This document shows positions 1 to 64,000 of a DNA stretch of 64,000 nt, in pieces. The stretch comes from Luteibacter yeojuensis. Its GTDB lineage: Bacteria > Pseudomonadota > Gammaproteobacteria > Xanthomonadales > Rhodanobacteraceae. The stretch is taken from positions 1-64,000 of the forward strand of contig NZ_JZRB01000010.1 in assembly GCF_000964085.1 (NCBI RefSeq), written 5' to 3'. A model generated the notes under the pieces. That model searched no databases. It saw nothing but the letters and a program-made list of their open reading frames with translations, and was not told the origin of the DNA. The position numbers were made by a program, and so were the translations under genes. The stretch's first letter is position 1; each line of letters starts with the position of its first letter.

Positions 1-9
1 GCCTGCTTT

Positions 10-77
10 TGTGGGAGCGCGCTTGCGCGCGATGGGGCTTGCCGCAAGCACCCATCGCGCGCAAGCGCGCTCCTACA
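10..77. repeat. REP-type palindromic pair downstream of parC
   Basis: Two inverted arms of about 28 bp, each starting GTGGGAGCGCGCTTGCGC, flank an 11-12 bp spacer. Each arm also folds alone (GCGCGC-TT-GCGCGC). The right arm differs from the left by one base. It lies 7 bp past the parC stop, where it could act as a transcript-end hairpin. The same unit recurs at 2438, 24930 and 51262, so this is a dispersed REP family. Confidence 0.85.
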
Positions 78-84
78 TGGTTTG

Positions 85-2325
85 TTAGCCGCTCGTTTCG
101 ATGCGCTCGACGCGGCGCAGGCCGCGTGGCAGCACGCCACCACGGGTGGCGCGGTTGCCGCCGTATTCGACCAGGTCGGCCCACTTCAGCGTGAGCTTGC
201 GGGCGCCGGCGTACATGGTGACCTCGCCCTTGCCCTCGGCCACGACCGCGACGCCCACCACGCGTTCCTCGCCCGAGGCCAGCTTGGCCTTGGGGATCTC
301 GATCAGCTTGTTGCCCTTGCCCTTGTCGAGTTCAGGCAGTTCGGCCACCGAGAACATCAGCAGGTGGCCCTCGCTCGTGACCACGACGATGCGGTCGCGC
401 GAAGGGTCGGCCGTGATGGCCGGCCCCAGCACGCGGGCACCGTCGCTGAGCGAGATGATCTGCTTGCCCGCCTTCTGCCGGCCCGTGAGGGCCTCGAAAC
501 GGGTGACGAAGCCATAGCCGAAATCGGTGGCCAGCACGATGCGGGTATCGTTGTCCGCGGCCACCACGGCGTCAAAGCGGGCACCGGATGGCGGGCTGAA
601 ACGGCCGGTGAGGGGCTCGCCATTGCCGCGCGCGGATGGCAGCGTGTGCGCCGGCGTGGCGTACGCGCGGCCCGTGGAGTCGATGAAGGCCACCTGCTGC
701 GTGGTGCGGGCACGGGCGATGGCGAGCATGCTGTCGCCTTCGCGATACGACAGCGCCTCGCCGTCGATGTCGTGGCCCTTGCCGGCGCGCACCCAGCCCT
801 TCTGCGAGACGACGACGGTGATGGGCTCGGACGCCACCAGGGCGCTCTCGTCCAGTGCCTGCGCCACGCTGCGTTCGATAAGCGGGGAGCGGCGTTCGTC
901 GCCGTACTTCTCGGCGTCGGCGCGCAGCTCGTCCTTGATCAGGCTCTTGAGCTTGGCCGGCGACTTGAGCAGCACGTTGATGCGGGCACGCTCTTCCTCG
1001 AGCTTGTCGCGCTCCTCGTTGATTTTCATCTCCTCGAGGCGGGCCAGCTGGCGCAGCTTGGTTTCGAGGATGTAATCGGCCTGTTCCTCGTCGAGGCGGA
1101 AGCGGGCGATGAGCACCGGCTTCGGTTCTTCCTCGGTGCGGACGATGCGGATCACCTCATCCAGGTTGAGGTACGCGATGCGCAGTGCCTCGAGCAGGTG
1201 CAGGCGGCGCTCGACGCGGCCCAGGCGGTGGTTCAGGCGGCGGGTGACCGTATCGGTGCGGAAGCGCAGCCACTCGGTGAGGATGCTGCGCAGGTCCTTC
1301 ACCTGCGGGCGATCATCCAGGCCGATCATGTTCATGTTGACGCGGAAGCTCTTCTCCAGGTCGGTCGTGGCGAAGAGGTGCTGCATCATCTCGTCGACAT
1401 CCACGCGGTTGGAGCGCGGGACGATGACGAGGCGGATGGGGTTTTCGTGGTCGGATTCGTCGCGCAGGTCCTCGATCATCGGCAGCTTCTTCGCACGCAT
1501 CTGCGCGGCGATCTGCTCGAGGATCTTGGATGGCGACACCTGGTAGGGCAGGGCGGTGATGACGATGTTGCTGTCGTCGCGCTCGTAGATGGCGCGCGCC
1601 CGCACCGAGCCGGTGCCGGTCTGGTACATGGCCACCAGCTCGCGGCGCGGCGTGATGATCTCGGCGGCCGTGGGGTAATCGGGGCCCTGCACGTGCTCGC
1701 ACAGGTCGGCGATGGTGGCGTCCGGGTCGTCGAGCAGGCGGATGCAGGCGCTGGCCACCTCGCGCAGGTTGTGCGGCGGGATGTCGGTGGCCATGCCCAC
1801 GGCGATGCCCATGGAACCGTTGAGCAGCACATGCGGCACGCGTGCCGGCAGCCACGTGGGTTCTTCCAGCGTGCCGTCGAAGTTGGGCGACCAGTCGGTG
1901 GTGCCGTGGCCGAGCTCCGAGAGCAGCACCTCGGCGATGGGCGTGAGGCGCGACTCGGTGTAGCGCATGGCGGCGAAGCTCTTCGGGTCGTCCGGCGAGC
2001 CGAAGTTGCCGTGGCCATCGACCAGCGGGTAGCGGTACGAGAATGGCTGGGCCATGAGCACCATGGCCTCGTAGCAGGCCGAATCGCCGTGCGGGTGGAA
2101 CTTGCCGATGACATCGCCGATGGTGCGTGCCGACTTCTTCGGCTTGGCCTGGGCCCCCAGGGCCAGTTCGCTCATGGCGTAGATGATGCGGCGCTGCACG
2201 GGCTTCAGGCCATCGCCGATGAACGGCAGGGCGCGCTCGAGCACCACGTACATGGAATAGTCGAGGTAGGCCCGCTCGGCGTACTCCTTGAGCGGGATCT
2301 GTTCGTAATTGGCTTGCAAATTCAT
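85..2325 (-). CDS. parC: DNA topoisomerase IV subunit A
   Basis: ParC is the cleavage/rejoining subunit of topoisomerase IV, which with ParE decatenates daughter chromosomes. The 746-residue product has the usual ParC length. The N-terminal winged-helix domain carries the catalytic tyrosine at Y122 (motif [10 protein letters not shown]). The quinolone-determining stretch [10 protein letters not shown] has Ser82 and Glu86, the residues normally found in susceptible bacteria. A long coiled coil ([11 protein letters not shown] region) and a C-terminal beta-pinwheel follow. It begins ATG with [10 protein letters not shown]. GyrA is the alternative, but the short C-terminal region without a GyrA box fits ParC. 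No partner parE is in the window. The stop is followed directly by a REP hairpin. Confidence 0.96.
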
Positions 2326-2437
2326 GGATTTAGCGGTCCGTCAGCGCGCCACGGCGCGTCATTAGCCGGACGATGTTGCCAGAAAGAAGTCTCAGGAGCG
2401 AAGACCGGCATGGTTCCAGGAGGTGGCCCCACATTCC

Positions 2438-2467
2438 TGTGGGAGCGCGCTTGCGCGCGATGGGGCC
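2438..2467. repeat. single REP unit
   Basis: One copy of the REP arm (GTGGGAGCGCGCTTGCGC then GATGGGG), without an inverted partner. It ends 2 bp before the stop codon of the convergently placed peptidase gene. It can form only the small GCGCGC-TT-GCGCGC hairpin. Confidence 0.8.
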
Positions 2468-2469
2468 GC

Positions 2470-3489
2470 TCAGGGCCTGCCAGCATCAGTGTCTTTCAGG
2501 AACCCGATCAAGCCACTGAAGTAAGTCGCCTGGTCGTCATACATGGCCAGGTGCGCGCCCTTCGGGCACAACAGGAAATGCCCTTTCGGCAGCTTCTTCG
2601 CCATCACCGCCATGTACTTCGGGTCGATCGTGTCGTAGGTGGCGCCGATGACCAGCGTGGGCACGGTGATCTTCGCCAGGTCCTTGCTGCGGTCCCAGTT
2701 CAGCAACTTGCCGCTCGCACCGAGCTCGCTGGGGCCCTGCATCGAGACATAGATCTGCTCGTTGATATGGCCGAACGAACGCGTCACCGGCTCGGGCCAC
2801 TGGGCGGCGGGCATGCGCAGCACGTGCTGCTCGTAATGCATGGGCATGAGGATGGCCATGTAGGCCGGGTCGCTGGTCTTGTGCTCGCGCTCCATGCGCT
2901 GCACCTGGGCCAGTTTCGCTGGGTCCATGGCCGGCATCAGCACCGTCTTCGCGTACTGGTTGTACGCCGGGATGCTGTCGACCATGTTGGAGATGACCAG
3001 GCCCTTCAGGTGTTGCTGGTACTTCAGCGCGTATTCGATGGCCAGCACGCCGCCCCACGAATGGCCAAGCAGGTAGAAATTATCCTTGTCCAGGTGCAGC
3101 GCCTGGCGCACCTGCTCCACTTCCTCGACGAAGCGGGGCGTATCCCAGAGGGATTCATCGGTGGGCTTGTCGCTGAAGGCCGAGCCGAGCTGGTCGTAGT
3201 AGTAATACTCGATGCCCGCGCCCGGGAAATAGCTGTCGAATGCTTCGAAGTACTCGTGCGTGGCGCCCGGGCCACCATGCAGCAGCAACACCTTGATGGT
3301 GGGGTTGTTGCCCACGCGCTTGGTCCAGACGCGGAATTTGCCCTTCGGCGTGTCGATGGTGATCATCTTCACGCCCCCGGCCAGCACGTCGTCGCGGCCG
3401 GTGTGGTCGAAGTACGCCGGCGGTGGGGGCGCGGCCTGGGCCACGAGCGCGGTGAAGGCCAGTAACAGCAAGGTATACAGGCGGCGCAT
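2470..3489 (-). CDS. secreted proline iminopeptidase-like alpha/beta hydrolase (S33)
   Basis: A 339-residue protein with an N-terminal signal peptide (MRRLYTLLLLAFTALVAQAA), so it is probably periplasmic or exported. The alpha/beta-hydrolase core has the HGGPG oxyanion motif at residues 71-75, which is typical of prolyl aminopeptidases. The nucleophile elbow GHSWGG is at 142-147 (Ser144) and the catalytic histidine lies in KGAHLAMYD near the C terminus. The family removes N-terminal proline or acts on related small peptides; the substrate here cannot be read. The ATG at 3489 is chosen over an upstream in-frame start because a GAGGGGAG ribosome site precedes it and the signal peptide begins there. 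It seems monocistronic. Confidence 0.85.
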   Translation of the reverse strand: MRRLYTLLLLAFTALVAQAAPPPPAYFDHTGRDDVLAGGVKMITIDTPKGKFRVWTKRVGNNPTIKVLLLHGGPGATHEYFEAFDSYFPGAGIEYYYYDQLGSAFSDKPTDESLWDTPRFVEEVEQVRQALHLDKDNFYLLGHSWGGVLAIEYALKYQQHLKGLVISNMVDSIPAYNQYAKTVLMPAMDPAKLAQVQRMEREHKTSDPAYMAILMPMHYEQHVLRMPAAQWPEPVTRSFGHINEQIYVSMQGPSELGASGKLLNWDRSKDLAKITVPTLVIGATYDTIDPKYMAVMAKKLPKGHFLLCPKGAHLAMYDDQATYFSGLIGFLKDTDAGRP

Positions 3490-3569
3490 GGCGTGGCTCC
3501 CCTCGGTTGGTGGGCTGACTATCGCGGGCCGTGCCATCGCCCGCAAGCGGCGCGTGCCACGCGCTCGCT

Positions 3570-4463
3570 TCACCCCATCAGCGACTGGTGCGCGCCCACG
3601 CCCGCGAGGGTGCCTGATGCCATGGCCAGGCTGGCGTTCTGCATCGCCTGCGTGGCATCGCCACCGGCATAGACGCCGGGAACGCTGGTCGCCTTCCACT
3701 CGTCCACCTCGATGTACGGGCCCATCGGCCCCTCGGTGATGGCGCAGCCCAGCTGTGCCGCGAGCGGGCTGGCGAGGCTGGTGCGCGGCGCGACGAACAA
3801 GGCGCCAAGCTCCACCACCCGCCCATCGGCGAGTTCCACCGCGTTGAGGCCGGGTGCGTCACCACGCAGCCCGACGACAGGCGTGCGCTCGATGCGGACG
3901 CCGCGGCGCTCCAGGATCGCGAGCTGCTCGGTATCGGGCTCGTACTCGCCCTGCGTGAAGAAGGTGGTCGGGCCCCAGTCGGGCAGCATCCTCGCCTGGT
4001 GCCACGAATGCGGCGAGCTGGCGAGCGAGCCGAGCGGGCGGTCGCGCACTTCGTATCCGTGGCAATACGGGCAATGGATGACCGTGCTGCCCCAGCGCTC
4101 CCACAGGCCGTCGATGTCGGGCAGGTGGTCTTTCACGCCGGTGGCCAGCACCAGGCGGTGGGCCGTCTCGCGGCGGCCATCGGCCAGCGTCACCTGGAAC
4201 ACGTCGTCGATGCGCTCGGCCTGCACGGCCTCGCCGTCGAGGAACCCCGCAGTGGGGTAGGCGAGTAGCTGGCGCGTCGCTTCCTGCACGATGGCCCGCG
4301 GCGGCTTGCCGTCGTGGCCCACCAGGCCGTGCGCGCCCCTGGCAAAGCGGTTGCGCGGCGCGGCCGCGTCGATGACCAGCACGCGGCGGCGTGCGCGGGC
4401 GAGCTGGATCGCCGCGGCCTGGCCGGCGAAGCTGCCGCCCACCACGATGACGTCGTATGGCAT
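3570..4463 (-). CDS. thioredoxin-reductase-like NAD(P)/FAD oxidoreductase
   Basis: A 297-residue flavoprotein of the thioredoxin reductase fold. An N-terminal FAD-binding loop (VVGGSFAGQAAA, residues 8-19) is followed by the LATGV motif and a redox-active CPYC at 131-134 within CPYCHGYE. A C-terminal FAD contact (VYAGGDAT) completes it. It likely moves electrons from NAD(P)H through FAD to the CPYC disulfide, but its partner is unknown; no thioredoxin gene is adjacent. The ATG at 4463 lies one base past the stop of the Rrf2-like gene, so the two are co-transcribed and probably translationally coupled. That arrangement suggests redox-responsive control. The second nucleotide-binding loop is poorly conserved (LGSLASSPHS). 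Confidence 0.85.
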   Translation of the reverse strand: MPYDVIVVGGSFAGQAAAIQLARARRRVLVIDAAAPRNRFARGAHGLVGHDGKPPRAIVQEATRQLLAYPTAGFLDGEAVQAERIDDVFQVTLADGRRETAHRLVLATGVKDHLPDIDGLWERWGSTVIHCPYCHGYEVRDRPLGSLASSPHSWHQARMLPDWGPTTFFTQGEYEPDTEQLAILERRGVRIERTPVVGLRGDAPGLNAVELADGRVVELGALFVAPRTSLASPLAAQLGCAITEGPMGPYIEVDEWKATSVPGVYAGGDATQAMQNASLAMASGTLAGVGAHQSLMG

Positions 4464-4464
4464 G

Positions 4465-4914
4465 TCAGGCTCCCTTGAGCTTGTGGCCGGTGACGGCCGA
4501 AATGTGCTGCACGCGGTGCGCGAGGTCGGCCAGGCTGAGGCGGGCAAGCCGTGCCTCCACGACTTTCTCCGCCTCGCGCAGGGCGTCGTCGACAGCCTCG
4601 ACCACGGCGCGCTCCACGAGGCAGCCGGGCGACTCTTCGCGGAGCGAGAGGGGAACGATGGATTCGCCGAGGGCGCGCTGCACGTCGGCCAGGGCGATGT
4701 CCGCTGCTGGCCGCGCGAGGCGCCAGCCGCCACCGTGGCCCTTGTCGGAGGTGACGATGCCCGCTTCTCGCAGGCCGGCGAACGTGCGCCGTATGACGAC
4801 GGGGTTTGTCTCGACGCAGGCGGCCATTTCGGCCGAGGTCATGGGGGCGCCGTTGCGCTCGGCCATGTGCAGGAGCACGTGCAGCGCGACGGACAGTCGG
4901 TCGTTCCGTTTCAT
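4465..4914 (-). CDS. Rrf2-family transcriptional regulator
   Basis: A 149-residue winged-helix protein of the Rrf2 family. The N-terminal helix MKRNDRLSVALHVLLHMAE, the recognition region (TNPVVIRRTFAGLREAGIV) and the wing (GHGGGWRLARP) are all present. It contains only two cysteines, far apart, so the three-cysteine cluster-binding site of IscR/NsrR is missing. It is more like Rrf2 members that sense redox by other means. The start at 4914 is preferred over one 36 bp upstream because MKRND aligns with family N termini. The start codon lies inside an 18-bp perfect inverted repeat. It is immediately followed by the flavoprotein gene, its likely target. Confidence 0.85.
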   Translation of the reverse strand: MKRNDRLSVALHVLLHMAERNGAPMTSAEMAACVETNPVVIRRTFAGLREAGIVTSDKGHGGGWRLARPAADIALADVQRALGESIVPLSLREESPGCLVERAVVEAVDDALREAEKVVEARLARLSLADLAHRVQHISAVTGHKLKGA

Positions 4915-4945
4915 GTAACTAAAACTATTACATGAAACGGAACGA
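4901..4945. promoter_or_regulatory. 18-bp perfect inverted repeat over the Rrf2 gene start
   Basis: Arms 4901-4918 and 4928-4945 are exact reverse complements (TCGTTCCGTTTCATGTAA) around a 9-bp spacer. The left arm contains the start codon and codons 1-5 of the Rrf2-like gene, and the right arm lies in its leader. On the plus strand the right arm reads ATGAAACGGAAC, a mirror copy of the gene start. It could be an autoregulatory operator, an mRNA hairpin hiding the start codon, or both. Confidence 0.7.
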
Positions 4946-4959
4946 CGCAAGGGGCGGGC

Positions 4960-5793
4960 TTAGATCTTGAAGTCCGCCTGGACCGGGAAGTGATCCGACG
5001 GGTAGCGGCCGTCCTTCGAGATGGTGATGGTGCGGACGCTCTTCGGTTCCAGCCCGCGATAGAGGATCCAGTCGATGCGCTTGTCGGGGTTGCCGGTGAA
5101 GTTGTGGAACGTCTTGTCCGGGCCGGCCTTTTCCGGCGCGGTGTCCCAGGCATCCTTGAACGTGGCCGTGAGCGCCTTGTGCGATTCGCTATCGGGCCCC
5201 GTGTTGAAATCGCCCGTGATCACCACCGGCACGCCGGCCGGCAGCTTCTTCACCCACTCGGCCATTTCGTGCGCCGACTTCGACCGGGCTTCTTCGTCGC
5301 TATCGCGGTATGGGTAGTGCGTATCCAGCAGATAAAACTGCTTGTGGTCGGAAAGGCGCTCGAACAGCGCCCAGTTCACCATGCGCGGGAAAATGTTGCC
5401 CCAGGTGATGCTGCCGACCTTGTCCGGCGTATCGGAGAGCCAGAAATCCCCCGACTTGATGAGCTTGAGGCGGTCCTTCCGGTAGAAGATGCCCATGTGC
5501 TCGTCCTTGTGGCCGCCGAAGCGGTCGCGGCCGAACCAGGTGAACTGGGGCAGGCGGGCTACGGTGTCGTCGCCCTGCTGCTGGCCAAGTTCCTGCGTGC
5601 CGATCACGTCAGGATCCATCTGGCGGATCGTGTCGGCGAAGAGATCCTTGCGCATCTCCCAGCGGTTCGGGCCATCCGGGCCGGTGATGGTGCGGACGTT
5701 GAAAGTCATCACCTTGAGGTCGCCGGCGAGGGCCGGGCCGGTGAACGCCGCGGCCAGCGCGGCGAGGAGGGCGAGTTTGCGCAAACGGAACAT
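4960..5793 (-). CDS. secreted endonuclease/exonuclease/phosphatase-fold protein
   Basis: A 277-residue protein with a signal peptide (MFRLRKLALLAALAAAFTGP, cleavage near ALA-GD). The EEP metal-dependent fold is clear: MTFNVR at the N terminus, GTQE metal ligand, HYPYRD, GDFNTGPDS and the terminal SDHFPV catalytic Asp-His. Members hydrolyse phosphodiester bonds in nucleic acids, lipids or sugar phosphates; export suggests an extracytoplasmic substrate. The ATG at 5793 is preferred to a GTG at 5820 because GAAGGAAG sits at suitable distance and the hydrophobic segment starts there. Its stop lies 46 bp before the Rrf2-like gene on the same strand, so read-through is possible. Confidence 0.82.
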   Translation of the reverse strand: MFRLRKLALLAALAAAFTGPALAGDLKVMTFNVRTITGPDGPNRWEMRKDLFADTIRQMDPDVIGTQELGQQQGDDTVARLPQFTWFGRDRFGGHKDEHMGIFYRKDRLKLIKSGDFWLSDTPDKVGSITWGNIFPRMVNWALFERLSDHKQFYLLDTHYPYRDSDEEARSKSAHEMAEWVKKLPAGVPVVITGDFNTGPDSESHKALTATFKDAWDTAPEKAGPDKTFHNFTGNPDKRIDWILYRGLEPKSVRTITISKDGRYPSDHFPVQADFKI

Positions 5794-5936
5794 GCGGGTC
5801 GGCTTCCTTCGTGAGAGCACCCGACTATAGCGACGTAACGCGGCAGGTGCCCGTTACCCGGGTCACGGTGCCGCAGGGCCCGCCCAACGCCCAAGCCTGA
5901 GGCACAATGGCCGCCTTGCCTTACCAGGAGCCCGCG

Positions 5937-6401
5937 ATGGCGGAGCAGAACAACCCAGCCCGCCCCGCAGGCAACGGCCGCCGTACGGTGGCTATCGTGG
6001 TGGGCGTCGCTTTCCTCGCCTCCGTGACCACGCTGATCCTGGCGTTGACGGCATCGCATGGTGCGCGCCAGCGTGATGCCGTGGCTATTACCGAAGACAG
6101 CAATGACTTGCAGGGCGTGGTAAGCGACTGGCAGGCACAGGTGGCGCAAGCAAGCGCTTTGCCTGATGGCCAGCGTGATGCAGCCATCGACGGGTTGAAG
6201 CAGCGCGCCGATGCCGCAAGCGCCTGGAAGCCGCGCACACCGTGCGGGCAGGAAGCGCGCGATCGCCTCCGCGCCGCCATGGATACGCGCATCACGAGCC
6301 TGGCGCGCGTCACACCCGGTACCGTGCAGGACGAAATGGGCATCGTGGACGACGCGCTGCGCACCTGCGCTGCGCAAGCAGGCAGGGACGTGCCGGGCTA
6401 G
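5937..6401 (+). CDS. hypothetical membrane-anchored protein
   Basis: A 154-residue protein of unknown function. A short charged N terminus is followed by one transmembrane helix (VAIVVGVAFLASVTTLILAL, about residues 18-37). The rest is a soluble helical tail with two cysteines (PCGQEARD and RTCAAQ), which could pair if the tail is periplasmic. The ATG at 5937 is chosen because an AGGAG site precedes it; an earlier in-frame ATG at 5907 lacks one. It stands alone, facing the coiled-coil gene across a 15-bp convergent gap. No domain is recognised. Confidence 0.6.
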   Translation: MAEQNNPARPAGNGRRTVAIVVGVAFLASVTTLILALTASHGARQRDAVAITEDSNDLQGVVSDWQAQVAQASALPDGQRDAAIDGLKQRADAASAWKPRTPCGQEARDRLRAAMDTRITSLARVTPGTVQDEMGIVDDALRTCAAQAGRDVPG

Positions 6402-6416
6402 CGATACTGGCGCTGT

Positions 6417-7061
6417 TTACTCAAACCACCGCGCCATGGCCTTCGCACCACCCTGGATCAGCCACGTCACGGACGTGGCCGACGCCGCCACCGTGGCCGC
6501 GGCCCCCGTGACAAGGCCACGCCAGGTGGGAATCGTGTTAATGCGGGCGGCGATTTCGCCAACACGCTGGTTGAGCTGAGCCGTTTGCATGCGCATTTCA
6601 CCGAGTAGAACGAGGTGTGCTTGGGCATGCCCGACCCTTTCGCTCAAGCCGATGACGGTTTCGTTGAACCGATCAACCGCGGTTTCGACACGACAGGTAC
6701 GAAATTCGAGGCCTTTCAGTTCGGAACCAACGCTTGCCACGGCGACATCAAGCGCGCCAAGGCGCGTCTCCACCCGCTCAAAGCGTTCATCCATTTTGTC
6801 GAAGCGGGCATCCATTTTCTCGAAGCGCGCATCCATCCGATCAAAACGTTCGTCCATCCGGTCGAAACGCTTATCAATGAGGTCGAAGCGCTTGTCCATA
6901 CAGCCGAGGCGGGCATCGATGTTGCGCAGAAGTGTTTCGATCATGGGATTGTCGATCTCCAGACTCGGGTGGACGTGAGCGCCATGGTAGGTGCTGCAAA
7001 GCGGTCGCGGCATGAGATCGCCGGACAGTGTGTCGTGGAATGATGCGTGGCCGTCGGGCAT
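6417..7061 (-). CDS. coiled-coil protein with C-terminal membrane segment
   Basis: The product has seven-residue repeats of the form MDxRFDxMDERF over about 60 residues, predicting a parallel coiled coil. A second helical region and a hydrophobic tail (GAAATVAASATSVTWLI) that may anchor it follow. The start at 7061 (214 residues) has a strong AGAGGAG site at 8 bp. An alternative ATG at 6944 (175 residues) begins just before the coiled coil and has only a distant GGAG. The repeats may come from slippage at the DNA level. The tail resembles that of the small gene at 10410-10649. Function unknown; phage-holin-associated XhlA-like and chemoreceptor-like proteins have similar architecture, but no phage genes are near. 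Confidence 0.6.
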   Translation of the reverse strand: MPDGHASFHDTLSGDLMPRPLCSTYHGAHVHPSLEIDNPMIETLLRNIDARLGCMDKRFDLIDKRFDRMDERFDRMDARFEKMDARFDKMDERFERVETRLGALDVAVASVGSELKGLEFRTCRVETAVDRFNETVIGLSERVGHAQAHLVLLGEMRMQTAQLNQRVGEIAARINTIPTWRGLVTGAAATVAASATSVTWLIQGGAKAMARWFE

Positions 7062-7172
7062 GTGGCGTGCTCCTCTCTAGGTGGTCACGATCCCATGTTT
7101 CCAGCGTGCTGTATGTCAGCGTGACGCTCGACGTTAGCTCTCTTTTGTAGTCCTTGCCTGTCGGGTCGTTGT

Positions 7173-8501
7173 TTAGCCCAGCGGCAGTACAAGAACGGCG
7201 CGCAAGCCACCGTCGGGGCTATCGCCCAGCGTCACATCGCCGCCGTGGGCGCGGGCGGCGGAGCGTGCGGCTGCCAGGCCAAGGCCCACGCCGCCCGTTG
7301 CGCGATTGCGCGAGCGCTCAAGGCGGAAGAAGGGGCGGAAGACGGCTTCGCGATACTCCGCGGGAATGCCAGGCCCATTGTCGTCCACGCGGACTTCCAA
7401 CCTTTCGTCGCGTACATCCACGTACACCCGCACCGCGTCACCGTACCTCACGGCATTACCGACAAGGTTGGCAAGGGCGCGGCTGAGGGCTACAGGCCTG
7501 CCGAAGTAAGCCACGCCATCGGGTATATCGTCGGCGATGGCGTAACCCTGGTCGCGGAAGTCGTCCACCACGGTATGCACCAGTTCGGAAAGCATGAACC
7601 GTGTGCTGCCTTCGGCTTCGCTTGAGTCGCGGAAGAAGGCGAGCGCCTCTGCGACCATGGCCTGCATCTCGTCCACATCGCGGAATAATTTGCGCTGCTG
7701 TTCCGCATCCTCGATGAACTCGCCGCGCAGGCGCATGCGGGTCAGCGGTGCACGCAGGTCATGTGAAATGGCAGCGAGGATTTCTGTTCGCCCCTCGACA
7801 TAGCGCTGGATGCGCTCCTGCATGGTGTTGAACGAAGAAGCGGCCACGCGGAACTCTCGTGGCCCTTCGGCCGTCATGGCAGGAGCATGCACGTCGCGGC
7901 CAAAGAGCTCCGCCTGCGCGGCGAAGCGTTGCATGGGCCTGGCCAGTCGCCGGCCCGCGACGGCGGCCACGGCAAGGCTGGAGACGATGAAGAACGCCGA
8001 TGTGAGCAGCAGCCGCGCATGGGCGGAAAGCCCCCAGCTGCGTTCCGTGGCGACGAAGCGTGTCCACGATCCATCGCTCATGCGGATAGCCAGCGCGTAG
8101 AACGTGATGGGCTGTCCATCAAGGCCCGGGTCGCCCGGTTCGAACGCGAGTACGCGCGCATCGGGCCGCCCGAGCAGGGTGCGCACCTTGTCCTGGCCGT
8201 TATGGAAGGTAGCGCCAAGCGTCGGCATGGGTAGGGCGGCATCGGATGCGAACCACTCCACGGTGAAGTTTGGCCCCGACGCGGCTGCCGCGAGGTGGGC
8301 ACGCAGGCTGTCGGGGGCACCATCCAGCACGCGCGCCACGCCGGCCGCCTGATCGATGACGCCCACGGCCGTGAGGTTCGGCCTTGCCCATACGCCCGCC
8401 AACGCCATGAAGGCGGCGTTGGCGGCAGCGGCCGCGAGCACGGCGATAAGGATGTTGACGGCAAGCCAGCGGCCAATCGTGTCGGTTGCCCTCTCGATCA
8501 T
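7173..8501 (-). CDS. sensor histidine kinase, EnvZ type
   Basis: A 442-residue transmembrane kinase. An N-terminal helix (ILIAVLAAAAANAAFMALAG), a periplasmic loop of about 130 residues and a second helix (LLLTSAFFIVSSLAVAAVAG) lead into a HAMP segment. The phosphoacceptor His is in ISHDLRAPLTRMR. The ATP-binding domain has N (NLVGNAVRYG), G1 (DDNGPGIP) and G2 (GGVGLGLAAAR) boxes. It should autophosphorylate and pass phosphate to the regulator encoded just upstream, whose stop overlaps this start by 4 bp (ATGA). The signal is not predictable from the loop. Confidence 0.92.
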   Translation of the reverse strand: MIERATDTIGRWLAVNILIAVLAAAAANAAFMALAGVWARPNLTAVGVIDQAAGVARVLDGAPDSLRAHLAAAASGPNFTVEWFASDAALPMPTLGATFHNGQDKVRTLLGRPDARVLAFEPGDPGLDGQPITFYALAIRMSDGSWTRFVATERSWGLSAHARLLLTSAFFIVSSLAVAAVAGRRLARPMQRFAAQAELFGRDVHAPAMTAEGPREFRVAASSFNTMQERIQRYVEGRTEILAAISHDLRAPLTRMRLRGEFIEDAEQQRKLFRDVDEMQAMVAEALAFFRDSSEAEGSTRFMLSELVHTVVDDFRDQGYAIADDIPDGVAYFGRPVALSRALANLVGNAVRYGDAVRVYVDVRDERLEVRVDDNGPGIPAEYREAVFRPFFRLERSRNRATGGVGLGLAAARSAARAHGGDVTLGDSPDGGLRAVLVLPLG

Positions 8502-9202
8502 GAGCGCTGGACCTGCGTCGAAAAGATGTACCCGACATTGCGGACGGTGCGGATGATGTCCGGGTCGCTGGGGTCTTCCTCGATCTTGCGGCGGAGGCGG
8601 CTCACTTGCACATCGATGCTGCGGTCGAACGCATCGTGGTACCTGCCCCGCGCCAGGTCGATCAGCTGCTCACGCGTCAGCACACGCTGCGGATGCTGGG
8701 CGAAGGTGACAAGCAGGTCGAATTCCCCGGTCGATAGGGGCGTGAGCGTGTGGTCCGACGAACGCAACTCGCGCTTGAGGATGTCCAGGCTCCAGCCGCT
8801 GAAACGCAGTACGAAGCCAGGCTCTGCCGTCTTCGGTGATGCCGATGTCCGCCGGATGACGGCGCGCACCCTGGCCAGCAGCTCGCGCGCATCGAAAGGC
8901 TTGGTCACGTAATCGTCCGCGCCAAGTTCGAGGCCGACGATGCGATCGGTCGTCTCCGCGACGCCCGTTAGCATGATCACCGGCGTCTGCTGCGCTTCGC
9001 GGATGCGCCTGCAGATGCTGAAGCCATCCTCGTCCGGCAGCATCACGTCGAGGATGATCAGCTGGAATCCACTCCTCGCCAGTCGGGCATCCATCTCGGC
9101 GCCCGATGCGCAGCCCTCGACGTCGAAACCGTGCTTCTCGAGGAAGCGCGAGAGCAGGGCGCGGATGTCGTCGTCGTCATCGACGATCAGGATGCGTGGC
9201 AT
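8498..9202 (-). CDS. OmpR-family response regulator
   Basis: A 234-residue two-domain regulator. The receiver has the acidic pair in IVDDDDDIR, the phosphoacceptor Asp in [12 protein letters not shown] and the conserved Lys in [11 protein letters not shown]. The C-terminal winged helix ([12 protein letters not shown] ... [18 protein letters not shown] ... [11 protein letters not shown]) is typical OmpR/PhoB. The ATG at 9202 is the natural domain start; upstream in-frame starts extend into non-conserved sequence. It overlaps the kinase gene by 4 bp. Divergent mlaA is 164 bp away and the shared intergenic region must hold promoters for both, but I could not assign them. Confidence 0.93.
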
Positions 9203-9365
9203 GGCTAGGCGTTCGTGGTGGGGCAGGCCGTAGTTATAGACCCTTGCTGGGCCCGGGTGGCGTTTGTGTCTGGCCGGAAACATTGTTGCGGGCGGCTCAC
9301 CATGCCGACACAAGCGGTTTGCAGGGGGCGCGCAGGCTCGTCGCATCCACCCAAGGAGCCCTGCG

Positions 9366-10136
9366 ATGCTGCCCATGCGATACCGTCCATCCCCCGCCAC
9401 ACCCGTGCGCGCCGCCGCGTTGTTGCTGGCCGTCGCCGCCGCCCCCGGTTGCTCGCATGCGGTGCGCAAGACGCACGACGAGCCGGTGAATCGGGCTGTG
9501 TTCAGCTTCAACCGAGGGCTCGATACCATCGCACTCAAGCCGGTCGCCCGCGGCTACAGCCACCTCCCCAGTGGCGTGCGGCGAGGTGTGCGCAACGTGG
9601 TGTGGAACCTGCAGGAACCGCTCGTTTTCGCCAACGACCTGTTGCAGGCGAACTTCACTCGTTCGCTGAACACGGCGGGACGGTTCGTCGTCAACAGCAC
9701 CGTGGGCGTGGCCGGCATCTTCGACGTCGCCGGACATTGGGGGATGCCGCACCACGGCGCCGACCTGGGCCAGACGTTCGGCGTGTGGGGGATCGGCCCG
9801 GGCCCGACGGTGGAGTTGCCCGTATTCGGCTCTTCCAATGCGCGCGACGCGGTGGGCCGCGTGCTGACGATGGGCTTCTACAACCTCGGCGACAACTCCG
9901 ACACTGTCGCCATGCTGGACACCGTGCGGACCGTCGGTGGCATCGTGGATGGCCGGGCGCGTGCGTTGCCCCTGACCGACCGTCTCGAACAATCGCCCGA
10001 CTACTACGCGGCGCTGCGGGATGACGCGGCGAAACGCCGGGCAGCCCTGGTGGAGGAGGGGCGCGTTGGTGCGGTGAGGTCGGCCGATGAAAGGGCCGAT
10101 GACCGTGCAGCCACCGGCTTGCCCGTTAACCCGTGA
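9366..10136 (+). CDS. mlaA: MlaA/VacJ-family outer-membrane lipoprotein
   Basis: A 256-residue lipoprotein precursor whose signal peptide ends in a lipobox-like AAAPGC-S. Downstream residues match MlaA: NRAVFSFNRGLD, RFVVNSTVGVAGIFDVA, and the GxWGIGPGPTVELPVFG segment. MlaA removes mislocalised phospholipid from the outer leaflet and hands it to the MlaC/MlaFEDB retrograde pathway with OmpC-type porins. No other mla gene is in the window, so it is an orphan locus. The ATG at 9366 has an AAGGAG site at ideal distance. The next gene starts 10 bp downstream. Confidence 0.88.
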   Translation: MLPMRYRPSPATPVRAAALLLAVAAAPGCSHAVRKTHDEPVNRAVFSFNRGLDTIALKPVARGYSHLPSGVRRGVRNVVWNLQEPLVFANDLLQANFTRSLNTAGRFVVNSTVGVAGIFDVAGHWGMPHHGADLGQTFGVWGIGPGPTVELPVFGSSNARDAVGRVLTMGFYNLGDNSDTVAMLDTVRTVGGIVDGRARALPLTDRLEQSPDYYAALRDDAAKRRAALVEEGRVGAVRSADERADDRAATGLPVNP

Positions 10137-10145
10137 GGAGGCGCC

Positions 10146-10436
10146 ATGTGGATCGCGTTGCGTCGTTTCGTTCCGATCTGGTGGCCGCGGCCGACCAATG
10201 ATCCGCACCGCCTGCCGGCAACACTCATGGATATGCTGGCAGTGCTTGACCAGGCATCGCGCATCGACCCCGACCGCGGCCGCGTCTACCGGTGGTACGC
10301 GGACGACCCCATCGCGGGGTTGGGTGACCGCACGGCGGCCGACCTGGTGCGAGCAGGCGAGACATCACGATTGTTGGCGTTGTTGCGCGAGATCGAGGCC
10401 GCTGAACGTTCAGCCCGCCACGTGCGGGGCAAGTGA
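10146..10436 (+). CDS. small protein resembling the DUF2384 (MbcA/ParS/Xre) toxin-binding domain
   Basis: A 96-residue protein with a strong GAGGAGG ribosome site. Its C-terminal half, DDPIAGLGDRTAADLVRAGE then RLLALLREIEAAE, matches the pattern of the antitoxin toxin-binding domain (Pro-Ile-x-x-Leu-Gly-x-Arg-Thr-Ala, then a Leu-rich helix). The N-terminal DNA-binding helices of full Xre antitoxins are not obvious and no RES-type toxin gene follows. It is 10 bp downstream of mlaA and probably shares its transcript. Its last 27 bp overlap the 3' end of the opposite-strand gene. Assignment rests on motif similarity only. Confidence 0.6.
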   Translation: MWIALRRFVPIWWPRPTNDPHRLPATLMDMLAVLDQASRIDPDRGRVYRWYADDPIAGLGDRTAADLVRAGETSRLLALLREIEAAERSARHVRGK

Positions 10437-10649
10437 CTCAAGGTAAGGCTTGGCGAAGAACTGGATGGCAAGCCACATGGCACTGATGACGGCGCCAGCC
10501 GCGACGGCGACGGTTCGCCACAGGTCGGCGCGCGTGGGCATGCCGCTTACGCGTTCCTCGATGGTCGATACCTCGGTGGCGACGTTACCGAGGCTGGCCT
10601 CGAGGCGGGCGACGCGCGCGGCGAGGTCGTTGACGAATTCGGCGTGCAT
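10410..10649 (-). CDS. small coiled-coil/transmembrane protein
   Basis: A 79-residue protein. An N-terminal amphipathic helix (LAARVARLEASLGNVATEVS) is followed by one transmembrane segment (VAVAAGAVISAMWLAIQFF) and a short tail. The start at 10649 has an AAAGGA site; a longer upstream extension is unsupported. The layout, and the Pro-Thr before the membrane helix, match the tail of the gene at 6417-7061, suggesting paralogy. It converges on and overlaps the DUF2384-like gene by 27 bp. XhlA/holin-like small proteins look similar. Function unknown. Confidence 0.55.
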   Translation of the reverse strand: MHAEFVNDLAARVARLEASLGNVATEVSTIEERVSGMPTRADLWRTVAVAAGAVISAMWLAIQFFAKPYLESLAPHVAG

Positions 10650-10769
10650 GGCGGTTCCTTTGGAGCGCGTGCCCCTGTGGGTTGACGGGGGAGCACGATG
10701 GCATGTGGCAGCCATCCTGTATGTAGGCGCCGAGCGCGACATTCGTCGGAAAAAAGCCACAGGGACACG

Positions 10770-10802
10770 GAAAAAGAAAAAGCCCGCTCAAGGAGCGGGC
10801 TT
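10770..10802 (-). terminator. intrinsic terminator of tRNA-Phe
   Basis: On the minus strand the sequence AAGCCCGCTC-CTT-GAGCGGGCTT forms a 10-bp stem and is followed by a T-rich run (TTTCTTTTTCC). It begins 9 bp after the tRNA 3' CCA. Confidence 0.9.
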
Positions 10803-10810
10803 CGAAAGAA

Positions 10811-10886
10811 TGGTGGCTCGGGACGGAATCGAACCGCCGACACGGGGATTTTCAATCCCCTGCTCTACCAACTGAGCTACCGAGCC
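10811..10886 (-). tRNA. tRNA-Phe (GAA)
   Basis: A 76-nt cloverleaf reads 5' GGCTCGG acceptor, GCTC/GAGC D stem, GGGGA/TCCCC anticodon stem with loop TTGAAAA (anticodon GAA), TTCGATT T-loop, CCGAGCC and encoded CCA. All stems pair. An intrinsic terminator follows. Confidence 0.97.
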
Positions 10887-10952
10887 ACGAGTGCCTGCAG
10901 TATCCCTTGCGGCGTGTGGAGCCGCGTATTAAATCGGGTAGCGGCCCCGGCG

Positions 10953-11231
10953 TCAAGCCCCTTCGGCAGGTGGGACGTAGCCGGCGGGCTGCACCACGTC
11001 GCCACCGAAAAAGTATTTCTCCATCTCGCCCGAAAGGAACGTGCGCGTCTTCGGGTCGAGGGGCGAAAGCCGCATCTCGTTGATCAGCATGGTCTGGTGC
11101 GACAGCCACGCGGCCCACGCTTCCTTCGATACGTTCTCGTAGATGCGCTTGCCCAGTTCGCCGGGCCAGGGCGCGAAATCGAGGCCTTCGGCGTCGCGGC
11201 CGAGCTTGATGCAATGGACCATGCGGGTCAT
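10953..11231 (-). CDS. yggX: Fe(2+)-trafficking / oxidative damage protection protein YggX
   Basis: A 92-residue protein with the family signature [20 protein letters not shown] near the N terminus, then [11 protein letters not shown] and the [18 protein letters not shown] block. YggX protects Fe-S enzymes against oxidation and is thought to help iron trafficking. The conserved Cys in VHC is present. The ATG at 11231 overlaps the mutY stop (ATGA), giving translational coupling; a second ATG at 11222 begins at the conserved MVHC and is the alternative. The mutY-yggX order is conserved in gammaproteobacteria, and both products deal with oxidative damage. Confidence 0.95.
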
Positions 11232-12274
11232 GGGGTTATCTCCGGGAGGTTATCGAGCAGCGAGCGCACCGGGGCGGGCAGGCCGAGCGCGGCCAGGTCG
11301 GCCGGGGCGCACCAGCGCCGCTCGGTGCCCTCGGCCACGCGGGCGAGCGGGGCGGCATGGTCGAACAGGATGGGCGAAACGTCCAGCCGGTAGTGGCTGA
11401 AGACATGCGTGAACGCGGGCAGGGCATCGATGGAGCGAACGCGGGCGAGGCGCGCGGCCGCGGTGGGTGCCGCATCGGCGTCCGGTGCCTCGGGCAGGCT
11501 CCACAGGCCAGACCACACGCCGGTGGGCCCGCGACGCTCAAGCAGCACGCGCCCCTGCCTGTCGCGCAGCAACAGCATGGCGACGGCACGTGTAGGGATT
11601 TTCTTGCCCGGCTTCACCGTCGGCAGCACGGCCGTGAGGCCGTCACGATGCGCGACGCACGAGGCTGCTTGCGGGCACAACAGGCATGCTGGCTTGCTGC
11701 GCACGCAGACGGTGGCGCCCAGGTCCATGATCGCCTGCGTGTAATCGGCGGTGCGAACGGCCGGCGTGTGCTCGTCCGCGTGCACCCATAGCCGCTTCTC
11801 GATCGCGCTTTCGCCCGGGAACCCGGCCACGCCGTGGTAGCGCGCAAGCACGCGCTTGACGTTGCCGTCGAGGATGGGGAACCGCAGCCCGTGCGCCTGC
11901 GCGAGGATGGCGCCGGCGGTGGAACGGCCAATACCCGGGAGGGCCATCAAGGCGTCGAGTTCGCGCGGCAGTTCACCGCCGTGCCGCTCGATGCACAGCT
12001 TCGCCGCGGCATGCAGGAATCTCGCGCGGCGGTAGTAACCAAGCCCCGACCACAGGGCGAGGACGGTGTCTTCGTCGGCCGCGGCAAGGTCGCGCAAGGT
12101 CGGCAGCCGTTCGACGAACCGCTGGAAATAACCGATGACGGTGACCACCTGCGTCTGCTGCAGCATGATCTCCGATAGCCACACCCGGTACGCATCGCGT
12201 GGGTGTTGCCAGGGGAGATCCTTGCGGCCGTGGTGGTCGAACCAGCGCAGCAGCTCGTCGGCGAAACGGTTCAC
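11228..12274 (-). CDS. mutY: A/G-specific adenine DNA glycosylase
   Basis: MutY excises adenine mispaired with 8-oxoguanine. The 348-residue product has the catalytic Glu in [10 protein letters not shown], the helix-hairpin-helix [12 protein letters not shown] and the Asp in [12 protein letters not shown]. It also has a complete 4Fe-4S loop (C-x6-C-x2-C-x5-C in [17 protein letters not shown]). The C-terminal NUDIX-like domain that reads 8-oxoG follows ([15 protein letters not shown]). The start overlaps the stop of the upstream AsmA-like gene by 4 bp, and yggX overlaps the stop, so the three form a tight operon. Confidence 0.96.
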
Positions 12275-13317
12275 GGCGCGCCAGCGGGTGCCGCCGTGCT
12301 GGTGGCGGGCACGGGCACATTGGGCGTGGCGCGGATGCGCAGGCCCTTTACCTGCACGCCCGCCGCATCGATCGATTGCACGTCGGCGCTGCCCAGCAGC
12401 GGGGGAAGCGCGGGCGCGCCGCTACCATGCATGCCAGCCCACCAGTCGGCGAGTGCCAGCGGTGGCACGCGCAGGTCGGCGTGGCCTGCGTCGCCGTCGA
12501 GCTTCATGGCGATATACAGCGGACCGTCCTGGTTCGCCGGCGTGACATCGAGCACGACATCGAACGGCGACGCGGCCGCCCGATCGAGCCTGCCCGATAG
12601 CGACGCGCCCACGTCGGCAGCGCCGCGCCAGGTGGCGTCGCCCTTCAGCTTCGCCTCGAAACGACCGGTCGAAGCGATATCCAGCGCCACGTCTTCAAGC
12701 GTGAGCACGCCGTCGCGCAGCGTGGGCACCGTGGCCAGCATGACCTGGTACGGGCTGCCGTCCGCGGTGCTTGCCGCCAGCGACAGGGAAAAGCGCCGCC
12801 CGCTGGCGAGGCGGCCCGCATCGGCTTCCACGTTCGACAGCAGCAGCCGGTTGCCCCGCAGCAGCGTGCCGCGGCTGATGCGGAAGCCCGCGTCGATGGT
12901 CGGTAGCGTGGCCCCCGCGGTGCTCGGCCGCTGGGGCAGGGTATCAAGGTAGGCGGAAACGGCGTCGAGGTCGATGCGCGCGCCTTCGACCTCCAGGCGC
13001 GACATGCTGGTGTCGCGGCCCATGAGCGTGCGCCACGGCAGCACGAGCTTGCCGCGCGCCGCCACGATCAACGGGGCGCCGCCGCTGGCGCCGCGCACGG
13101 TGACGCCGTCGAGTTCCAGCGCGGGTTTGGGCCAGATGGTGGGCGTGGCGGGGCTGGCCAGCGAGAGCTGCAGCCCCACCGCCTTCGCCCGCGCCTGCAG
13201 CAGCGAGGTGAAGCGATCGGGCTGCAGGACGACATAGGTGGCGATGACGGCCGCGATGGCCAGTGCGGCGAGGAAGCCCCCGGCCGCGAGCAGGAAGGTG
13301 CGCAGGCGATGGTTCAT
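12271..13317 (-). CDS. AsmA-like membrane-anchored protein
   Basis: A 348-residue protein with an N-terminal membrane helix (LLAAGGFLAALAIAAVIATY) and a periplasmic body. The opening LQPDRFTSLLQARAKAVGLQL and the following GVTVRG and VLPWRTLMGRDTSMSRLEVEGARIDL match the start of AsmA-family proteins. These form lipid-conducting beta structures between the membranes. It is far shorter than canonical AsmA (about 600 residues) and lacks a clear C-terminal AsmA_2 domain. The stop overlaps mutY by 4 bp. Family placement is by N-terminal pattern, and the role in lipid homeostasis is inferred. Confidence 0.7.
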   Translation of the reverse strand: MNHRLRTFLLAAGGFLAALAIAAVIATYVVLQPDRFTSLLQARAKAVGLQLSLASPATPTIWPKPALELDGVTVRGASGGAPLIVAARGKLVLPWRTLMGRDTSMSRLEVEGARIDLDAVSAYLDTLPQRPSTAGATLPTIDAGFRISRGTLLRGNRLLLSNVEADAGRLASGRRFSLSLAASTADGSPYQVMLATVPTLRDGVLTLEDVALDIASTGRFEAKLKGDATWRGAADVGASLSGRLDRAAASPFDVVLDVTPANQDGPLYIAMKLDGDAGHADLRVPPLALADWWAGMHGSGAPALPPLLGSADVQSIDAAGVQVKGLRIRATPNVPVPATSTAAPAGAP

Positions 13318-13338
13318 CGTGCCGGCGGGCCCTTGCCG

Positions 13339-14493
<1,155 letters not shown>

Positions 14494-14557
14494 TGAGCAG
14501 GGGATTCAAAGACAATAGGCGAATGCTAGCACCCCCGCCCCCTCTGGCCGCTGAGCG

Positions 14558-15127
14558 ATGAGCGCCAACGGCCGTATCCGCATCATCGGCGGCTCCCTGC
14601 GTAACTCGCGCCTCGAGGTGCCCGACGCCCCGGGCCTGCGCCCCACGCCCGATCGCGTGCGCGAAACCCTGTTCAACTGGCTGCAGCCGGTCATCGGGGG
14701 CGCACGCTGCCTCGACCTCTTCGCCGGCACGGGCGCCCTCGGTATCGAGGCACTGTCGCGCGGGGCGGCCATGGCCACCTTCGTGGAGCGCGACGCGCGG
14801 CTGTCGGCCGCGCTGATAGCCAACCTCGCCCGGCTCAAGGTGCAGGCGGCCGTGGTGGGCGACGACGCGGCCCGCTGGCTGTCGGCAGGGGGCAAGCCTT
14901 TCGACATCGTCTTCATCGACCCGCCGTTCGCCGGCAACCTGTGGGACACCGCCGCGGCGGCCCTCGAGGCCCACGGCTGGCTGGCGCCCGCCGCGTGGGT
15001 GTACGTCGAGTGCCCGAAGGGCACGCCCATGGCCGTGCCTGCCACCTGGCAGGTGCACCGCTCGGGGCTGGCGGGCGAGGTGGCCTACACCCTCTATCGC
15101 CGCACCCCGGCCGATCCGCTAAGCTAG
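14558..15127 (+). CDS. rsmD: 16S rRNA (guanine966-N2)-methyltransferase
   Basis: RsmD methylates G966 of 16S rRNA during small-subunit assembly. The 189-residue product shows IRIIGGSLR and the RPTPDRVRETLFNWL block. The AdoMet loop DLFAGTGALGIEALSRGA and the catalytic IDPPFAGN (DPPF) follow. Length is normal. coaD follows 27 bp later, the classical rsmD-coaD pair. Confidence 0.96.
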   Translation: MSANGRIRIIGGSLRNSRLEVPDAPGLRPTPDRVRETLFNWLQPVIGGARCLDLFAGTGALGIEALSRGAAMATFVERDARLSAALIANLARLKVQAAVVGDDAARWLSAGGKPFDIVFIDPPFAGNLWDTAAAALEAHGWLAPAAWVYVECPKGTPMAVPATWQVHRSGLAGEVAYTLYRRTPADPLS

Positions 15128-15658
<531 letters not shown>

Positions 15659-15675
15659 AAACAAAGGTGATCATC

Positions 15676-16507
<832 letters not shown>

Positions 16508-16576
16508 CCTCCCACCTCCCTTCTCCCGATGGGGTAATCTCGGTTATCTGAGATACTTCCCCAAGTGAGTTCCCCC

Positions 16577-18295
16577 ATGGTCCATGCCCCGTCGTGGCGC
16601 GTGCTTGCCGCGAGCCTGTTCCTTGCCGCTGCCGCCGGCAGCGCCGCCGCCGACCAGCGCCCCCAGGCCGCTCCCGCCTCCGTCGCCACGCGCGGCCCGG
16701 GCCATGCCGCCATCGCCAGCGCCAACTTCCTCGCCACCAACGCGGGCCTCGAGGTGCTGGGCAAGGGCGGCAACGCGTTCGATGCCGCCATTGCCGTCGC
16801 ATCGACGCTTGCCGTGGTCGAGCAGCAGAGTTCGGGCCTGGGCGGCGGTTTCATGGCCATGCTCCACGTAGCGAAGGAAAACCGCGACATCTTCATCGAC
16901 GCGCGCGAGACCGCGCCCAAGGCCGTCGACATGAAGGTGTACGTCGGCAAGGATGGCAAGCCCGATCGCGAGGTTTCCACCAAGGGGCCGCTTTCCGCCG
17001 GCATCCCGGGCGAGCCCGCCGGCCTGGCCTGGATAGCGCAGCACTACGGCAAGCTGCCGCTCGCGCAGTCGCTCGCACCGGCCATCCGCGTCGCCACCGA
17101 CGGTTACCAGCCCGATGAGCGTTTCATCGGCACCATCGCCGAGAACCAGAAAACGCTTTCGCGTTACCCGTCATCGGCCGCGATCCTGCTGCCGGGTGGC
17201 AGCGTGCCGGCGAAGGGTTGGACCCTGAAGCAGCCCGACCTGGCGAAGACCTTGCGGCTCATCGCCGACAAGGGCGCCGCGGGCTTCTACAAGGGCGAGA
17301 CGGCGAAGCGGCTGGTCGATGCGTCGCGCAAGGAAGGCGGCAACTGGACGCAGGCCGACCTCGACGCTTACCAGGTGAAGGAGCGCGAACCGCTGCGCAT
17401 CGACTACAAGGGCTACCGCATCGTCACCGCGCCACCGCCGTCGTCCGGCGGCGTGGCCATCGCCGAGGTGCTCAACATCCTCGCGGGCTACGACCTGGCG
17501 AAGCTGGACGCGGCGCACGCCACGCACCTCACCATCGAAGCGATGCGCCGCGCGTTCCGCGACCACAACGAATACCTGGGCGATCCCGATTTCGTGAAGA
17601 TGCCGCTCGACATGCTGCTGTCGCGCTACTACGCCGATGGCCTGCGCGCCACCATCTCGCCCGACAAGGCCACGCCCTCCGACCTGCTGCCCACGGCCAT
17701 GGCGCCGGAACCGGGCATGCACACCACGCACTTCTCGGTGATCGACAAGGACGGCAACATGGTCGCCTCGACGCTCACCGTGAACCTCGAGTTCGGCTCG
17801 GGCTTCGTGGCCGCGGGCACGGGCGTGTTCCTCAATGACGAGATGGATGATTTCGCCCTCGTGCCCGGCCAGCCCAACGCCTTCGGCCTGCGCGGCGCCG
17901 AAGCCAACAAGCCGGAGCCGGGCAAGCGCATGCTCTCGTCCATGTCGCCCAGCTTCGTGTTCGGCGCCGACCGCACGGCCGTCATCGGGTCGCCCGGTGG
18001 CTCCACCATCATCACCCAGGTGCTCGAGGGCATCCTCGCCTTCATCGATGGCAAGGATGCCAGCGGCATCACGGCGCAGAAGCGCTACCACCACCAGTAC
18101 CTGCCCGATCGCGTGGACGTGGAGGATGGCGTGTTCGATGCGGCCACCACCAAGGCGCTCACCGACATGGGCCACGTGCTGCGCCAGCGCTCGCCGTGGG
18201 GCTTCATGAACGTGGTGACGTGGGACCACCGCACCAACACGCTCGATGCCGCGAGCGATCCGCGCCGCCCGTCGGGCCTTGGCAAGGTGCAGTAA
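16577..18295 (+). CDS. ggt: gamma-glutamyltranspeptidase
   Basis: A 572-residue periplasmic proenzyme that cleaves the gamma-glutamyl bond of glutathione. A signal peptide (VLAASLFLAAAAGSAAA) precedes the large subunit (HAAIASANFLATNAGLEVL, the SSGLGGGFMAML block, and ETAPKAVD with the substrate-binding Arg). The autoprocessing site is the Thr in HTTHFSVIDKDGN. The GFVAAGTGVFLNDEMDDF lid region and LSSMSPSFVF with GSPGGSTIITQV complete the small subunit. The ATG at 16577 is preferred to a GTG at 16565, which adds only four residues. Confidence 0.95.
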   Translation: MVHAPSWRVLAASLFLAAAAGSAAADQRPQAAPASVATRGPGHAAIASANFLATNAGLEVLGKGGNAFDAAIAVASTLAVVEQQSSGLGGGFMAMLHVAKENRDIFIDARETAPKAVDMKVYVGKDGKPDREVSTKGPLSAGIPGEPAGLAWIAQHYGKLPLAQSLAPAIRVATDGYQPDERFIGTIAENQKTLSRYPSSAAILLPGGSVPAKGWTLKQPDLAKTLRLIADKGAAGFYKGETAKRLVDASRKEGGNWTQADLDAYQVKEREPLRIDYKGYRIVTAPPPSSGGVAIAEVLNILAGYDLAKLDAAHATHLTIEAMRRAFRDHNEYLGDPDFVKMPLDMLLSRYYADGLRATISPDKATPSDLLPTAMAPEPGMHTTHFSVIDKDGNMVASTLTVNLEFGSGFVAAGTGVFLNDEMDDFALVPGQPNAFGLRGAEANKPEPGKRMLSSMSPSFVFGADRTAVIGSPGGSTIITQVLEGILAFIDGKDASGITAQKRYHHQYLPDRVDVEDGVFDAATTKALTDMGHVLRQRSPWGFMNVVTWDHRTNTLDAASDPRRPSGLGKVQ

Positions 18296-18304
18296 GGTAG
18301 GCGC

Positions 18305-19165
18305 ATGGAACTCTGGTCGCTGGTCGGTAATTCGCAGAAGCTCGATGGTGGCGCCATGTTCGGCAACGCGCCCCGTGCCATGTGGTCACGCTGGGTCCAG
18401 CCCGACGAGCAGAACCGTATCCCGCTCGCGTGCCGTTGCCTGCTGGTGAAGGGGCTCGATGGCCGCAACGTGCTGTTCGAAACGGGCATCGGGGCGTTCT
18501 TCGACCCGGCCATGCGTGATCGCTACGGGGTGGTCGAAGACCGCCACGTGCTGCTCGATTCGCTCGCCGCGGCGGGGCTCTCGCACGAAGACATCGACGC
18601 GGTGGTGCTCTCGCACCTGCACTTCGACCATGCCGGCGGGTTGCTGGCGCCGTGGGCGGAAGGGCAGGCCGCCACGCTGCTGTTCCCCAACGCCACCTTC
18701 CTGGTAGGCAAGGCGCACTTCGAGCGTGCACGCCACCCGCACCCGCGCGACAAGGCCTCGTTCATCCCCGACATCATCCGCCTGCTCGACGAAAGCGGCA
18801 GGCTCGAGCTGGTCGAGCCGGGCAGGCCCTCGTCGCTGGGCCATGCCGTGCGCTTCGAGTTTTCCGACGGCCACACGCCAGGCCTCATGCTCGCCGAGGT
18901 GGGTGGCGTCGTCTTCTGCGCCGATCTCATCCCGGGGCGTGCGTGGGTGCACCTGCCGGTGACCATGGGCTACGACCGCTGGCCCGAGAAACTGATCGAC
19001 GAGAAGAAGGCCTTCCTCGACGACAAGCTCGCCCGTGGCATCCGCCTGTTCTTCACCCACGACCACGACTGCGCCATGGCGTCGGTGGCGGTGGACGATA
19101 AAGGCCGCTACCACGCTGCCGATATACATCCAACGCTCAGTGGTTGGGCGGCGTTGGGGGCGTGA
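18305..19165 (+). CDS. MBL-fold metallo-hydrolase
   Basis: A 286-residue metallo-beta-lactamase-fold enzyme. The zinc motif is [10 protein letters not shown] (HxHxDH), with later ligands in DGHTPGLM (His), FCADL (Asp) and FTHDHD (His). No signal peptide is seen. The pattern fits lactonase/hydrolase members such as AHL-lactonase relatives, but the substrate cannot be assigned. It starts 10 bp after ggt and its stop overlaps the next ATG by one base, so it sits in a ggt-MBL-TMEM43-MAPEG run that may be one transcript. Confidence 0.85.
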
Positions 19166-20223
19166 TGCGTTTCAGCAAACCAGACACCGGTGGCCGCATG
19201 GCCCTTGGCGCGCGCGTCGCTGGCGCCGTGCTGCTGCTGTGCGGCCTTGGCCTCGTCGCCTGGAACGAGCGCAGGGTGATGGACTACGCCGCGGCGGTAT
19301 CGCGGCACGGTGCCCCGGTGCTCGACCTGGGCGCCGCGGGCCGCCCCGCCGCCGGCCAGTACGGCTCGACGACGCGCGTCAGCGGTACGCCCGAGGTGGT
19401 GGAGCCGCCGCGCGACGCCGAATTCAACGTGCGCAGCGATTCGCCCGTGCTTGTCCGCCACGTCGAGATGTTCCAGTGGCGCGAGATCACCGTCGCGGGC
19501 AACACCCACTACGAACTGGACTGGGTCGACCGGCCCGTGGACGCCAGCAAGTTCGCCAAGCCAGGCGGCCATGCGAACCCGGGCGCGTTCCCCGTGCAAG
19601 GGCGCCAGTTCGAAGCAGGCGAAGTAAAGCTCGGCCATTTCCGCCTGGCCACCGAGCTCGTGCGGGCCTTCCCGGGGCGGGTGGCCGTGCCCGTGGACGA
19701 AAAGGCCCTGCCGCCCAACCTCGCGGCCACGTTTACCGTGCACGACGGCGCACTCGTCACCAGCAGCAAGCCGGAGCACCCGCGCCTTGGCGACCTGCGC
19801 ATCAGCTGGGAAGCCGTGCCACTGCAGGACATGACCGTGCTCGCCCAGATCGATGGCGACACGCTGGTGCCGTCGCGCTCGGCACCCGAGGGGCAGCCCG
19901 GGTTCGACGTGCAGGTGGGTGACCGCAGCCTGCTCGACGTGCTGCCCGCGCTACCCGAGCCGCCCGCGGCGGTGGTGCCGGTCCGCGCGGGGGCCTATGC
20001 GCTCGCCATCGCCGGCGTGCTGCTGCTCTGCTGCGGTGGCCGTTTCCGTAAAGACATCCTCTTCGCCATCGGCATGGGCGTGGTGGCCGTCTCGGCGGTC
20101 GCCGGTGCCATGTGGCTGGCTGGCGACGCCATGGCCGCCAGCGTATGGTTGCTGTTCGCCGTCCTCGGTGCCGGCCTGGCCATCTGGCGCGTCCAGCACC
20201 GGGCTGGCCACGCCCACCACTGA
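19165..20223 (+). CDS. TMEM43-family membrane protein
   Basis: A 352-residue protein with one N-terminal membrane helix (VAGAVLLLCGLGLVAWNER) and a large extracytoplasmic domain of about 250 residues. Three closely spaced C-terminal helices follow (from ALAIAGVLLLCCGG to MAASVWLLFAVLGAGLAIW). This layout and the early ERRVMDYAAAVS match the TMEM43/LUMA family, known as an inner nuclear membrane protein in animals and found sporadically in bacteria. Its bacterial function is unknown. The ATG overlaps the previous stop (TGATG). Confidence 0.72.
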   Translation: MRFSKPDTGGRMALGARVAGAVLLLCGLGLVAWNERRVMDYAAAVSRHGAPVLDLGAAGRPAAGQYGSTTRVSGTPEVVEPPRDAEFNVRSDSPVLVRHVEMFQWREITVAGNTHYELDWVDRPVDASKFAKPGGHANPGAFPVQGRQFEAGEVKLGHFRLATELVRAFPGRVAVPVDEKALPPNLAATFTVHDGALVTSSKPEHPRLGDLRISWEAVPLQDMTVLAQIDGDTLVPSRSAPEGQPGFDVQVGDRSLLDVLPALPEPPAAVVPVRAGAYALAIAGVLLLCCGGRFRKDILFAIGMGVVAVSAVAGAMWLAGDAMAASVWLLFAVLGAGLAIWRVQHRAGHAHH

Positions 20224-20239
20224 ACCACCAGGAGCACGC

Positions 20240-20650
20240 ATGCGCATCACGGGTCTCTACGCCGCCTTGCTGGCGTTGCTGATGCTTGGCATGGCGGTGC
20301 GCGTCATGCTGCTGCGGCGTAACACCAGCATCGGGCTGGGCGATGGCGGCAACCGCAAGCTCGCCTGCGCCGTGCGCGCGCATGGCAACGCCATCGAATA
20401 CGTGCCGCTGGCCCTTATCCTGCTGCTGGTGCTCGAGCTCAACCAGACCTTGCCCGTGCTGCTGCACGTGTTCGGCATCGTGCTGGTCCTGGGCCGCATC
20501 ACGCATGCCGTGGGCCTGTCGGCCACGCCGGGCATGTCGGCTGGCCGCGCGGTGGGCGCGGGGCTTACCCTTTTCGTGATGATCGCGATGGCGCTGATGC
20601 TGGCGTGGCAGTACGTGGTGATCCACGTCATCGCGCCAGGCGTAGCCTGA
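20240..20650 (+). CDS. MAPEG-family membrane protein
   Basis: A 136-residue four-helix membrane protein. The MAPEG signature RAHGNAIEYVPLALILL follows the first helix and the RRNTSIGLGDGGNR loop. Family members include glutathione-dependent transferases and peroxidases of lipids. Its occurrence downstream of ggt is a suggestive but unproven glutathione link. The ATG at 20240 has a CAGGAG site. It converges on the EAL/HDOD gene with a 16-bp gap. Confidence 0.88.
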   Translation: MRITGLYAALLALLMLGMAVRVMLLRRNTSIGLGDGGNRKLACAVRAHGNAIEYVPLALILLLVLELNQTLPVLLHVFGIVLVLGRITHAVGLSATPGMSAGRAVGAGLTLFVMIAMALMLAWQYVVIHVIAPGVA

Positions 20651-20666
20651 CGCGCGCCAGGGTTAC

Positions 20667-21920
20667 CTATTCCGCGAACGCGTACACATGGTCGGCCCAA
20701 TCGGTGGCGTCGACATAGAGTGCCGCCATCTGCTGCATGTGCTGCTCGTCCTGCGCCGCGCCGCCTTCCACTTCGCCCTGTTCCCAGTGGCGGATCTGGT
20801 CGAGGATCGGCGCGAACGGGCCCGTGCCTTCGAGCAGGGCTTCGCGGATCTCGATGGCGAGCGGCAGGTGCTCGAGCACATAGGCCATCGAGACGTTCAT
20901 CAGCGCGTCCAGCAGCGAGAACAGGCCGGCGGTGAAGGCCATTTCCTGCAGGTCGGGCTTGATCGAGCGTGCGAGCTTCTCGCACATGTTCGCGCGGATG
21001 AGCGCCTGGCGGAGCAGCTCGGGTGGCCGTTCGTCCATGCCCGACACGGCCATGGTGAAGATCCAGTTGCGCATGCGGTTGACGCCGAAGAACACCGCGG
21101 CCTGCTCCACCGATTTCAGCTGGCGGGGCAGGGCGAAGTACGCGGAGTTGACGCAGCCCAGCAGCTTGTAGCTGAGGATGGCGTCGTCGCGGATGATCTT
21201 GCCCAGTTCCACCGGGCCGTTATCCGGATCCTGCAGCGCGCCGACGAGGCGCAGCACGCCCAGCTTGCTTGGCGTGAGGCGGGGCATGTCCACGCGCTCG
21301 GGGCGCAGCAGGTACTTGCCCTGGAAGCCGTCCACGTCCTGGTCGGCGTAGTCGGCGAATGTTTCGTGGGTGTCGATGCCGGTGACGATGACCTTGACGC
21401 CGAAGGCGTGCACGTAATCCATGTGCGCCCGCGCGGCCACCGGGTGGCGGTGGTCCACCGCCACCTTGGCGAACTGCACGATGCGCAGCAGCGCGTCGAC
21501 GCCGGCACGATGGGCCGGGTCGGCGGGCAGGTTGAAGTCTTCGAGCATCAGCAGGCAGCCGTGGCCCTTCAGCTCGCGCAGCTTGCCCAGCAGCTCGTCG
21601 TCGTTGCCGATGTCGGCGCTGATGCTGGCACCCAGGCGCGCGTTGTGGCGCAGGATGCCCGCGTGCTCGAGCACCAGGTCGCGCGTCATGTGCAGGAACG
21701 CGCGGTTGTCGCGGACGAGGCGCTTGAGGCTGCCGTCGGCGATGGCGCTGAGCGTGGCCTGCGTGTGCGCCGTGGCGGCGGCATCGGCGTCGGTGCCGGC
21801 CGGCCGCGGGAAGAGGAGCTCGTAGGCGAACAGTGCCTGCCTGCGGTCAAGGATGGGGACGCGGACGATGGGAAGGAAACCGTCGTCGTTCACCGCTGCC
21901 GCCTGGGGATTCACTGCCAT
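20667..21920 (-). CDS. EAL-HDOD signalling protein (YuxH-like)
   Basis: A 417-residue cytoplasmic protein. Residues 1-205 form a degenerate EAL domain. It opens with VRVPILDRRQALFAYELLFP instead of the EAL catalytic signature, and metal-binding residues are missing, so phosphodiesterase activity is unlikely. Residues 210-400 are HDOD (LTPSKLGVLRLVGALQDP, the ILSYKLLGCVNSAYF motif and LKSVEQAAVFFGVNRMRNW). HDOD proteins are regulatory scaffolds, often linked to c-di-GMP and motility. It lies 45 bp after flgN on the same strand with AAGAAGG before the ATG, so it is probably expressed with flgMN. Confidence 0.88.
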   Translation of the reverse strand: MAVNPQAAAVNDDGFLPIVRVPILDRRQALFAYELLFPRPAGTDADAAATAHTQATLSAIADGSLKRLVRDNRAFLHMTRDLVLEHAGILRHNARLGASISADIGNDDELLGKLRELKGHGCLLMLEDFNLPADPAHRAGVDALLRIVQFAKVAVDHRHPVAARAHMDYVHAFGVKVIVTGIDTHETFADYADQDVDGFQGKYLLRPERVDMPRLTPSKLGVLRLVGALQDPDNGPVELGKIIRDDAILSYKLLGCVNSAYFALPRQLKSVEQAAVFFGVNRMRNWIFTMAVSGMDERPPELLRQALIRANMCEKLARSIKPDLQEMAFTAGLFSLLDALMNVSMAYVLEHLPLAIEIREALLEGTGPFAPILDQIRHWEQGEVEGGAAQDEQHMQQMAALYVDATDWADHVYAFAE

Positions 21921-21965
21921 TGCCTTCTTCTTGAGCCAAACGGTGGGCGGGATGTGTTGCGTGGA

Positions 21966-22412
21966 TCAGGCCTGCGCGAGTGTCCCTGAGCGCAGCCGGA
22001 CCTGGGTGGTGCCCCTTGGCCCGTAGGTGGCGGCGGTGCCACCCGTGGAATCGCCCGATATCAGCGCCAGCGCCTGGCGGACATGCCCGATGCGCTGGCT
22101 GACGATGCGTCCGTTCGTTTCATTGATGAGCCGGCACTCGCGGATGCGCTCGAACGTATGCGCCCAGCGGGCGTCGTTCGCGCTGTCGATGCCGCCAGCC
22201 TGGCTCAGCTGGCGGCGCTCGGTGTCGAGCCGGTCGATGCGGTCGAGCAGGTGGCCCTTGCTGCGCGTGGCGTTCTGCAGGGCATCGCTGTTGGCCTGGT
22301 CGAGCGCCATGCGCTCTTCGACCAGGCACGCGTGCAGCGCGTCGACCTCGCGGGCGAGGTCGCCCATCACGGCGCTGAGCGCGGTGTCGAAGTCGCGGCT
22401 GCCAGCGTTCAC
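21966..22412 (-). CDS. flgN: FlgN-family flagellar export chaperone
   Basis: A 148-residue mostly helical protein. FlgN holds FlgK and FlgL unfolded and delivers them to the export gate. It is recognised from its helix-rich pattern (LAREVDALHACLVEERMALDQ, then SKGHLLDRIDRLDTERRQL) and from its position directly after flgM with a 4-bp overlap. Sequence conservation in this family is weak, so synteny carries much of the weight. Its likely clients, flgK and flgL, are at 33337-36407. Confidence 0.85.
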   Translation of the reverse strand: MNAGSRDFDTALSAVMGDLAREVDALHACLVEERMALDQANSDALQNATRSKGHLLDRIDRLDTERRQLSQAGGIDSANDARWAHTFERIRECRLINETNGRIVSQRIGHVRQALALISGDSTGGTAATYGPRGTTQVRLRSGTLAQA

Positions 22413-22714
22413 GCGTTGCCACCCATCTGGGCTTCCATGGCCAGGAACTTGCTGGCGATGGCCTGGGCGTCGGGCTTGTAGCTGCCGTCGGCGATCTTGG
22501 CGCGGAGTTCCTCCACGCGCTTGCTGTCGATGCCATCCGCGCGGCTGGCCGCGTCCAGGGCCTTGGCGGAATCGGTGAGCTTCACGCTGTCGTCGGTCGG
22601 GCGCACGGACGCGGCGCCATCGGCCTTGGCGGAAGCGCCCGCGGCCTGGCTTTGCGTACGCAGCTGCACCGGCGGCTGCTGGGGCTGGATGCCCGGTTTA
22701 ATCGGGGTCGTCAT
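22409..22714 (-). CDS. flgM: anti-sigma-28 factor FlgM
   Basis: A 101-residue protein. FlgM binds FliA until the hook is complete and is then exported. The unstructured N terminus (MTTPIKPGIQPQQ) and the C-terminal sigma-binding helices (SVKLTDSAKALDAA, SKRVEELRAKIADGSY and QAIASKFLAME) are clear. The ATG at 22714 has GAGGGA before it; an upstream in-frame start would extend through the leader. A sigma-28 promoter lies 37 bp upstream, so FlgM is made under the factor it inhibits, a negative loop. Confidence 0.93.
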   Translation of the reverse strand: MTTPIKPGIQPQQPPVQLRTQSQAAGASAKADGAASVRPTDDSVKLTDSAKALDAASRADGIDSKRVEELRAKIADGSYKPDAQAIASKFLAMEAQMGGNA

Positions 22715-22750
22715 GGGTGTATCCCTCGGAGCTTGTGTCCTTCGAGACCT

Positions 22751-22777
22751 GTATCGGCCCTCGGGACGCAAACTTTA
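22751..22777 (-). promoter_or_regulatory. sigma-28 promoter of flgMN
   Basis: On the minus strand TAAAGTTT, an 11-bp gap and GCCGATAC match the FliA consensus (TAAA-N15-GCCGATAA) in 11 of 12 core positions. It sits between the flgA stop and flgM, so flgM has its own start site. Confidence 0.88.
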
Positions 22778-22819
22778 ACTGGCGCTATCCGGCGAAATGT
22801 GACCGGATTCGTACTTTGT

Positions 22820-23518
22820 TCATGGCAGGACGGCGACAGCCCCCGGCCCGCTGACGACCGCGTCGAGGATCTTCCCTGACGACGCATTGCGGACCTTGAC
22901 CCTGGCACCGGCATCGCCGGCACCCATCGCCACGCCATCGGCGCGGATGACCACGCCGTCCACGCTGGCTTCCATGCTGACCGCATCGCCTACCCGCACG
23001 GCCTGGCGGCCCGCGAGCATGCCCGGCGTCAGCACGGTGCCGGCATTGAGGGGGCGCGCCAGGGCGCGCCCGTCGATCTGGTCCAGCCCGGCCACGTAGC
23101 CGTAGGCCAGGCTGGCGACATCGCGTTCCTCGGCGCGGACATCGCCCGCGCCCAGGCCGTCGCCGCGCGCCAGCGGGCGCGTGGTGACCAGGACGTTGGT
23201 GAACATCTGCACCCGCACCGGCACGCGGGCCGTCCAGCCGCCCGGTACGGGGCAATGGACGACGACGCTGACCCTTGCCCCCAGGGGCCGGTTGCCCGGC
23301 AGGGAAACATCGAGCGGGGCGCCGCAATCGGCCAGCCGCAGGCGGCTGTCGAGTGGGTCGGCCTCGGCCACCATGCGGGCGCCGGGCAAGGTGCGGTTCT
23401 GTTGCAGCCACGCCACGGCGGATGACCGGATGGCCTCCAGCGACTGCCCGGCGGCCGCGGCAAGCGGGCAGCAGAGCAGGCCGGCCACGACGGCACCCCG
23501 GGCGAGGCGGTGGATCAT
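22820..23518 (-). CDS. flgA: flagellar P-ring assembly chaperone FlgA
   Basis: A 232-residue periplasmic protein with signal peptide ([15 protein letters not shown]). FlgA assists FlgI ring formation around the rod. The C-terminal SAF/FlgA region is clear: [46 protein letters not shown], then [17 protein letters not shown]. Two cysteines (ADCGAPL, VVHCPVP) could form the family disulfide. The start overlaps the stop of the chemoreceptor gene (ATGA), so the pair is co-translated. Its client flgI is at 31208. Confidence 0.94.
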
Positions 23519-24828
23519 GCCGCGCGCACCGCCAGGGCGGCGGAGAGGCCCTGGACGATCGCGTCGAGTTCCTTCAGCAGGCCAGCCACCATGTGGCTGG
23601 CATCCGCGTGGCGGCCCTCGCCCAGCACGATGGCGTACTGCGACGCCTGCGCGCCGAAGCGTTCGGCGGCGGCATGCACGGCGTCGGCCGAGCCATCGGC
23701 CCGTCGCACCCGCAGCTGCTCGATGCAACGCAGTAGCGGGGTGGTGTCGAGCCAGCGGCGGTCGAGGCCGGCCGGGTCGCGCGAAGCCAGCTCCACCGCG
23801 AAGCGCAGGCCCTGGCAGGCCTCGCGGATCATCTGGCTGAGCGTGGCGGCGTCGAGTGAACCTTCGGTTTCGAGCTTGGCGAGACCCAGGCGGTGCGCGA
23901 GCACGGTGGCACGCGCCGCCGCATCGGCCTGGCGGCGGGTTTCCTGCGCCACGCGGGCCAGGGTGGCCTGGCCCGACTGCACGGTGGCCACGCGGCCCTG
24001 CAGCGCGCCAAGGCCCTGGCGGGCGGCATCGAGGCTGCCACGCGCACCGCGCACCACGTCGTCGATGCGGCCCATGGCGGCCTGCATGCCCGCCACGCCG
24101 GACTGAGTCATGTCGATGCGGCGCAGGCTGCCCTGCACGGCGTCGTCGAGCTGGTGCGAGAACTCGCCCACCGCGTGGGTCACCTGGTCGATCTCGGCCG
24201 TGGCCTGGGTGGTCTTCTCAGCGAGCTGCTTCACTTCGTCGGCCACCACGGCGAAGCCGCGGCCGGCTTCGCCGGCGCGGGCCGCTTCGATGGCGGCGTT
24301 GAGCGCCACGAGGTTGGTCTGGTGGGCGATATCCTGCACCGCCGCGGTGAGCTTGCGGATGGCGGTGAAGTAGTCGGAAAACTGGGCGTGGTTGCGGCTC
24401 ATGCCGGCCAGCGCGGTGCGCAGCAGGCGGAGCTGGCCATCGAGGTCGCCGGCGGTGGCGACACCTTCGCTGCCCACGCTACCCATGGAGGCCACGCCCG
24501 CATGGGCCTGCTCCACTGCCGTCGAAATTCCGGCGCTCGCTTCCGTCAAACGGCTGGCGGCGTCACGCCCGGCATCGACCGACGCGCCCAGTTCCTGCAG
24601 CGTAACGCCAAGGGCCTGGGCGTTGGTCAGCGCCATGCCCTGCTGCTCGATGGCCTGGATGGTGGTAGCGGCCGCCGTGCGCGGTTCGGCCTTCGGCGGC
24701 GTAAGCAGCGCGCCCAGCGCGCTGGCGGCCGCCGGGTACTGCGCCGACAGGGCGCGGACGCGCGCGGCGTCGCCCGAGGCGGCGGCGTGGGCGAGGAGGC
24801 GGACGTGCTGGCTCCAGAGCAGGGTCAT
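23515..24828 (-). CDS. soluble methyl-accepting chemotaxis protein
   Basis: A 437-residue receptor with no hydrophobic segment, hence cytoplasmic. The signalling hairpin is intact ([20 protein letters not shown] then [20 protein letters not shown]), flanked by methylation-helix-like coiled coils. The N-terminal 90 residues and C-terminal 130 residues are Ala-rich helices without PAS, GAF or CZB signatures, so the sensed cue is unknown. It is transcribed with flgA (4-bp overlap) from a sigma-28-type promoter. A chemoreceptor in front of flgA is an addition to the usual cheV/flgA/flgM arrangement. Confidence 0.9.
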
Positions 24829-24864
24829 GTCGTGCTTACGCTCGTTAGATAGGGTCGCCCCACT

Positions 24865-24891
24865 TCATCGGTCGGGGGCTTCGGGACTTGA
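24865..24891 (-). promoter_or_regulatory. sigma-28-type promoter of the chemoreceptor-flgA operon
   Basis: On the minus strand TCAAGTCC, an 11-bp gap and ACCGATGA keep the FliA spacing with two mismatches in the -10 element. It lies 36 bp upstream of the receptor ATG. It faces away from the cheV promoter, with a REP pair between them. Confidence 0.7.
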
Positions 24892-24929
24892 GTTAAGCAA
24901 AGCCCGTGCCATGAGTGGGGCCGACACCC

Positions 24930-24995
24930 TGTGGGAGCGCGCTTGCGCGCGATGTACTTGCCGAAGGCCCCATCGCGCGCAAGCGCGCTCCCACA
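24930..24995. repeat. REP palindromic pair between two divergent sigma-28 promoters
   Basis: Inverted arms starting GTGGGAGCGCGCTTGCGC flank a short spacer. It is the same family as at 10, 2438 and 51262. It separates the minus-strand chemoreceptor promoter from the plus-strand cheV promoter. In-frame reading of this repeat falsely extends cheV upstream. Confidence 0.88.
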
Positions 24996-25014
24996 AATGA
25001 GGGGCGCCGATGGG

Positions 25015-25041
25015 TCAAGGAAACGGACAAGGCGTCGATAA
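25015..25041 (+). promoter_or_regulatory. sigma-28 promoter of cheV
   Basis: TCAA, a 15-bp gap and GTCGATAA match the FliA consensus in both elements with exact spacing. The transcript would start near 25048, about 29 bp before the cheV ATG, and this supports that start over a longer frame. Confidence 0.85.
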
Positions 25042-25076
25042 CCCGGGAACACCTTTACCTATGCAGCCAACGCACC

Positions 25077-25994
25077 ATGGCCCGTCCGCTCCTCGATACC
25101 GTGGAAACCTTCACCCGCCTGGCGGGCCATAACCGCGTGGCCATGCTGCTGTTCCGGCTGGGCGACAGGCAGGCGTTCGGCATCAACGTGTTCAAGGTTC
25201 GCGAGGTGCTGCGCCGCCCGCGGCTCGAGCGCATGCCCAGCATGCATGAGCTGGTGGCCGGCAGCTTCGATTACCGCGGCCAGACCATCCCCGTGATCGA
25301 CCTCGCCGCCGCCATGGGCTACCCGCCGCTGGCCGCGGCGGAGGGCGCCCACCTCATCGTCACCGAGTTCAGCCGCTCCGTGCAGGGTTTCCTCGTCTCC
25401 GACGTCGATCGCATCGTGCACGTCGACGGCGGCCAGATGGCCGCCCCGCCGCCGGCGCTGGGCTATGGCGCCCGCGTTAACGCGGTGACCCGCCTCGACG
25501 GCGACCTGATGGCGGTGGTGGACGTGGAGCAGGTGCTCGCCGCCGTAAACCCGCAGCAGGTGGAGCTCTCCGACAAGCTGCAGCAGGCCGCCCATGTGCA
25601 GCATGCCGGCACCCGCCGTGTGCTGGTGGTGGACGATTCGCTGGTGGCCCGCACCCAGCTGGCCGACCTGTTCCGCAAGCTCGACCTGGAATGCGTGGTG
25701 GCAAAGGACGGCATGGAGGGCCTGGACATGCTCCGTCGCCTGGCCACCGGCCCGGCCGACGATCGCGTGAACCTGGTGGTGTCCGACATCGAAATGCCCT
25801 CGATGGATGGTTACGCGCTCACCCGCGCCATCCGCGAGGATGCCGCCCTGCGCAAGCTGCCGGTGCTGCTGCACAGCTCGCTCAGCGGCGTGTTCAACGA
25901 GGCCATGGTGGCCCGCGTGGGCGCCGACCGCTTCATCGCCAAGTTCCAGCCCGAAGTGCTGGCCACGGCCGTGCTGGAGCTGCTCCCGGCCTGA
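25077..25994 (+). CDS. cheV: chemotaxis coupling protein CheV
   Basis: A 305-residue fusion of a CheW domain (residues 1-160; NVFKVREVLRRPRLERMP and FDYRGQTIPVIDLAAAMG) and a receiver domain. The receiver motifs are VLVVDDSLVARTQL, phosphoacceptor Asp in VVSDIEMPSMDG, and Lys in RFIAKFQPE. CheV couples receptors to CheA and may act as an adaptation or phosphate-sink element. The ATG at 25077 fits the domain boundary and the sigma-28 promoter; the open frame continues upstream only through REP sequence. It precedes flgB, as in pseudomonads and xanthomonads. Confidence 0.95.
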   Translation: MARPLLDTVETFTRLAGHNRVAMLLFRLGDRQAFGINVFKVREVLRRPRLERMPSMHELVAGSFDYRGQTIPVIDLAAAMGYPPLAAAEGAHLIVTEFSRSVQGFLVSDVDRIVHVDGGQMAAPPPALGYGARVNAVTRLDGDLMAVVDVEQVLAAVNPQQVELSDKLQQAAHVQHAGTRRVLVVDDSLVARTQLADLFRKLDLECVVAKDGMEGLDMLRRLATGPADDRVNLVVSDIEMPSMDGYALTRAIREDAALRKLPVLLHSSLSGVFNEAMVARVGADRFIAKFQPEVLATAVLELLPA

Positions 25995-26084
25995 CGCCCC
26001 GCGACGGCCCTACGTCGCCCCGGCGCCGTCCGGTGGCGTCGGAAAACCGGCGCCCCGCAACAGGTCGCCGCTCAGAAACCCCGC

Positions 26085-26106
26085 AAACGGCGCCACGGCG
26101 CCGTTT
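26085..26106 (+). terminator. hairpin between cheV and the flgB promoter
   Basis: AAACGGCGCC and GGCGCCGTTT are exact inverted 10-bp arms with a 2-nt loop. Only three T residues end the right arm, so it is a weak intrinsic terminator for cheV or, alternatively, a protein-binding palindrome 20 bp upstream of the flgB -24/-12 element. Confidence 0.5.
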
Positions 26107-26125
26107 CGCGTTCCGGGGCAGGGCG

Positions 26126-26141
26126 TGGCACGCCTCTTGCT
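26126..26141 (+). promoter_or_regulatory. sigma-54 promoter of the flgB operon
   Basis: TGGCAC-GCCTC-TTGCT is a full match to the -24/-12 consensus (TGGCAC-N5-TTGCW). It lies 38 bp upstream of flgB and should drive flgBCDE and beyond with FleQ as activator. Confidence 0.92.
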
Positions 26142-26179
26142 GATCCCCACGGGCCAGAAACCCACGGGGGCCCAAGCCC

Positions 26180-26599
26180 ATGATCGACAAACCGGATCCG
26201 CTGCTCGGCATGCACCCACAGGCGCTGAACCTGTGGCAGCGCCGTGCGGAAGTCATTTCGTCGAACCTCGCCAACGCCGATACCCCGGGCTTCCTCGCCC
26301 GCGATGTCGACTTCCGCAAGGCCCTCATGGCCGCCACCGGCGCCCAGGACGGCAACCAGCTGGCCATGGCCGCCACCGAATCCGGCCACATCGGCGGCAA
26401 CCCGGCCTTTGCCGGCGCCGATGCCAACCAGCTTGCCTACCGCGTCGCCACGCAGCCGTCCATGGACGGCAACACCGTGGATACCCAGGTCGAGCAGGCC
26501 CAGTTCGCCGGCAACGCCATCCATTACCAGGCGTCGCTGAGCTTCATCACCGCGCAAATCAAGATGATGCGCACCGCCATCACCGGAGGCAGCTCATGA
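26180..26599 (+). CDS. flgB: flagellar proximal rod protein FlgB
   Basis: A 139-residue rod subunit. The N-terminal rod motif (LNLWQRRAEVISSNLANADTPGF) and the C-terminal helix (SLSFITAQIKMMRTAI) are those of FlgB. It sits in the periplasm joining the MS ring to the rod. It is the first gene after a sigma-54 promoter and overlaps flgC by 4 bp. Confidence 0.95.
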   Translation: MIDKPDPLLGMHPQALNLWQRRAEVISSNLANADTPGFLARDVDFRKALMAATGAQDGNQLAMAATESGHIGGNPAFAGADANQLAYRVATQPSMDGNTVDTQVEQAQFAGNAIHYQASLSFITAQIKMMRTAITGGSS

Positions 26600-27009
26600 G
26601 CCTGCTGAAGATCTTCGACGTCGCCGGCTCGGGCATGGCGGCGCAGTCCGCCCGCCTGAACACCACCGCCAGCAACATGGCCAACGCCGACAGCGTGGCC
26701 AGCAGCGAGGCAGGCGCCTACCGCGCCAAACAGCCCATGTTCTCGACCGTCCAGGCCCAGGTGAACGGCCAGATGGAGAACGAGGGCGTGCGCGCCATGG
26801 GCATCACCGAAAGCCAGGCGCCCGTGCAGGCCCGCTACGAGCCCTCCAACCCCATGGCCGACGCCAACGGCAACGTGTGGCAGAGCAACGTCAACCCGGT
26901 CGACGAGCTGGTCAACATGATCTCCGCGTCGCGCTCCTACCAGAACAACGTCGAAGTCATGAACAGCGCCAAGCAGCTCATGCAGAAGACGCTGGACCTC
27001 GGCAAATAA
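26596..27009 (+). CDS. flgC: flagellar proximal rod protein FlgC
   Basis: A 137-residue rod subunit beginning MSLLKIFDVAGSGMAAQSAR, with the rod signature NTTASNMANADS and the C-terminal PVDELVNMISASRSYQNNVEVM coiled helix. The ATG overlaps the flgB stop (ATGAG). A long open frame continues upstream of this ATG but has flgB in another frame, so it is not the start. Confidence 0.95.
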   Translation: MSLLKIFDVAGSGMAAQSARLNTTASNMANADSVASSEAGAYRAKQPMFSTVQAQVNGQMENEGVRAMGITESQAPVQARYEPSNPMADANGNVWQSNVNPVDELVNMISASRSYQNNVEVMNSAKQLMQKTLDLGK

Positions 27010-27020
27010 GGCCCCCTCCC

Positions 27021-27668
27021 ATGGTCGATTCCGTCAGCTCCACCAGCAACACCACTACCACGGGTTCATCGGGCCAGCTGCAGCAGCAGACCCTGAGCCA
27101 GTCCGATTTCCTGAAGCTGATGGTCACCCAGATGACCAACCAGGACCCGACCAAGCCCATGGATTCCACCCAGATGGTGGCCCAGATGGCGCAGTTCTCG
27201 CAGGTCGCGGCCACGCAGGAGCTCCAGTCCTCGTTCGACAGCCTGTCCAAGAACCTCACGGGCGACCAGTTCGTCCGCGCGGCCTCGCTGGTGGGCAAGG
27301 AAGTGCTCGTGCCGTCGTCGGCCGGCCAGCTGACCAGCGGCGAGCTCGATGGCGCCGTCAACGTCGGCACCTCGGGCACGTACGTGAATGTCCAGGTCAA
27401 GGATTCGGCCGGCAACGTGGTCCGCACCATTGGCCTCGGCCAGCCGGATGCGGGCCTCACCAAGTTCACCTGGGATGGCAAAACCGACGACGGCACGCAG
27501 CTGCCCGACGGCGTCTACCAGATTTCCGCCACCTCTGGCACGGACGCGATCGATACGTTCGTGCGCGGCAAGGTGGAAGGCGTCGGTGCCTCGGGCACCG
27601 ACGGTACCTACGTGCAGGTAGCCGGTTACGGCGGTGCCCTGCTCAGCCAGATCGCGCAAATCCTGTAA
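27021..27668 (+). CDS. flgD: flagellar hook capping/scaffold protein FlgD
   Basis: A 215-residue hook cap. The N-terminal secretion region is SQSDFLKLMVTQMTNQDPTK with MDSTQMVAQMAQFSQV, the FlgD hallmark. The C-terminal half has FlgD Ig-like (LTKFTWDGKTDDGTQLPDGVY) and tudor-like segments. The ATG at 27021 is 11 bp after flgC; an earlier in-frame start lies inside flgC and is rejected. Confidence 0.95.
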   Translation: MVDSVSSTSNTTTTGSSGQLQQQTLSQSDFLKLMVTQMTNQDPTKPMDSTQMVAQMAQFSQVAATQELQSSFDSLSKNLTGDQFVRAASLVGKEVLVPSSAGQLTSGELDGAVNVGTSGTYVNVQVKDSAGNVVRTIGLGQPDAGLTKFTWDGKTDDGTQLPDGVYQISATSGTDAIDTFVRGKVEGVGASGTDGTYVQVAGYGGALLSQIAQIL

Positions 27669-27685
27669 TTCCAGAGGACTCCACC

Positions 27686-28912
27686 ATGCCTTTCGATATC
27701 GCCCTCAGCGGCATCAACGCGGCTTCTTCCGACCTGGAAGTGACCGCCAACAACATCGCCAACGTCAACACCGTGGGCTTCAAGGGCTCGCGCGCCGAGT
27801 TCAGCCAGATCTACTCGGTGGCCGGCGAGAACCTCTCCGCCACGGCCGCCGGCAGCGGCGTGCGCCTCACCAACATCGCCCAGCAGTTCGGCGACGGCAA
27901 CATCACCCAGACGGGCAACTCGTACGATTTCGCCATCAGTGGCGCGGGCTTCTTCACGGTCCGCGACGGTGCCGGCTATTCGTATACCCGCGCCGGTAAC
28001 TTCCACCCGGATGCCAACGGCAACATCGTGAACGCCACGGGCGCCACGGTGCAGGTCTACCCGCCGACGGCCTCGGGCGGCTACGACATGTCCACGCTTC
28101 AGGACATGAAGATCATCAATGGCTCCAGCGCGGCCAGGGCCAGCGCCAACGTCGGCCTCACCGCCAACCTGCCGGCCAGCGACACGGCCCCCACGGGTGG
28201 AGCGTTCGACCCGACGAACGACCAGACCTACAACCACATGTCCACGTTCCAGGCCTACGACTCGCTCGGTGCCTCGCACACCGTGAACGTCTATTACGCC
28301 AAGGACGCCACCAACCCGAACACCTGGAACGCCTACATGACCATGGACGGCACCCAGGTGGGTACCGCCCAGCAGGTGGCCTTCAGCTCGGGCGGCTCCA
28401 TCACCACGCCGGCCGGCGGCAAGCTCAATTTCGGCGCCGCGTCGCCGAACCCGGGCGCCAACCCGGTGAACATCACCCTGGACCTGAACAAGGTCACCCA
28501 GTTCGGTGATACCTACGCCACCACGGCGGTGACGAACGACGGCTACGCGGCGGGCAAGTTCTCGAAGATCGACGTGGCGAAGGACGGCACCGTCTCGGCC
28601 ATCTACTCCAACGGCGTGAGCACCCCCATCGGCCAGCTGGCCATCGCCACCTTCGCCAACAACGAAGGCCTGCGCCAGCTGAACGACACCAACTGGGTGC
28701 CGTCGGCCGAGTCGGGCCAGCCCATCCGTGGCGCGGCCAATTCGGGCGACGTGGGCCAGATCCAGTCCGGCTCGCTCGAGGCCTCGAACACCGCCGACCT
28801 GACGGCCCAGCTGGTGAACATGATCAAGGCGCAGCGCAACTACCAGGCGAACGCCCAGGTCATCTCCACCGACGACAAGCTGACCCAGACCATCATCAAC
28901 ATCCGTAACTAA
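27686..28912 (+). CDS. flgE: flagellar hook protein FlgE
   Basis: A 408-residue hook subunit, about the usual length. The N terminus MPFDIALSGINAASSDLEV and the NIANVNTVGFKGSRAEF motif, the central GLTANLPASD segment, and the C-terminal LTAQLVNMIKAQRNYQANAQ helix are all standard. It follows flgD by 17 bp. Confidence 0.95.
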   Translation: MPFDIALSGINAASSDLEVTANNIANVNTVGFKGSRAEFSQIYSVAGENLSATAAGSGVRLTNIAQQFGDGNITQTGNSYDFAISGAGFFTVRDGAGYSYTRAGNFHPDANGNIVNATGATVQVYPPTASGGYDMSTLQDMKIINGSSAARASANVGLTANLPASDTAPTGGAFDPTNDQTYNHMSTFQAYDSLGASHTVNVYYAKDATNPNTWNAYMTMDGTQVGTAQQVAFSSGGSITTPAGGKLNFGAASPNPGANPVNITLDLNKVTQFGDTYATTAVTNDGYAAGKFSKIDVAKDGTVSAIYSNGVSTPIGQLAIATFANNEGLRQLNDTNWVPSAESGQPIRGAANSGDVGQIQSGSLEASNTADLTAQLVNMIKAQRNYQANAQVISTDDKLTQTIINIRN

Positions 28913-28926
28913 GACGGGAAGCCGCC

Positions 28927-29667
28927 ATGGACCGTTCCGTATACATCGCCATGACCGGCGCCACGCAGACCATGCGGGCGCAGGCCGAAGTCGCGCACAA
29001 CCTGGCCAATGCCAACACCACCGGCTTCAAGGCCGAGCTGTCGGCATTCCAGGCCATGCCCGTCCAGGGCGATGGCCTGCAGTCGCGCATCAACGGCGTG
29101 GCGCAGGGGATCGGCTGGGATACCACCCAGGGCCACCAGATGGAAACCGGCAACGACCTGGATGTCTCCGTCCAGGGCAATGGCTGGATCGCGGTCCAGA
29201 CCCCCGACGGCGTCGAAGGCTACACGCGCGCAGGCAACCTGCGCGTCGACGCCGACGGTCTTTTGACGGATGCGCGTGGCAATGCCGTCATGGGCGGCGG
29301 CGGTCCCATCACCATCCCGCAGGCTTCCAGCCTGAAGATCGGCTCGGACGGCACTATTTCCATCGTGCCGCTCGGCCAGTCGCCGAATACGCTTACCGCC
29401 GTCGACCGCATCAAGCTGGTGAACCCCGGCAACGACCAGCTCACCTACGGCGATGACGGCCTCATGCATATGCGTGACGGCAGCACGGCCGAGGCCGATG
29501 CCAACACCCGCGTGGTCTCCGGGGCCCTGGAAGCCAGCAACGTCAACCCTTCCGACGTGCTCGTGAAGATGATCTCGCTCTCCCGCGAATACGAAATGCA
29601 GGTGCGATCGATCAAATCGGCGGACGAAAACGCCCAGTCGGCATCGAAATTGCTACAGGTGGGGTAA
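28927..29667 (+). CDS. flgF: flagellar rod protein FlgF
   Basis: A 246-residue proximal rod protein starting MDRSVYIAMTGATQTMRAQA, with the rod motif VAHNLANANTTGFKAELSAF and C-terminal SREYEMQVRSIKSADENAQ. The N terminus with MTGA distinguishes FlgF from FlgG. It lies 14 bp after flgE. Confidence 0.94.
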   Translation: MDRSVYIAMTGATQTMRAQAEVAHNLANANTTGFKAELSAFQAMPVQGDGLQSRINGVAQGIGWDTTQGHQMETGNDLDVSVQGNGWIAVQTPDGVEGYTRAGNLRVDADGLLTDARGNAVMGGGGPITIPQASSLKIGSDGTISIVPLGQSPNTLTAVDRIKLVNPGNDQLTYGDDGLMHMRDGSTAEADANTRVVSGALEASNVNPSDVLVKMISLSREYEMQVRSIKSADENAQSASKLLQVG

Positions 29668-29730
29668 CCACCGCCGCGCGACGCAAAACCGTCGCCGGCA
29701 CAGCAAGCGCAAACCGCGCGGGAGTCAACG

Positions 29731-30516
29731 ATGTTCACGTCCCTCTGGATCGCCAAGACCGGCCTCGATGCGCAGCAGACGCGCATGGATGTCGTCTCGA
29801 ACAACCTGGCCAACACGAACACCACGGGCTTCAAGCGCGCCCGCGCCGAGTTCGAAGACCTGGCCTACCAGAACCGCGGGCAGGCCGGCGCCCAGGTCAC
29901 CGAGCAGAACACCTCGCCCACCGGCTTCATGATCGGTACCGGTGTCCGCGTCGTCGGTACGCAGAAAATGTTCGAGCAGGGCGGCTCCCAGCAGACCGAT
30001 AACCCGCTCGACGTCCGCATCGACGGCCGCGGCTTCCTGCAGGTGACCCTGCCGGACGGCACCGTGGGCTACACCCGCGACGGTTCGCTCAAGCGCGACC
30101 AGGATGGCCAGCTCGTCACCAGCGACGGCTACCCCCTCGAGCCCGCCATCACGCTCCCGGCCAATGCCTCCACCGTGTCCATCGGCAAGGACGGCACCGT
30201 CAGCGTCACCACCACGGGCAGCTCGGCCTCCACCCAGGTCGGCACGATCCAGCTCGCCGATTTCGTGAACCCCGCCGGCCTCGAGCCGCGTGGCGACAAC
30301 CTCTACCTCGAAACAGCGGCCAGCGGCACGCCGCAGACGGGCACCGCGGGCCTGAACGGCCTCGGCACGCTCCAGCAGAACGCCCTCGAAACGTCGAACG
30401 TCAACGTGGTCGAGGAAATGGTGAACATGATCGAGACGCAGCGCGCCTACGAAATGAACTCGAAGGCGATCTCCGCGGCCGACCAGATGCTGCAGTTCAT
30501 CACCCAGCACACCTGA
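29731..30516 (+). CDS. flgG: flagellar distal rod protein FlgG
   Basis: A 261-residue distal rod subunit starting [20 protein letters not shown]. It has [33 protein letters not shown] and the C-terminal [20 protein letters not shown]. The 63-bp gap before it contains a weak CGGCAC-N5-GCGCA element that keeps GG/GC spacing for sigma-54, but I do not call it a promoter. The stop overlaps the flgH start. Confidence 0.95.
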
Positions 30517-31208
30517 TGACCACCGCCATGACCCGCCCCTTCGCCCGCCTCATCCTCGCCGCGCTGCCCATCGCCAGCCTCGCTGGTTGCGCCATCGTGC
30601 CGCCGACGCCGAAGCCGATGTACAGCGCCACGCTGCCGGTCGCCCCGGTCGCGCCGGCGCAGGCCACCGGCTCCATCTATGCCGACCAGCAGAACATGGA
30701 GCTGTTCGCCGACCCGCGCGCGCACCGCGTGGGCGATATCCTCACCATCACGCTGGTGGAAAGCACGCAGGCCAGCAAGAAGGCCGCCACCGCCACGAAC
30801 AAGAAGAACGGCAACAGCATCACGGCGCCGTCGATCCTCGGCCACGGCCTGAAGATCGGTGGCCGCACCGCCGACAGCAGCCTCGCCTCCAACAACTCGT
30901 TCGCCGGCGACGGCTCGTCGACCCAGAGCAACCAGCTCAACGGCGAGATCACCGTCACGGTGGCGCAGCGCCTCTCCAACGGCGCCATGATCGTGCAGGG
31001 CGAGAAGTGGCTCACCATCAACCAGGGTGAAGAGCTGGTCCGCATCTCCGGCATCGTGCGCCCGCAGGATATCGGCAACGACAACGTCGTGCTGTCCAGC
31101 CGCGTGGCCGATGCCAAGATCGAATACGTCGGCAAGGGCACGCTCGCCGATTCGAACACGCGCGGCTGGCTGTCGCGCTTCTTCGACTCGAAATGGATGC
31201 CGTTCTGA
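30516..31208 (+). CDS. flgH: flagellar L-ring lipoprotein FlgH
   Basis: A 230-residue outer-membrane ring protein. The signal peptide ends in a lipobox (IASLAG-C). The FlgH core follows: [20 protein letters not shown], the Gly/Ser-rich middle and [16 protein letters not shown] with [14 protein letters not shown]. FlgH oligomerises into the L ring around the rod. It starts at the last base of flgG (TGATGA). Confidence 0.95.
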
Positions 31209-32314
31209 TGAAGACCATCCTCCGCACCGCCGCCGCCGTCCTGGCCCTGTTCGCGATCCTGCCGGCCCATGCCGACAAGATCCGCGACCTGGCCCAGGTG
31301 GGTGGCGTGCGCAGCAACCAGCTCGTGGGCTATGGCCTCGTCGTGGGCCTCGATGGCAGCGGCGACCAGACCAGCCAGGCTCCGTTCACCACGCAGAGCC
31401 TGGAGAACATGCTCCAGCAGTTCGGCGTCAACGTGCCGGCGAACGTGCGCCCGCAGCTGAAGAACGCCGCGGCCGTCACCATCACCGCCGAGATCCCGCC
31501 GTTCGCCAAGCCTGGCCAGAAGATCGACGTCACCGTGGCATCCATCGGCAACGCCAAGAGCATCCGCGGTGGCGAACTGCTCATGTCGCCGCTGAAGGGC
31601 GCCGATGGCCAGGTGTACGCCATCGCGCAGGGCAGCGTCATCGTCGGCGGCGTCAGTGCGCAGGGCAAGAGCGGCAGCAGCGTGCAGGTGAACATCTCCG
31701 CCAGCGGCCGCATCCCGGGCGGCGCCAGCATCGAGCGCAGCGTCGCCACGTCGTTCGACAAGGGCGGCGACATCATGCTCAACCTCAACACCGCCGACTT
31801 CATGACGGCCAACCGCGTGGCGCAGGCCGTGAACCAGAACTTCGGCGCGGGCACCGCCAACGCCGTCGACTCGGGCACCATCGCCGTGCGCGCCCCGCAG
31901 GACCCGTCGCAGCGCGTATCGTGGCTCGCCACGATCCAGCAGCTCGACGTCACCCCGGGCGATGCCCCGGCACGCATCATCGTCAACTCGCGCACCGGCA
32001 CCGTGGTCATCGGCTCCGACGTGAAGGTCGGCGCCGCCGCCGTGGCCCATGGCTCCATCCAGGTCACCATCAGCGAGCAGCCGCAGGTAAGCCAGCCGGG
32101 CGCCTTCAGCCGCGGCCAGACAGCCGTCGTGCCGAGCAGCCAGGTGGCTGTCAGCGAAAACGGCGGCCACATGTTCAAGTTCGGCCCGGGCACCAGCCTG
32201 GATTCGATCGTGCGGGCGGTGAACCAGGTCGGCGCCTCGCCGAGCGACCTCATCTCGATCCTGCAGGCCCTGAAGGAATCCGGTGCCCTGCGCGCCGAGC
32301 TGGTGGTGATCTGA
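31208..32314 (+). CDS. flgI: flagellar P-ring protein FlgI
   Basis: A 368-residue periplasmic ring protein with signal peptide ([11 protein letters not shown]). Conserved blocks are [38 protein letters not shown], and the C-terminal [20 protein letters not shown]. The ATG at 31208 overlaps the flgH stop (TGATG); an upstream in-frame ATG at 31193 lies inside flgH. FlgA, encoded at 22820, is its chaperone. Confidence 0.95.
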
Positions 32315-32315
32315 C

Positions 32316-33317
32316 ATGGCTACCTCGGTCGATACCCAGGCGCTTGGCAACTACGCGGACATGTCCGCGTTCGCCGGCCTGCGTTCGGCCGCGCAGAAGG
32401 ATTCCAAGGGCGCGCTGCCCACGGTCGCCAAGCAGTTCGAATCCATCTTCACCCAGATGATGCTGAAGTCGATGCGCGACGCGAACGCCGCCATCGGCGA
32501 CGACATCATGGGTTCGTCGGCGGCCAACTCGTACCGCGACATGCTCGACCACCAGCTCTCGGTCACGCTGTCGCAAGGCAAGGGCATGGGCATCGCCGAC
32601 ATGCTCATCCGCCAGCTGGGCGGCAGCGCAAGCACCTCCGGTACCGATCGTGACAACGGCCTGTTCGATGGCGTCAGCGGCTCGGCGTCCACCGTCGATG
32701 CCGTGTCGTCCAAGTCGGACCAGGACAGCGGCCTCATGAACTCGCTCGAGCACATCCTCGGCAGCGCGGGGCGTGCCGTGGGGCAGGGCGCCTCGGCCGT
32801 GGCCAACGCCGTCGGTTCCATCGACAGCCCGCAGGACTTCGTGCAGAAGTTCGCGCCGCACGCCATCGAAGCCGCGAAGAAGCTTGGTGTCTCGGTGCGT
32901 GCGCTGCTGGCGCAGGCGGCGCTCGAAACCGGTTGGGGCAAGCACATGCCGGCCCAGGGCAACACCAACAGCTTCAACATGTTCGGCATCAAGGCCGGCA
33001 GCAGCTGGGACGGCAAGCGCGTCAACGTGCCCACCCTCGAATACGAAAACGGCGTGGCCGTGCGCAAGAAGGATAGCTTCCGCGCCTACGACTCGCCGTC
33101 GCAGTCGTTCAGTGATTACGCCGACATGGTCGCCAGCAGCCCGCGCTACGCGCATGCGCTCGGCCGCGGCGACGATATCGCCGGCTTTGCCAAGGCGCTG
33201 ACCCAGGGCGGCTACGCCACCGACCCCAGCTACGCGCAGAAGCTCACCGATATCGCGAATGGCCCGGTGATGAAGCAGGCCCTCGAGGCCCTGAAGCACA
33301 TCGCGGCGGATCTGTAA
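32316..33317 (+). CDS. flgJ: flagellar rod cap and muramidase FlgJ
   Basis: A 333-residue two-domain protein. Residues 1-110 are the rod-binding domain (KQFESIFTQMMLKSMRDAN). Residues 165-330 are the glucosaminidase domain, with the catalytic Glu in AALETGWGKHM and NSFNMFGIKAGSSWDG. It opens the murein for the rod and caps it. A linker with a Ser/Asp-rich stretch lies between the domains. Confidence 0.95.
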   Translation: MATSVDTQALGNYADMSAFAGLRSAAQKDSKGALPTVAKQFESIFTQMMLKSMRDANAAIGDDIMGSSAANSYRDMLDHQLSVTLSQGKGMGIADMLIRQLGGSASTSGTDRDNGLFDGVSGSASTVDAVSSKSDQDSGLMNSLEHILGSAGRAVGQGASAVANAVGSIDSPQDFVQKFAPHAIEAAKKLGVSVRALLAQAALETGWGKHMPAQGNTNSFNMFGIKAGSSWDGKRVNVPTLEYENGVAVRKKDSFRAYDSPSQSFSDYADMVASSPRYAHALGRGDDIAGFAKALTQGGYATDPSYAQKLTDIANGPVMKQALEALKHIAADL

Positions 33318-33336
33318 AAAAGGATAGGAAACGACG

Positions 33337-35208
33337 ATGGCCGACCTGCTCTCCACCGGTGTCTCCGGGCTGCTTGCCTCGCAAGTGGGCCTCTCCACCG
33401 TTGGCCACAACATCAGCAACGTCAACACGGCTGGCTACACGCGCCAGACGACGTCGTTCAACGCCCGCGCGCCGCAGTACAACGGCGGCATGTACATCGG
33501 CCAGGGCGCCGATGCCGTCAGCGTGCAGCGCAGCTACAGCCAGTTCCTCACCCAGCAGGTGTGGTCGGCCACGTCCAGCCAGAGCCGTGCCTCGCAGTAC
33601 GCCACGCTCACCGCTTCGGTGAACAACGTCGTCAGCGGGTCGGCCAACCTGCAGACGGCCCTCGATGGCTTCTTCGGCGCGGTGAGCGACCTGTCGAATT
33701 CGCCGGTGGATACGGCCAGCCGCCAGGCCATGCTCGGCAAGGCCAGCTCGCTCGTGGCCACGTACCGCTCGCTGGCCACCCAGTTCCAGCAGATCGACCA
33801 GCAGACGAACCAGCAGATCACCAGCGCGGTCGCCGACATCAACTCGCTCGCCAAGAGCATCGCCGACCTCAACGGCCAGATCCAGAAGGCCTACGCGGGC
33901 GGTGCCGAGCCGAACGACCTGCTCGATACGCGCGACCAGGCCATCGCCAAGCTGTCGTCGATCATCGGCGTCAGCACCACGACCAACACCGACCACATGG
34001 TGACGGTGACCATCGGCAACGGCCAGCCCCTGGTCAGCGCCACCAGCAGCACGCAGCTGGGCACGGCCACCAACCAGTACGATTCCTCGCGCCTCGAGAT
34101 CACGGGCCCGGGCGGCAGCGTCATCACCAGCCAGGTGGGTTCCGGCTCGCTCGGGGCCACCATCGATTTCCGCACCAACGTGCTCGACCCGGCGCGCAAC
34201 CAGCTGGGCCGCTCGGCCGTGGCGCTCACCACCGCCTTCAACCAGCAGCACGCCCAGGGCCTCGACCTCAATGGCGATGCCGGCGGCAATTTCTTCAACA
34301 TCGCCGACCCGGCGGTGTTCAACAGCACCAACAACAAGGGCACGGGCAGCATCACGGCCACCTTCGGCGACGTGGGCAAGCTCTCCGCCAACGACTACAC
34401 CGTGCGCTTCGACGGCGTGAACTGGTCGGCCACTAACTCGCAGGGCGTCACCACGCCCATGACGGGCACGGGCACGGCCGCCGACCCGTTCGTGCTCGAC
34501 GGCATGAAGCTCACCGTGGGCGCGGGCGCCGTCGCGGGCGATAGCTTCCAGATCCAGCCGACGCGCAACGCCGCCTCGGCCATCAGCGTGGCCGTCACCG
34601 ATACCAACAAGATCGCCGCGTCGGGCCCGCTTTCCGCCACCAAGGGAGCGGGCAACACCGGCAAGGCCGTGCTCGGCAACCTCACGGTCACCGACGTGGG
34701 TAACGCGAACTTCAACACGCCGGTAACCATCCAGTTCACCTCGCCAACGACGTACACCATCAACGGTGGTGCGCCGCAGGCCTACGCCGATGGCGACACC
34801 ATCACCGGCAACGGCTGGACGCTGAAGCTCACCGGCGCGCCGGCGGCCAACGATTCGTTCTCGGTCAAGCCCGCCGGCTCGCAGAGCGGCGACAACGGCA
34901 ATGCGCTGGCGCTGGCCTCGGTCAACAACAAGGGCGTGCTCGATAACGGCGTCACCAGCGTCAACAAGTCGTACAGCCAGCTCATCTCGCAGGTGGGTAC
35001 CGCGGGTGCGCAGGCCAACACCGCGCTCGATGCCCAGCAGAGCATCCTCGACAACGCCAACGCCGCGCAGCAGAGCCTGTCGGGCGTGAACATGGACGAG
35101 GAAGCCGCCAACCTCCTGCGCTTCCAGCAGGCTTACGCGGCTTCCGCCCAGGTCATCAACGCGGCGAACACCATCTTCGATTCCCTTCTTTCCGCGGTGC
35201 GAGGCTAA
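33337..35208 (+). CDS. flgK: flagellar hook-associated protein 1 FlgK
   Basis: A 623-residue hook-filament junction protein. The N terminus (MADLLSTGVSGLLASQVGLS, NISNVNTAGYTRQ) and C terminus (NMDEEAANLLRFQQAYAASA) are the conserved D0/D1 parts. The middle contains two related beta modules at about residues 354-417 (YTVRFDGVNWS ... AGDSFQIQP) and 460-525 (VTIQFTSPTTYTI ... ANDSFSVKP). FlgL has a third copy. FlgN is its export chaperone. SD AGGA precedes the ATG. Confidence 0.95.
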   Translation: MADLLSTGVSGLLASQVGLSTVGHNISNVNTAGYTRQTTSFNARAPQYNGGMYIGQGADAVSVQRSYSQFLTQQVWSATSSQSRASQYATLTASVNNVVSGSANLQTALDGFFGAVSDLSNSPVDTASRQAMLGKASSLVATYRSLATQFQQIDQQTNQQITSAVADINSLAKSIADLNGQIQKAYAGGAEPNDLLDTRDQAIAKLSSIIGVSTTTNTDHMVTVTIGNGQPLVSATSSTQLGTATNQYDSSRLEITGPGGSVITSQVGSGSLGATIDFRTNVLDPARNQLGRSAVALTTAFNQQHAQGLDLNGDAGGNFFNIADPAVFNSTNNKGTGSITATFGDVGKLSANDYTVRFDGVNWSATNSQGVTTPMTGTGTAADPFVLDGMKLTVGAGAVAGDSFQIQPTRNAASAISVAVTDTNKIAASGPLSATKGAGNTGKAVLGNLTVTDVGNANFNTPVTIQFTSPTTYTINGGAPQAYADGDTITGNGWTLKLTGAPAANDSFSVKPAGSQSGDNGNALALASVNNKGVLDNGVTSVNKSYSQLISQVGTAGAQANTALDAQQSILDNANAAQQSLSGVNMDEEAANLLRFQQAYAASAQVINAANTIFDSLLSAVRG

Positions 35209-35210
35209 CC

Positions 35211-36407
35211 ATGCGCATTTCCACTTCCTGGGGCTCGCAGCAGGCCGTCAACGCCATGCTCGACAGGCAGTACCAGCTGTCGCAGACGCAGCTGGCGCTC
35301 GGCAACGGCAAGGCCATCCAGTCGCCGTCCGACAACCCGGCCGCCGCCGCGCGCGCCGTCGACGTCAGCTCGGCGAGCGCGCAGAACGACCAGTACACGC
35401 GCAACATCGGCATGGCCAACACGCGCCTCTCCACCGAGGAGACCGCGCTGTCGTCGGCCAACGACATCCTCGACCGCATCCGCACGCTGACCCTGCAGGG
35501 TACGAACGGTACGCAGACCGACGAGTCGCGCCAGTCCATCGCCACCGAGCTGCGCCAGACCATGCAGCAGCTGGTCAGCCTCGCGAACACGAAGGACGGG
35601 CAGGGCGAATACATCTTCGCCGGCTCGCGTACCACCACGCAGCCGTTCTCGCAGACCAACCTTTCCGTCAGCTACAACGGCGACCAGGGCCAGCGCATGG
35701 TCGCGGCCGCGCCAGGCATGCAGGTGGCGACGGGCGATAACGGCGCCGATGTGTTCATGGCCATCCGTGGTGGCAATGGCACGTTCACCACCACGGCGGG
35801 CGCGAACACGGGCACCGGCGTCATCGGCAGCACCTCGGTCACCGATGCCTCGCAGTGGGATGGCAAGACGTACTCGGTGACGTTCACTTCGCCGACCACG
35901 TACGAAGTGCGCGACGTCAATGCCGATCCGGCCGACCCGCCGGTATCCACGGGCACCTATGACGGCGCGAGCGGCGCCATCAGCTTCAAGGGCGCGCAGC
36001 TCAATGTCACCGGCAACCCGGCGGCGGGTGATTCGTTCACCGTCGCACCGTCGTCGTCGCAGGATGTGTTCTCCACCGTGGCGAACATCATCAACGCGTT
36101 CGAGACCCCGGGCGGCGGCGCCGGCATGACGAACACCATCAACGCGAACCTGCAGAACCTCGACCAGGCGCAGACCAGCTTCCTCGATACGCGCACCAAG
36201 ATCGGCGCGCGGATGAACACGCTCGACCAGCAGACCCAGATCGGCGCCGACCAGAAGCTAGGCTACGACAGCACCCTCAGCGACCTGACCGAGCTCGACT
36301 ACGCCAGCGCCATCAGCAAGTTCTCGCAGCAGCAGACGGCCCTGGACGCCGCCCAGCAGGCCTACGTGAAGATGCAGAACCTCACCCTGTTCAGCTACCT
36401 CAAGTAA
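35211..36407 (+). CDS. flgL: flagellar hook-associated protein 3 FlgL
   Basis: A 398-residue junction protein. The flagellin-like N terminus (MRISTSWGSQQAVNAMLDRQ ... SPSDNPAAAARAVDV) and C-terminal helix (LDYASAISKFSQQQTALDAA) are standard. A beta module at about 221-287 (YSVTFTSPTTYEV ... AGDSFTVAP) resembles those in FlgK. It follows flgK by 2 bp. The 316-bp gap to fliC holds a weak terminator and the fliC promoter and leader. Confidence 0.94.
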   Translation: MRISTSWGSQQAVNAMLDRQYQLSQTQLALGNGKAIQSPSDNPAAAARAVDVSSASAQNDQYTRNIGMANTRLSTEETALSSANDILDRIRTLTLQGTNGTQTDESRQSIATELRQTMQQLVSLANTKDGQGEYIFAGSRTTTQPFSQTNLSVSYNGDQGQRMVAAAPGMQVATGDNGADVFMAIRGGNGTFTTTAGANTGTGVIGSTSVTDASQWDGKTYSVTFTSPTTYEVRDVNADPADPPVSTGTYDGASGAISFKGAQLNVTGNPAAGDSFTVAPSSSQDVFSTVANIINAFETPGGGAGMTNTINANLQNLDQAQTSFLDTRTKIGARMNTLDQQTQIGADQKLGYDSTLSDLTELDYASAISKFSQQQTALDAAQQAYVKMQNLTLFSYLK

Positions 36408-36489
36408 CCCGCTTCATAGGGAAGGGCCCCCCAGAGGCCCACCCAGGTAATGGTTTTGCCGGGCGGTCGCCACCACGCCACGGTTTCTT

Positions 36490-36514
36490 GCGACACCTTC
36501 GGTTGCCCTTTTTT
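36490..36514 (+). terminator. possible terminator after flgL
   Basis: An imperfect stem (GCGACACC with GGTTGC, loop TTC) is followed by CCCTTTTTT. The stem is weak and bulged, so this is tentative. Confidence 0.35.
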
Positions 36515-36601
36515 GCGTGGAAGAAAGCCTAAACCCCGGCGCAGCCGTGCCGATACCCAGCCAGCAGTCAAAAAATAACTGTTGACAGGTAGAAAAAGTT
36601 C

Positions 36602-36628
36602 TCAAGTTTCCTCCCGGCGTGCCGTAAA
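36602..36628 (+). promoter_or_regulatory. sigma-28 promoter of fliC
   Basis: TCAAGTTT, an 11-bp gap and GCCGTAAA match the FliA consensus with exact spacing. An A-rich stretch (GTCAAAAAATAACTG and AGAAAAAG, 36567-36600) lies directly upstream and may act as an UP-like element. Transcription should start near 36635. Apart from this, the hairpin at 36638 and the weak terminator, the flgL-fliC gap shows nothing else I can assign. Confidence 0.9.
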
Positions 36629-36637
36629 CCTCTCTGA

Positions 36638-36667
36638 GGCGGAAGGCTTCCCTTTCGGAACCCCGCC
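36638..36667 (+). promoter_or_regulatory. hairpin at the 5' end of the fliC leader
   Basis: GGCGG (36638-36642) pairs with CCGCC (36663-36667), and inside it GG(C)TTCC pairs with GGAACC around a 5-nt loop. It would sit within a few bases of the transcript start, a position typical of mRNA-stabilising hairpins in flagellin leaders. Confidence 0.55.
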
Positions 36668-36723
36668 GGACTACGCCGCAACTAATCCGGCCCAACGGTT
36701 CCGTTAAACACAGGATCAAAACC

Positions 36724-38178
36724 ATGTCTCTGACCATCAACACCAACGTGATGTCGCTGAATGCCCAGCGCAACCTCAGCACCTCGCAGACCAAGCTGTC
36801 CTCGGCCATCGAGCGCCTGTCGTCGGGCAACCGCATCAACAGCGCGAAGGACGACGCCGCCGGCCTCGCCATCTCCACCCGCATGACGACCCAGATCAAC
36901 GGTCTGAACCGCGCCGTGCAGAACGCCAACGACGGTATCTCGCTGTCGCAGACCACCGAATCGGCCCTGGACGAAGTCACGAACAACCTGCAGCGCATCC
37001 GCGAGCTGGCCGTGCAGTCCACCAACGCCTCGAACTCCTCGAGCGACCGCGCCGCCCTCGACGCCGAAGTGCAGCAGCGTCTGTCGGAAGTGACCCGTAT
37101 CGCCACGCAGACCAACTTCAACGGCATGAAGGTGCTGGACGGCTCGGCCAACCAGCTCAGCTTCCAGGTCGGCGCCAACGTCGGTGAAGTCATCACCGTC
37201 GGCCTCGACAAGGGCATGAAGGCCAACCAGGTCGGCCAGCTGGCCGTCGGTTCGGCTACGCCGACCTTCACGGGCAGCGCCGCTGTCGCGGGCACCAAGG
37301 GTACGACGGTCGCCGGTTCGGCCACCACGAACTTCGACTTCTCGACGACCAACGCCTCGTTCACCGTTGCTGGCAAGACCGTCAACCTGACCGGCAACTA
37401 CAACAATGCCGCCGGCCTCGCCACTGAAATCAACAACCAGCTGTCGGCCGCCGGCGCGGGCGTCACGGCCAGCCAGACGGGTGGCACGTTCACCTTCACG
37501 AACGATGCCAATGGCGCGACCTCGCCGACCGTTGCCGGTACGGACGCCGCCACGCTGTTCGGTACGACGACCTCGACCGCCGGCACCGCCGATGTCCCGG
37601 CCGGCGCGGCCAGCAGCCTCACCCTCGCCGCTGGCGCCCTGACCCTCAAGGTCGGTGACAACGCCGCGTTCGATATCTCGGGCACCTTCAAGAGCACGCA
37701 GGACCTGGCCGATGCCATCAATGCCAAGTCGGGCGAGGGCGTCAACGCCTACGTCGCGCAGGATGGTTCGCTCAAGTTCGCGTCCTCGCAGAAGATGACC
37801 GTGGGCGGCACGGGCGCCGCTGGCGCTGGCTTCACGGCCGGTGACGTCGCGGTCTCGACGACCAGCACGCTGGCCGACGCGAGCGTCAAGACGGTCGACG
37901 GTGCCAACGACACCATCAACCGCATCGACGCGGCCCTGCAGTCGGTGTCCGACCTGCGCTCCACCCTCGGCGCGGTGCAGAACCGCTTCGAGTCCACCAT
38001 CTCGAACCTGCAGAACATCTCGCAGAACCTGACCTCGTCGAAGTCGGCCATCACCGACGCCGACTTCGCCCAGGAAACGGCGAACATGTCCTCGGCGCAG
38101 ATCCTGCAGCAGGCCGGTGTTTCGGTGCTCGCCACCGCGAACCAGTCGCAGCAGATCGTGACCAAGCTCCTCGGCTAA
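36724..38178 (+). CDS. fliC: flagellin
   Basis: A 484-residue filament subunit. The N-terminal D0/D1 (MSLTINTNVMSLNAQRNLST ... SSGNRINSAKDDAAGLAIS) and the C-terminal ADFAQETANMSSAQILQQAG are the conserved TLR5-facing flagellin ends. The middle (about 190-390) is Ala/Thr/Gly-rich and variable. There is a single flagellin gene in the window. FliS at 39704 is its likely chaperone. SD AGGA lies 9 bp before the ATG. Confidence 0.97.
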   Translation: MSLTINTNVMSLNAQRNLSTSQTKLSSAIERLSSGNRINSAKDDAAGLAISTRMTTQINGLNRAVQNANDGISLSQTTESALDEVTNNLQRIRELAVQSTNASNSSSDRAALDAEVQQRLSEVTRIATQTNFNGMKVLDGSANQLSFQVGANVGEVITVGLDKGMKANQVGQLAVGSATPTFTGSAAVAGTKGTTVAGSATTNFDFSTTNASFTVAGKTVNLTGNYNNAAGLATEINNQLSAAGAGVTASQTGGTFTFTNDANGATSPTVAGTDAATLFGTTTSTAGTADVPAGAASSLTLAAGALTLKVGDNAAFDISGTFKSTQDLADAINAKSGEGVNAYVAQDGSLKFASSQKMTVGGTGAAGAGFTAGDVAVSTTSTLADASVKTVDGANDTINRIDAALQSVSDLRSTLGAVQNRFESTISNLQNISQNLTSSKSAITDADFAQETANMSSAQILQQAGVSVLATANQSQQIVTKLLG

Positions 38179-38197
38179 TCGCCCGGAGCTCCGCCTC

Positions 38198-38218
38198 CCC
38201 CGGGGCCAGGCCCCGGGG
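38198..38218 (+). terminator. GC hairpin after fliC
   Basis: CCCCGGGGCC and GGCCCCGGGG are exact inverted 10-bp arms with a single base between, 20 bp after the fliC stop. Only two T residues follow, so it may block exonucleases or pause polymerase more than terminate by itself. Confidence 0.6.
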
Positions 38219-38219
38219 T

Positions 38220-38235
38220 TGGCAGGCTAATTGCT
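38220..38235 (+). promoter_or_regulatory. sigma-54 promoter of the fliD operon
   Basis: TGGCAG-GCTAA-TTGCT matches the -24/-12 consensus except for one base in the first block. It starts right after the fliC hairpin and lies 85 bp before fliD. Confidence 0.85.
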
Positions 38236-38320
38236 TAATTGTCACGGGTGGCCCTGCTTGCAGTGCCGCCCGTCGACAAATTGGCGCCCAGGGCAGTGAG
38301 GCGTCTTCAAGGAGAGCTTC

Positions 38321-39682
38321 ATGGCCACCACTACACCTACCTTGGGTTCCAGCTCCATCGACGTCGCGTCGATCGTGTCGAACCTCGTCGCCAACAAGCG
38401 CGCGGCGAAAGACAAGCAGCTCTCGGCCGCTGTCACGGCCAACACCACCCAGATTTCCGCCGTCGGCAATTTCACCTCGTCGCTGACGAGCCTGCAAAGC
38501 GCCATCAAGGCGCTGACCGACGGCACGGCGTTCACCACCCAGAAAACCTCGGTGGGTGACTCCACCATCCTGAGCGCCACGACCGACGCCACCGCGCAGC
38601 CGGGCAGCTATAACATCGTCGTCAGCAAGCTCGCCACGGCGCAGAAGAGCACCTCAACCGCTGTCACCGACGCCAAGACGGCCGTCGGCACGGGCACGCT
38701 GACCGTCTCGGTCGGCGGCAAGTCCATGAACCTGGACATCGATTCCTCGGCCAACGCGCTGCAGGATATCCGCGACAAGATCAACAAGGCATCGGATAAC
38801 CCCGGTGTCTCGGCCGCCATCGTGACCGGCTCGGATGGCGCCCACCTGGTGCTGACCTCCACTGCCACGGGCGCGGCCAATGCCTTCACCGTCAGCGCCA
38901 GTGGTGGCGACGGCGGGCTATCGAAACTGGCCTTCGACCCGGCGACGGATACCGCCACGGTCAAGGCGCAGGATGCCGAGTTCACCATCGACGGCACCGC
39001 GGCCACCAGCGCCACCAACACCGTGGCCACGGCCATCGACGGCGTGACCCTCACGCTGGCGAAGGAAGGCACCAGTAGCGTCAACATCACGAACGATACC
39101 TCGGCGGTCACCAATGCGATGCAGAGCATGGTCACGGCCTATAACTCGTTCATTTCCACCTACCAGACCCTGACCAAGTACGACGCGACCAACAACCAGG
39201 TCGGTGCCCTTATCGGCGACGCCACGGTCATGGGCATCAAGAGCCAGGTATCCACGCTGCTCGGCTCGCAGGTCGCTGGCGGCGCGGCGGGCGCGCCCAA
39301 GTCGCTCAGCGACCTGGGCGTGTCGTTCCAGGTCGATGGCACCCTGAAGTTTGATTCGACCAAGCTCACCAAGGCGCTGGCGACGAACCCGAAGGACACC
39401 CAGAACCTGCTTAGCGGCACCAACGGCCTCGCGCCGAAGCTCGACAAGCTGATCACGGGCTGGACCTCGTCGACGGGCATCCTCACCCAGCGCACGGCCA
39501 ACCTCAACACGAAAGCCAAGGATCTCTCCGACCAGCAGGACGCCTACGACCTGCAGATGACGGACTACACCACGCGCCTGACCAAGCAGTACACGGCGCT
39601 GGACACCATGATGACCAAGCTCAGCAGCACCAGCAGCTACCTCCAGCAGCAGTTCGACGCGCTGACCAACTCGAACAAGTAA
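38321..39682 (+). CDS. fliD: flagellar filament cap FliD
   Basis: A 453-residue cap protein. The N-terminal FliD_N domain (SSSIDVASIVSNLVANKRAA) and C-terminal FliD_C (KSLSDLGVSFQVDGTLKFD, then coiled-coil TTRLTKQYTALDTMMTKLSS) are recognised. It forms the pentameric cap that folds flagellin at the tip. It heads a fliD-fliS-fliT-like-pilZ-like operon from a sigma-54 promoter. Confidence 0.94.
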   Translation: MATTTPTLGSSSIDVASIVSNLVANKRAAKDKQLSAAVTANTTQISAVGNFTSSLTSLQSAIKALTDGTAFTTQKTSVGDSTILSATTDATAQPGSYNIVVSKLATAQKSTSTAVTDAKTAVGTGTLTVSVGGKSMNLDIDSSANALQDIRDKINKASDNPGVSAAIVTGSDGAHLVLTSTATGAANAFTVSASGGDGGLSKLAFDPATDTATVKAQDAEFTIDGTAATSATNTVATAIDGVTLTLAKEGTSSVNITNDTSAVTNAMQSMVTAYNSFISTYQTLTKYDATNNQVGALIGDATVMGIKSQVSTLLGSQVAGGAAGAPKSLSDLGVSFQVDGTLKFDSTKLTKALATNPKDTQNLLSGTNGLAPKLDKLITGWTSSTGILTQRTANLNTKAKDLSDQQDAYDLQMTDYTTRLTKQYTALDTMMTKLSSTSSYLQQQFDALTNSNK

Positions 39683-39703
39683 TTCCAGCAGGAACGACAC
39701 GAC

Positions 39704-40126
39704 ATGGCATTGGGATACTCCCGTGGCGCAGGCGCCTACCAGCAGGTCCGTACCGGCGGTGGCATCGAGGCCGCCGACGCGCACGGCCTGATCACGCTCC
39801 TGATGGACGGTGCCCTCGAGCGCATCCGGCTGGCCGTGGCATGCATCGCCACGGGCAACATCGCCGCCCGCGGCGAGGCCATCTCCAAGGCCATCGAAAT
39901 CATCGGCGGCCTGCAGGGCGGCCTGAACCACGACGTGGATCCGTCGCTCACCGAGCGCCTGGACGCCCTTTACGACTACATGGCCCGCCGCCTGCTGCAG
40001 GCCAACCTGCACGCCGACGCCGCGGCGCTCGATGAAGTGGCCGGCCTGCTGGGCCAGATCCGCGACAGCTGGGTGGCCATTCCGGCGGAAGCCCGCCAGG
40101 TGCCCGCGGCAGGCGTTGGCGCATGA
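39704..40126 (+). CDS. fliS: flagellin export chaperone FliS
   Basis: A 140-residue helical chaperone. The motifs YQQVRTGGGIEAADAHGLI, LLMDGALERI and AISKAIEIIGGLQGGLNHD match FliS. It clamps the C-terminal helix of flagellin before export. It lies 21 bp after fliD and overlaps the next gene by 4 bp. Confidence 0.94.
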   Translation: MALGYSRGAGAYQQVRTGGGIEAADAHGLITLLMDGALERIRLAVACIATGNIAARGEAISKAIEIIGGLQGGLNHDVDPSLTERLDALYDYMARRLLQANLHADAAALDEVAGLLGQIRDSWVAIPAEARQVPAAGVGA

Positions 40127-40416
40127 ACGCCGCCTTCTGCGACCTCGACGCGGTGATGACCCTCACCGAGGCCATGCACGCGGCCGCCACCGAGGGGCGC
40201 TGGGACGACCTGACCGACCTGGAGGCCCGGCGCGATCCGGTGCTTCGTTCGGGCACCATGCGCCCGGCGCCGGAAACGCTCGAGTCGCTCAAGTCGATCA
40301 TGCTGATCGACAACCTCATCAAGGACCTGGTCTCCGCCGCCCGCGACGAAGCCGCCGTGGCGTGGGATGCCTCGCGCCGCGTCCGCCGCGCGGTGGCTGC
40401 GTATACTTCGTTCTGA
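40123..40416 (+). CDS. FliT-like flagellar chaperone
   Basis: A 97-residue helical protein at the FliT position (fliD-fliS-here). It contains EAMHAAATEGRWDDLTDLEA and DNLIKDLVSAARDEAA, the bundle pattern of FliT, which guards FliD and in enterics also binds FlhDC. Sequence similarity is weak and position carries the call. The ATG overlaps the fliS stop. Confidence 0.7.
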   Translation: MNAAFCDLDAVMTLTEAMHAAATEGRWDDLTDLEARRDPVLRSGTMRPAPETLESLKSIMLIDNLIKDLVSAARDEAAVAWDASRRVRRAVAAYTSF

Positions 40417-40441
40417 TCCCCCTATGAGCGGTGGCAGGCCC

Positions 40442-41002
40442 ATGAGCGAAGCAACATGGAAGGCCTTTTCCGAGCGCGTCACGTGGGACGCCCGGTTCCA
40501 TGCCACCGTCGAGGCCGGCGAGCGCCTCTCCGCCGATGCCCTGGCCTCGGTCAACGACCGCAACGCCAATGTGCTGGTCGCCGTCGCCGCCCTCATGGAT
40601 CGCCGCGTCGATACCGGTGAGGACGACAACGCGCTGGGCCAGGAAGTGGCCCGGCTCGATGCCAAGCTCAACGTCCTCATGGAGATCGTCAACCGTCTCC
40701 TCCTGCCACAGTCCTCGCTGCCGCCCCGCATCGCCGTCCGCTTCAATGCCCTGGGCATGGTGCTGCCCTGGGACGGCCTGCCGCCCGTCGGCCAGCCCGT
40801 GCTGGTGAAGCTGCACTTCGACGTCTGCCGCGCGCTGCCCCTGGAGCTGCCGGGCATCCGCGAGGCCGGCCCGGCCGATGGCAAGGGCTTCGTGGGCTTC
40901 GAGGGCCTCACCGAGCCGGTACGGGACGAGATCGAGCGCCTGGTTTTCCGGCAACACCGCCGCCAGGTGGCCGAGGCGCGCGCCAACGCCGCCCAGGGGT
41001 GA
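40442..41002 (+). CDS. atypical PilZ-like protein
   Basis: A 186-residue soluble protein. An N-terminal helical part (residues 1-95) leads to a C-terminal region with RIAVRFNALGMVLPW, VLVKLHFDVC and GFEGLTEPVRDEIERLVFRQ. This ending is PilZ-like, but the canonical c-di-GMP residues (RxxxR followed by D/N-x-S-x-x-G) are not visible, so binding is doubtful. The ATG at 40442 (with AGG before it) is chosen; one at 40424 is possible. It closes the fliD operon and abuts the fleQ control region, suggesting a link to flagellar or c-di-GMP signalling. Confidence 0.6.
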   Translation: MSEATWKAFSERVTWDARFHATVEAGERLSADALASVNDRNANVLVAVAALMDRRVDTGEDDNALGQEVARLDAKLNVLMEIVNRLLLPQSSLPPRIAVRFNALGMVLPWDGLPPVGQPVLVKLHFDVCRALPLELPGIREAGPADGKGFVGFEGLTEPVRDEIERLVFRQHRRQVAEARANAAQG

Positions 41003-41078
41003 CCTTTTACGTCACGTGACGTAATGCCGGCGCGTGGCACCCAGCGTCACATTCGTGACGCGTGTCGTCAGGATTGAC
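41000..41078. promoter_or_regulatory. GTCA/TGAC half-site cluster upstream of fleQ
   Basis: Seven TGAC or GTCA half-sites lie in 79 bp. They include an 18-bp perfect palindrome (TTACGTCACGTGACGTAA, 41007-41024) and GTCACATTCGTGAC (41046-41059), which has the GTCA-N6-TGAC layout known for Pseudomonas FleQ sites. The cluster is about 110-190 bp before the -24/-12 element, a usual enhancer distance. Binding by FleQ itself is inferred. Confidence 0.55.
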
Positions 41079-41188
41079 ACTGGCGGCCCAATTCACACTT
41101 TCACGACTTGCCGGAAAGGTTTTCCTCACACGGCGAATCGGCGTGCGCTGACATGAATTTCAGGCAATGTCCGTCGGAATTCCGGCGT

Positions 41189-41203
41189 TGGCACGATGCT
41201 TGA
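41189..41203 (+). promoter_or_regulatory. sigma-54-like promoter of fleQ
   Basis: TGGCAC-GATGC-TTGA keeps a perfect -24 block and the TTG of the -12 block, but the invariant C is an A. It would start transcription near 41215, which rules out the in-frame ATG at 41167 as start of the protein. Confidence 0.6.
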
Positions 41204-41286
41204 TTGATACCTTGCAACGAAGGCGACGGGATTCCATCGCGGAACCCGCCGACGGGCCTTCGATCCACTGCAACGGGGTATCTCCA

Positions 41287-42705
41287 GTGAAGTCCTCCAA
41301 CTTTCTCATCGTCGAATCCGATGCCGCCCGCGCCGATGCCGTGAGCTCGGCCCTGGCCTTCATGGGCTACCGCCCGGTGCAGGCCGGCCGCATGCAGCCG
41401 GAGGAAGCCGCCGAAGGCTGGCGCGGCGCATGGGTGGGCACGGTGGAGGACGAAACCGAGCTGGAAGGCTACCTCGCCGCCCTCGGCCGCCAGGCCCGCA
41501 ACCTCCCGATGCTGGTGGCCGCCGATTCCCCGATCGCCACCGCCCTCATCGCCGACGACGCGAACCAGAACGTCGAACTCATCGACATGCCGCTGCGCTA
41601 CGAGCGCCTCCAGGAAGCGCTCCGTGCCCTGCAGGCCCGCGTGCAGCCGCCCGCGCAGTCCAACCTCCGCTTCGTGGGCCAGTCCGGCCCCATGCAGCGC
41701 GTCAACGCCCTCATCCGCCAGGTGGCCCCGTTCGATTCCAGCGTGCTGGTGCTGGGCGAATCCGGCAGCGGCAAGGAACTGGTCGCCCGCACCATCCACG
41801 ATTGCTCGCCGCGCCGCGACAAGCCGTTCGTCGCCATCAACTGCGGCGCCATCCCCGCCGAGCTGCTCGAGAGCGAACTGTTCGGCCACGAGAAGGGTGC
41901 CTTCACCGGTGCCATCAGCACCCGCAAGGGCCGCTTCGAGCTGGCCGAGGGCGGCACGCTGTTCCTCGACGAAATCGGCGACATGAGCCTGCCCATGCAG
42001 GTGAAGCTGCTCCGCGTGCTGCAGGAGCGCGTGTTCGAGCGGGTCGGCGGCAACCGCGCGCAGCGCTGCGATGTGCGCATCATCGCCGCCACCCACCGCG
42101 ACCTCGAGGGCGCCATCGAGCGCGGCACGTTCCGCGAAGACCTCTTCTACCGCCTGTCGGTGTTCCCGCTGGAAATGCCGGCGCTGCGCCAGCGCCTGGA
42201 AGACCTGCCCGCGCTCATCGCCGAGTTCAACCAGCGCCTCGTCCAGCGTGGCCTGTCGTCGGTCCGCTTTACCCCCAGCGCCATGAACGCCCTGTGCCAG
42301 CACACCTGGCCGGGCAATGTCCGCGAGCTGTCCAACCTCGTGGAGCGCATGGCCATCCTCATGCCGCAGGGCGATATCCGCGCCGCTGATTTGCCGGAAA
42401 AGTACCGCGGTGCGGTGGCCGTCGAAGAAGTCACCGGCGCAGCCCTCATCGCCATGATGGAAGCTGAGCCGGAGATCACGGAAACCTTCCGCTACGGTGG
42501 TGAGGATGATCCCTCGGTGCTCCCGCAGGGCGGCCTCGACCTGAAGGACCACCTCGCCGGCATCGAGATCGGCCTCATCCGCCAGGCGCTCGACTCGGCC
42601 AATGGCGTCGTCGCCCACGCCGCCAAGCTGCTCCGCGTCCAGCGCACCACGCTGGTCGAGAAGCTGCGCAAGTACGGCCTGTCGGAAGCCGCGCAGGCCG
42701 GCTAA
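41287..42705 (+). CDS. fleQ: sigma-54-dependent flagellar master regulator FleQ
   Basis: A 472-residue NtrC-family activator. The N-terminal FleQ domain (FLIVESDAARADAVSSAL) is receiver-like without the phosphoacceptor. The AAA+ domain has Walker A (GESGSGKELVA), the sigma-54 loop GAFTGAIS and Walker B (GGTLFLDEIGDM). The C-terminal HTH is NGVVAHAAKLLRVQRTTLVE. In Pseudomonas it activates flagellar operons and binds c-di-GMP. I start it at a GTG (41287), because KSSNFLIVE aligns with the family N terminus and the promoter lies between this and the earlier ATG. FlhG (58771) is its usual antagonist. Confidence 0.93.
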   Translation: MKSSNFLIVESDAARADAVSSALAFMGYRPVQAGRMQPEEAAEGWRGAWVGTVEDETELEGYLAALGRQARNLPMLVAADSPIATALIADDANQNVELIDMPLRYERLQEALRALQARVQPPAQSNLRFVGQSGPMQRVNALIRQVAPFDSSVLVLGESGSGKELVARTIHDCSPRRDKPFVAINCGAIPAELLESELFGHEKGAFTGAISTRKGRFELAEGGTLFLDEIGDMSLPMQVKLLRVLQERVFERVGGNRAQRCDVRIIAATHRDLEGAIERGTFREDLFYRLSVFPLEMPALRQRLEDLPALIAEFNQRLVQRGLSSVRFTPSAMNALCQHTWPGNVRELSNLVERMAILMPQGDIRAADLPEKYRGAVAVEEVTGAALIAMMEAEPEITETFRYGGEDDPSVLPQGGLDLKDHLAGIEIGLIRQALDSANGVVAHAAKLLRVQRTTLVEKLRKYGLSEAAQAG

Positions 42706-42718
42706 AAGGCAAGGCCAT

Positions 42719-42734
42719 TGGCATGGGTCGTGCT
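42719..42734 (+). promoter_or_regulatory. sigma-54 promoter of the fliE operon
   Basis: TGGCAT-GGGTC-GTGCT keeps the invariant GG and GC with correct spacing and deviates at three positions. It lies 39 bp before fliE and should drive fliEFGHIJK. Confidence 0.75.
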
Positions 42735-42773
42735 TGAAGTGTCGGTAAGACGATTACGCGTTGGAAAACCGTC

Positions 42774-43103
42774 ATGACCACGATCGACGTCAACAGCCTC
42801 CTGCTCCAGATGCGCCGCATCAGCGCGCAGACCGAGATGCCCGCCATCCGCGGCGTGGGCGAAGCCGCTCCCGCGCAGAAGGGCTCGTTCGGCGACCTGC
42901 TCAAGCAATCGATCGACGGCGTCAACGAAACACAGCAGAAGGCCGGCCAACTCTCCACGGCCTTCGAGCGCGGTGATCCGGGCGTCGATCTCGCCCAGGT
43001 GATGATCCAGGGCCAGAAAGCCGACCTCGCCTTCCGCGGCATGACCGAAGTGCGCAACAAGATGGTCGATGCCTACAAAGAAATCATGAACATGTCGGTC
43101 TAA
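42774..43103 (+). CDS. fliE: flagellar MS-ring/rod junction protein FliE
   Basis: A 109-residue protein joining the MS ring to the rod. The C-terminal part is typical: FGDLLKQSIDGVNETQQKAG, VDLAQVMIQGQKADLAFRGM and RNKMVDAYKEIMNMSV. First gene after the promoter. Confidence 0.95.
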   Translation: MTTIDVNSLLLQMRRISAQTEMPAIRGVGEAAPAQKGSFGDLLKQSIDGVNETQQKAGQLSTAFERGDPGVDLAQVMIQGQKADLAFRGMTEVRNKMVDAYKEIMNMSV

Positions 43104-43131
43104 CGCCGGCTTGCCACGAACCCAGGATTGA

Positions 43132-44862
43132 ATGCCCCCCATGGCTGATAACGGCGTCGCTACCACGGATACGAGCTCGGCCGCGCGCATGCACTCGCTG
43201 AAGTCGCTCGCGCAGACGCCGGCGGCGCGCCAGCTGTTCATGCTGGCCGGTGTCGCCGGCGCCGTCGCCATCGGCATCGCCGCGGTGATGTGGTCGCGCG
43301 CGCCGAACTACGGCCTGCTGTATGGCGGCCTCGAGCAGAAGGATGCCGCCGCCGTCACGCAGGCGCTGCAGACCCAGAACGAGCCGTACACCCTCAGCGG
43401 TGATGGCAGCTCCATCTTCGTGCCGGCGGCCGATGTCGCCGCCGTGCGCCTCAAGCTTGCCGGCCAGGGCCTGCCGCAGGGCAGCGCCAATGCGCAGCCG
43501 CAGGCCGATTCGCCGTTTGGCATGAGCGACATGGCCGAGCGCTCGCGCTTCCAGTCGTCGCTCGAAGCCGACCTGGGCAGCACCATCGCCGGCCTGCAGT
43601 CGGTGCGCGCCGCCCGCGTGCACCTGGCCATGCCCAAGCCCTCCGCCTTCATCCGCGACAACAAGCCGGCCAGCGCGTCGGTGGTCGTCACCCTATACCC
43701 GGGCCGCACGCTCGACCAGGGCCAGGTGGCCGCCATTGTCCATCTCGTGGCCGCCAGCGTGCCCGAGCTCGATACGCGCAATGTCTCGGTCATCGACCAG
43801 GGTGGCAACCTGCTCACGCAGAACGACCCGGATAGCCTCGCCGCGCAGGGCGATAACCGCCTGCGCCTGTCCAACCGCATCGAAGCCACCTACACGCAAC
43901 GCGTCGAGGATCTGCTGGCCCCGCTCGTCGGCGCAGGCAAGGTGCGTGCGCAGGTGTTCGCCGACCTCGACTTCTCGTCCACCGAGAAGGCCAGCGAAAC
44001 CTTCAACCACGACAACCCCGCGCTGCGCAGCGAACAGACCAGCAGCGATACGCGCACCGACCCCGCCGCCAGCAACGGTGGCGTGCCGGGCGCCCTGAGC
44101 AACCAGCCGCCCAACACGGGCGGCAACGCCACGGCCGCCAACCCCGCCGCGGGCAAGCCCGCCACGCCGGGCGCAGCGGGCCAGGCGGCCACCACGCAGA
44201 CCGCGCAGACGCCGTCGCAGCAAACGCAAAGCGCCACGCGCAACTACGAGCTCGACCGCACCGTCAGCCACGTCACCGACCCGGCCGGCAAGGTCTCGCG
44301 CCTCACCGTCGCCGTCGTGGTCGACAACAAATCCGTGCCCGACAAGGATGGCAAGACCAAGAGCGTGCCGTTCACGGCGGAGGAACTGCAGCGCCTCACC
44401 GACCTCACCAAGAACGCCGTCGGCTTCAGCGCCGCGCGTGGCGACAGCGTCAGCGTCATCAACGAACCGTTCCACGGCGTGGCCGCCGACGATGCGCCGG
44501 AAAGCCCCGCCTTCTGGGAGCGCCCCGGCATGCTCGACCTGATCAAGCAGGGCCTGGGTGTCATGGTGGCTCTCATCGTTGGTTTCTTCGTGCTGCGCCC
44601 GATGCTGAAGGGCCTGCTCAAGCCGGCGCCTGCGATGCACCAGGGCATGGCGCTTGCCAGCCCGATGCCCACCGTCTCGGTCATGGTCGACGACAACGAC
44701 ATGGCGCCCGACCGCGTCAGCACCTCGTCCCAGGCCCAGATCGGCGGCCCGGCGCTGCTGGCGTACGAACAGAAGGTGGGCCTTGCCAAGCGCATGGCCG
44801 CCGAGAATCCGAAACAGGTGGCGCAGGTCGTGAAGAGCTGGGTGGGCGACGATGGCGGCTGA
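43132..44862 (+). CDS. fliF: flagellar MS-ring protein FliF
   Basis: A 576-residue inner-membrane ring protein. The first transmembrane helix is at about 36-54 (LFMLAGVAGAVAIGIAAVMW). The RBM1/RBM2 region (NYGLLYGGLEQKDAAAV, RVHLAMPKPSAFIRDN and LYPGRTLDQGQVAAIVHLVA), an Ala/Thr/Gln-rich loop (about 310-370) and the second helix (GLGVMVALIVGFFVLRPML) follow. The C-terminal tail binds FliG. The ATG at 43132 has AGGA at close distance; 43141 is the alternative. It overlaps fliG by 11 bp. Confidence 0.95.
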   Translation: MPPMADNGVATTDTSSAARMHSLKSLAQTPAARQLFMLAGVAGAVAIGIAAVMWSRAPNYGLLYGGLEQKDAAAVTQALQTQNEPYTLSGDGSSIFVPAADVAAVRLKLAGQGLPQGSANAQPQADSPFGMSDMAERSRFQSSLEADLGSTIAGLQSVRAARVHLAMPKPSAFIRDNKPASASVVVTLYPGRTLDQGQVAAIVHLVAASVPELDTRNVSVIDQGGNLLTQNDPDSLAAQGDNRLRLSNRIEATYTQRVEDLLAPLVGAGKVRAQVFADLDFSSTEKASETFNHDNPALRSEQTSSDTRTDPAASNGGVPGALSNQPPNTGGNATAANPAAGKPATPGAAGQAATTQTAQTPSQQTQSATRNYELDRTVSHVTDPAGKVSRLTVAVVVDNKSVPDKDGKTKSVPFTAEELQRLTDLTKNAVGFSAARGDSVSVINEPFHGVAADDAPESPAFWERPGMLDLIKQGLGVMVALIVGFFVLRPMLKGLLKPAPAMHQGMALASPMPTVSVMVDDNDMAPDRVSTSSQAQIGGPALLAYEQKVGLAKRMAAENPKQVAQVVKSWVGDDGG

Positions 44863-45862
44863 TAAAGAAATCCTCACGGGCGCGCAGAAAGCCGCGATCC
44901 TGCTCCTTACCCTGGGCGAGGAAGACGCGGCCAGCATCCTGAAGCACCTCGGCGCGCGCGATGTGCAGGCCGTGGGCACCGCCATGGCGCAGCTGAAGAA
45001 CGTGTCGAAGGAACAGGTCGACTCGGTGCTGACCAAGCTGCAGGAAGACGTCGGACAGCACACGGCCATCGGCGTGGGCACCGAAGACTACATCCGCCGC
45101 ATCCTGGTCAACGCGCTGGGCGAGAACAAGGCCGGTGGCCTCATCGACCGCATCCTCCTGGGCCGCAGCAGCAAGGGCCTGGAGTCGCTGAAGTGGATGG
45201 AGAGCCGCGCCATCGCCGAGATGATCGGCCAGGAACACCCGCAGATCATCGCGCTGGTCATGGCACACCTCGAGGCCGACCAGGCCGCCGAAGTCATCGG
45301 CTACCTGCCGGCGCGCACGCGCAGCGACGTGGTCATGCGCATCGCCACGCTCGATGGCGTGCAGCCGCATGCCCTCAACGAGCTCGACGAAATCATGGAG
45401 CGCCAGTTCTCCGGCAACTCCAGCAAGCTCAAGTCGGCCACCGTCGGTGGCCTCAAGGCCGCGGCCGACATCCTCAATGCCATGGAGACCTCGCGCGAGG
45501 CCGAGCTCATGGGCGCCATCCGTGGCGTCGACTCGAGCCTCAGCGAGCGCATCGAAGAACTCATGTTCGTGTTCGACGACCTGGCCGAGCTCGACGACCG
45601 CAGCATGCAGGTGCTGTTGCGCGAAGTGCCGTCGGCGCGCCTCATCACCGCGCTCAAGGGCGCGGATGTCTCCATCCGCGAGAAGATTTTCGCCAACATG
45701 TCCAAGCGTGCCGCCGACATGCTGCGCGACGACCTGGAAGTGAAGGGCCCCGTGCGCCTGTCCGAGGTGGATGCGGCGCAGAAGGAAGTGCTTGCCACCG
45801 CGCGCCGCCTGGCTGACGCGGGCCAGATCAATCTCGCCGGCGGCGGGGAAGAGTTCGTCTGA
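44852..45862 (+). CDS. fliG: flagellar motor switch protein FliG
   Basis: A 336-residue rotor protein that meets the stator. LTGAQKAAILLLTLGEEDAA marks the N domain, HPQIIALVMAHLEADQAAEV and the EHPQ motif the middle domain. The C-terminal torque helix has FVFDDLAELDDRSMQVLLRE with the charged residues. It overlaps fliF at the start and fliH by one base at the stop. Confidence 0.96.
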   Translation: MAADKEILTGAQKAAILLLTLGEEDAASILKHLGARDVQAVGTAMAQLKNVSKEQVDSVLTKLQEDVGQHTAIGVGTEDYIRRILVNALGENKAGGLIDRILLGRSSKGLESLKWMESRAIAEMIGQEHPQIIALVMAHLEADQAAEVIGYLPARTRSDVVMRIATLDGVQPHALNELDEIMERQFSGNSSKLKSATVGGLKAAADILNAMETSREAELMGAIRGVDSSLSERIEELMFVFDDLAELDDRSMQVLLREVPSARLITALKGADVSIREKIFANMSKRAADMLRDDLEVKGPVRLSEVDAAQKEVLATARRLADAGQINLAGGGEEFV

Positions 45863-46539
45863 TGAGCCTTACCTCCATCCTCTCGCGCGAGCGCGTCGAA
45901 CAGTTCGAGCGCTGGGAGCTGCCGGTCGTCGGCATGCCCGGCCACGTCGCGCACAACGACGAGCCCGAGGAAGACGACGCCCCGCACCGGCCGACGGTCG
46001 CGGAGCTCGAGGCCATTGAACGCCAGGCGCGCGAGGAAGGTTTCAACGCCGGCCTGAACGAGGGCCGTGCCATGGCCCGGCGCGAGCTGGCCGCCCAGGT
46101 GGCACGCCTCGACGCCCTGTTCGCCGCGGTGGAGCGCCCCTTCGCCGAGCTCGACAACGACGTGGCGGGTGATCTCGCCGCGCTGGCCACGCTCATCGCC
46201 GAGCGCGTGCTGGGCTACGACATCGCCGCGCGCCCGGAGAAGATCCTCGACGTGGTGCACCAGGCCGTCGACGCGCTGCCGGCGGCGTCGCGCCATATCA
46301 AGATCCACCTGAATCCCGCGGATGCCGCGCTGGTGCGCGAGCACCGTTCGGGTACCGACCACGAGGGCACGGTGGTCGATGACGCCGCGCTCGAGCGCGG
46401 CGACGTGCGCCTGGAAAGCGAGCACTCGCGCCTTGATGCGCGCGTGCGGACCCGTCTCGCCGCCGTCATCGACAGCGTCATGGTGGGGCAGGGTGCGGCT
46501 GACGACACCGCCGACGACGACGCGGCTGCCGCGCCGTGA
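45862..46539 (+). CDS. fliH: flagellar export ATPase regulator FliH
   Basis: A 225-residue stator-like subunit binding FliI. An N-terminal acidic region, the helical segment [20 protein letters not shown] with GxxxG-like spacing, and the C-terminal [20 protein letters not shown] are characteristic. It overlaps fliG by one base and fliI by four. Confidence 0.92.
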
Positions 46540-47897
46540 GCGCGGATAACCACAAGGCCACGCGCAACGCGCACTGGCGCGATGCCCTCGCGGTGCAGCG
46601 CGCCAGCGTCGAACGCGTGCGCCCGTTGCAGGCCGAGGGCAAGCTGCGCCGCGTGGTGGGCCTTACGCTCGAGGCCGTGGGTTGCGAAGCGCCCGTGGGC
46701 TCGCGCTGCATGGTCGCGGGTGCCGATGGCAAGCAGCTCGAAACCGAGGTGGTCGGCTTCTCCGACGGCCGCCTGCTGCTGATGCCCACCGGCGAAATGC
46801 ATGGCGTGCTGCCCAACGCGCGCGTCACGCCCGTGGCTTCCGTCTCCGGTATCCCGGTGGGTGATGCGCTGCTGGGCCGCGTCATCGGCCCCGATGGCGT
46901 GCCGCTCGACGGCATGGGCCCGCTGCTGGCGCGCGACCGCGCGCCGCTGCGCCGCGACCCCATCAACCCGATGCTGCGCCAGCCCATCGATACGCCACTC
47001 GATACGGGCGTGCGGGCCATCAATTCGTTGCTCACCGTGGGCCGTGGCCAGCGCATCGGCCTGTTCGCGGGCTCGGGCGTGGGCAAGTCCACGCTGATGG
47101 GCATGATGACGCGCTTCACCAATGCCGACGTGGTGGTGGTGGGCCTCATCGGCGAGCGCGGCCGCGAAGTGAAGGAATTCGTCGACCACACGCTGGGGGA
47201 GGAAGGCCGCCGCCGCGCGGTCGTCATCGCCGCGCCGGCCGACGCGCCGCCGCTGTCGCGCCTGCGCGGTGCGCAGGTGGCCACGGCCGTCGCCGAACAT
47301 TTCCGCGACCAGGGCCTGCGCGTGCTGCTGCTCATGGATTCGCTCACCCGCTATGCGCAGGCGCAGCGCGAGATCGCGCTCGCCATCGGCGAGCCGCCCG
47401 CCACGAAGGGCTACCCGCCGTCGGTGTTCGCGATGCTGCCCGCGCTTGTCGAGCGCGCCGGCAACGATGCCGAGGGGCGTGGTTCCATCACGGCGTTTTA
47501 CACCGTGCTCACCGAAGGCGACGACTACCGCCACGACCCCATCGCCGATTCGGCGCGCGCCATCCTCGACGGCCATATCGTGCTATCACGCGACCTGGCC
47601 GAGGCGGGCCATTACCCGGCCATCGATATCGAGGCGTCGATCAGCCGCGTCATGCATTCGGTGGTGAGCAAGGACCACATGCGCGCCGCGCAGCGGTTCC
47701 GCCAGGTGTACTCGGCGTACCGCCAGCAGCGCGACCTCATCGCCGTGGGCGCGTACCAAAAAGGCAGCGACCCGCGCACCGACGAGGCCATCGCGCTATA
47801 CCCCAGGCTTTCGGCGTTCCTGCAGCAGGAAACCGATACGCCCGTCTACCTCGACGAAGCCGAAGCCGGCCTCGTTGACGCCGCCAGGGCCAACTGA
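46536..47897 (+). CDS. fliI: flagellum-specific ATPase FliI
   Basis: A 453-residue export ATPase. Walker A is [13 protein letters not shown], then [14 protein letters not shown] and Walker [18 protein letters not shown]; the arginine-finger region ([20 protein letters not shown]) is present. It uses a GTG start overlapping the fliH stop (GTGA). It forms a hexamer at the export gate with FliJ as stalk. Confidence 0.95.
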
Positions 47898-48340
47898 TGC
47901 CCTCGCGCGCCGACCGCCTGCAGCCCGTGGTGGATCTCGCTGCCGAGAAAGCGGAGGAGGCCACGCGCGCGCTCGCACTGCACCAGCGCGCGCTGGCGGA
48001 GTCGGAGCACCAGCTCACCGAGCTGCGCCGCTACCGCAACGAATACGCCGAGATGCCCTCGGGCATCGGCGTGCAGGAGCTGCTGAACCGCCAGCAGTTC
48101 CTGCAGAAGATCGACCTGGCCATCGTCCAGCAGCTGGGCGAGGTGCAGCGCCGCGAGCGCGCGCTCACCGAGGCCCGCACCGGTTGGGCTGACGCACGCG
48201 GCCGTGCCAAGGCTTTGGATTCGGTCACGGCGAAATACCGTGAACAGGAGCGCAAGTCGCAGGATCGCCGCGAGCAGGAGCAGGCTGACGAACGCTCGCA
48301 ATACCGCCGCAACCGCTCTTCGAACGACCCCATCGAGTGA
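47897..48340 (+). CDS. fliJ: flagellar export stalk protein FliJ
   Basis: A 147-residue coiled-coil protein (SRADRLQPVVDLAAEKAEEA ... SEHQLTELRRYRNEYAEM). FliJ sits in the FliI ring like the gamma subunit of F-ATPase. The family conserves little besides heptads; position between fliI and fliK supports it. It overlaps fliI by one base. Confidence 0.9.
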   Translation: MPSRADRLQPVVDLAAEKAEEATRALALHQRALAESEHQLTELRRYRNEYAEMPSGIGVQELLNRQQFLQKIDLAIVQQLGEVQRRERALTEARTGWADARGRAKALDSVTAKYREQERKSQDRREQEQADERSQYRRNRSSNDPIE

Positions 48341-48345
48341 AACGC

Positions 48346-49491
48346 ATGAACAACGCCTCGCTGCTCCTCAACGTCGCCCGACCGTCCACCGCTGCCACGT
48401 CGGCGACACCCGTCGCGGGTAGCACCGCCTCGTCCGGCACGCCGTCATCGAAGGGCTTCGACCACGCGATGGATGCCGCGCACGCGGACGCTCGCAAGGA
48501 CGACGCCGCGAAGAAGGACGATGCGTCGTCCAGCAACACCGCGAACGGCGCGACGAACACGCCCGCCGGCAAGGCCGCTGGCGACAAGGCGGGTGCGAAA
48601 GACGCGAAGAAGAGCGACGACACCGCGAAGAAGGAGGACAAGGCGACGGACGATACGTCGATCGCCGCCTCCGTGCTCGCGCTGATCGGCGTGCCGACGC
48701 AGGTCACGCAGGTGGCCGCCAAGGCACTCGGCGTCGCCAGGGACGTGGCCACCGGCCACGCGGGCGATGCGCTCGCCACGCTAACGGGCGTTGGCAACGC
48801 CGGCGATACCGCCGAAGGCGTGGCCGCCGCGAAAGACGGTGGCCTCGGTGCCCTCGGCCTCGCCGCGCAGGGCGCCGCCGACGCGAACGCCAGCGCCCCC
48901 GCCGCCAACCCCTTTGCCGCGCTGATGGCGGCCGAAGGCGCGGGCACGGGTGCCGCCACGGGCAGCGACAAGGACGATGGCAAGGGCACCGACCTGTCGC
49001 TCGCCGGCCCCATGCCGTTCGCGCACGCGCCGGGCGCCACGCCGCTGGATGGCCCCATACAACTGCAGGCCACGCAGCCGGCCACCACGCCACAGTTCAC
49101 GCAGGAACTGGGCGAGCAGATCGCGTGGATGGGCAGCGCGGCGGGCAGCATTAAGGAAGCCCGTATCAAGCTGCACCCGGAAGAACTGGGCAGCATGGAT
49201 GTGCGCGTCAACGTCGACGGTGGCAAGGTGAATGTCGCGATCATGGCGCAGCACCCCGCGGCCGTGCATGCCGTGCAGCAGACCCTCGCCAACCTCGACA
49301 GCATGCTGGCCCACCATGGCCTTTCGCTCGGCCAGGCCGACGTGAACCAGGGCGGCGCGCAGCAGGGTGGCAACGGCGGTGCGCCGGGGCAGGGCCCCGG
49401 GCAGGGCGGCGCGGGCGGCCATGAGGGCGAGGCCCTCTCGGTCGCCAGCACCTCGCGCGTCTCCCGCGGCCTCGTCGACGAAACGGCGTGA
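48346..49491 (+). CDS. fliK: flagellar hook-length control protein FliK
   Basis: A 381-residue ruler protein. The N-terminal 250 residues are low-complexity Ala/Asp/Lys/Thr-rich. The C-terminal FliK domain is clear: EARIKLHPEELGSMDVRVNV, NVAIMAQHPAAVHAVQQTLA and LDSMLAHHGLSL. The ATG at 48346 is preferred to a GTG at 48337, because GAG lies at better distance. It ends the fliE operon. Confidence 0.92.
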   Translation: MNNASLLLNVARPSTAATSATPVAGSTASSGTPSSKGFDHAMDAAHADARKDDAAKKDDASSSNTANGATNTPAGKAAGDKAGAKDAKKSDDTAKKEDKATDDTSIAASVLALIGVPTQVTQVAAKALGVARDVATGHAGDALATLTGVGNAGDTAEGVAAAKDGGLGALGLAAQGAADANASAPAANPFAALMAAEGAGTGAATGSDKDDGKGTDLSLAGPMPFAHAPGATPLDGPIQLQATQPATTPQFTQELGEQIAWMGSAAGSIKEARIKLHPEELGSMDVRVNVDGGKVNVAIMAQHPAAVHAVQQTLANLDSMLAHHGLSLGQADVNQGGAQQGGNGGAPGQGPGQGGAGGHEGEALSVASTSRVSRGLVDETA

Positions 49492-49526
49492 CGCGGCACT
49501 GCGCGACGTACTGACGTCGCGCGTCA
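49489..49526. promoter_or_regulatory. palindromes and GTCA/TGAC half-sites upstream of fliL
   Basis: CGCGACGT and ACGTCGCG form exact 8-bp arms around ACTG (49502-49521). Three half-sites (TGAC at 49489 and 49512, GTCA at 49523) include TGAC-N7-GTCA, the same layout as at 41000 upstream of fleQ. The site is about 90-125 bp before the fliL -24/-12 element. Confidence 0.4.
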
Positions 49527-49613
49527 ATTTTCCGCCAAGCGCGGCACAAGCCGACGTTTGCCGGAAACTCCTTGAAAAGCGGCCTCTGGAGCATCCCAAG
49601 GGCATGGCCCCGA

Positions 49614-49629
49614 TGGCACGCCGCTTGCA
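49614..49629 (+). promoter_or_regulatory. sigma-54 promoter of fliLM
   Basis: TGGCAC-GCCGC-TTGCA is a full match to the -24/-12 consensus, 66 bp before fliL. Confidence 0.93.
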
Positions 49630-49695
49630 ACAATACCTGCGGGGCCCGCATGGGCCGGAACCACACCGCATTTGAATCCACGAGGTCGCGCTGGC

Positions 49696-50196
49696 ATGGC
49701 CGCAGCAAAGAAAGAAGCCGCTGAAGAGGGTGGCAAGAAAAAAGGCAAGGGCAAGCTCCTGCTCATCGTCGGCGCGCTGGTCGTGCTGGCTGCCGGTGGC
49801 GGCGGCGCCTTCTTCATGCTCAAGGGCAAGCACCCCAAGAGCGCCGAGCAGGCCGCGGCCGAGGCCGCCAAGGCCAAGCCCGCGCTGTACCTGCAGCTCG
49901 ACCCGGCGTTTGTCGTCAATTTCCAGGACGACACCGCCCTGCGCTTCCTCCAGGTGGGCGTCAACGTCATGTCGCACGACCCGGAAGCCATCAATGCCAC
50001 CAAGGAAGCCGACCCGGAGATCCGCAACGCCCTGCTCATGCTGTTCTCGGCGCAGGACGTGAAATCGCTTTCCGATATCAAGGGCAAGCAGAAGCTCCAG
50101 GCCGCCGCGCTGGCCGAAGTGCAGCGCGTGCTGAAGGAAAAGATCGGCAAACCGGGCGTCGACGCCCTGTATTTCACCAGCTTCATCATGCAGTGA
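49696..50196 (+). CDS. fliL: flagellar basal body-associated protein FliL
   Basis: A 166-residue membrane protein. A Lys/Glu-rich cytoplasmic N terminus is followed by one transmembrane helix (LLLIVGALVVLAAGGGGAFF) and the periplasmic stomatin-like domain (LDPAFVVNFQDDTALRFLQV). It supports the stator. The ATG at 49696 is used; an upstream TTG adds eight unsupported residues. First gene after the promoter. Confidence 0.93.
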   Translation: MAAAKKEAAEEGGKKKGKGKLLLIVGALVVLAAGGGGAFFMLKGKHPKSAEQAAAEAAKAKPALYLQLDPAFVVNFQDDTALRFLQVGVNVMSHDPEAINATKEADPEIRNALLMLFSAQDVKSLSDIKGKQKLQAAALAEVQRVLKEKIGKPGVDALYFTSFIMQ

Positions 50197-50212
50197 CGGG
50201 AGCCGTCCAGCC

Positions 50213-51229
50213 ATGAGCGACATCCTTACCCAGGAAGAAATCGACGCCCTCCTCGCTGGCGTGGAGGGTGGCGCCGTGGAGACGGACGAGGCCCCGCCGC
50301 CGCCGCCCGGCTCGGTGCTCGACTATGATTTCACCCAGCAGGACCGCATCGTCCGCGGCCGCCTGCCCACGCTCGAGATGGTGAACGACCGTTTCGCCCG
50401 TTATTTCCGCGCCAACCTGTTCAATGTGCTGCGGAAATCGTGCGAGGTCTCGGTGCTTGGCGTGAAAATGACCAAGTTCAACGAGTACGTCCATTCGCTG
50501 GCCGTGCCGAGCAACCTCAACCTCATCCGCATCAAGCCGTTGCGCGGCACCGCGCTGTTCGTGTTCGAGCCGCGCCTGGTCTTCACCGTCATCGATAACT
50601 TCTTCGGTGGCGATGGCCGTTACCACGCCCGCATCGAGGGCCGGGATTTCACCCCGACCGAAAACCGCGTCATCCAGATCGTGCTGGCCGAGGCGTTTTC
50701 GGCCATGGCCGAGGCGTGGGCGCCCGTGCTGAAAATGCAGTACGAGTTCCTCAATTCCGAGATCAACCCGCAGTTCGCCAACATCGTGAGCCCCACCGAA
50801 ACCGTGGTGGTATCGCGTTTCCACGTGGAGCTCGACGGCGGTGGTGGTGAAATCCACCTCACCCTGCCGTACTCGATGGTGGAGCCCATCCGCGAACTGC
50901 TGGATGCCGGCGTGCAGAGCGACCGGGCCGAGCGCGACGAGCGCTGGATCCAGAACCTGCACGAGGAAATCCTCGACGCCGAGGTGGAGGTCACCTCCAT
51001 GCTGGCAGAGGCCCGCCTCACCATCGGCGATTTCCTGCACCTGCGCAAAGGCGACATCATCCCCATCAACCTGCCTGACCTGGCCACCGTCTTTGCCGAA
51101 GACGTGCCGATCTTCCGCGGCCGCATGGCCAACGCGGCGGGCAACAAGGCCGTGCAGTTCGAATCGCACATGCGCCGGCCGGCGCTGGCGAAGGCCGCGC
51201 TGCCTGCCCCCGCCGAAGAGCCCGCCTAG
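50213..51229 (+). CDS. fliM: flagellar motor switch protein FliM
   Basis: A 338-residue C-ring protein. The N-terminal CheY-binding peptide is DILTQEEIDALLAGVEGG (residues 3-20). The middle CheC-like domain (EMVNDRFARYFRANLFN ... FNEYVHSLAVPSNLNLI) and C-terminal SpoA domain (LTIGDFLHLRKGDIIPINL) follow. It lies 17 bp after fliL. Its CheY-binding peptide is echoed in CheZ and the CheA linker. Confidence 0.96.
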   Translation: MSDILTQEEIDALLAGVEGGAVETDEAPPPPPGSVLDYDFTQQDRIVRGRLPTLEMVNDRFARYFRANLFNVLRKSCEVSVLGVKMTKFNEYVHSLAVPSNLNLIRIKPLRGTALFVFEPRLVFTVIDNFFGGDGRYHARIEGRDFTPTENRVIQIVLAEAFSAMAEAWAPVLKMQYEFLNSEINPQFANIVSPTETVVVSRFHVELDGGGGEIHLTLPYSMVEPIRELLDAGVQSDRAERDERWIQNLHEEILDAEVEVTSMLAEARLTIGDFLHLRKGDIIPINLPDLATVFAEDVPIFRGRMANAAGNKAVQFESHMRRPALAKAALPAPAEEPA

Positions 51230-51261
51230 CAGCCGGGGCAGCAGGGCGGCAGCACAAACCA

Positions 51262-51328
51262 TGTGGGAGCGCGATTGCGCGCGATGGGTGCTCGCCGCAG
51301 ACCCATCGCGCGCAAGCGCGCTCCCACA
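51262..51328. repeat. REP palindromic pair between fliM and fliN
   Basis: Arms of 28 bp (left has GCGCGATTGCGC, one mismatch from the family) flank an 11-bp spacer. It begins 33 bp after the fliM stop. Confidence 0.88.
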
Positions 51329-51357
51329 GTTCTCACAGGCCTCCCATGGTTTTTTGC

Positions 51358-51417
51358 TGACGGGTCATTCACTGACGTCAAATGACCGTCATGGTGACTA
51401 ACTGCCGTCGTGCGTCA
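51358..51417. promoter_or_regulatory. dense GTCA/TGAC half-site cluster upstream of fliN
   Basis: Eight half-sites occur in 60 bp: TGAC at 51358, 51373, 51383 and 51395; GTCA at 51364, 51377, 51388 and 51414. TGACGTCA (51373-51380) is a perfect palindrome. The cluster is about 95-155 bp before the fliN -24/-12 element. Confidence 0.55.
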
Positions 51418-51430
51418 GGTTTCCGCCATG

Positions 51431-51461
51431 AGCCCCTGCCTGCCAAAAACAGGTAGGGGCT
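51431..51461. terminator. stable hairpin between the half-site cluster and the fliN promoter
   Basis: AGCCCCTGCCTG pairs with CAGGTAGGGGCT (12 bp with one G-T pair) around a 7-nt loop (CCAAAAA). No T run follows on the plus strand. It may end fliLM transcripts or serve as a protein site. With the REP, the half-site cluster and the promoter it accounts for the 341-bp fliM-fliN gap. Confidence 0.45.
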
Positions 51462-51512
51462 AATTGCTTGATAAGTAGGTAAAAATCGTCTCTCCGCCAC
51501 GCGCCAAATCCA

Positions 51513-51528
51513 TGGCACGCCGTTTGCT
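51513..51528 (+). promoter_or_regulatory. sigma-54 promoter of the fliN operon
   Basis: TGGCAC-GCCGT-TTGCT is a full match to the -24/-12 consensus, 42 bp before the chosen fliN ATG. It supports that start over the ATG at 51538, which falls at the predicted transcript start. Confidence 0.93.
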
Positions 51529-51570
51529 TCCATGGGGATGTCATCCCAGCAACGCATCGGACCCCCGGAC

Positions 51571-51903
51571 ATGAACGAACCCAGCCTGCTCGAACCCGTC
51601 GACGGCGCCGCCGACCTCACCAAGTCCATGGGCCTTGGCGCTGATGTGAACCTCGACGTCATCCTCGATGTCCCGGTCACCATGGCCATGGAAGTGGGCC
51701 GCACCAAGATCAGCATCCGCAACCTGCTCCAGCTCAACCAGGGCTCGGTGGTCGAACTCGACCGCGCCGCTGGCGAGCCGCTGGATGTATTCGTCAACGG
51801 CACGCTCGTGGCCCATGGCGAGGTGGTGGTGATCAACGAGAAGTTCGGCATCCGCCTCACCGACGTGATCAGCCCCGCCGAACGCGTCCGCAAGCTCCGC
51901 TGA
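51571..51903 (+). CDS. fliN: flagellar motor switch protein FliN
   Basis: A 110-residue C-ring protein. The SpoA domain is standard (DVILDVPVTMAMEVGRTKIS, LNQGSVVELDRAAGEPLDV, FVNGTLVAHGEVVVINEKFG). FliN and FliM make the C ring and help docking of the export apparatus. It heads fliNOPQR-flhBA. Confidence 0.95.
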   Translation: MNEPSLLEPVDGAADLTKSMGLGADVNLDVILDVPVTMAMEVGRTKISIRNLLQLNQGSVVELDRAAGEPLDVFVNGTLVAHGEVVVINEKFGIRLTDVISPAERVRKLR

Positions 51904-51913
51904 GGGCCCACCC

Positions 51914-52336
51914 ATGCGCCGTATCGTCGCTGCCCTGGCGGGTGGCCTCCTTCCCTGCGCCCTGCTGGCGGCCCCGGCACCGGTGGCCGCCCAGGCGGTG
52001 GATTCGGGTGCGGAGATCGTCCGCGTCCTGGTCAGCCTGCTGGGTGTGGTGGCGCTCATCTTCTTTGTCGGCTGGCTTAGCCGCCGCGCCCAGGCCCGCG
52101 TGCGCCCGGGTGGCCGGAAAATCCGCGTCATCGAGACCCTGCCGGTGGGCATGAAGGAAAAGGTGGTGTTGCTGGAAGTCGGCGGCACGCAGCTGCTGGT
52201 CGGCGCCTCGCCCACCGGCGGCCTGCGTACCCTGCACGTGCTCGATACCCCGGTCCAGGACGACGCCACGCCACCGTCGGCCACGCCGGCGATCCGCGGT
52301 TTCCGCGACATCCTCAGCCAGTGGAAGCGTCCATGA
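51914..52336 (+). CDS. fliO: flagellar biosynthesis protein FliO
   Basis: A 140-residue membrane protein with an N-terminal signal-like helix and a second helix ([20 protein letters not shown]). The cytoplasmic FliO domain follows ([32 protein letters not shown]). It assists FliP ring assembly. It overlaps fliP by 4 bp. Confidence 0.9.
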
Positions 52337-53082
52337 AGTACCTGAAGTGGGGGCTGTGCCTGCTGCTGCTCGCCGCCCCGTTCGCCGCCCTCGCCGCCGA
52401 GCCGCAGGGCATCCCGCTGGTGAACGTCCAGCCGGGCGCCAACGGCGGCCAGCAGTGGTCGCTGTCCATCCAGATGCTGGCGCTGATGACAGCGCTGACG
52501 GTCCTCCCGGCCATCTTGCTGATGATGACCTCGTTCACCCGCATCGTCATCGTCCTGGGCTTCCTGCGCCAGGCGCTGGGTACCAACAGCACGCCGCCGA
52601 ACCAGGTGATCCTGGGCCTGTCGCTGTTCCTCACGCTGTTCGTCATGAGCCCGGTGCTGAACAAGGCCTACGACGCCGGCCTGAAGCCCTACATGGACGG
52701 CCAGATGAGCGTCCAGGACGCGCTGCCGGCCGCCGCGGCGCCGTTCAAGCATTTCATGCTGGAGCAGACCCGCGAGCCCGACCTGCAGCTCTTCACCAAG
52801 CTGGCCGGTGAGCAGCCGTATGCCGACAAGGAAGCCGTGCCGTACCGCGTGGCCCTGCCGGCCTTCGTCACCAGCGAGCTGAAGACCGCGTTCCAGATGG
52901 GCTTCCTGCTGTTCATTCCGTTTTTGATCATCGACCTGGTCGTTGCCTCGGTGCTCATGTCCATGGGCATGATGATGGTGTCGCCCATGATCATCTCGCT
53001 GCCGTTCAAGATCATGCTCTTCGTGCTCGTGGACGGCTGGACCTTGCTGCTCGGCACCCTCGCGGGGAGCTTCTTCCAATGA
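52333..53082 (+). CDS. fliP: flagellar export gate protein FliP
   Basis: A 249-residue polytopic gate subunit with a cleavable signal peptide ([13 protein letters not shown]). [20 protein letters not shown], then [19 protein letters not shown] and the C-terminal [20 protein letters not shown] are hallmark FliP. The start at 52333 (ATGA overlap) is preferred to 52321. Confidence 0.96.
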
Positions 53083-53348
53083 CGCCCGAATCGGTCATCG
53101 GCTTCGGCCAGCAGGCCCTGCACATCGCCATGCTCATCGGCGCGCCGTTGCTGCTCACCGCCCTGGCGGTGGGCCTCATCATCGGCATGGTGCAGGCCGC
53201 CACCCAGATCAACGAGCAGACCCTCAGCTTCATCCCGAAGCTGATCTGCATGGCCCTGGTGGCCATCATCACCGGCCCGTGGATGCTGCGGACCATGGTG
53301 GATTTCACCCGCAACCTCATTGAAAACCTGCCCCAGGCGGTGCGTTGA
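53079..53348 (+). CDS. fliQ: flagellar export gate protein FliQ
   Basis: An 89-residue protein with two transmembrane helices and the family core [20 protein letters not shown] and [20 protein letters not shown]. It joins FliP and FliR in the export gate. It overlaps fliP by 4 bp. Confidence 0.96.
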
Positions 53349-54121
53349 TGCCCCTGGACCTCGGCCAGCTCGAGGGGTGGGTGGGCAGCGCCTGCTGGGC
53401 GCTCGCCCGCATCAGCGGCCTGATGCTGGTGGCGCCCGTGCTGGGCGCCAACACCATCCCCATGCGCATCCGCCTCGGCCTCACCGTGCTGCTCACGGTG
53501 GTGCTGGCGCCGCTCGCGCCGCTGGACATCCGCCCGCTCTCGGCCGCCGGCGTGGCCACGCTGGCCCAGCAGGTGCTGCTGGGCGCCGCCGTGGGCTTCG
53601 TGCTGAAGCTGGTGTTTGAGGCGGTCTCGTTCGGTGGCCAGTTCGTCTCCCAGGCCATGAGCCTGGGTTTCGCCGAGGTGGTGAACCCCGGCGTGGGCGG
53701 TACCACGCCCGTGCTCAGCCAGTTCTACACGATGCTGGTCACGCTTATGTTCCTGGCCATGAACGGCCACCTGCAGCTCATCGACCTGCTGGCCCAGAGC
53801 TTCCGCACGCTGCCCGTGGGGCAGGGTGGCATCGGCGCGGACGGCCTGTGGGGCGTGCTCACGTTCGCCAGCCACCTGTTCGCCGGCGCGGTGCGCGTGG
53901 CGCTGCCGGCCCTCACCGCCGTCCTGGTCGTGAACCTGGGTTTTGGCGCCATCAGCCGCTCCGCGCCGTCGATGAACCTGTTCGCCGTCGGCTTCCCCAT
54001 CACGATCTGCCTGGGCATGGTCGCCGTGTGGCTGGCCCTTCGCGGCCTGCCCAGCGCCTTTGATTCGCTCACCACCGACGCCTGGGAAGCCATGCGCGGG
54101 CTCACGGGGGGCACGCCGTGA
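53348..54121 (+). CDS. fliR: flagellar export gate protein FliR
   Basis: A 257-residue polytopic gate protein. ALARISGLMLVAPVLGANTI, FVSQAMSLGFAEVVNPGVGG and LVVNLGFGAISRSAPSMNLF are characteristic. The ATG at 53348 shares a base with the fliQ stop. It overlaps flhB by 4 bp. Confidence 0.95.
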   Translation: MPLDLGQLEGWVGSACWALARISGLMLVAPVLGANTIPMRIRLGLTVLLTVVLAPLAPLDIRPLSAAGVATLAQQVLLGAAVGFVLKLVFEAVSFGGQFVSQAMSLGFAEVVNPGVGGTTPVLSQFYTMLVTLMFLAMNGHLQLIDLLAQSFRTLPVGQGGIGADGLWGVLTFASHLFAGAVRVALPALTAVLVVNLGFGAISRSAPSMNLFAVGFPITICLGMVAVWLALRGLPSAFDSLTTDAWEAMRGLTGGTP

Positions 54122-55263
54122 GCGAGGGTGCGGACAAGGAAGACAAAACCGAAGCCCCTAGTGAAAAACGCCTTCGCGAAGCGCGTGAAAAGGGCGAACT
54201 ACCACGCTCGCGCGAGCTGTCCACGGCCATCGTGGTGCTCGCCGGCGTGGCCATGCTGCTGGCCTCGCACGAGCAGATGGCCATGCACGCGGCCAACATC
54301 ATGCACGTGGGCCTGCAGTACGGCCGCGACGACCTGTTCGCGGCCGACGGGTTCCGCCGCGCCCTGATGACGGCCCTCATCGAGGCCCTGCGCATGCTGG
54401 CCCCGCTGTTCGCGGTGACCATGGCCGCCTCGGTGGCCGCCCCGGCGCTCATGGGCGGCCTCAATTTTTCGTTCCAGGCGCTGGCGCCCAAGTTCGACCG
54501 CCTGAACCCGGTGCAGGGTTTCTCCCGCCTGGTGTCGAAAAACGGCCTGGTGGAACTGGGCAAGTCCCTGCTCAAGCTGGCCTTCATCGGCGGCGCGCTG
54601 GCCTGGTACCTGCGCAAGAGCACCTCGGAGATGTACGCCGTGGGCTCGGGCCCCGTGAAGGAGGGCATCGCCCACGCGTTTGGCCTGTTCGGCAGCGCCT
54701 CGCTCATCTTCGCCTGCGCCCTGGCCGCCATCGGCCTCATCGACGCGCCGTGGCAGAAGTACAGCTTCACCTCGAAGATGAAGATGACCAAGCAGGAAGT
54801 GAAGGACGAGCACAAGGAGAACGAGGGCTCGCCGGAGCTGAAGTCAAAAATCCGCCAGATGCAGCACCAGATGGCCCGGCGCCGCATGATGGAGGACGTG
54901 CCCACGGCCGACGTCATCATCGCCAACCCGACGCACTTCTCGGTCGCCCTCAAGTACGACGAAAACCGCATGGGAGCGCCCCGCGTGGTGGCCAAGGGCA
55001 TGGATGTCATCGCCCTGCAGATACGGCAGATCGGCTCCGATGCGAAGGTTCCGGTCGTGGAAGCGGCCCCGTTGGCACGAGCCTTGTATCACACGACGGA
55101 AATCGGACGCGAAATCCCCTCGGCCCTGTACGTGGCCGTGGCCCAGATCCTGGCCTACGTGTTCCGTTTGAAGCAGGCGATCGCCACCGGCGACCTCCCG
55201 CCCGACATGCCCCAGCAGGACATCGATCCGGAGCTGATGGGCCCATACCGCATGGACAAGTGA
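54118..55263 (+). CDS. flhB: flagellar export switch protein FlhB
   Basis: A 381-residue gate protein. A short cytoplasmic N terminus (DKTEAPSEKRLREAREKGEL) precedes four membrane helices. The self-cleaving NPTH motif is at residues 270-273 (IANPTHFSVAL) within the cytoplasmic domain that switches substrate from hook to filament. It uses a GTG start overlapping the fliR stop. Confidence 0.96.
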   Translation: MSEGADKEDKTEAPSEKRLREAREKGELPRSRELSTAIVVLAGVAMLLASHEQMAMHAANIMHVGLQYGRDDLFAADGFRRALMTALIEALRMLAPLFAVTMAASVAAPALMGGLNFSFQALAPKFDRLNPVQGFSRLVSKNGLVELGKSLLKLAFIGGALAWYLRKSTSEMYAVGSGPVKEGIAHAFGLFGSASLIFACALAAIGLIDAPWQKYSFTSKMKMTKQEVKDEHKENEGSPELKSKIRQMQHQMARRRMMEDVPTADVIIANPTHFSVALKYDENRMGAPRVVAKGMDVIALQIRQIGSDAKVPVVEAAPLARALYHTTEIGREIPSALYVAVAQILAYVFRLKQAIATGDLPPDMPQQDIDPELMGPYRMDK

Positions 55264-55268
55264 CTTAG

Positions 55269-57380
55269 ATGGCAGCTTCCTCCACGACCTTGATGGGCAC
55301 GTTCAGGCAGATCGGCCGCCGCGGCGTCGCGGCGCCGGTGGCCATGCTGATCATGCTCGGCATGATGATGCTGCCGCTGCCGCCGTTCCTGCTCGACCTG
55401 CTGTTCACGTTCAACATCGCGCTGTCGCTGGTGATCCTGCTGGCCACCATGTACGTCATGCGCCCGCTCGAGCTGGCCTCGTTCCCCACGGTGGTGCTCT
55501 TCGCCACCCTGCTGCGCCTGGCCCTGAACATCGCTTCCACCCGCGTGGTGCTGCTGCACGGCCACAACGGCCCGGGCGCGGCCGGCCACGTCATCGAGGC
55601 GTTCGCCGAGTTCGTCATCGGCGGCAACTTCGCCGTCGGCTTCGTGGTGTTCGCCATCCTCACCATCATTAACTTCGTGGTGGTGACCAAGGGCGCCACC
55701 CGCGTGTCGGAAGTGACCGCCCGCTTCACCCTCGACGCCATGCCCGGCAAGCAGATGGCCATCGACGCCGACCTCAACGCCGGCCTGCTCACCCAGGAAC
55801 AGGCGCGCGAGCGCCGCCAGGAAGTGCGCGAGGAAGCCGACTTCTACGGCTCGATGGACGGTGCCTCGAAGTTCGTCCGCGGCGATGCCACCGCCGGCAT
55901 CCTCATCCTCGTCATCAACATGCTCGGTGGCTTCTTCATCGGCATGTTCCAGCACGGCCTCTCGGCCGGCGAAGCCGCCCGCACCTACACGCTGCTGACC
56001 ATCGGCGACGGCCTCGTCGCCCAGGTGCCGGGCCTCATGCTCTCCATCGCCACCGCGGTCATCGTCACCCGCGTGTCGAAGTCGCAGGAGATGGGCAAGC
56101 AGGTGTTCGGCCAGCTGTTCGGCCAGCCCAAGGCGCTGGGCGTGGCCGCGGCGGTCATCGGCACCATGGGCCTCATCCCGGGCATGCCGAACATCCCGTT
56201 CCTGCTGCTCGCGGCGCTGGCGGGCTTCGGCGCCTACAAGATGCACCTGCGCCAGCAGGCCCCGGCCGCCGCCGCCGGCACCCCGGGCGCGCCGGGCACC
56301 GAGCTTGCGCCCATGGATGCCGCGCCGCCGGCCGAGCGCCTGGAACTGTCGTGGGAAGACGTGGCCCAGGTGGATACGATCGGCCTTGAGGTGGGTTACC
56401 GCCTCATCCCGCTGGTGGACAAGGCGCAGGGCGGCGAGCTCATGGCGCGCATCAAGTCGGTGCGCCGCAAGCTGTCGCAGGAGCTGGGCTTCCTGGTGCC
56501 GTCAGTGCACATCCGCGACAACCTCGACCTGGCCCCGCACGGTTACCGCATCTCGCTCATGGGCGTGCCCATGGGCGAGGCCGAGATCCACACCGAGCGA
56601 ATGCTCGCGATCGACCCGGGCCGCGTGCACGGCACCATCAACGGCATCGCCACCCGCGACCCGGCGTTCGGGCTCGACGCGGTGTGGATCGAGCCGGGCC
56701 TGCGCGAGCACGCGCAGACCCTGGGCTACACCGTGGTCGACCCGGCCACCGTCATCGCCACGCACCTGTCGCACATCCTGCAGAACCACGCCCACGAGCT
56801 CATCGGCCACCAGGACGTGCAGCAGCTGCTCGACCGCCTGGCCCAGCAGACGCCGAAGCTGGTGGAAGACCTGGTGCCGAAGCGCCTGTCGCTGGGCGCC
56901 GTGGTCAAGGTGTTGCAGAACCTGCTCGCCGAGCGCGTGCCCATCCGCAACTTCCGCGGCATCGTCGAATCGTTGGCGGAGCACGCGGGCCAGAGCCAGG
57001 ATCCCGGCGTCCTCGCCGCCGCCGTGCGCGTCACGCTCGGCCGCCAGATCGTGCAGGAGATCGCCGGCCTGGGTACCGAGGTGCCTGTCATTACTTTGGC
57101 ACCCGAACTGGAACAGATCTTGCTCCAGTCCCTGCAAGGCGGTGGTCCCGCCGGCGCGGCCGTCGAGCCGGGCCTGGCGGACCGCCTGCAGAAAAGCGTC
57201 GCCGATGCGGCGCGCCGCCAGGAAGCGGCCGGCGAACCCGCCGTCCTCCTCGTCTCGCCGGCGCTTCGTCCGTGGTTGTCGCGCTTCACGCGGCATGTGG
57301 CCCAAAACCTGCATGTACTTGCGTACAACGAAGTCCCGGATAACCGCCGCGTCAAGTTGGTGACGGCGCTGGGGCGATAA
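55269..57380 (+). CDS. flhA: flagellar export gate protein FlhA
   Basis: A 703-residue export gate subunit. About eight membrane helices precede a large cytoplasmic ring domain (from about residue 350). The FHIPEP signature is present (LLRLALNIASTRVVLLHGHN). Full length and intact. It lies 5 bp after flhB. Near its stop GTCAAGTTGGTGAC (57351-57364) has a GTCA-N6-TGAC layout, within codons for RVKLVTALG. Confidence 0.97.
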   Translation: MAASSTTLMGTFRQIGRRGVAAPVAMLIMLGMMMLPLPPFLLDLLFTFNIALSLVILLATMYVMRPLELASFPTVVLFATLLRLALNIASTRVVLLHGHNGPGAAGHVIEAFAEFVIGGNFAVGFVVFAILTIINFVVVTKGATRVSEVTARFTLDAMPGKQMAIDADLNAGLLTQEQARERRQEVREEADFYGSMDGASKFVRGDATAGILILVINMLGGFFIGMFQHGLSAGEAARTYTLLTIGDGLVAQVPGLMLSIATAVIVTRVSKSQEMGKQVFGQLFGQPKALGVAAAVIGTMGLIPGMPNIPFLLLAALAGFGAYKMHLRQQAPAAAAGTPGAPGTELAPMDAAPPAERLELSWEDVAQVDTIGLEVGYRLIPLVDKAQGGELMARIKSVRRKLSQELGFLVPSVHIRDNLDLAPHGYRISLMGVPMGEAEIHTERMLAIDPGRVHGTINGIATRDPAFGLDAVWIEPGLREHAQTLGYTVVDPATVIATHLSHILQNHAHELIGHQDVQQLLDRLAQQTPKLVEDLVPKRLSLGAVVKVLQNLLAERVPIRNFRGIVESLAEHAGQSQDPGVLAAAVRVTLGRQIVQEIAGLGTEVPVITLAPELEQILLQSLQGGGPAGAAVEPGLADRLQKSVADAARRQEAAGEPAVLLVSPALRPWLSRFTRHVAQNLHVLAYNEVPDNRRVKLVTALGR

Positions 57381-57405
57381 GGCTTAGAAGGACAGGATCG
57401 ATCAC

Positions 57406-58758
57406 ATGAAAATCAAACGATTCGTAGCACCCGACATGCGCCAGGCCATGCGCCAGGTCCGCGATGAGCAGGGTCCGGATGCCGTGATCCTGTCCACGCG
57501 CCGCATGGACGATGGCATCGAGATCATCGCCGCGCTGGATTACGACGAGGCCCTGGTGCGCGAAGCCGGCTTCGCCTACGAGCCGCCGGCCGCCGAAGAG
57601 AAGATCGAACCGATCCGCGCCACCCGTGGCAACCGCGAGGCCGAGCGCGCCGCGCGCGTCGACCAGGCCCGCCTGGCCACCGCCGCCGCCGTCGAGCGCG
57701 CCACGAAAGCCGCGCCGGCCAACCCGAACGCGCCGCAGCGCCAGTCGTCCGCCGCGCTGGCCGCCAGCGTCGCCGACGTGGTCCGTGCCGCCACGGTCAA
57801 CGCCGCGCCGGCGCAGAACGATACCGCCGTGAACGGCATGCGCGCCGAGATCAACAACCTGCGCGAGATGCTGGAAGTGCAGCTCTCCGCGCTGGCCTGG
57901 AACCAGATGGACCGCGAGCAGCCGCTGCGCGCACGCGTCCTGCGTGAAATGACCCGCCTCGGCATCGATGGCGACGTGGCCCGCGCGCTGTGCGCCGAGC
58001 TGCCCGAGAACATGACCGCGGAGCAGGCGCGTTACCTGCCCCTGGGCATCCTCTCGCGCAATATCCGCACCAGCGGCCGCAACTTCGATACCGTGGGCGG
58101 TGGCGTCACCGCGTTCGTCGGCACCACCGGCGTGGGCAAGACCACCTCCATCGCCAAGCTCGCCGCCCGCGCGGTGCTGCGCCACGGTGCCGCCAACGTC
58201 GCGCTCATCAGCGCCGACCAGTACCGGATCGGTGCCGGCGCGCAGCTCGAGCATTACGGCCGCCTGCTGGGCGTGCGTGTCTACAGCGCCCACGACGCGC
58301 AGACGCTGCGCAACGCGCTGATCCAGCTGCGTGGCAAGCACACCGTGCTGATCGATACCGCCGGCCTGGCCGGCAACGACCCGAAGCTGCAGCAGCAGTT
58401 CGAGACGCTGCGCGCCATGGCCGATGTCCGCGTTTGCCTGGTGCTGGCCGCCAACGCGCAGGCCCAGGCCATCGACAACGCCCTGCGTGCCTACGCACCG
58501 CTGAAGCCGCAGAGCGCCATCCTTACCAAGCTCGACGAGACGCCGCTGCTCGGTGGCGCCCTGTCGGCCCTGATCCGGCATGGCATGCCGCTCGACTACA
58601 CCACGGATGGCCAGCGCGTGCCCGAGGACATCGCCTCCGCCGACGCGCGCAAGCTGGTCTGCCTGGCAGCCCAGATGCTCAAACAGCGTAACGACGAACC
58701 GGATGACGCCATACTTGCCGATCGCTTCGGCTTCGCGTCCTCCCCGGCCATGGCCTGA
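57406..58758 (+). CDS. flhF: polar flagellar GTPase FlhF
   Basis: A 450-residue SRP-type GTPase that places the flagellum at the pole. The N-terminal region (MKIKRFVAPDMRQAMRQVRD) is FlhF-type. The C-terminal NG domain has FVGTTGVGKTTSIAKLAARA, ISADQYRIGAGAQLEHYGRL, LIDTAGLAGND and LTKLDETPLLGGAL. AAGGACAGG precedes the ATG. flhG follows directly, as in polar flagellates. Confidence 0.95.
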   Translation: MKIKRFVAPDMRQAMRQVRDEQGPDAVILSTRRMDDGIEIIAALDYDEALVREAGFAYEPPAAEEKIEPIRATRGNREAERAARVDQARLATAAAVERATKAAPANPNAPQRQSSAALAASVADVVRAATVNAAPAQNDTAVNGMRAEINNLREMLEVQLSALAWNQMDREQPLRARVLREMTRLGIDGDVARALCAELPENMTAEQARYLPLGILSRNIRTSGRNFDTVGGGVTAFVGTTGVGKTTSIAKLAARAVLRHGAANVALISADQYRIGAGAQLEHYGRLLGVRVYSAHDAQTLRNALIQLRGKHTVLIDTAGLAGNDPKLQQQFETLRAMADVRVCLVLAANAQAQAIDNALRAYAPLKPQSAILTKLDETPLLGGALSALIRHGMPLDYTTDGQRVPEDIASADARKLVCLAAQMLKQRNDEPDDAILADRFGFASSPAMA

Positions 58759-58770
58759 TACCCGACACCG

Positions 58771-59706
58771 ATGACGACCGTGAACCTGGCAACCGCATCC
58801 TCGAACTCTTCCCGGGCAGTAAATTCCTTCATGACCACACATGTCGACAACACGCAGGCCGCTGGGCTCAACTGGCTCGCCGACCGCCGCCCCACCCGCA
58901 GCATCGCGATCGCGGGCGGCAAGGGTGGCGTGGGCAAGACGACGGTGGCCGTGAACCTTGGCATGGCGCTCGCCATGGGCGGCCGTGATGTCCTCATCCT
59001 CGATGCCGACCTGGGCATGGCGAACATCGACGTGCTGCTGGGCCTGCAGCCGCAACGCCACCTGGGCCACATGCTCGAAGGCAGCTGCCGCATCGAGGAC
59101 CTGGTGCTCGAGGCGCAGCACGGGCTGAAGGTCATCCCGGCCACCTCCGGCACGCGCCGCATGGCCCAGCTGCCCAACATCGAGCATGCCGCGGTCATCC
59201 GCGCGTTCGACGAGTACCCGCTGGCCCCCGAATACCTGCTCGTCGACACCGCCGCCGGCATTTCCGACAGCGTGTCGATGTTCGCCGCGGCATCCGATGA
59301 AGTGGTCATCGTGGTCTGCGACGAGCCGGCCTCGCTCACCGACGCATACGCGCTCATCAAGGTGCTGTCGCGTGAGTTCGCGGTGAGCCGCTTCCGCATC
59401 GTGGCCAACATGGTCCGCCATGCGCAGGAGGGCCGCCAGCTGTTTGAAAAGCTTTCCCGGGTGGCTACCCGCTTCCTGGATGTGTCGCTCGATTTCATGG
59501 GCATGGTGCCGCACGACGAGTACCTGCGCCAGGCGATCCGCCGCCAGTCGGCGGTGGTCGATGCCTGGCCCAGCAGCCGTTCGGCGGTGGGATTCAAGAA
59601 TCTGGCCAGGTCGGTCGATACATGGGGTGAACCCGAACCTCGTGGCCAGGGTCGCATCGGCTTTTTCGCCGGCCGCGACCACGTGGGGGGAGGGCTGCCG
59701 TTGTGA
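58771..59706 (+). CDS. flhG: flagellar number regulator FlhG/FleN
   Basis: A 311-residue MinD-type ATPase limiting flagellar number. The deviant Walker A is IAGGKGGVGKTTVAVNLG; LILDADLGMANIDVLLGL and VDTAAGISDSV follow, and the C terminus is amphipathic. In Pseudomonas it inhibits FleQ, closing a loop with fleQ at 41287. The start at 58771 or an ATG at 58831 cannot be separated; neither has a good ribosome site. Confidence 0.92.
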   Translation: MTTVNLATASSNSSRAVNSFMTTHVDNTQAAGLNWLADRRPTRSIAIAGGKGGVGKTTVAVNLGMALAMGGRDVLILDADLGMANIDVLLGLQPQRHLGHMLEGSCRIEDLVLEAQHGLKVIPATSGTRRMAQLPNIEHAAVIRAFDEYPLAPEYLLVDTAAGISDSVSMFAAASDEVVIVVCDEPASLTDAYALIKVLSREFAVSRFRIVANMVRHAQEGRQLFEKLSRVATRFLDVSLDFMGMVPHDEYLRQAIRRQSAVVDAWPSSRSAVGFKNLARSVDTWGEPEPRGQGRIGFFAGRDHVGGGLPL

Positions 59707-60434
59707 GCGTCGCGAGCGAATACCTTGAAATCACTAAGGTTCCGGCCGATCAACTGGTGAAAACGCATGCGCCGCTGGTGCGCCGGATCGCCTATCACCT
59801 GATGGGCCGCCTGCCGCCCAGCGTCGATGCGAACGACTTGATGCAGGCCGGCATGATTGGCCTGCTCGAGGCGGCAAGGAACTACTCGCCGACGCGCGCG
59901 GCCAGCTTCGAAACCTATGCGGGCATCCGCATTCGTGGCGCCATGCTGGATGAACTGCGCAAGACGGACTGGACCCCGCGCAGCGTCCACAGGAAATTGC
60001 GCGAGGTGGCGGAAGTAACAAGGCAGATCGAGAACGAAACAGGTGGCGATGCCGGCGACGTGGAAGTGATGAAGCGTCTTGGCATCGATGCCATGGAGTA
60101 CAACCAGATCCTGGCCGACGCGGCGAGCGCGCGGTTGCTGAGCCTCACGGCGCCCGAAGGCGACGAGGGTTCCGCGATCGACGTGGCCGACCCGGACGCC
60201 GCGGGCCCCGATGGCCTGTTCGAGCAGGCCGGCATGCGCGGCGCGCTTGCCGAGTCCATCGACGGCCTGCCGGAGCGCGAAAAGCTGGTGATGTCGCTGT
60301 ACTACGATGAAGAACTCAACCTGAAGGAAATCGGTGCGGTGCTGGGTGTGAGCGAATCGCGCGTGTGCCAGATCCATGGCCAGGCCCTGATCCGCCTCCG
60401 TGCGCGCATGTCGGGTTGGAAAGACAAACACTAA
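59703..60434 (+). CDS. fliA: flagellar sigma factor FliA (sigma-28)
   Basis: A 243-residue sigma-70-family factor. Region 2 is VRRIAYHLMGRLPPSVDAND with DLMQAGMIGLLEAARNYSPT, and region 4 is LNLKEIGAVLGVSESRVCQIH. It should read the four TAAA/TCAA-N15-GCCGATAA-type promoters at 22751, 24865, 25015 and 36602. It uses a GTG start overlapping the flhG stop. FlgM (22409) is its inhibitor. Confidence 0.95.
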   Translation: MSVASEYLEITKVPADQLVKTHAPLVRRIAYHLMGRLPPSVDANDLMQAGMIGLLEAARNYSPTRAASFETYAGIRIRGAMLDELRKTDWTPRSVHRKLREVAEVTRQIENETGGDAGDVEVMKRLGIDAMEYNQILADAASARLLSLTAPEGDEGSAIDVADPDAAGPDGLFEQAGMRGALAESIDGLPEREKLVMSLYYDEELNLKEIGAVLGVSESRVCQIHGQALIRLRARMSGWKDKH

Positions 60435-60464
60435 AGTTTCGCGGCAGTAAGGCGGAGAGACGTT

Positions 60465-60866
60465 TTGGACAAGAACATGAAGATCCTCGTGGTGGACGAT
60501 TTCTCCACCATGCGGCGTATCGTCCGCAACCTGCTGGTTGAGCTGGGTTTCACCAACACGCTCATCCAGGAGGCCGAAGACGGCAACGCGGCCCTGGCGC
60601 TGCTGCGCTCGCAGCCCATCGACCTGGTCGTCACCGACTGGAACATGCCGAACATGACCGGCATCGACCTGCTGCGTGCCATCCGCGCCGATGCCGCGCT
60701 GAAGAAGCTGCCGGTGCTCATGGTCACCGCGGAGAACAACCGCGACCAGATCATCGCCGCCGCGCAGAGCGGTGTGAACGGCTACGTCGTGAAGCCGTTC
60801 ACGGCCGTCACGCTGAAGGAAAAACTCGACAAGATCTTCGAACGACTCGCCGCGGCCGCGGGCTAA
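60465..60866 (+). CDS. cheY: chemotaxis response regulator CheY
   Basis: A 133-residue single receiver. [19 protein letters not shown], the phosphoacceptor Asp58 in [10 protein letters not shown], Thr in VTAENN and the Lys in [11 protein letters not shown] are all present. A TTG start at 60465 is preferred because GGAG sits 7 bp upstream and the LDKNM start matches pseudomonad CheY; an ATG at 60477 is the alternative. Phospho-CheY binds FliM. Confidence 0.95.
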
Positions 60867-60876
60867 GGGACTGACC

Positions 60877-61518
60877 ATGAACACCACGATTTCCTCTGGC
60901 CAGGACGTCGCGCCCGAGCTGCGCGAGCTGCTCGACGCCGACGACAACGCCGCGTTCGAACAAGCGCTCGACCGCCTCATCCGCAGCCGCGAACAGCACC
61001 TGTTCCTGGCGCTGGGCCACCTCGCGCGCGACCTGCACGAATCCGCCCGCCGTCTCTCGGCCGATTTCTCGGACGAGGGCCTGCCGGGCACCATGAGCGA
61101 CGCGCGCACGCACCTGCGCGACGTGCTCGAGATGAGCGCCACCGCGGCGCATCGCACGCTCGATTTCAGCGAGAAGCTGCGCCCGCAGGCGCAGTCGCTC
61201 GCGAAGCAGGCCGATGAACTGCTCGTGCTCGACCACGCCGACCCCACCTTCGCCGCCAACGCCACGTCGCTGGCCGTGCGCGTCGGTGATTTCGCGCAGA
61301 ACTGCGACATCGGCCTCGGCGAGATGGTCGAGGCCCAGTCGTGGCAGGATCTCTCCGGCCAGCGCGTCGCCAAGGTCGAGGCCTTCATGGCCAAGGTCGA
61401 ATCCTCGCTGGTCGAGCTGGTGCGCCTCACCGGTTCGCTCGCGGGCGCCAACACGCCGGCCGCGGACAAGGTCAGCCAGGACGAAGTGGATCGGCTCCTC
61501 AGCGAATTCGGCTTCTAA
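60877..61518 (+). CDS. cheZ: CheY-P phosphatase CheZ
   Basis: A 213-residue helical phosphatase. The catalytic segment SWQDLSGQRVAKVEAFM has the conserved Asp and Gln. The C-terminal CheY-binding peptide is VSQDEVDRLLSEFGF (199-213), similar to the FliM N terminus. It lies 10 bp after cheY and 6 bp before cheA. Confidence 0.95.
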   Translation: MNTTISSGQDVAPELRELLDADDNAAFEQALDRLIRSREQHLFLALGHLARDLHESARRLSADFSDEGLPGTMSDARTHLRDVLEMSATAAHRTLDFSEKLRPQAQSLAKQADELLVLDHADPTFAANATSLAVRVGDFAQNCDIGLGEMVEAQSWQDLSGQRVAKVEAFMAKVESSLVELVRLTGSLAGANTPAADKVSQDEVDRLLSEFGF

Positions 61519-61524
61519 CCCGCC

Positions 61525-63660
61525 ATGAGCGTGGAGCTGGACAACGAGCTGCTCAACGTCTTCCTGATCGAAGCACGCGAGCTCCTGGAGACCCTGGGCG
61601 AACAGCTCGTGGACCTCGAGGCGTCGCCGGAAGACAGCGACCTCCTGAACGCGGTGTTCCGCGCGTTCCATACCGTGAAGGGCGGTGCGGGCTTCCTTGG
61701 CCTGAACGCCATGGTCGAGCTGTGCCACCGCGCGGAGGATCTGCTCAACGAAGCGCGCAACGGTGCCATCGTGCTCAACGCGGGCCTCATGGACGCGTTG
61801 CTGGAATCGCTCGACCTGCTGAACGACATGATGCGCGCGGCCGATGCCGGCGTGGCCATCGAGGCCGCGCCGCGCTCGCTGCTCGATCGCCTCGTCATCC
61901 CGGGGCGTGTCGCCTCGGCGCCACCCGTGGCGCTGGCCGTGCCTGTCAGTGCGCCTAAACCGGCGGCGGTGCCCGTCACCGCGGCCGTGGCCCCGGCGAA
62001 GCCCTACGACCCGATCGAAGACGAATTCGAAGCCATGCTCGACGCCGCGCGCGCCGAGCGGGCGCCCGCGCCCGAATCCAACGGCACCATCAGCGACGAC
62101 GAGTTCGAGGCGCTGCTCGATTCGCTCTACGGCACCGGCGCCCCCGGCGAAGAAGCCGCAGCGCCCGTCGAGGCTCTTGTGGGTGCAGGCTCGCCCGCGA
62201 TGCCGCCGGAGCCCGCGATGCCCGAGGCCCCCACCGACGGCAGCATCAGCGACGACGAATTCGAAGCCCTGCTCGACCAGCTCTACGGCACCGGCGCCCC
62301 CGGCGCCGACGACGCGGCCGCAAGCGCGCCGACGATGCCCGCGCCGGAGCCTGCCCTTGTGGGAGCCGGCGTGGCTCTTGTGGGAGCCGGCTCGCCGGCG
62401 ATACCGGCGCAGCCGGCCGAACCCGCCAAACCCGCGCCCGCCCCCAAACCCGCCCCCACTGCCGAAAAACGGCAACCCGCCGCCGCGGCCGACACCACCG
62501 TCCGCGTCGACACCCACCGTCTCGACAGCCTGGTCGATGCGGGGGGCGAACTCGTGCTGGTGCGCAACCGCCTCATGAACCTCGCCCCGCGCGGCACCAA
62601 CGACCCGATGGAACGTGCCATCGGTGAGTTGGAGCGCGTGGCCGAAGATCTGCAGAACGCCGTGCTGCGCATGCGCATGCAGCCGGTGGGCAAGCTGTTC
62701 TCGCGTTTCCCGCGCATCGTGCGCGACCTTGCCCGCCAGCTGGGCAAGGAGATCGAACTCGTCACCGAGGGCGAGGAAACCGATATCGACCGCACCGTGG
62801 TGGAGGCCCTGGCCGACCCGCTGGTGCACCTGCTGCGCAACGCCGTCGACCACGGCATCGAGATGCCCGACGTGCGCGACGACGCCGGCAAGCCGCGTGC
62901 CGGCACCGTGCGCCTGGCCGCAGGCCAGTTCGGCGACCGCATCGTCATCACGGTCACCGACGACGGCAAGGGCATGGACCCGGACGTGCTGCGCCGCAAG
63001 GCCGTCGAGAAGGGCCTGATGGACGAGGAGCAGGCTGCCCGCCTCGACGAGCGCGAGTGCTACGAGATCGTGTTCCGCCCGGGCTTCTCCACGGCCAGCC
63101 AGGTCTCGGATATTTCCGGCCGCGGCGTCGGCATGGACGTCGTGAAGACAAAAATCGTCGAACTTGGCGGTACCCTGTCGATTGATTCGCGGGTGGGCCA
63201 CGGCAGCACGGTTCGGCTCTCGGTGCCGTTGACGCTCGCGATCCTGCGCGTGCTCATGGTGCGCGTGGGCCACCGCCTGCTGAGCCTGCCCATGTCCAAC
63301 GTCGCCGAAGTGTTCGAACTGGCCGCCGGCCAGGTCCAGGAACTGGATGGCCGCGTCGTGGCCGCGCACCGCCAGCGCGCGCTGCCGCTCGCCGACCTGG
63401 GCAACTGGGCCGGCGCGAAGGGCAGGGGTGGCCATGTGGTGGTGGTGCAGATCGGCCACCAGACGCTCGGCTGCCTCGTCGATGAGGTGCTTGGCCGCGA
63501 AGATGTCATGGCCAAGCCGCTGGGCCCGTTCCTCAAGGACGTGCCCGGCGTCGCCGGCGCCACCATCACGGGCGACGGGCGCATTTCGCTGGTGCTCGAC
63601 CTCGCGGGCCTCGCCGACGACAGCGGCCAGGTGCTGCCCAGCCTGAGGATGGCTGTCTGA
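61525..63660 (+). CDS. cheA: chemotaxis histidine kinase CheA
   Basis: A 711-residue kinase. P1 carries His49 in AFHTVKGGAGFLGL. Residues 150-320 form an Ala/Pro-rich linker instead of a clear P2 domain, with three DEFEA-type motifs (163, 189 and 241). P3 starts at about 330 (VDTHRLDSLVDAGGELVLVR). P4 has LLRNAVDHGIE (N), DDGKGMD (G1) and GRGVGMDVVK (G2). P5 is the CheW-like tail. REP-like DNA is translated in frame in the linker (LVGAGSPAM at 218, LVGAGVALVGAGSPAI at 278). Confidence 0.95.
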   Translation: MSVELDNELLNVFLIEARELLETLGEQLVDLEASPEDSDLLNAVFRAFHTVKGGAGFLGLNAMVELCHRAEDLLNEARNGAIVLNAGLMDALLESLDLLNDMMRAADAGVAIEAAPRSLLDRLVIPGRVASAPPVALAVPVSAPKPAAVPVTAAVAPAKPYDPIEDEFEAMLDAARAERAPAPESNGTISDDEFEALLDSLYGTGAPGEEAAAPVEALVGAGSPAMPPEPAMPEAPTDGSISDDEFEALLDQLYGTGAPGADDAAASAPTMPAPEPALVGAGVALVGAGSPAIPAQPAEPAKPAPAPKPAPTAEKRQPAAAADTTVRVDTHRLDSLVDAGGELVLVRNRLMNLAPRGTNDPMERAIGELERVAEDLQNAVLRMRMQPVGKLFSRFPRIVRDLARQLGKEIELVTEGEETDIDRTVVEALADPLVHLLRNAVDHGIEMPDVRDDAGKPRAGTVRLAAGQFGDRIVITVTDDGKGMDPDVLRRKAVEKGLMDEEQAARLDERECYEIVFRPGFSTASQVSDISGRGVGMDVVKTKIVELGGTLSIDSRVGHGSTVRLSVPLTLAILRVLMVRVGHRLLSLPMSNVAEVFELAAGQVQELDGRVVAAHRQRALPLADLGNWAGAKGRGGHVVVVQIGHQTLGCLVDEVLGREDVMAKPLGPFLKDVPGVAGATITGDGRISLVLDLAGLADDSGQVLPSLRMAV
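62177..62202 (+). repeat. REP-like segment inside cheA (first)
   Basis: TTGTGGGTGCAGGCTCGCCC followed by GCGATG resembles a REP unit of the GTGGGAGC...GCGAT type with several changes. It is read in frame as LVGAGSPAM in the linker. Confidence 0.5.
62357..62402 (+). repeat. REP-like segment inside cheA (second, tandem)
   Basis: TTGTGGGAGCCGGCGTGGCT then TTGTGGGAGCCGGCTCGCCG and GCGAT. The second part is a full REP-like unit with a GCCGGC-TC-GCCGGC hairpin. Read in frame as LVGAGVALVGAGSPAI. Confidence 0.65.
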
Positions 63661-63661
63661 C

Positions 63662-64000
63662 ATGGATATCGTGAGCGTTGTCGGCACGATCCTGGCCTTC
63701 GTGGTCATCATCGTGGGGACCATCCTCAAGGGCTCGAGCCTCGACGCCCTGTGGAACCCAGCCGCCTTCGTCATCGTGTTCCTCGGCACCTTCGCCGCGC
63801 TGCTGGTGCAAACCCCGGGCCCCGTGCTCAAGCGCGCGTGGGCCATGCTGCCGTGGGTGTACCGCCCGCCCGACATCGAATCGGAAAACCTCGTCAGCCG
63901 CATCGTCGGCTGGAGCGAGATCTCCCGCCGCACCGGCCTGCTCGGCCTGGAACCGGCCATCGAACGCGAACAGGACCCCTTCATCCGCAAGGGGCTTCAG
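63662..64000 (+). CDS. flagellar motor stator protein, MotA/MotC family (partial)
   Basis: The first 113 codons of a stator subunit, cut by the window end. Two membrane helices appear early (VVGTILAFVVIIVGTILKGS and NPAAFVIVFLGTFAALLVQT), then the cytoplasmic loop (SRIVGWSEISRRTGLLGLEP and EREQDPFIRKGL) that carries the charges meeting FliG. The type following cheA is usually MotC in pseudomonads. It starts one base after the cheA stop. Confidence 0.88.
   Translation, partial: MDIVSVVGTILAFVVIIVGTILKGSSLDALWNPAAFVIVFLGTFAALLVQTPGPVLKRAWAMLPWVYRPPDIESENLVSRIVGWSEISRRTGLLGLEPAIEREQDPFIRKGLQ

Follow-up and report, generated by a model that had tools for sequence, protein, structure and literature searches.

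Tandem short helices in the linker of a P2-less CheA from Luteibacter yeojuensis as candidate docking sites for CheY

The C-terminal peptide of the phosphatase CheZ binds CheY. The N-terminus of FliM is likewise a known CheY-binding motif, LSQxEIDxLL (PMC5677366). About half of CheA kinases are without a P2 domain and are unstructured between P1 and P3 (Berry, Andrianova and Zhulin 2023, PMC10782961), and how such CheAs select CheY is the question addressed here. While the loss of P2 is already published, the linker motifs reported below are new in that we found no description of them in the literature searched; conserved linker helices are not described in the available passages of PMC10782961, and the word 'motif' is absent from its main text.

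The window, that is the whole 64,000-nucleotide stretch of L. yeojuensis DNA analysed, encodes FliM, CheY, CheZ, CheA and a CheV-like protein (Table 1). Pfam placed P1/Hpt of the CheA at residues 8-99, P3 at 324-383, P4 at 431-570 and P5/CheW at 576-699, with a long P1-P3 linker lacking P2; the domains Hpt, dimerisation, HATPase and CheW stand in that order in all 60 CheAs scanned (that of the window and 59 others). We take this CheA type to be F6-like, in the class naming of Wuichet and Zhulin, on the grounds of its neighbours (cheY, cheZ, motCD, parC, a parP-like gene and cheW) and a score gap between CheAs. An earlier note on this DNA had placed ISDDEFEALLDSLYG at residues 189-203 and ISDDEFEALLDQLYG at 241-255 of the linker, with a weaker third copy from about residue 163; we read the two peptides at exactly those residues, and the third copy, IEDEFEAMLD, from residue 164. 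The FliM product starts with MSDILTQEEIDALLAGVEGG and the CheZ product ends with VSQDEVDRLLSEFGF, again as had been claimed. A DNA pattern for DEFE-x-LL (x as codon DSN) occurs twice in the genome, both times within this cheA.

Table 1. Chemotaxis features of the window and linker motif copies of its CheA
Feature	Coordinates	Strand	Basis or remark
CheV-like ORF	24915..25994	+	CheW domain; receiver by eye; start uncertain; other possible partner
fliM	50213..51229	+	ORF translation, Pfam
FliM N-terminal peptide ILTQEEIDALLAG	50222..50260	+	Motif profile rank 5 of 94,698
cheY	60465..60866	+	TTG start as listed; fifth codon is ATG
cheZ	60877..61518	+	ORF translation, Pfam
CheZ C-terminal peptide VSQDEVDRLLSEFGF	61471..61515	+	Motif profile rank 17 of 94,698
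cheA	61525..63660	+	711 aa; ORF translation, Pfam domains
Diverged first copy, IEDEFEAMLD, residues 164-173, without LxG tail	62014..62043	+	19.9 bits
99-nt direct repeat, unit 1, carries motif copy 1	62064..62162	+	81% identical to unit 2
Motif copy 1, ISDDEFEALLDSLYG, residues 189-203	62089..62133	+	50.4 bits
99-nt direct repeat, unit 2, carries motif copy 2	62220..62318	+	
Motif copy 2, ISDDEFEALLDQLYG, residues 241-255	62245..62289	+	54.4 bits

A motif profile was built from 149 copies carried by the CheAs of 58 further loci, all outside the window's order, and used to score the stop-to-stop ORFs of at least 60 aa in the window, 94,698 positions in all. The three CheA copies took ranks 1-3 (54.4, 50.4 and 19.9 bits), followed by the FliM N-terminus at rank 5 (3.8 bits) and the CheZ C-terminus at rank 17 (-2.4 bits), so the likeness between them exceeds chance. 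The CheA copies have the pattern of FliM/CheZ-type peptides, with an acidic N-cap, a hydrophobic residue at position 0 and LL at 3-4, and the profile confirmed that the pattern previously proposed as common to all three proteins lies in the same register. Among 76,439 16-mers from other proteins of loci L061-L120, 24 matched the median FliM end and 167 the median CheZ end, hence the likeness is good for FliM and modest for CheZ. The FliM figures are selected to the extent that five of the 29 loci were dropped for not matching a start pattern that itself presupposes a FliM-like end, and chance 16-mers inside CheZ outscored every FliM end. The commonest CheZ ending is QDDVDDLLSSLGF (147 locus entries, three of them the window's own). 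Acidic N-capped helices are common, which weakens the likeness to FliM and CheZ as an argument for docking.

The same note had found no P2 apparent in residues 150-320, which agrees with both a home-made profile and the AlphaFold models of a relative. Pfam also detected no P2 in the window CheA, but it was equally negative for all 20 control CheAs, 16 of which have a P2-like block; because it misses these blocks, we rejected Pfam as a test and used the home-made profile instead. This was trained on the 16 control linkers, chosen by eye, and gave 83-188 bits when each was left out in turn and 57-133 bits in 12 of 20 out-of-class CheAs it had not seen. On 109 linkers of the window's CheA type its best score was 2.5 bits, so that no P2 was detectable. 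Three of the four control linkers excluded from training (L121, L126, L127 and L136) scored as low as 11.0, 6.3 and 1.7 bits, so they may have no P2 or another kind. In the AlphaFold model of the relative (L194) no P2 was seen in the linker, which is disordered besides the motif helices and a helix adjoining P1.

The motif, with the consensus [DE]-[DE]-I-[ST]-[DE]-[DE]-E-F-E-x-L-L-D-x-L-[HYQ]-G and usually two or three copies per linker, is present in all 49 loci of the window's family and order, the window included. The comparison of related linkers proposed earlier bore out its coincidence with P2 loss: the motif occurs in 58 of 60 class-wide loci, hand-picked from 107 high-scoring genomes other than that of the window, vs one of the 20 control CheAs, hand-picked among the lower-scoring matches listed. 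Copy number ranges from one to eight across the motif-bearing sets. It was also found in 80 of 80 named loci, mostly Pseudomonas but also Methylomonas, Alteromonas and others; these were the 80 top-scoring among 594 hits of a core-only alignment built from 16 such CheAs. Among 20 further loci 17 carry the motif; L271 (the same genome as L291) and L272 belong to a sister type, and in L290, where no motif was found, the contig breaks off to leave a linker of 31 aa only. One locus, L119, lacks both motif and P2. The motif characterises an entire CheA type, and over the sample taken motif and P2 are nearly exclusive.

The sister CheA type is also P2-less, and carries [DEN]WxxL[YH]xx[LV]xG or a near variant in 32 of 32 loci, a helix with other residues than the motif but the same spacing. 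A spacing pattern defined post hoc, with the motifs already in view, was found in 57 of 60 motif-type linkers, 26 of 31 sister linkers and one of 20 controls, against means of 0.46, 0.16 and 0.36, respectively, for shuffled linkers.

We consider that the best reading of these sequences, with a probability of roughly 0.55, is that the tandem FliM/CheZ-like helices of the CheA linker dock CheY. Their retention in related bacteria suggests that they probably do so. The P1-P3 linker is a disordered, A/P-rich tether with one to several short amphipathic helices, each of which would dock on the alpha4-beta5-alpha5 face of CheY, the one that the peptides of FliM and CheZ use, and the kinase may thereby keep several CheY molecules near phospho-P1; once CheY is phosphorylated, the motor and phosphatase peptides would compete for the same face. 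The identity of CheY as partner, the face used and any effect of copy number are points that we infer. The proposal that CheY is recruited through tandem FliM-like motifs had already been made in the earlier note, and of what it expected the lack of P2, the shared register and the near exclusivity with P2 held. As to the expected contact, in an AlphaFold2 model of CheY and CheA as a single read-through chain the motif blocks had pLDDT values of 85 and 78 with CheY vs 84 and 85 without, so that confidence in these helices did not rise. A Foldseek search with this model returned CheY chains among the matches listed (the best 50 of 1352), and entry titles there include a structure of the FliM N-terminus in complex with CheY.

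Surface covariation of CheY was tried as evidence for docking and rejected. Positions 94, 103 and 126 are nearly fixed differently between motif and sister types; Q94, V103 and N104 are each found in 193 of 194 motif loci, and N94 and A103 in 29/29 and S104 in 26/29 readable sister CheYs. The two types are two clades, however, and differences between their CheYs show no clustering on the 4-5-5 face (permutation p 0.73 for a listed set of face residues), so we did not count this covariation.

Two sets of published observations also bear on the docking of CheY by the linker. P2 is dispensable even in E. coli (Berry 2023, PMC10782961), so nothing need replace it. In favour of docking, CheA of Pseudomonas putida brought down CheY together with CheZ and was able to phosphorylate CheY, yet it is said to have a P2, a CheY-binding piece of which was used in interaction tests (PMC11978298), and in V. 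cholerae CheA the LID is placed between P2 and P3 (PMC7534058). Both genera should belong to the motif type, although the CheAs we examined are named for neither species, and these statements on P2 count against our reading.

An unlikely alternative is that the motifs are the CheA-LID itself, binding ParP at its CheW-like domain (or CheW, CheV or P5 in genomes that lack ParP) and holding CheA in polar arrays. In Vibrio the CheA region before P3 binds the AIF domain of ParP, and LID is reported only together with ParC/ParP (PMC5706961, PMC7534058). The window locus does encode a ParC-like ATPase and, at the ParP position, a 190-aa gene product that we took for ParP, in which Pfam found no domain. 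In L039-L056 the first copy is without the LxG tail in all four ParC-positive loci and with it in all 14 ParC-negative ones, but elsewhere ParC-positive loci have the tail in 22 of 48 (L061-L120) and 11 of 16 cases (L273-L289). The split of first copies by ParC is clean in the first set and weak beyond it, and we treat it as exploratory only. Against the LID reading, 16 genomes, 14 from the window's family and two others, keep 2-3 copies while searches found neither ParC (at most 140 bits vs at least 226) nor ParP (at most 40 vs at least 85). The confinement to ParC/ParP species reported for LID does not hold for the motif. A different role, in which the motifs recruit CheZ or imitate it as competitors instead of keeping CheY ready for phosphorylation, would accord with their profile likeness to the CheZ C-terminus and with the CheZ in the P. 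putida pull-down. It is very improbable, as genomes G218 (three copies) and G265 (one copy) keep the motif while PF04344 detects no CheZ. Persistence in these two genomes and in the 16 without ParC/ParP indicates that the motif is more than a binding site for ParP or CheZ.

It may also be that the helices regulate CheA by binding some other partner in the array or at the pole, or the core of the kinase itself (P4/P5), their FliM/CheZ likeness being convergence of acidic N-capped helices. The AlphaFold helices form with no dependence on CheY, and the Pfam SHOCT profile matches 34 of 60 motif-type CheAs at E 0.01, lying on the motif in the window CheA. We rejected a SHOCT identity and read the match as convergence (the window CheA falls below the curated cut-off; the best match elsewhere has E 2.9e-9). 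We nevertheless regard this explanation as rather improbable, since it would leave to coincidence that motif and P2 nearly exclude each other and that the hydrophobic spacing recurs in the two CheY-binding ends. Finally, P2 docks both CheY and CheB (PMC11978298) and a CheV-like ORF is present within the window, so receivers in general (CheB, CheV) might be docked as much as CheY; CheY is the ligand partner of FliM-type peptides, however, and we give this broader specificity little credence.

If CheY docking by the linker helices is true, a widespread kinase type would work through short motifs acting multivalently, in competition with the motor and phosphatase ends for a single face; the 80 named loci, most of them Pseudomonas, give a measure of its breadth. 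Helix docking would also bear on the CheY changes R92K, Q94N and V103A, which Ortega et al. (2020, PMC7184735) placed at the CheA P1-P2 interface. A tentative and rather doubtful extension is that P2 was replaced, not simply lost, in several lineages by lineage-specific helical linker motifs, that kinase, motor and phosphatase compete through related peptides for one CheY face, the copy number in the kinase setting the local CheY concentration, and that the diverged first copy became a ParP-binding LID. Such helices would share hydrophobic residues at 0, 3, 4 and 7 and a glycine at 9 within a disordered linker, and could take the form of tandem EFxxLLxxLxG for the motor CheA of Gammaproteobacteria, a single DWxxLYxxLxG in the sister type and perhaps GEVSxDDLERAF elsewhere.

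Compared with the P2/CheY-binding domain of E. coli and Thermotoga (Pfam P2, CheY-binding), the linker helices occupy the same position between P1 and P3 and would have the same role, docking CheY beside P1. P2 is a folded domain, whereas the window CheA type has tandem short helices in a disordered linker that is negative with the P2 profile. The FliM LSQxEIDxLL motif shares their register of acidic N-cap, hydrophobic residue at 0, LL at 3-4 and hydrophobic residue at 7, but the CheA copies are internal, repeated and in a kinase, with F for I at 0, D after LL and an LHG/LYG tail. Similarly, the CheZ C-terminal peptide (QDDVDDLLSSLGF being the commonest) has the same spacing of V0, LL3-4 and L7, with a modest profile likeness, and unlike the CheA copies it is C-terminal and single. 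CheA-LID of Vibrio, going by its published description, is likewise part of a CheA linker, the kinase having ParC/ParP-like neighbours, and is reportedly confined to ParC/ParP species (PMC7534058), to which the linker motif is not. Lastly, Borrelia CheA2 likewise offers CheY multiple docking units in one kinase, in the form of two folded P2 domains where the window CheA type has short motifs (PMC10703414).

The FliM, CheZ and CheA-linker peptides quoted in an earlier note on this stretch are all present in the window where that note had placed them. In the linker of the window's CheA the sequence ISDDEFEALLD[SQ]LYG occurs in two full copies, accompanied by one diverged copy. Both full copies lie inside 99-nt direct repeats in the DNA (81% identical, 156 nt apart), which suggests that the pair arose by internal duplication, and a degenerate DNA pattern for DEFE-x-LL, in which x covers the DSN codons only, has two matches in the whole genome, both in this cheA. 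The same linker holds in-frame copies of TGTGGGAGCCGGCTCGCCGGCGAT and its kin that resemble a REP-like GTGGGAGCGCGCTTGCGCGCGAT element elsewhere in the window. Linkers of the relatives L017, L023 and L027 carry VGAASAAI or VGADSSAI repeats at the protein level, and inserted palindromic repeats seem to be tolerated by the CheA linker as coding sequence.

Features of the window's CheA, REP-like elements of the window and an out-of-class linker helix
Feature	Position or loci	Strand	Remark
cheA	61525..63660	+	711 aa
Hpt	residues 8-99		
Diverged motif copy	residues 164-173		
Full motif copy	residues 189-203		
Full motif copy	residues 241-255		
Dimerisation	residues 324-383		
HATPase	residues 431-570		
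CheW	residues 576-699		
TGTGGGAGCCGGCTCGCCGGCGAT and kin	62173-62417		in frame, read as VGAGSPA
REP-like GTGGGAGCGCGCTTGCGCGCGAT element	12, 2440, 24932, 51264	+	
REP-like GTGGGAGCGCGCTTGCGCGCGAT element	75, 24993, 51326	-	
GEVSxDDLERAF-type linker helix	L256, L257, L269, L270		spelling unrelated to other linker helices

This linker anatomy is genuine: the motif is found widely in the class and goes with the absence of P2. When the class was searched with the kinase core (P3-P5), which is free of the motif, the genomes separated into high scorers, 107 of them at E <1e-100 without counting the window's own, and lower scorers; 60 loci were taken from the former and 20 from the latter. The comparison of related linkers that had been proposed as a check found the motif in 58 of the 60 CheAs of the P2-less type (one copy in 2, two in 29, three in 23, four in 3 and eight in 1) versus 1 of the 20 others, namely L127, with a single variant copy and a linker without a P2-like block. 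Of the two misses, L118 has two degenerate versions, DDDLEAILDQVHG and DDELDFEALLDAAHG, while L119 has no motif, its genome being without CheZ by PF04344 and its nearby CheY only a distant one. All 49 loci of the window's family or order, the window included, carry two (n=32) or three (n=17) copies. The 80 named loci, the top-scoring 80 out of 594 hits when 16 CheAs of this type were aligned over the core only and used as query, all carry the motif; most are Pseudomonas, and Stutzerimonas, Methylomonas and Alteromonas are among the rest. A set of 20 more loci yielded it in 17, the remainder being two of a sister type and one incomplete contig. The consensus of 149 copies reads I(0.91) [TS](0.94) [DE](0.98) [DE](0.85) E F [ED](0.97) A(0.60) L(0.92) L(0.99) D(0.95) x L(0.81) H(0.64) G(0.77). 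At the extremes, the linker of the L077 CheA, 578 aa in length, contains eight copies and, after them, a long PAKPAAA repeat, and L103, whose genome lacks ParC and ParP by the searches made, repeats the unit LPEGVDPDG[ED]ITDDEFEALLNQRD three times with an altered tail.

Pfam found no P2 in the 60 CheAs of the window's type, but none in the 20 of other types either; it was discarded as a test, since 16 of these 20 have a conserved P2-like linker block by eye. A home-made profile was therefore built from those 16 linkers, and it scored left-out members at 83 to 188 bits (16 controls) and 12 of the 20 out-of-class CheAs, all absent from training, at 57 to 133 bits. Among the 60 class-wide linkers of the window's type and the 49 from the window's family or order (109 in all) no score exceeded 2.5 bits, and on the 100 further loci (80 named and 20 more) none exceeded 3.2 bits. 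An AlphaFold2 model of the relative L194 had no P2 fold between P1 and P3; P1 was followed by a short helix, and the rest of the stretch before P3 was coil of low confidence except where the motifs formed helices. The claim that the CheA linker holds no P2 is borne out by the profile and, in this relative, by the model.

Two loci of a phylum-wide draw, L271 and L272, have CheY and CheZ neighbours and neither motif nor P2. A search around genome G592 for this sister type, which sits beside cheY and cheZ, matched in 60 of 120 genomes, and the best 30 loci were joined to these two. All 32 (31 distinct) share one helix around [DEN]-W-x-x-L-[YH]-x-x-[LV]-x-G; EFxxLL was not found in any of the 32 linkers, and the P2 profile did not exceed 4.4 bits in any of the 30 and gave 0.9 and -1.1 bits for L271 and L272. 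The helix has the spacing of EFxxLLxxLxG, with hydrophobic residues at 0, 3, 4 and 7 and, in 26/31, G at 9. This spacing pattern, drawn up only after the motifs were seen, occurs in 57/60 motif-type linkers, 26/31 sister linkers and 1/20 controls versus 0.2-0.5 per set once the linkers were shuffled. A different acidic helix, GEV[STP]x[DE][DE]LER[AM]F, is common to 4 of the 20 out-of-class CheAs, all without P2 by profile. Together with the sister helix, it indicates that P2-less linkers are repeatedly not featureless. Out-of-class L251 and L252 have a repeated VGEILVxxGxV-type helix pair instead of P2, and L258, L260-L263 and L267 have a pair resembling it behind their P2-like block.

What the motif helices of the window's CheA type bind is best read as CheY, docked by linker helices like the ends of FliM and CheZ, a reading to which we give a probability of roughly 0.55. 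The earlier note had proposed a pattern common to all three, and it held: with a motif profile of 149 copies, none from the window's order, the FliM N-terminus ranked 5th and the CheZ C-terminus 17th among 94,698 window positions, behind the three CheA copies at the top. In other genomes, 24 FliM starts had a median of 1.7 bits and 52 CheZ ends one of -9.4, reached by 24 and 167 of 76,439 16-mers from other proteins of the class-wide loci (L061-L120), respectively, which puts the FliM likeness at about one in three thousand and that of CheZ at about one in five hundred. CheY is known to bind the motif at the FliM end (PMC5677366), and structures of the complex are known from entry titles. The likeness lies in an acidic, N-capped amphipathic helix, a common shape; chance stretches of CheZ score above FliM ends, and a SHOCT profile also matches CheAs of the window's type. 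AlphaFold2 confidence (pLDDT) for the motif blocks did not rise when CheY was part of the chain, standing at 85 and 78 as against 84 and 85 in its absence. Residues Q94, V103 and N104 of CheY each occur in 193 of 194 motif-type loci, and sister loci have N94 and A103 in 29/29 and S104 in 26/29 readable; in the E. coli complex, P2 is reported to lie opposite positions 92, 94 and 103 (PMC7184735). We discounted this split as docking support, because the types are two clades and their CheY differences show no concentration on the docking face (p 0.73).

That the motifs instead recruit or mimic CheZ is highly improbable, for G218 and G265, in which PF04344 finds no CheZ, keep three and one copies; in L194, too, CheZ was not detected in the locus, where CheA directly follows CheY. 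Less remote, though still unlikely, is that they form the LID, the Vibrio linker region that binds ParP and is said to be limited to ParC/ParP carriers (PMC5706961, PMC7534058). The window's genome does encode a ParC-like ATPase, and the gene lying between this one and cheW is taken for ParP by its place and its likeness to others there, with no domain found by Pfam. Yet neither ParC nor ParP accompanies cheY-cheZ-cheA-motC-motD-cheW in 14 genomes of the window's family. Genome-wide, ParC matches scored either 226-560 bits (6 genomes) or no more than 140 (18 genomes), and ParP profile matches gave 86-144 bits in 4 genomes, three of them rows of the profile and G110 not, and at most 40 in 16. 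Both are absent from 16 genomes of three families (those 14, G128 and G308) that keep two or three copies, so the motif is not kept only for ParP. In an exploratory comparison of L039-L056 the first copy was without tail in 4/4 ParC-positive loci and with it in 14/14 ParC-negative ones, but the split is weak elsewhere, ParC-positive loci having 26 without and 22 with tail in L061-L120 and 5 and 11 in L273-L289. This leaves room for the diverged first copy to be a putative LID.

Among the open-licence papers searched, which did yield a domain survey, no account of these CheA linker motifs was found. P. putida CheA is described as five-domain like that of E. coli, and its CheY-binding piece was used (PMC11978298), and a review places the V. 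cholerae LID between P2 and P3 (PMC7534058); the Pseudomonas linkers of the named loci have motifs and no P2 signal, and none was identified as the P. putida or V. cholerae CheA. Named Pseudomonadaceae loci (L148, L151-L159 and others) have a ParC-like neighbour that scores 224-247 bits against the window's ParC and, in the loci given here by number, ParP-like neighbours of 40-48 bits; P. aeruginosa, itself not among the loci examined, is said to have no ParC/ParP-related genes (PMC12410967). Loss of P2 is itself already known, the survey having reported P2 to be lacking in about half of CheAs, with an unstructured P1-P3 region (PMC10782961).
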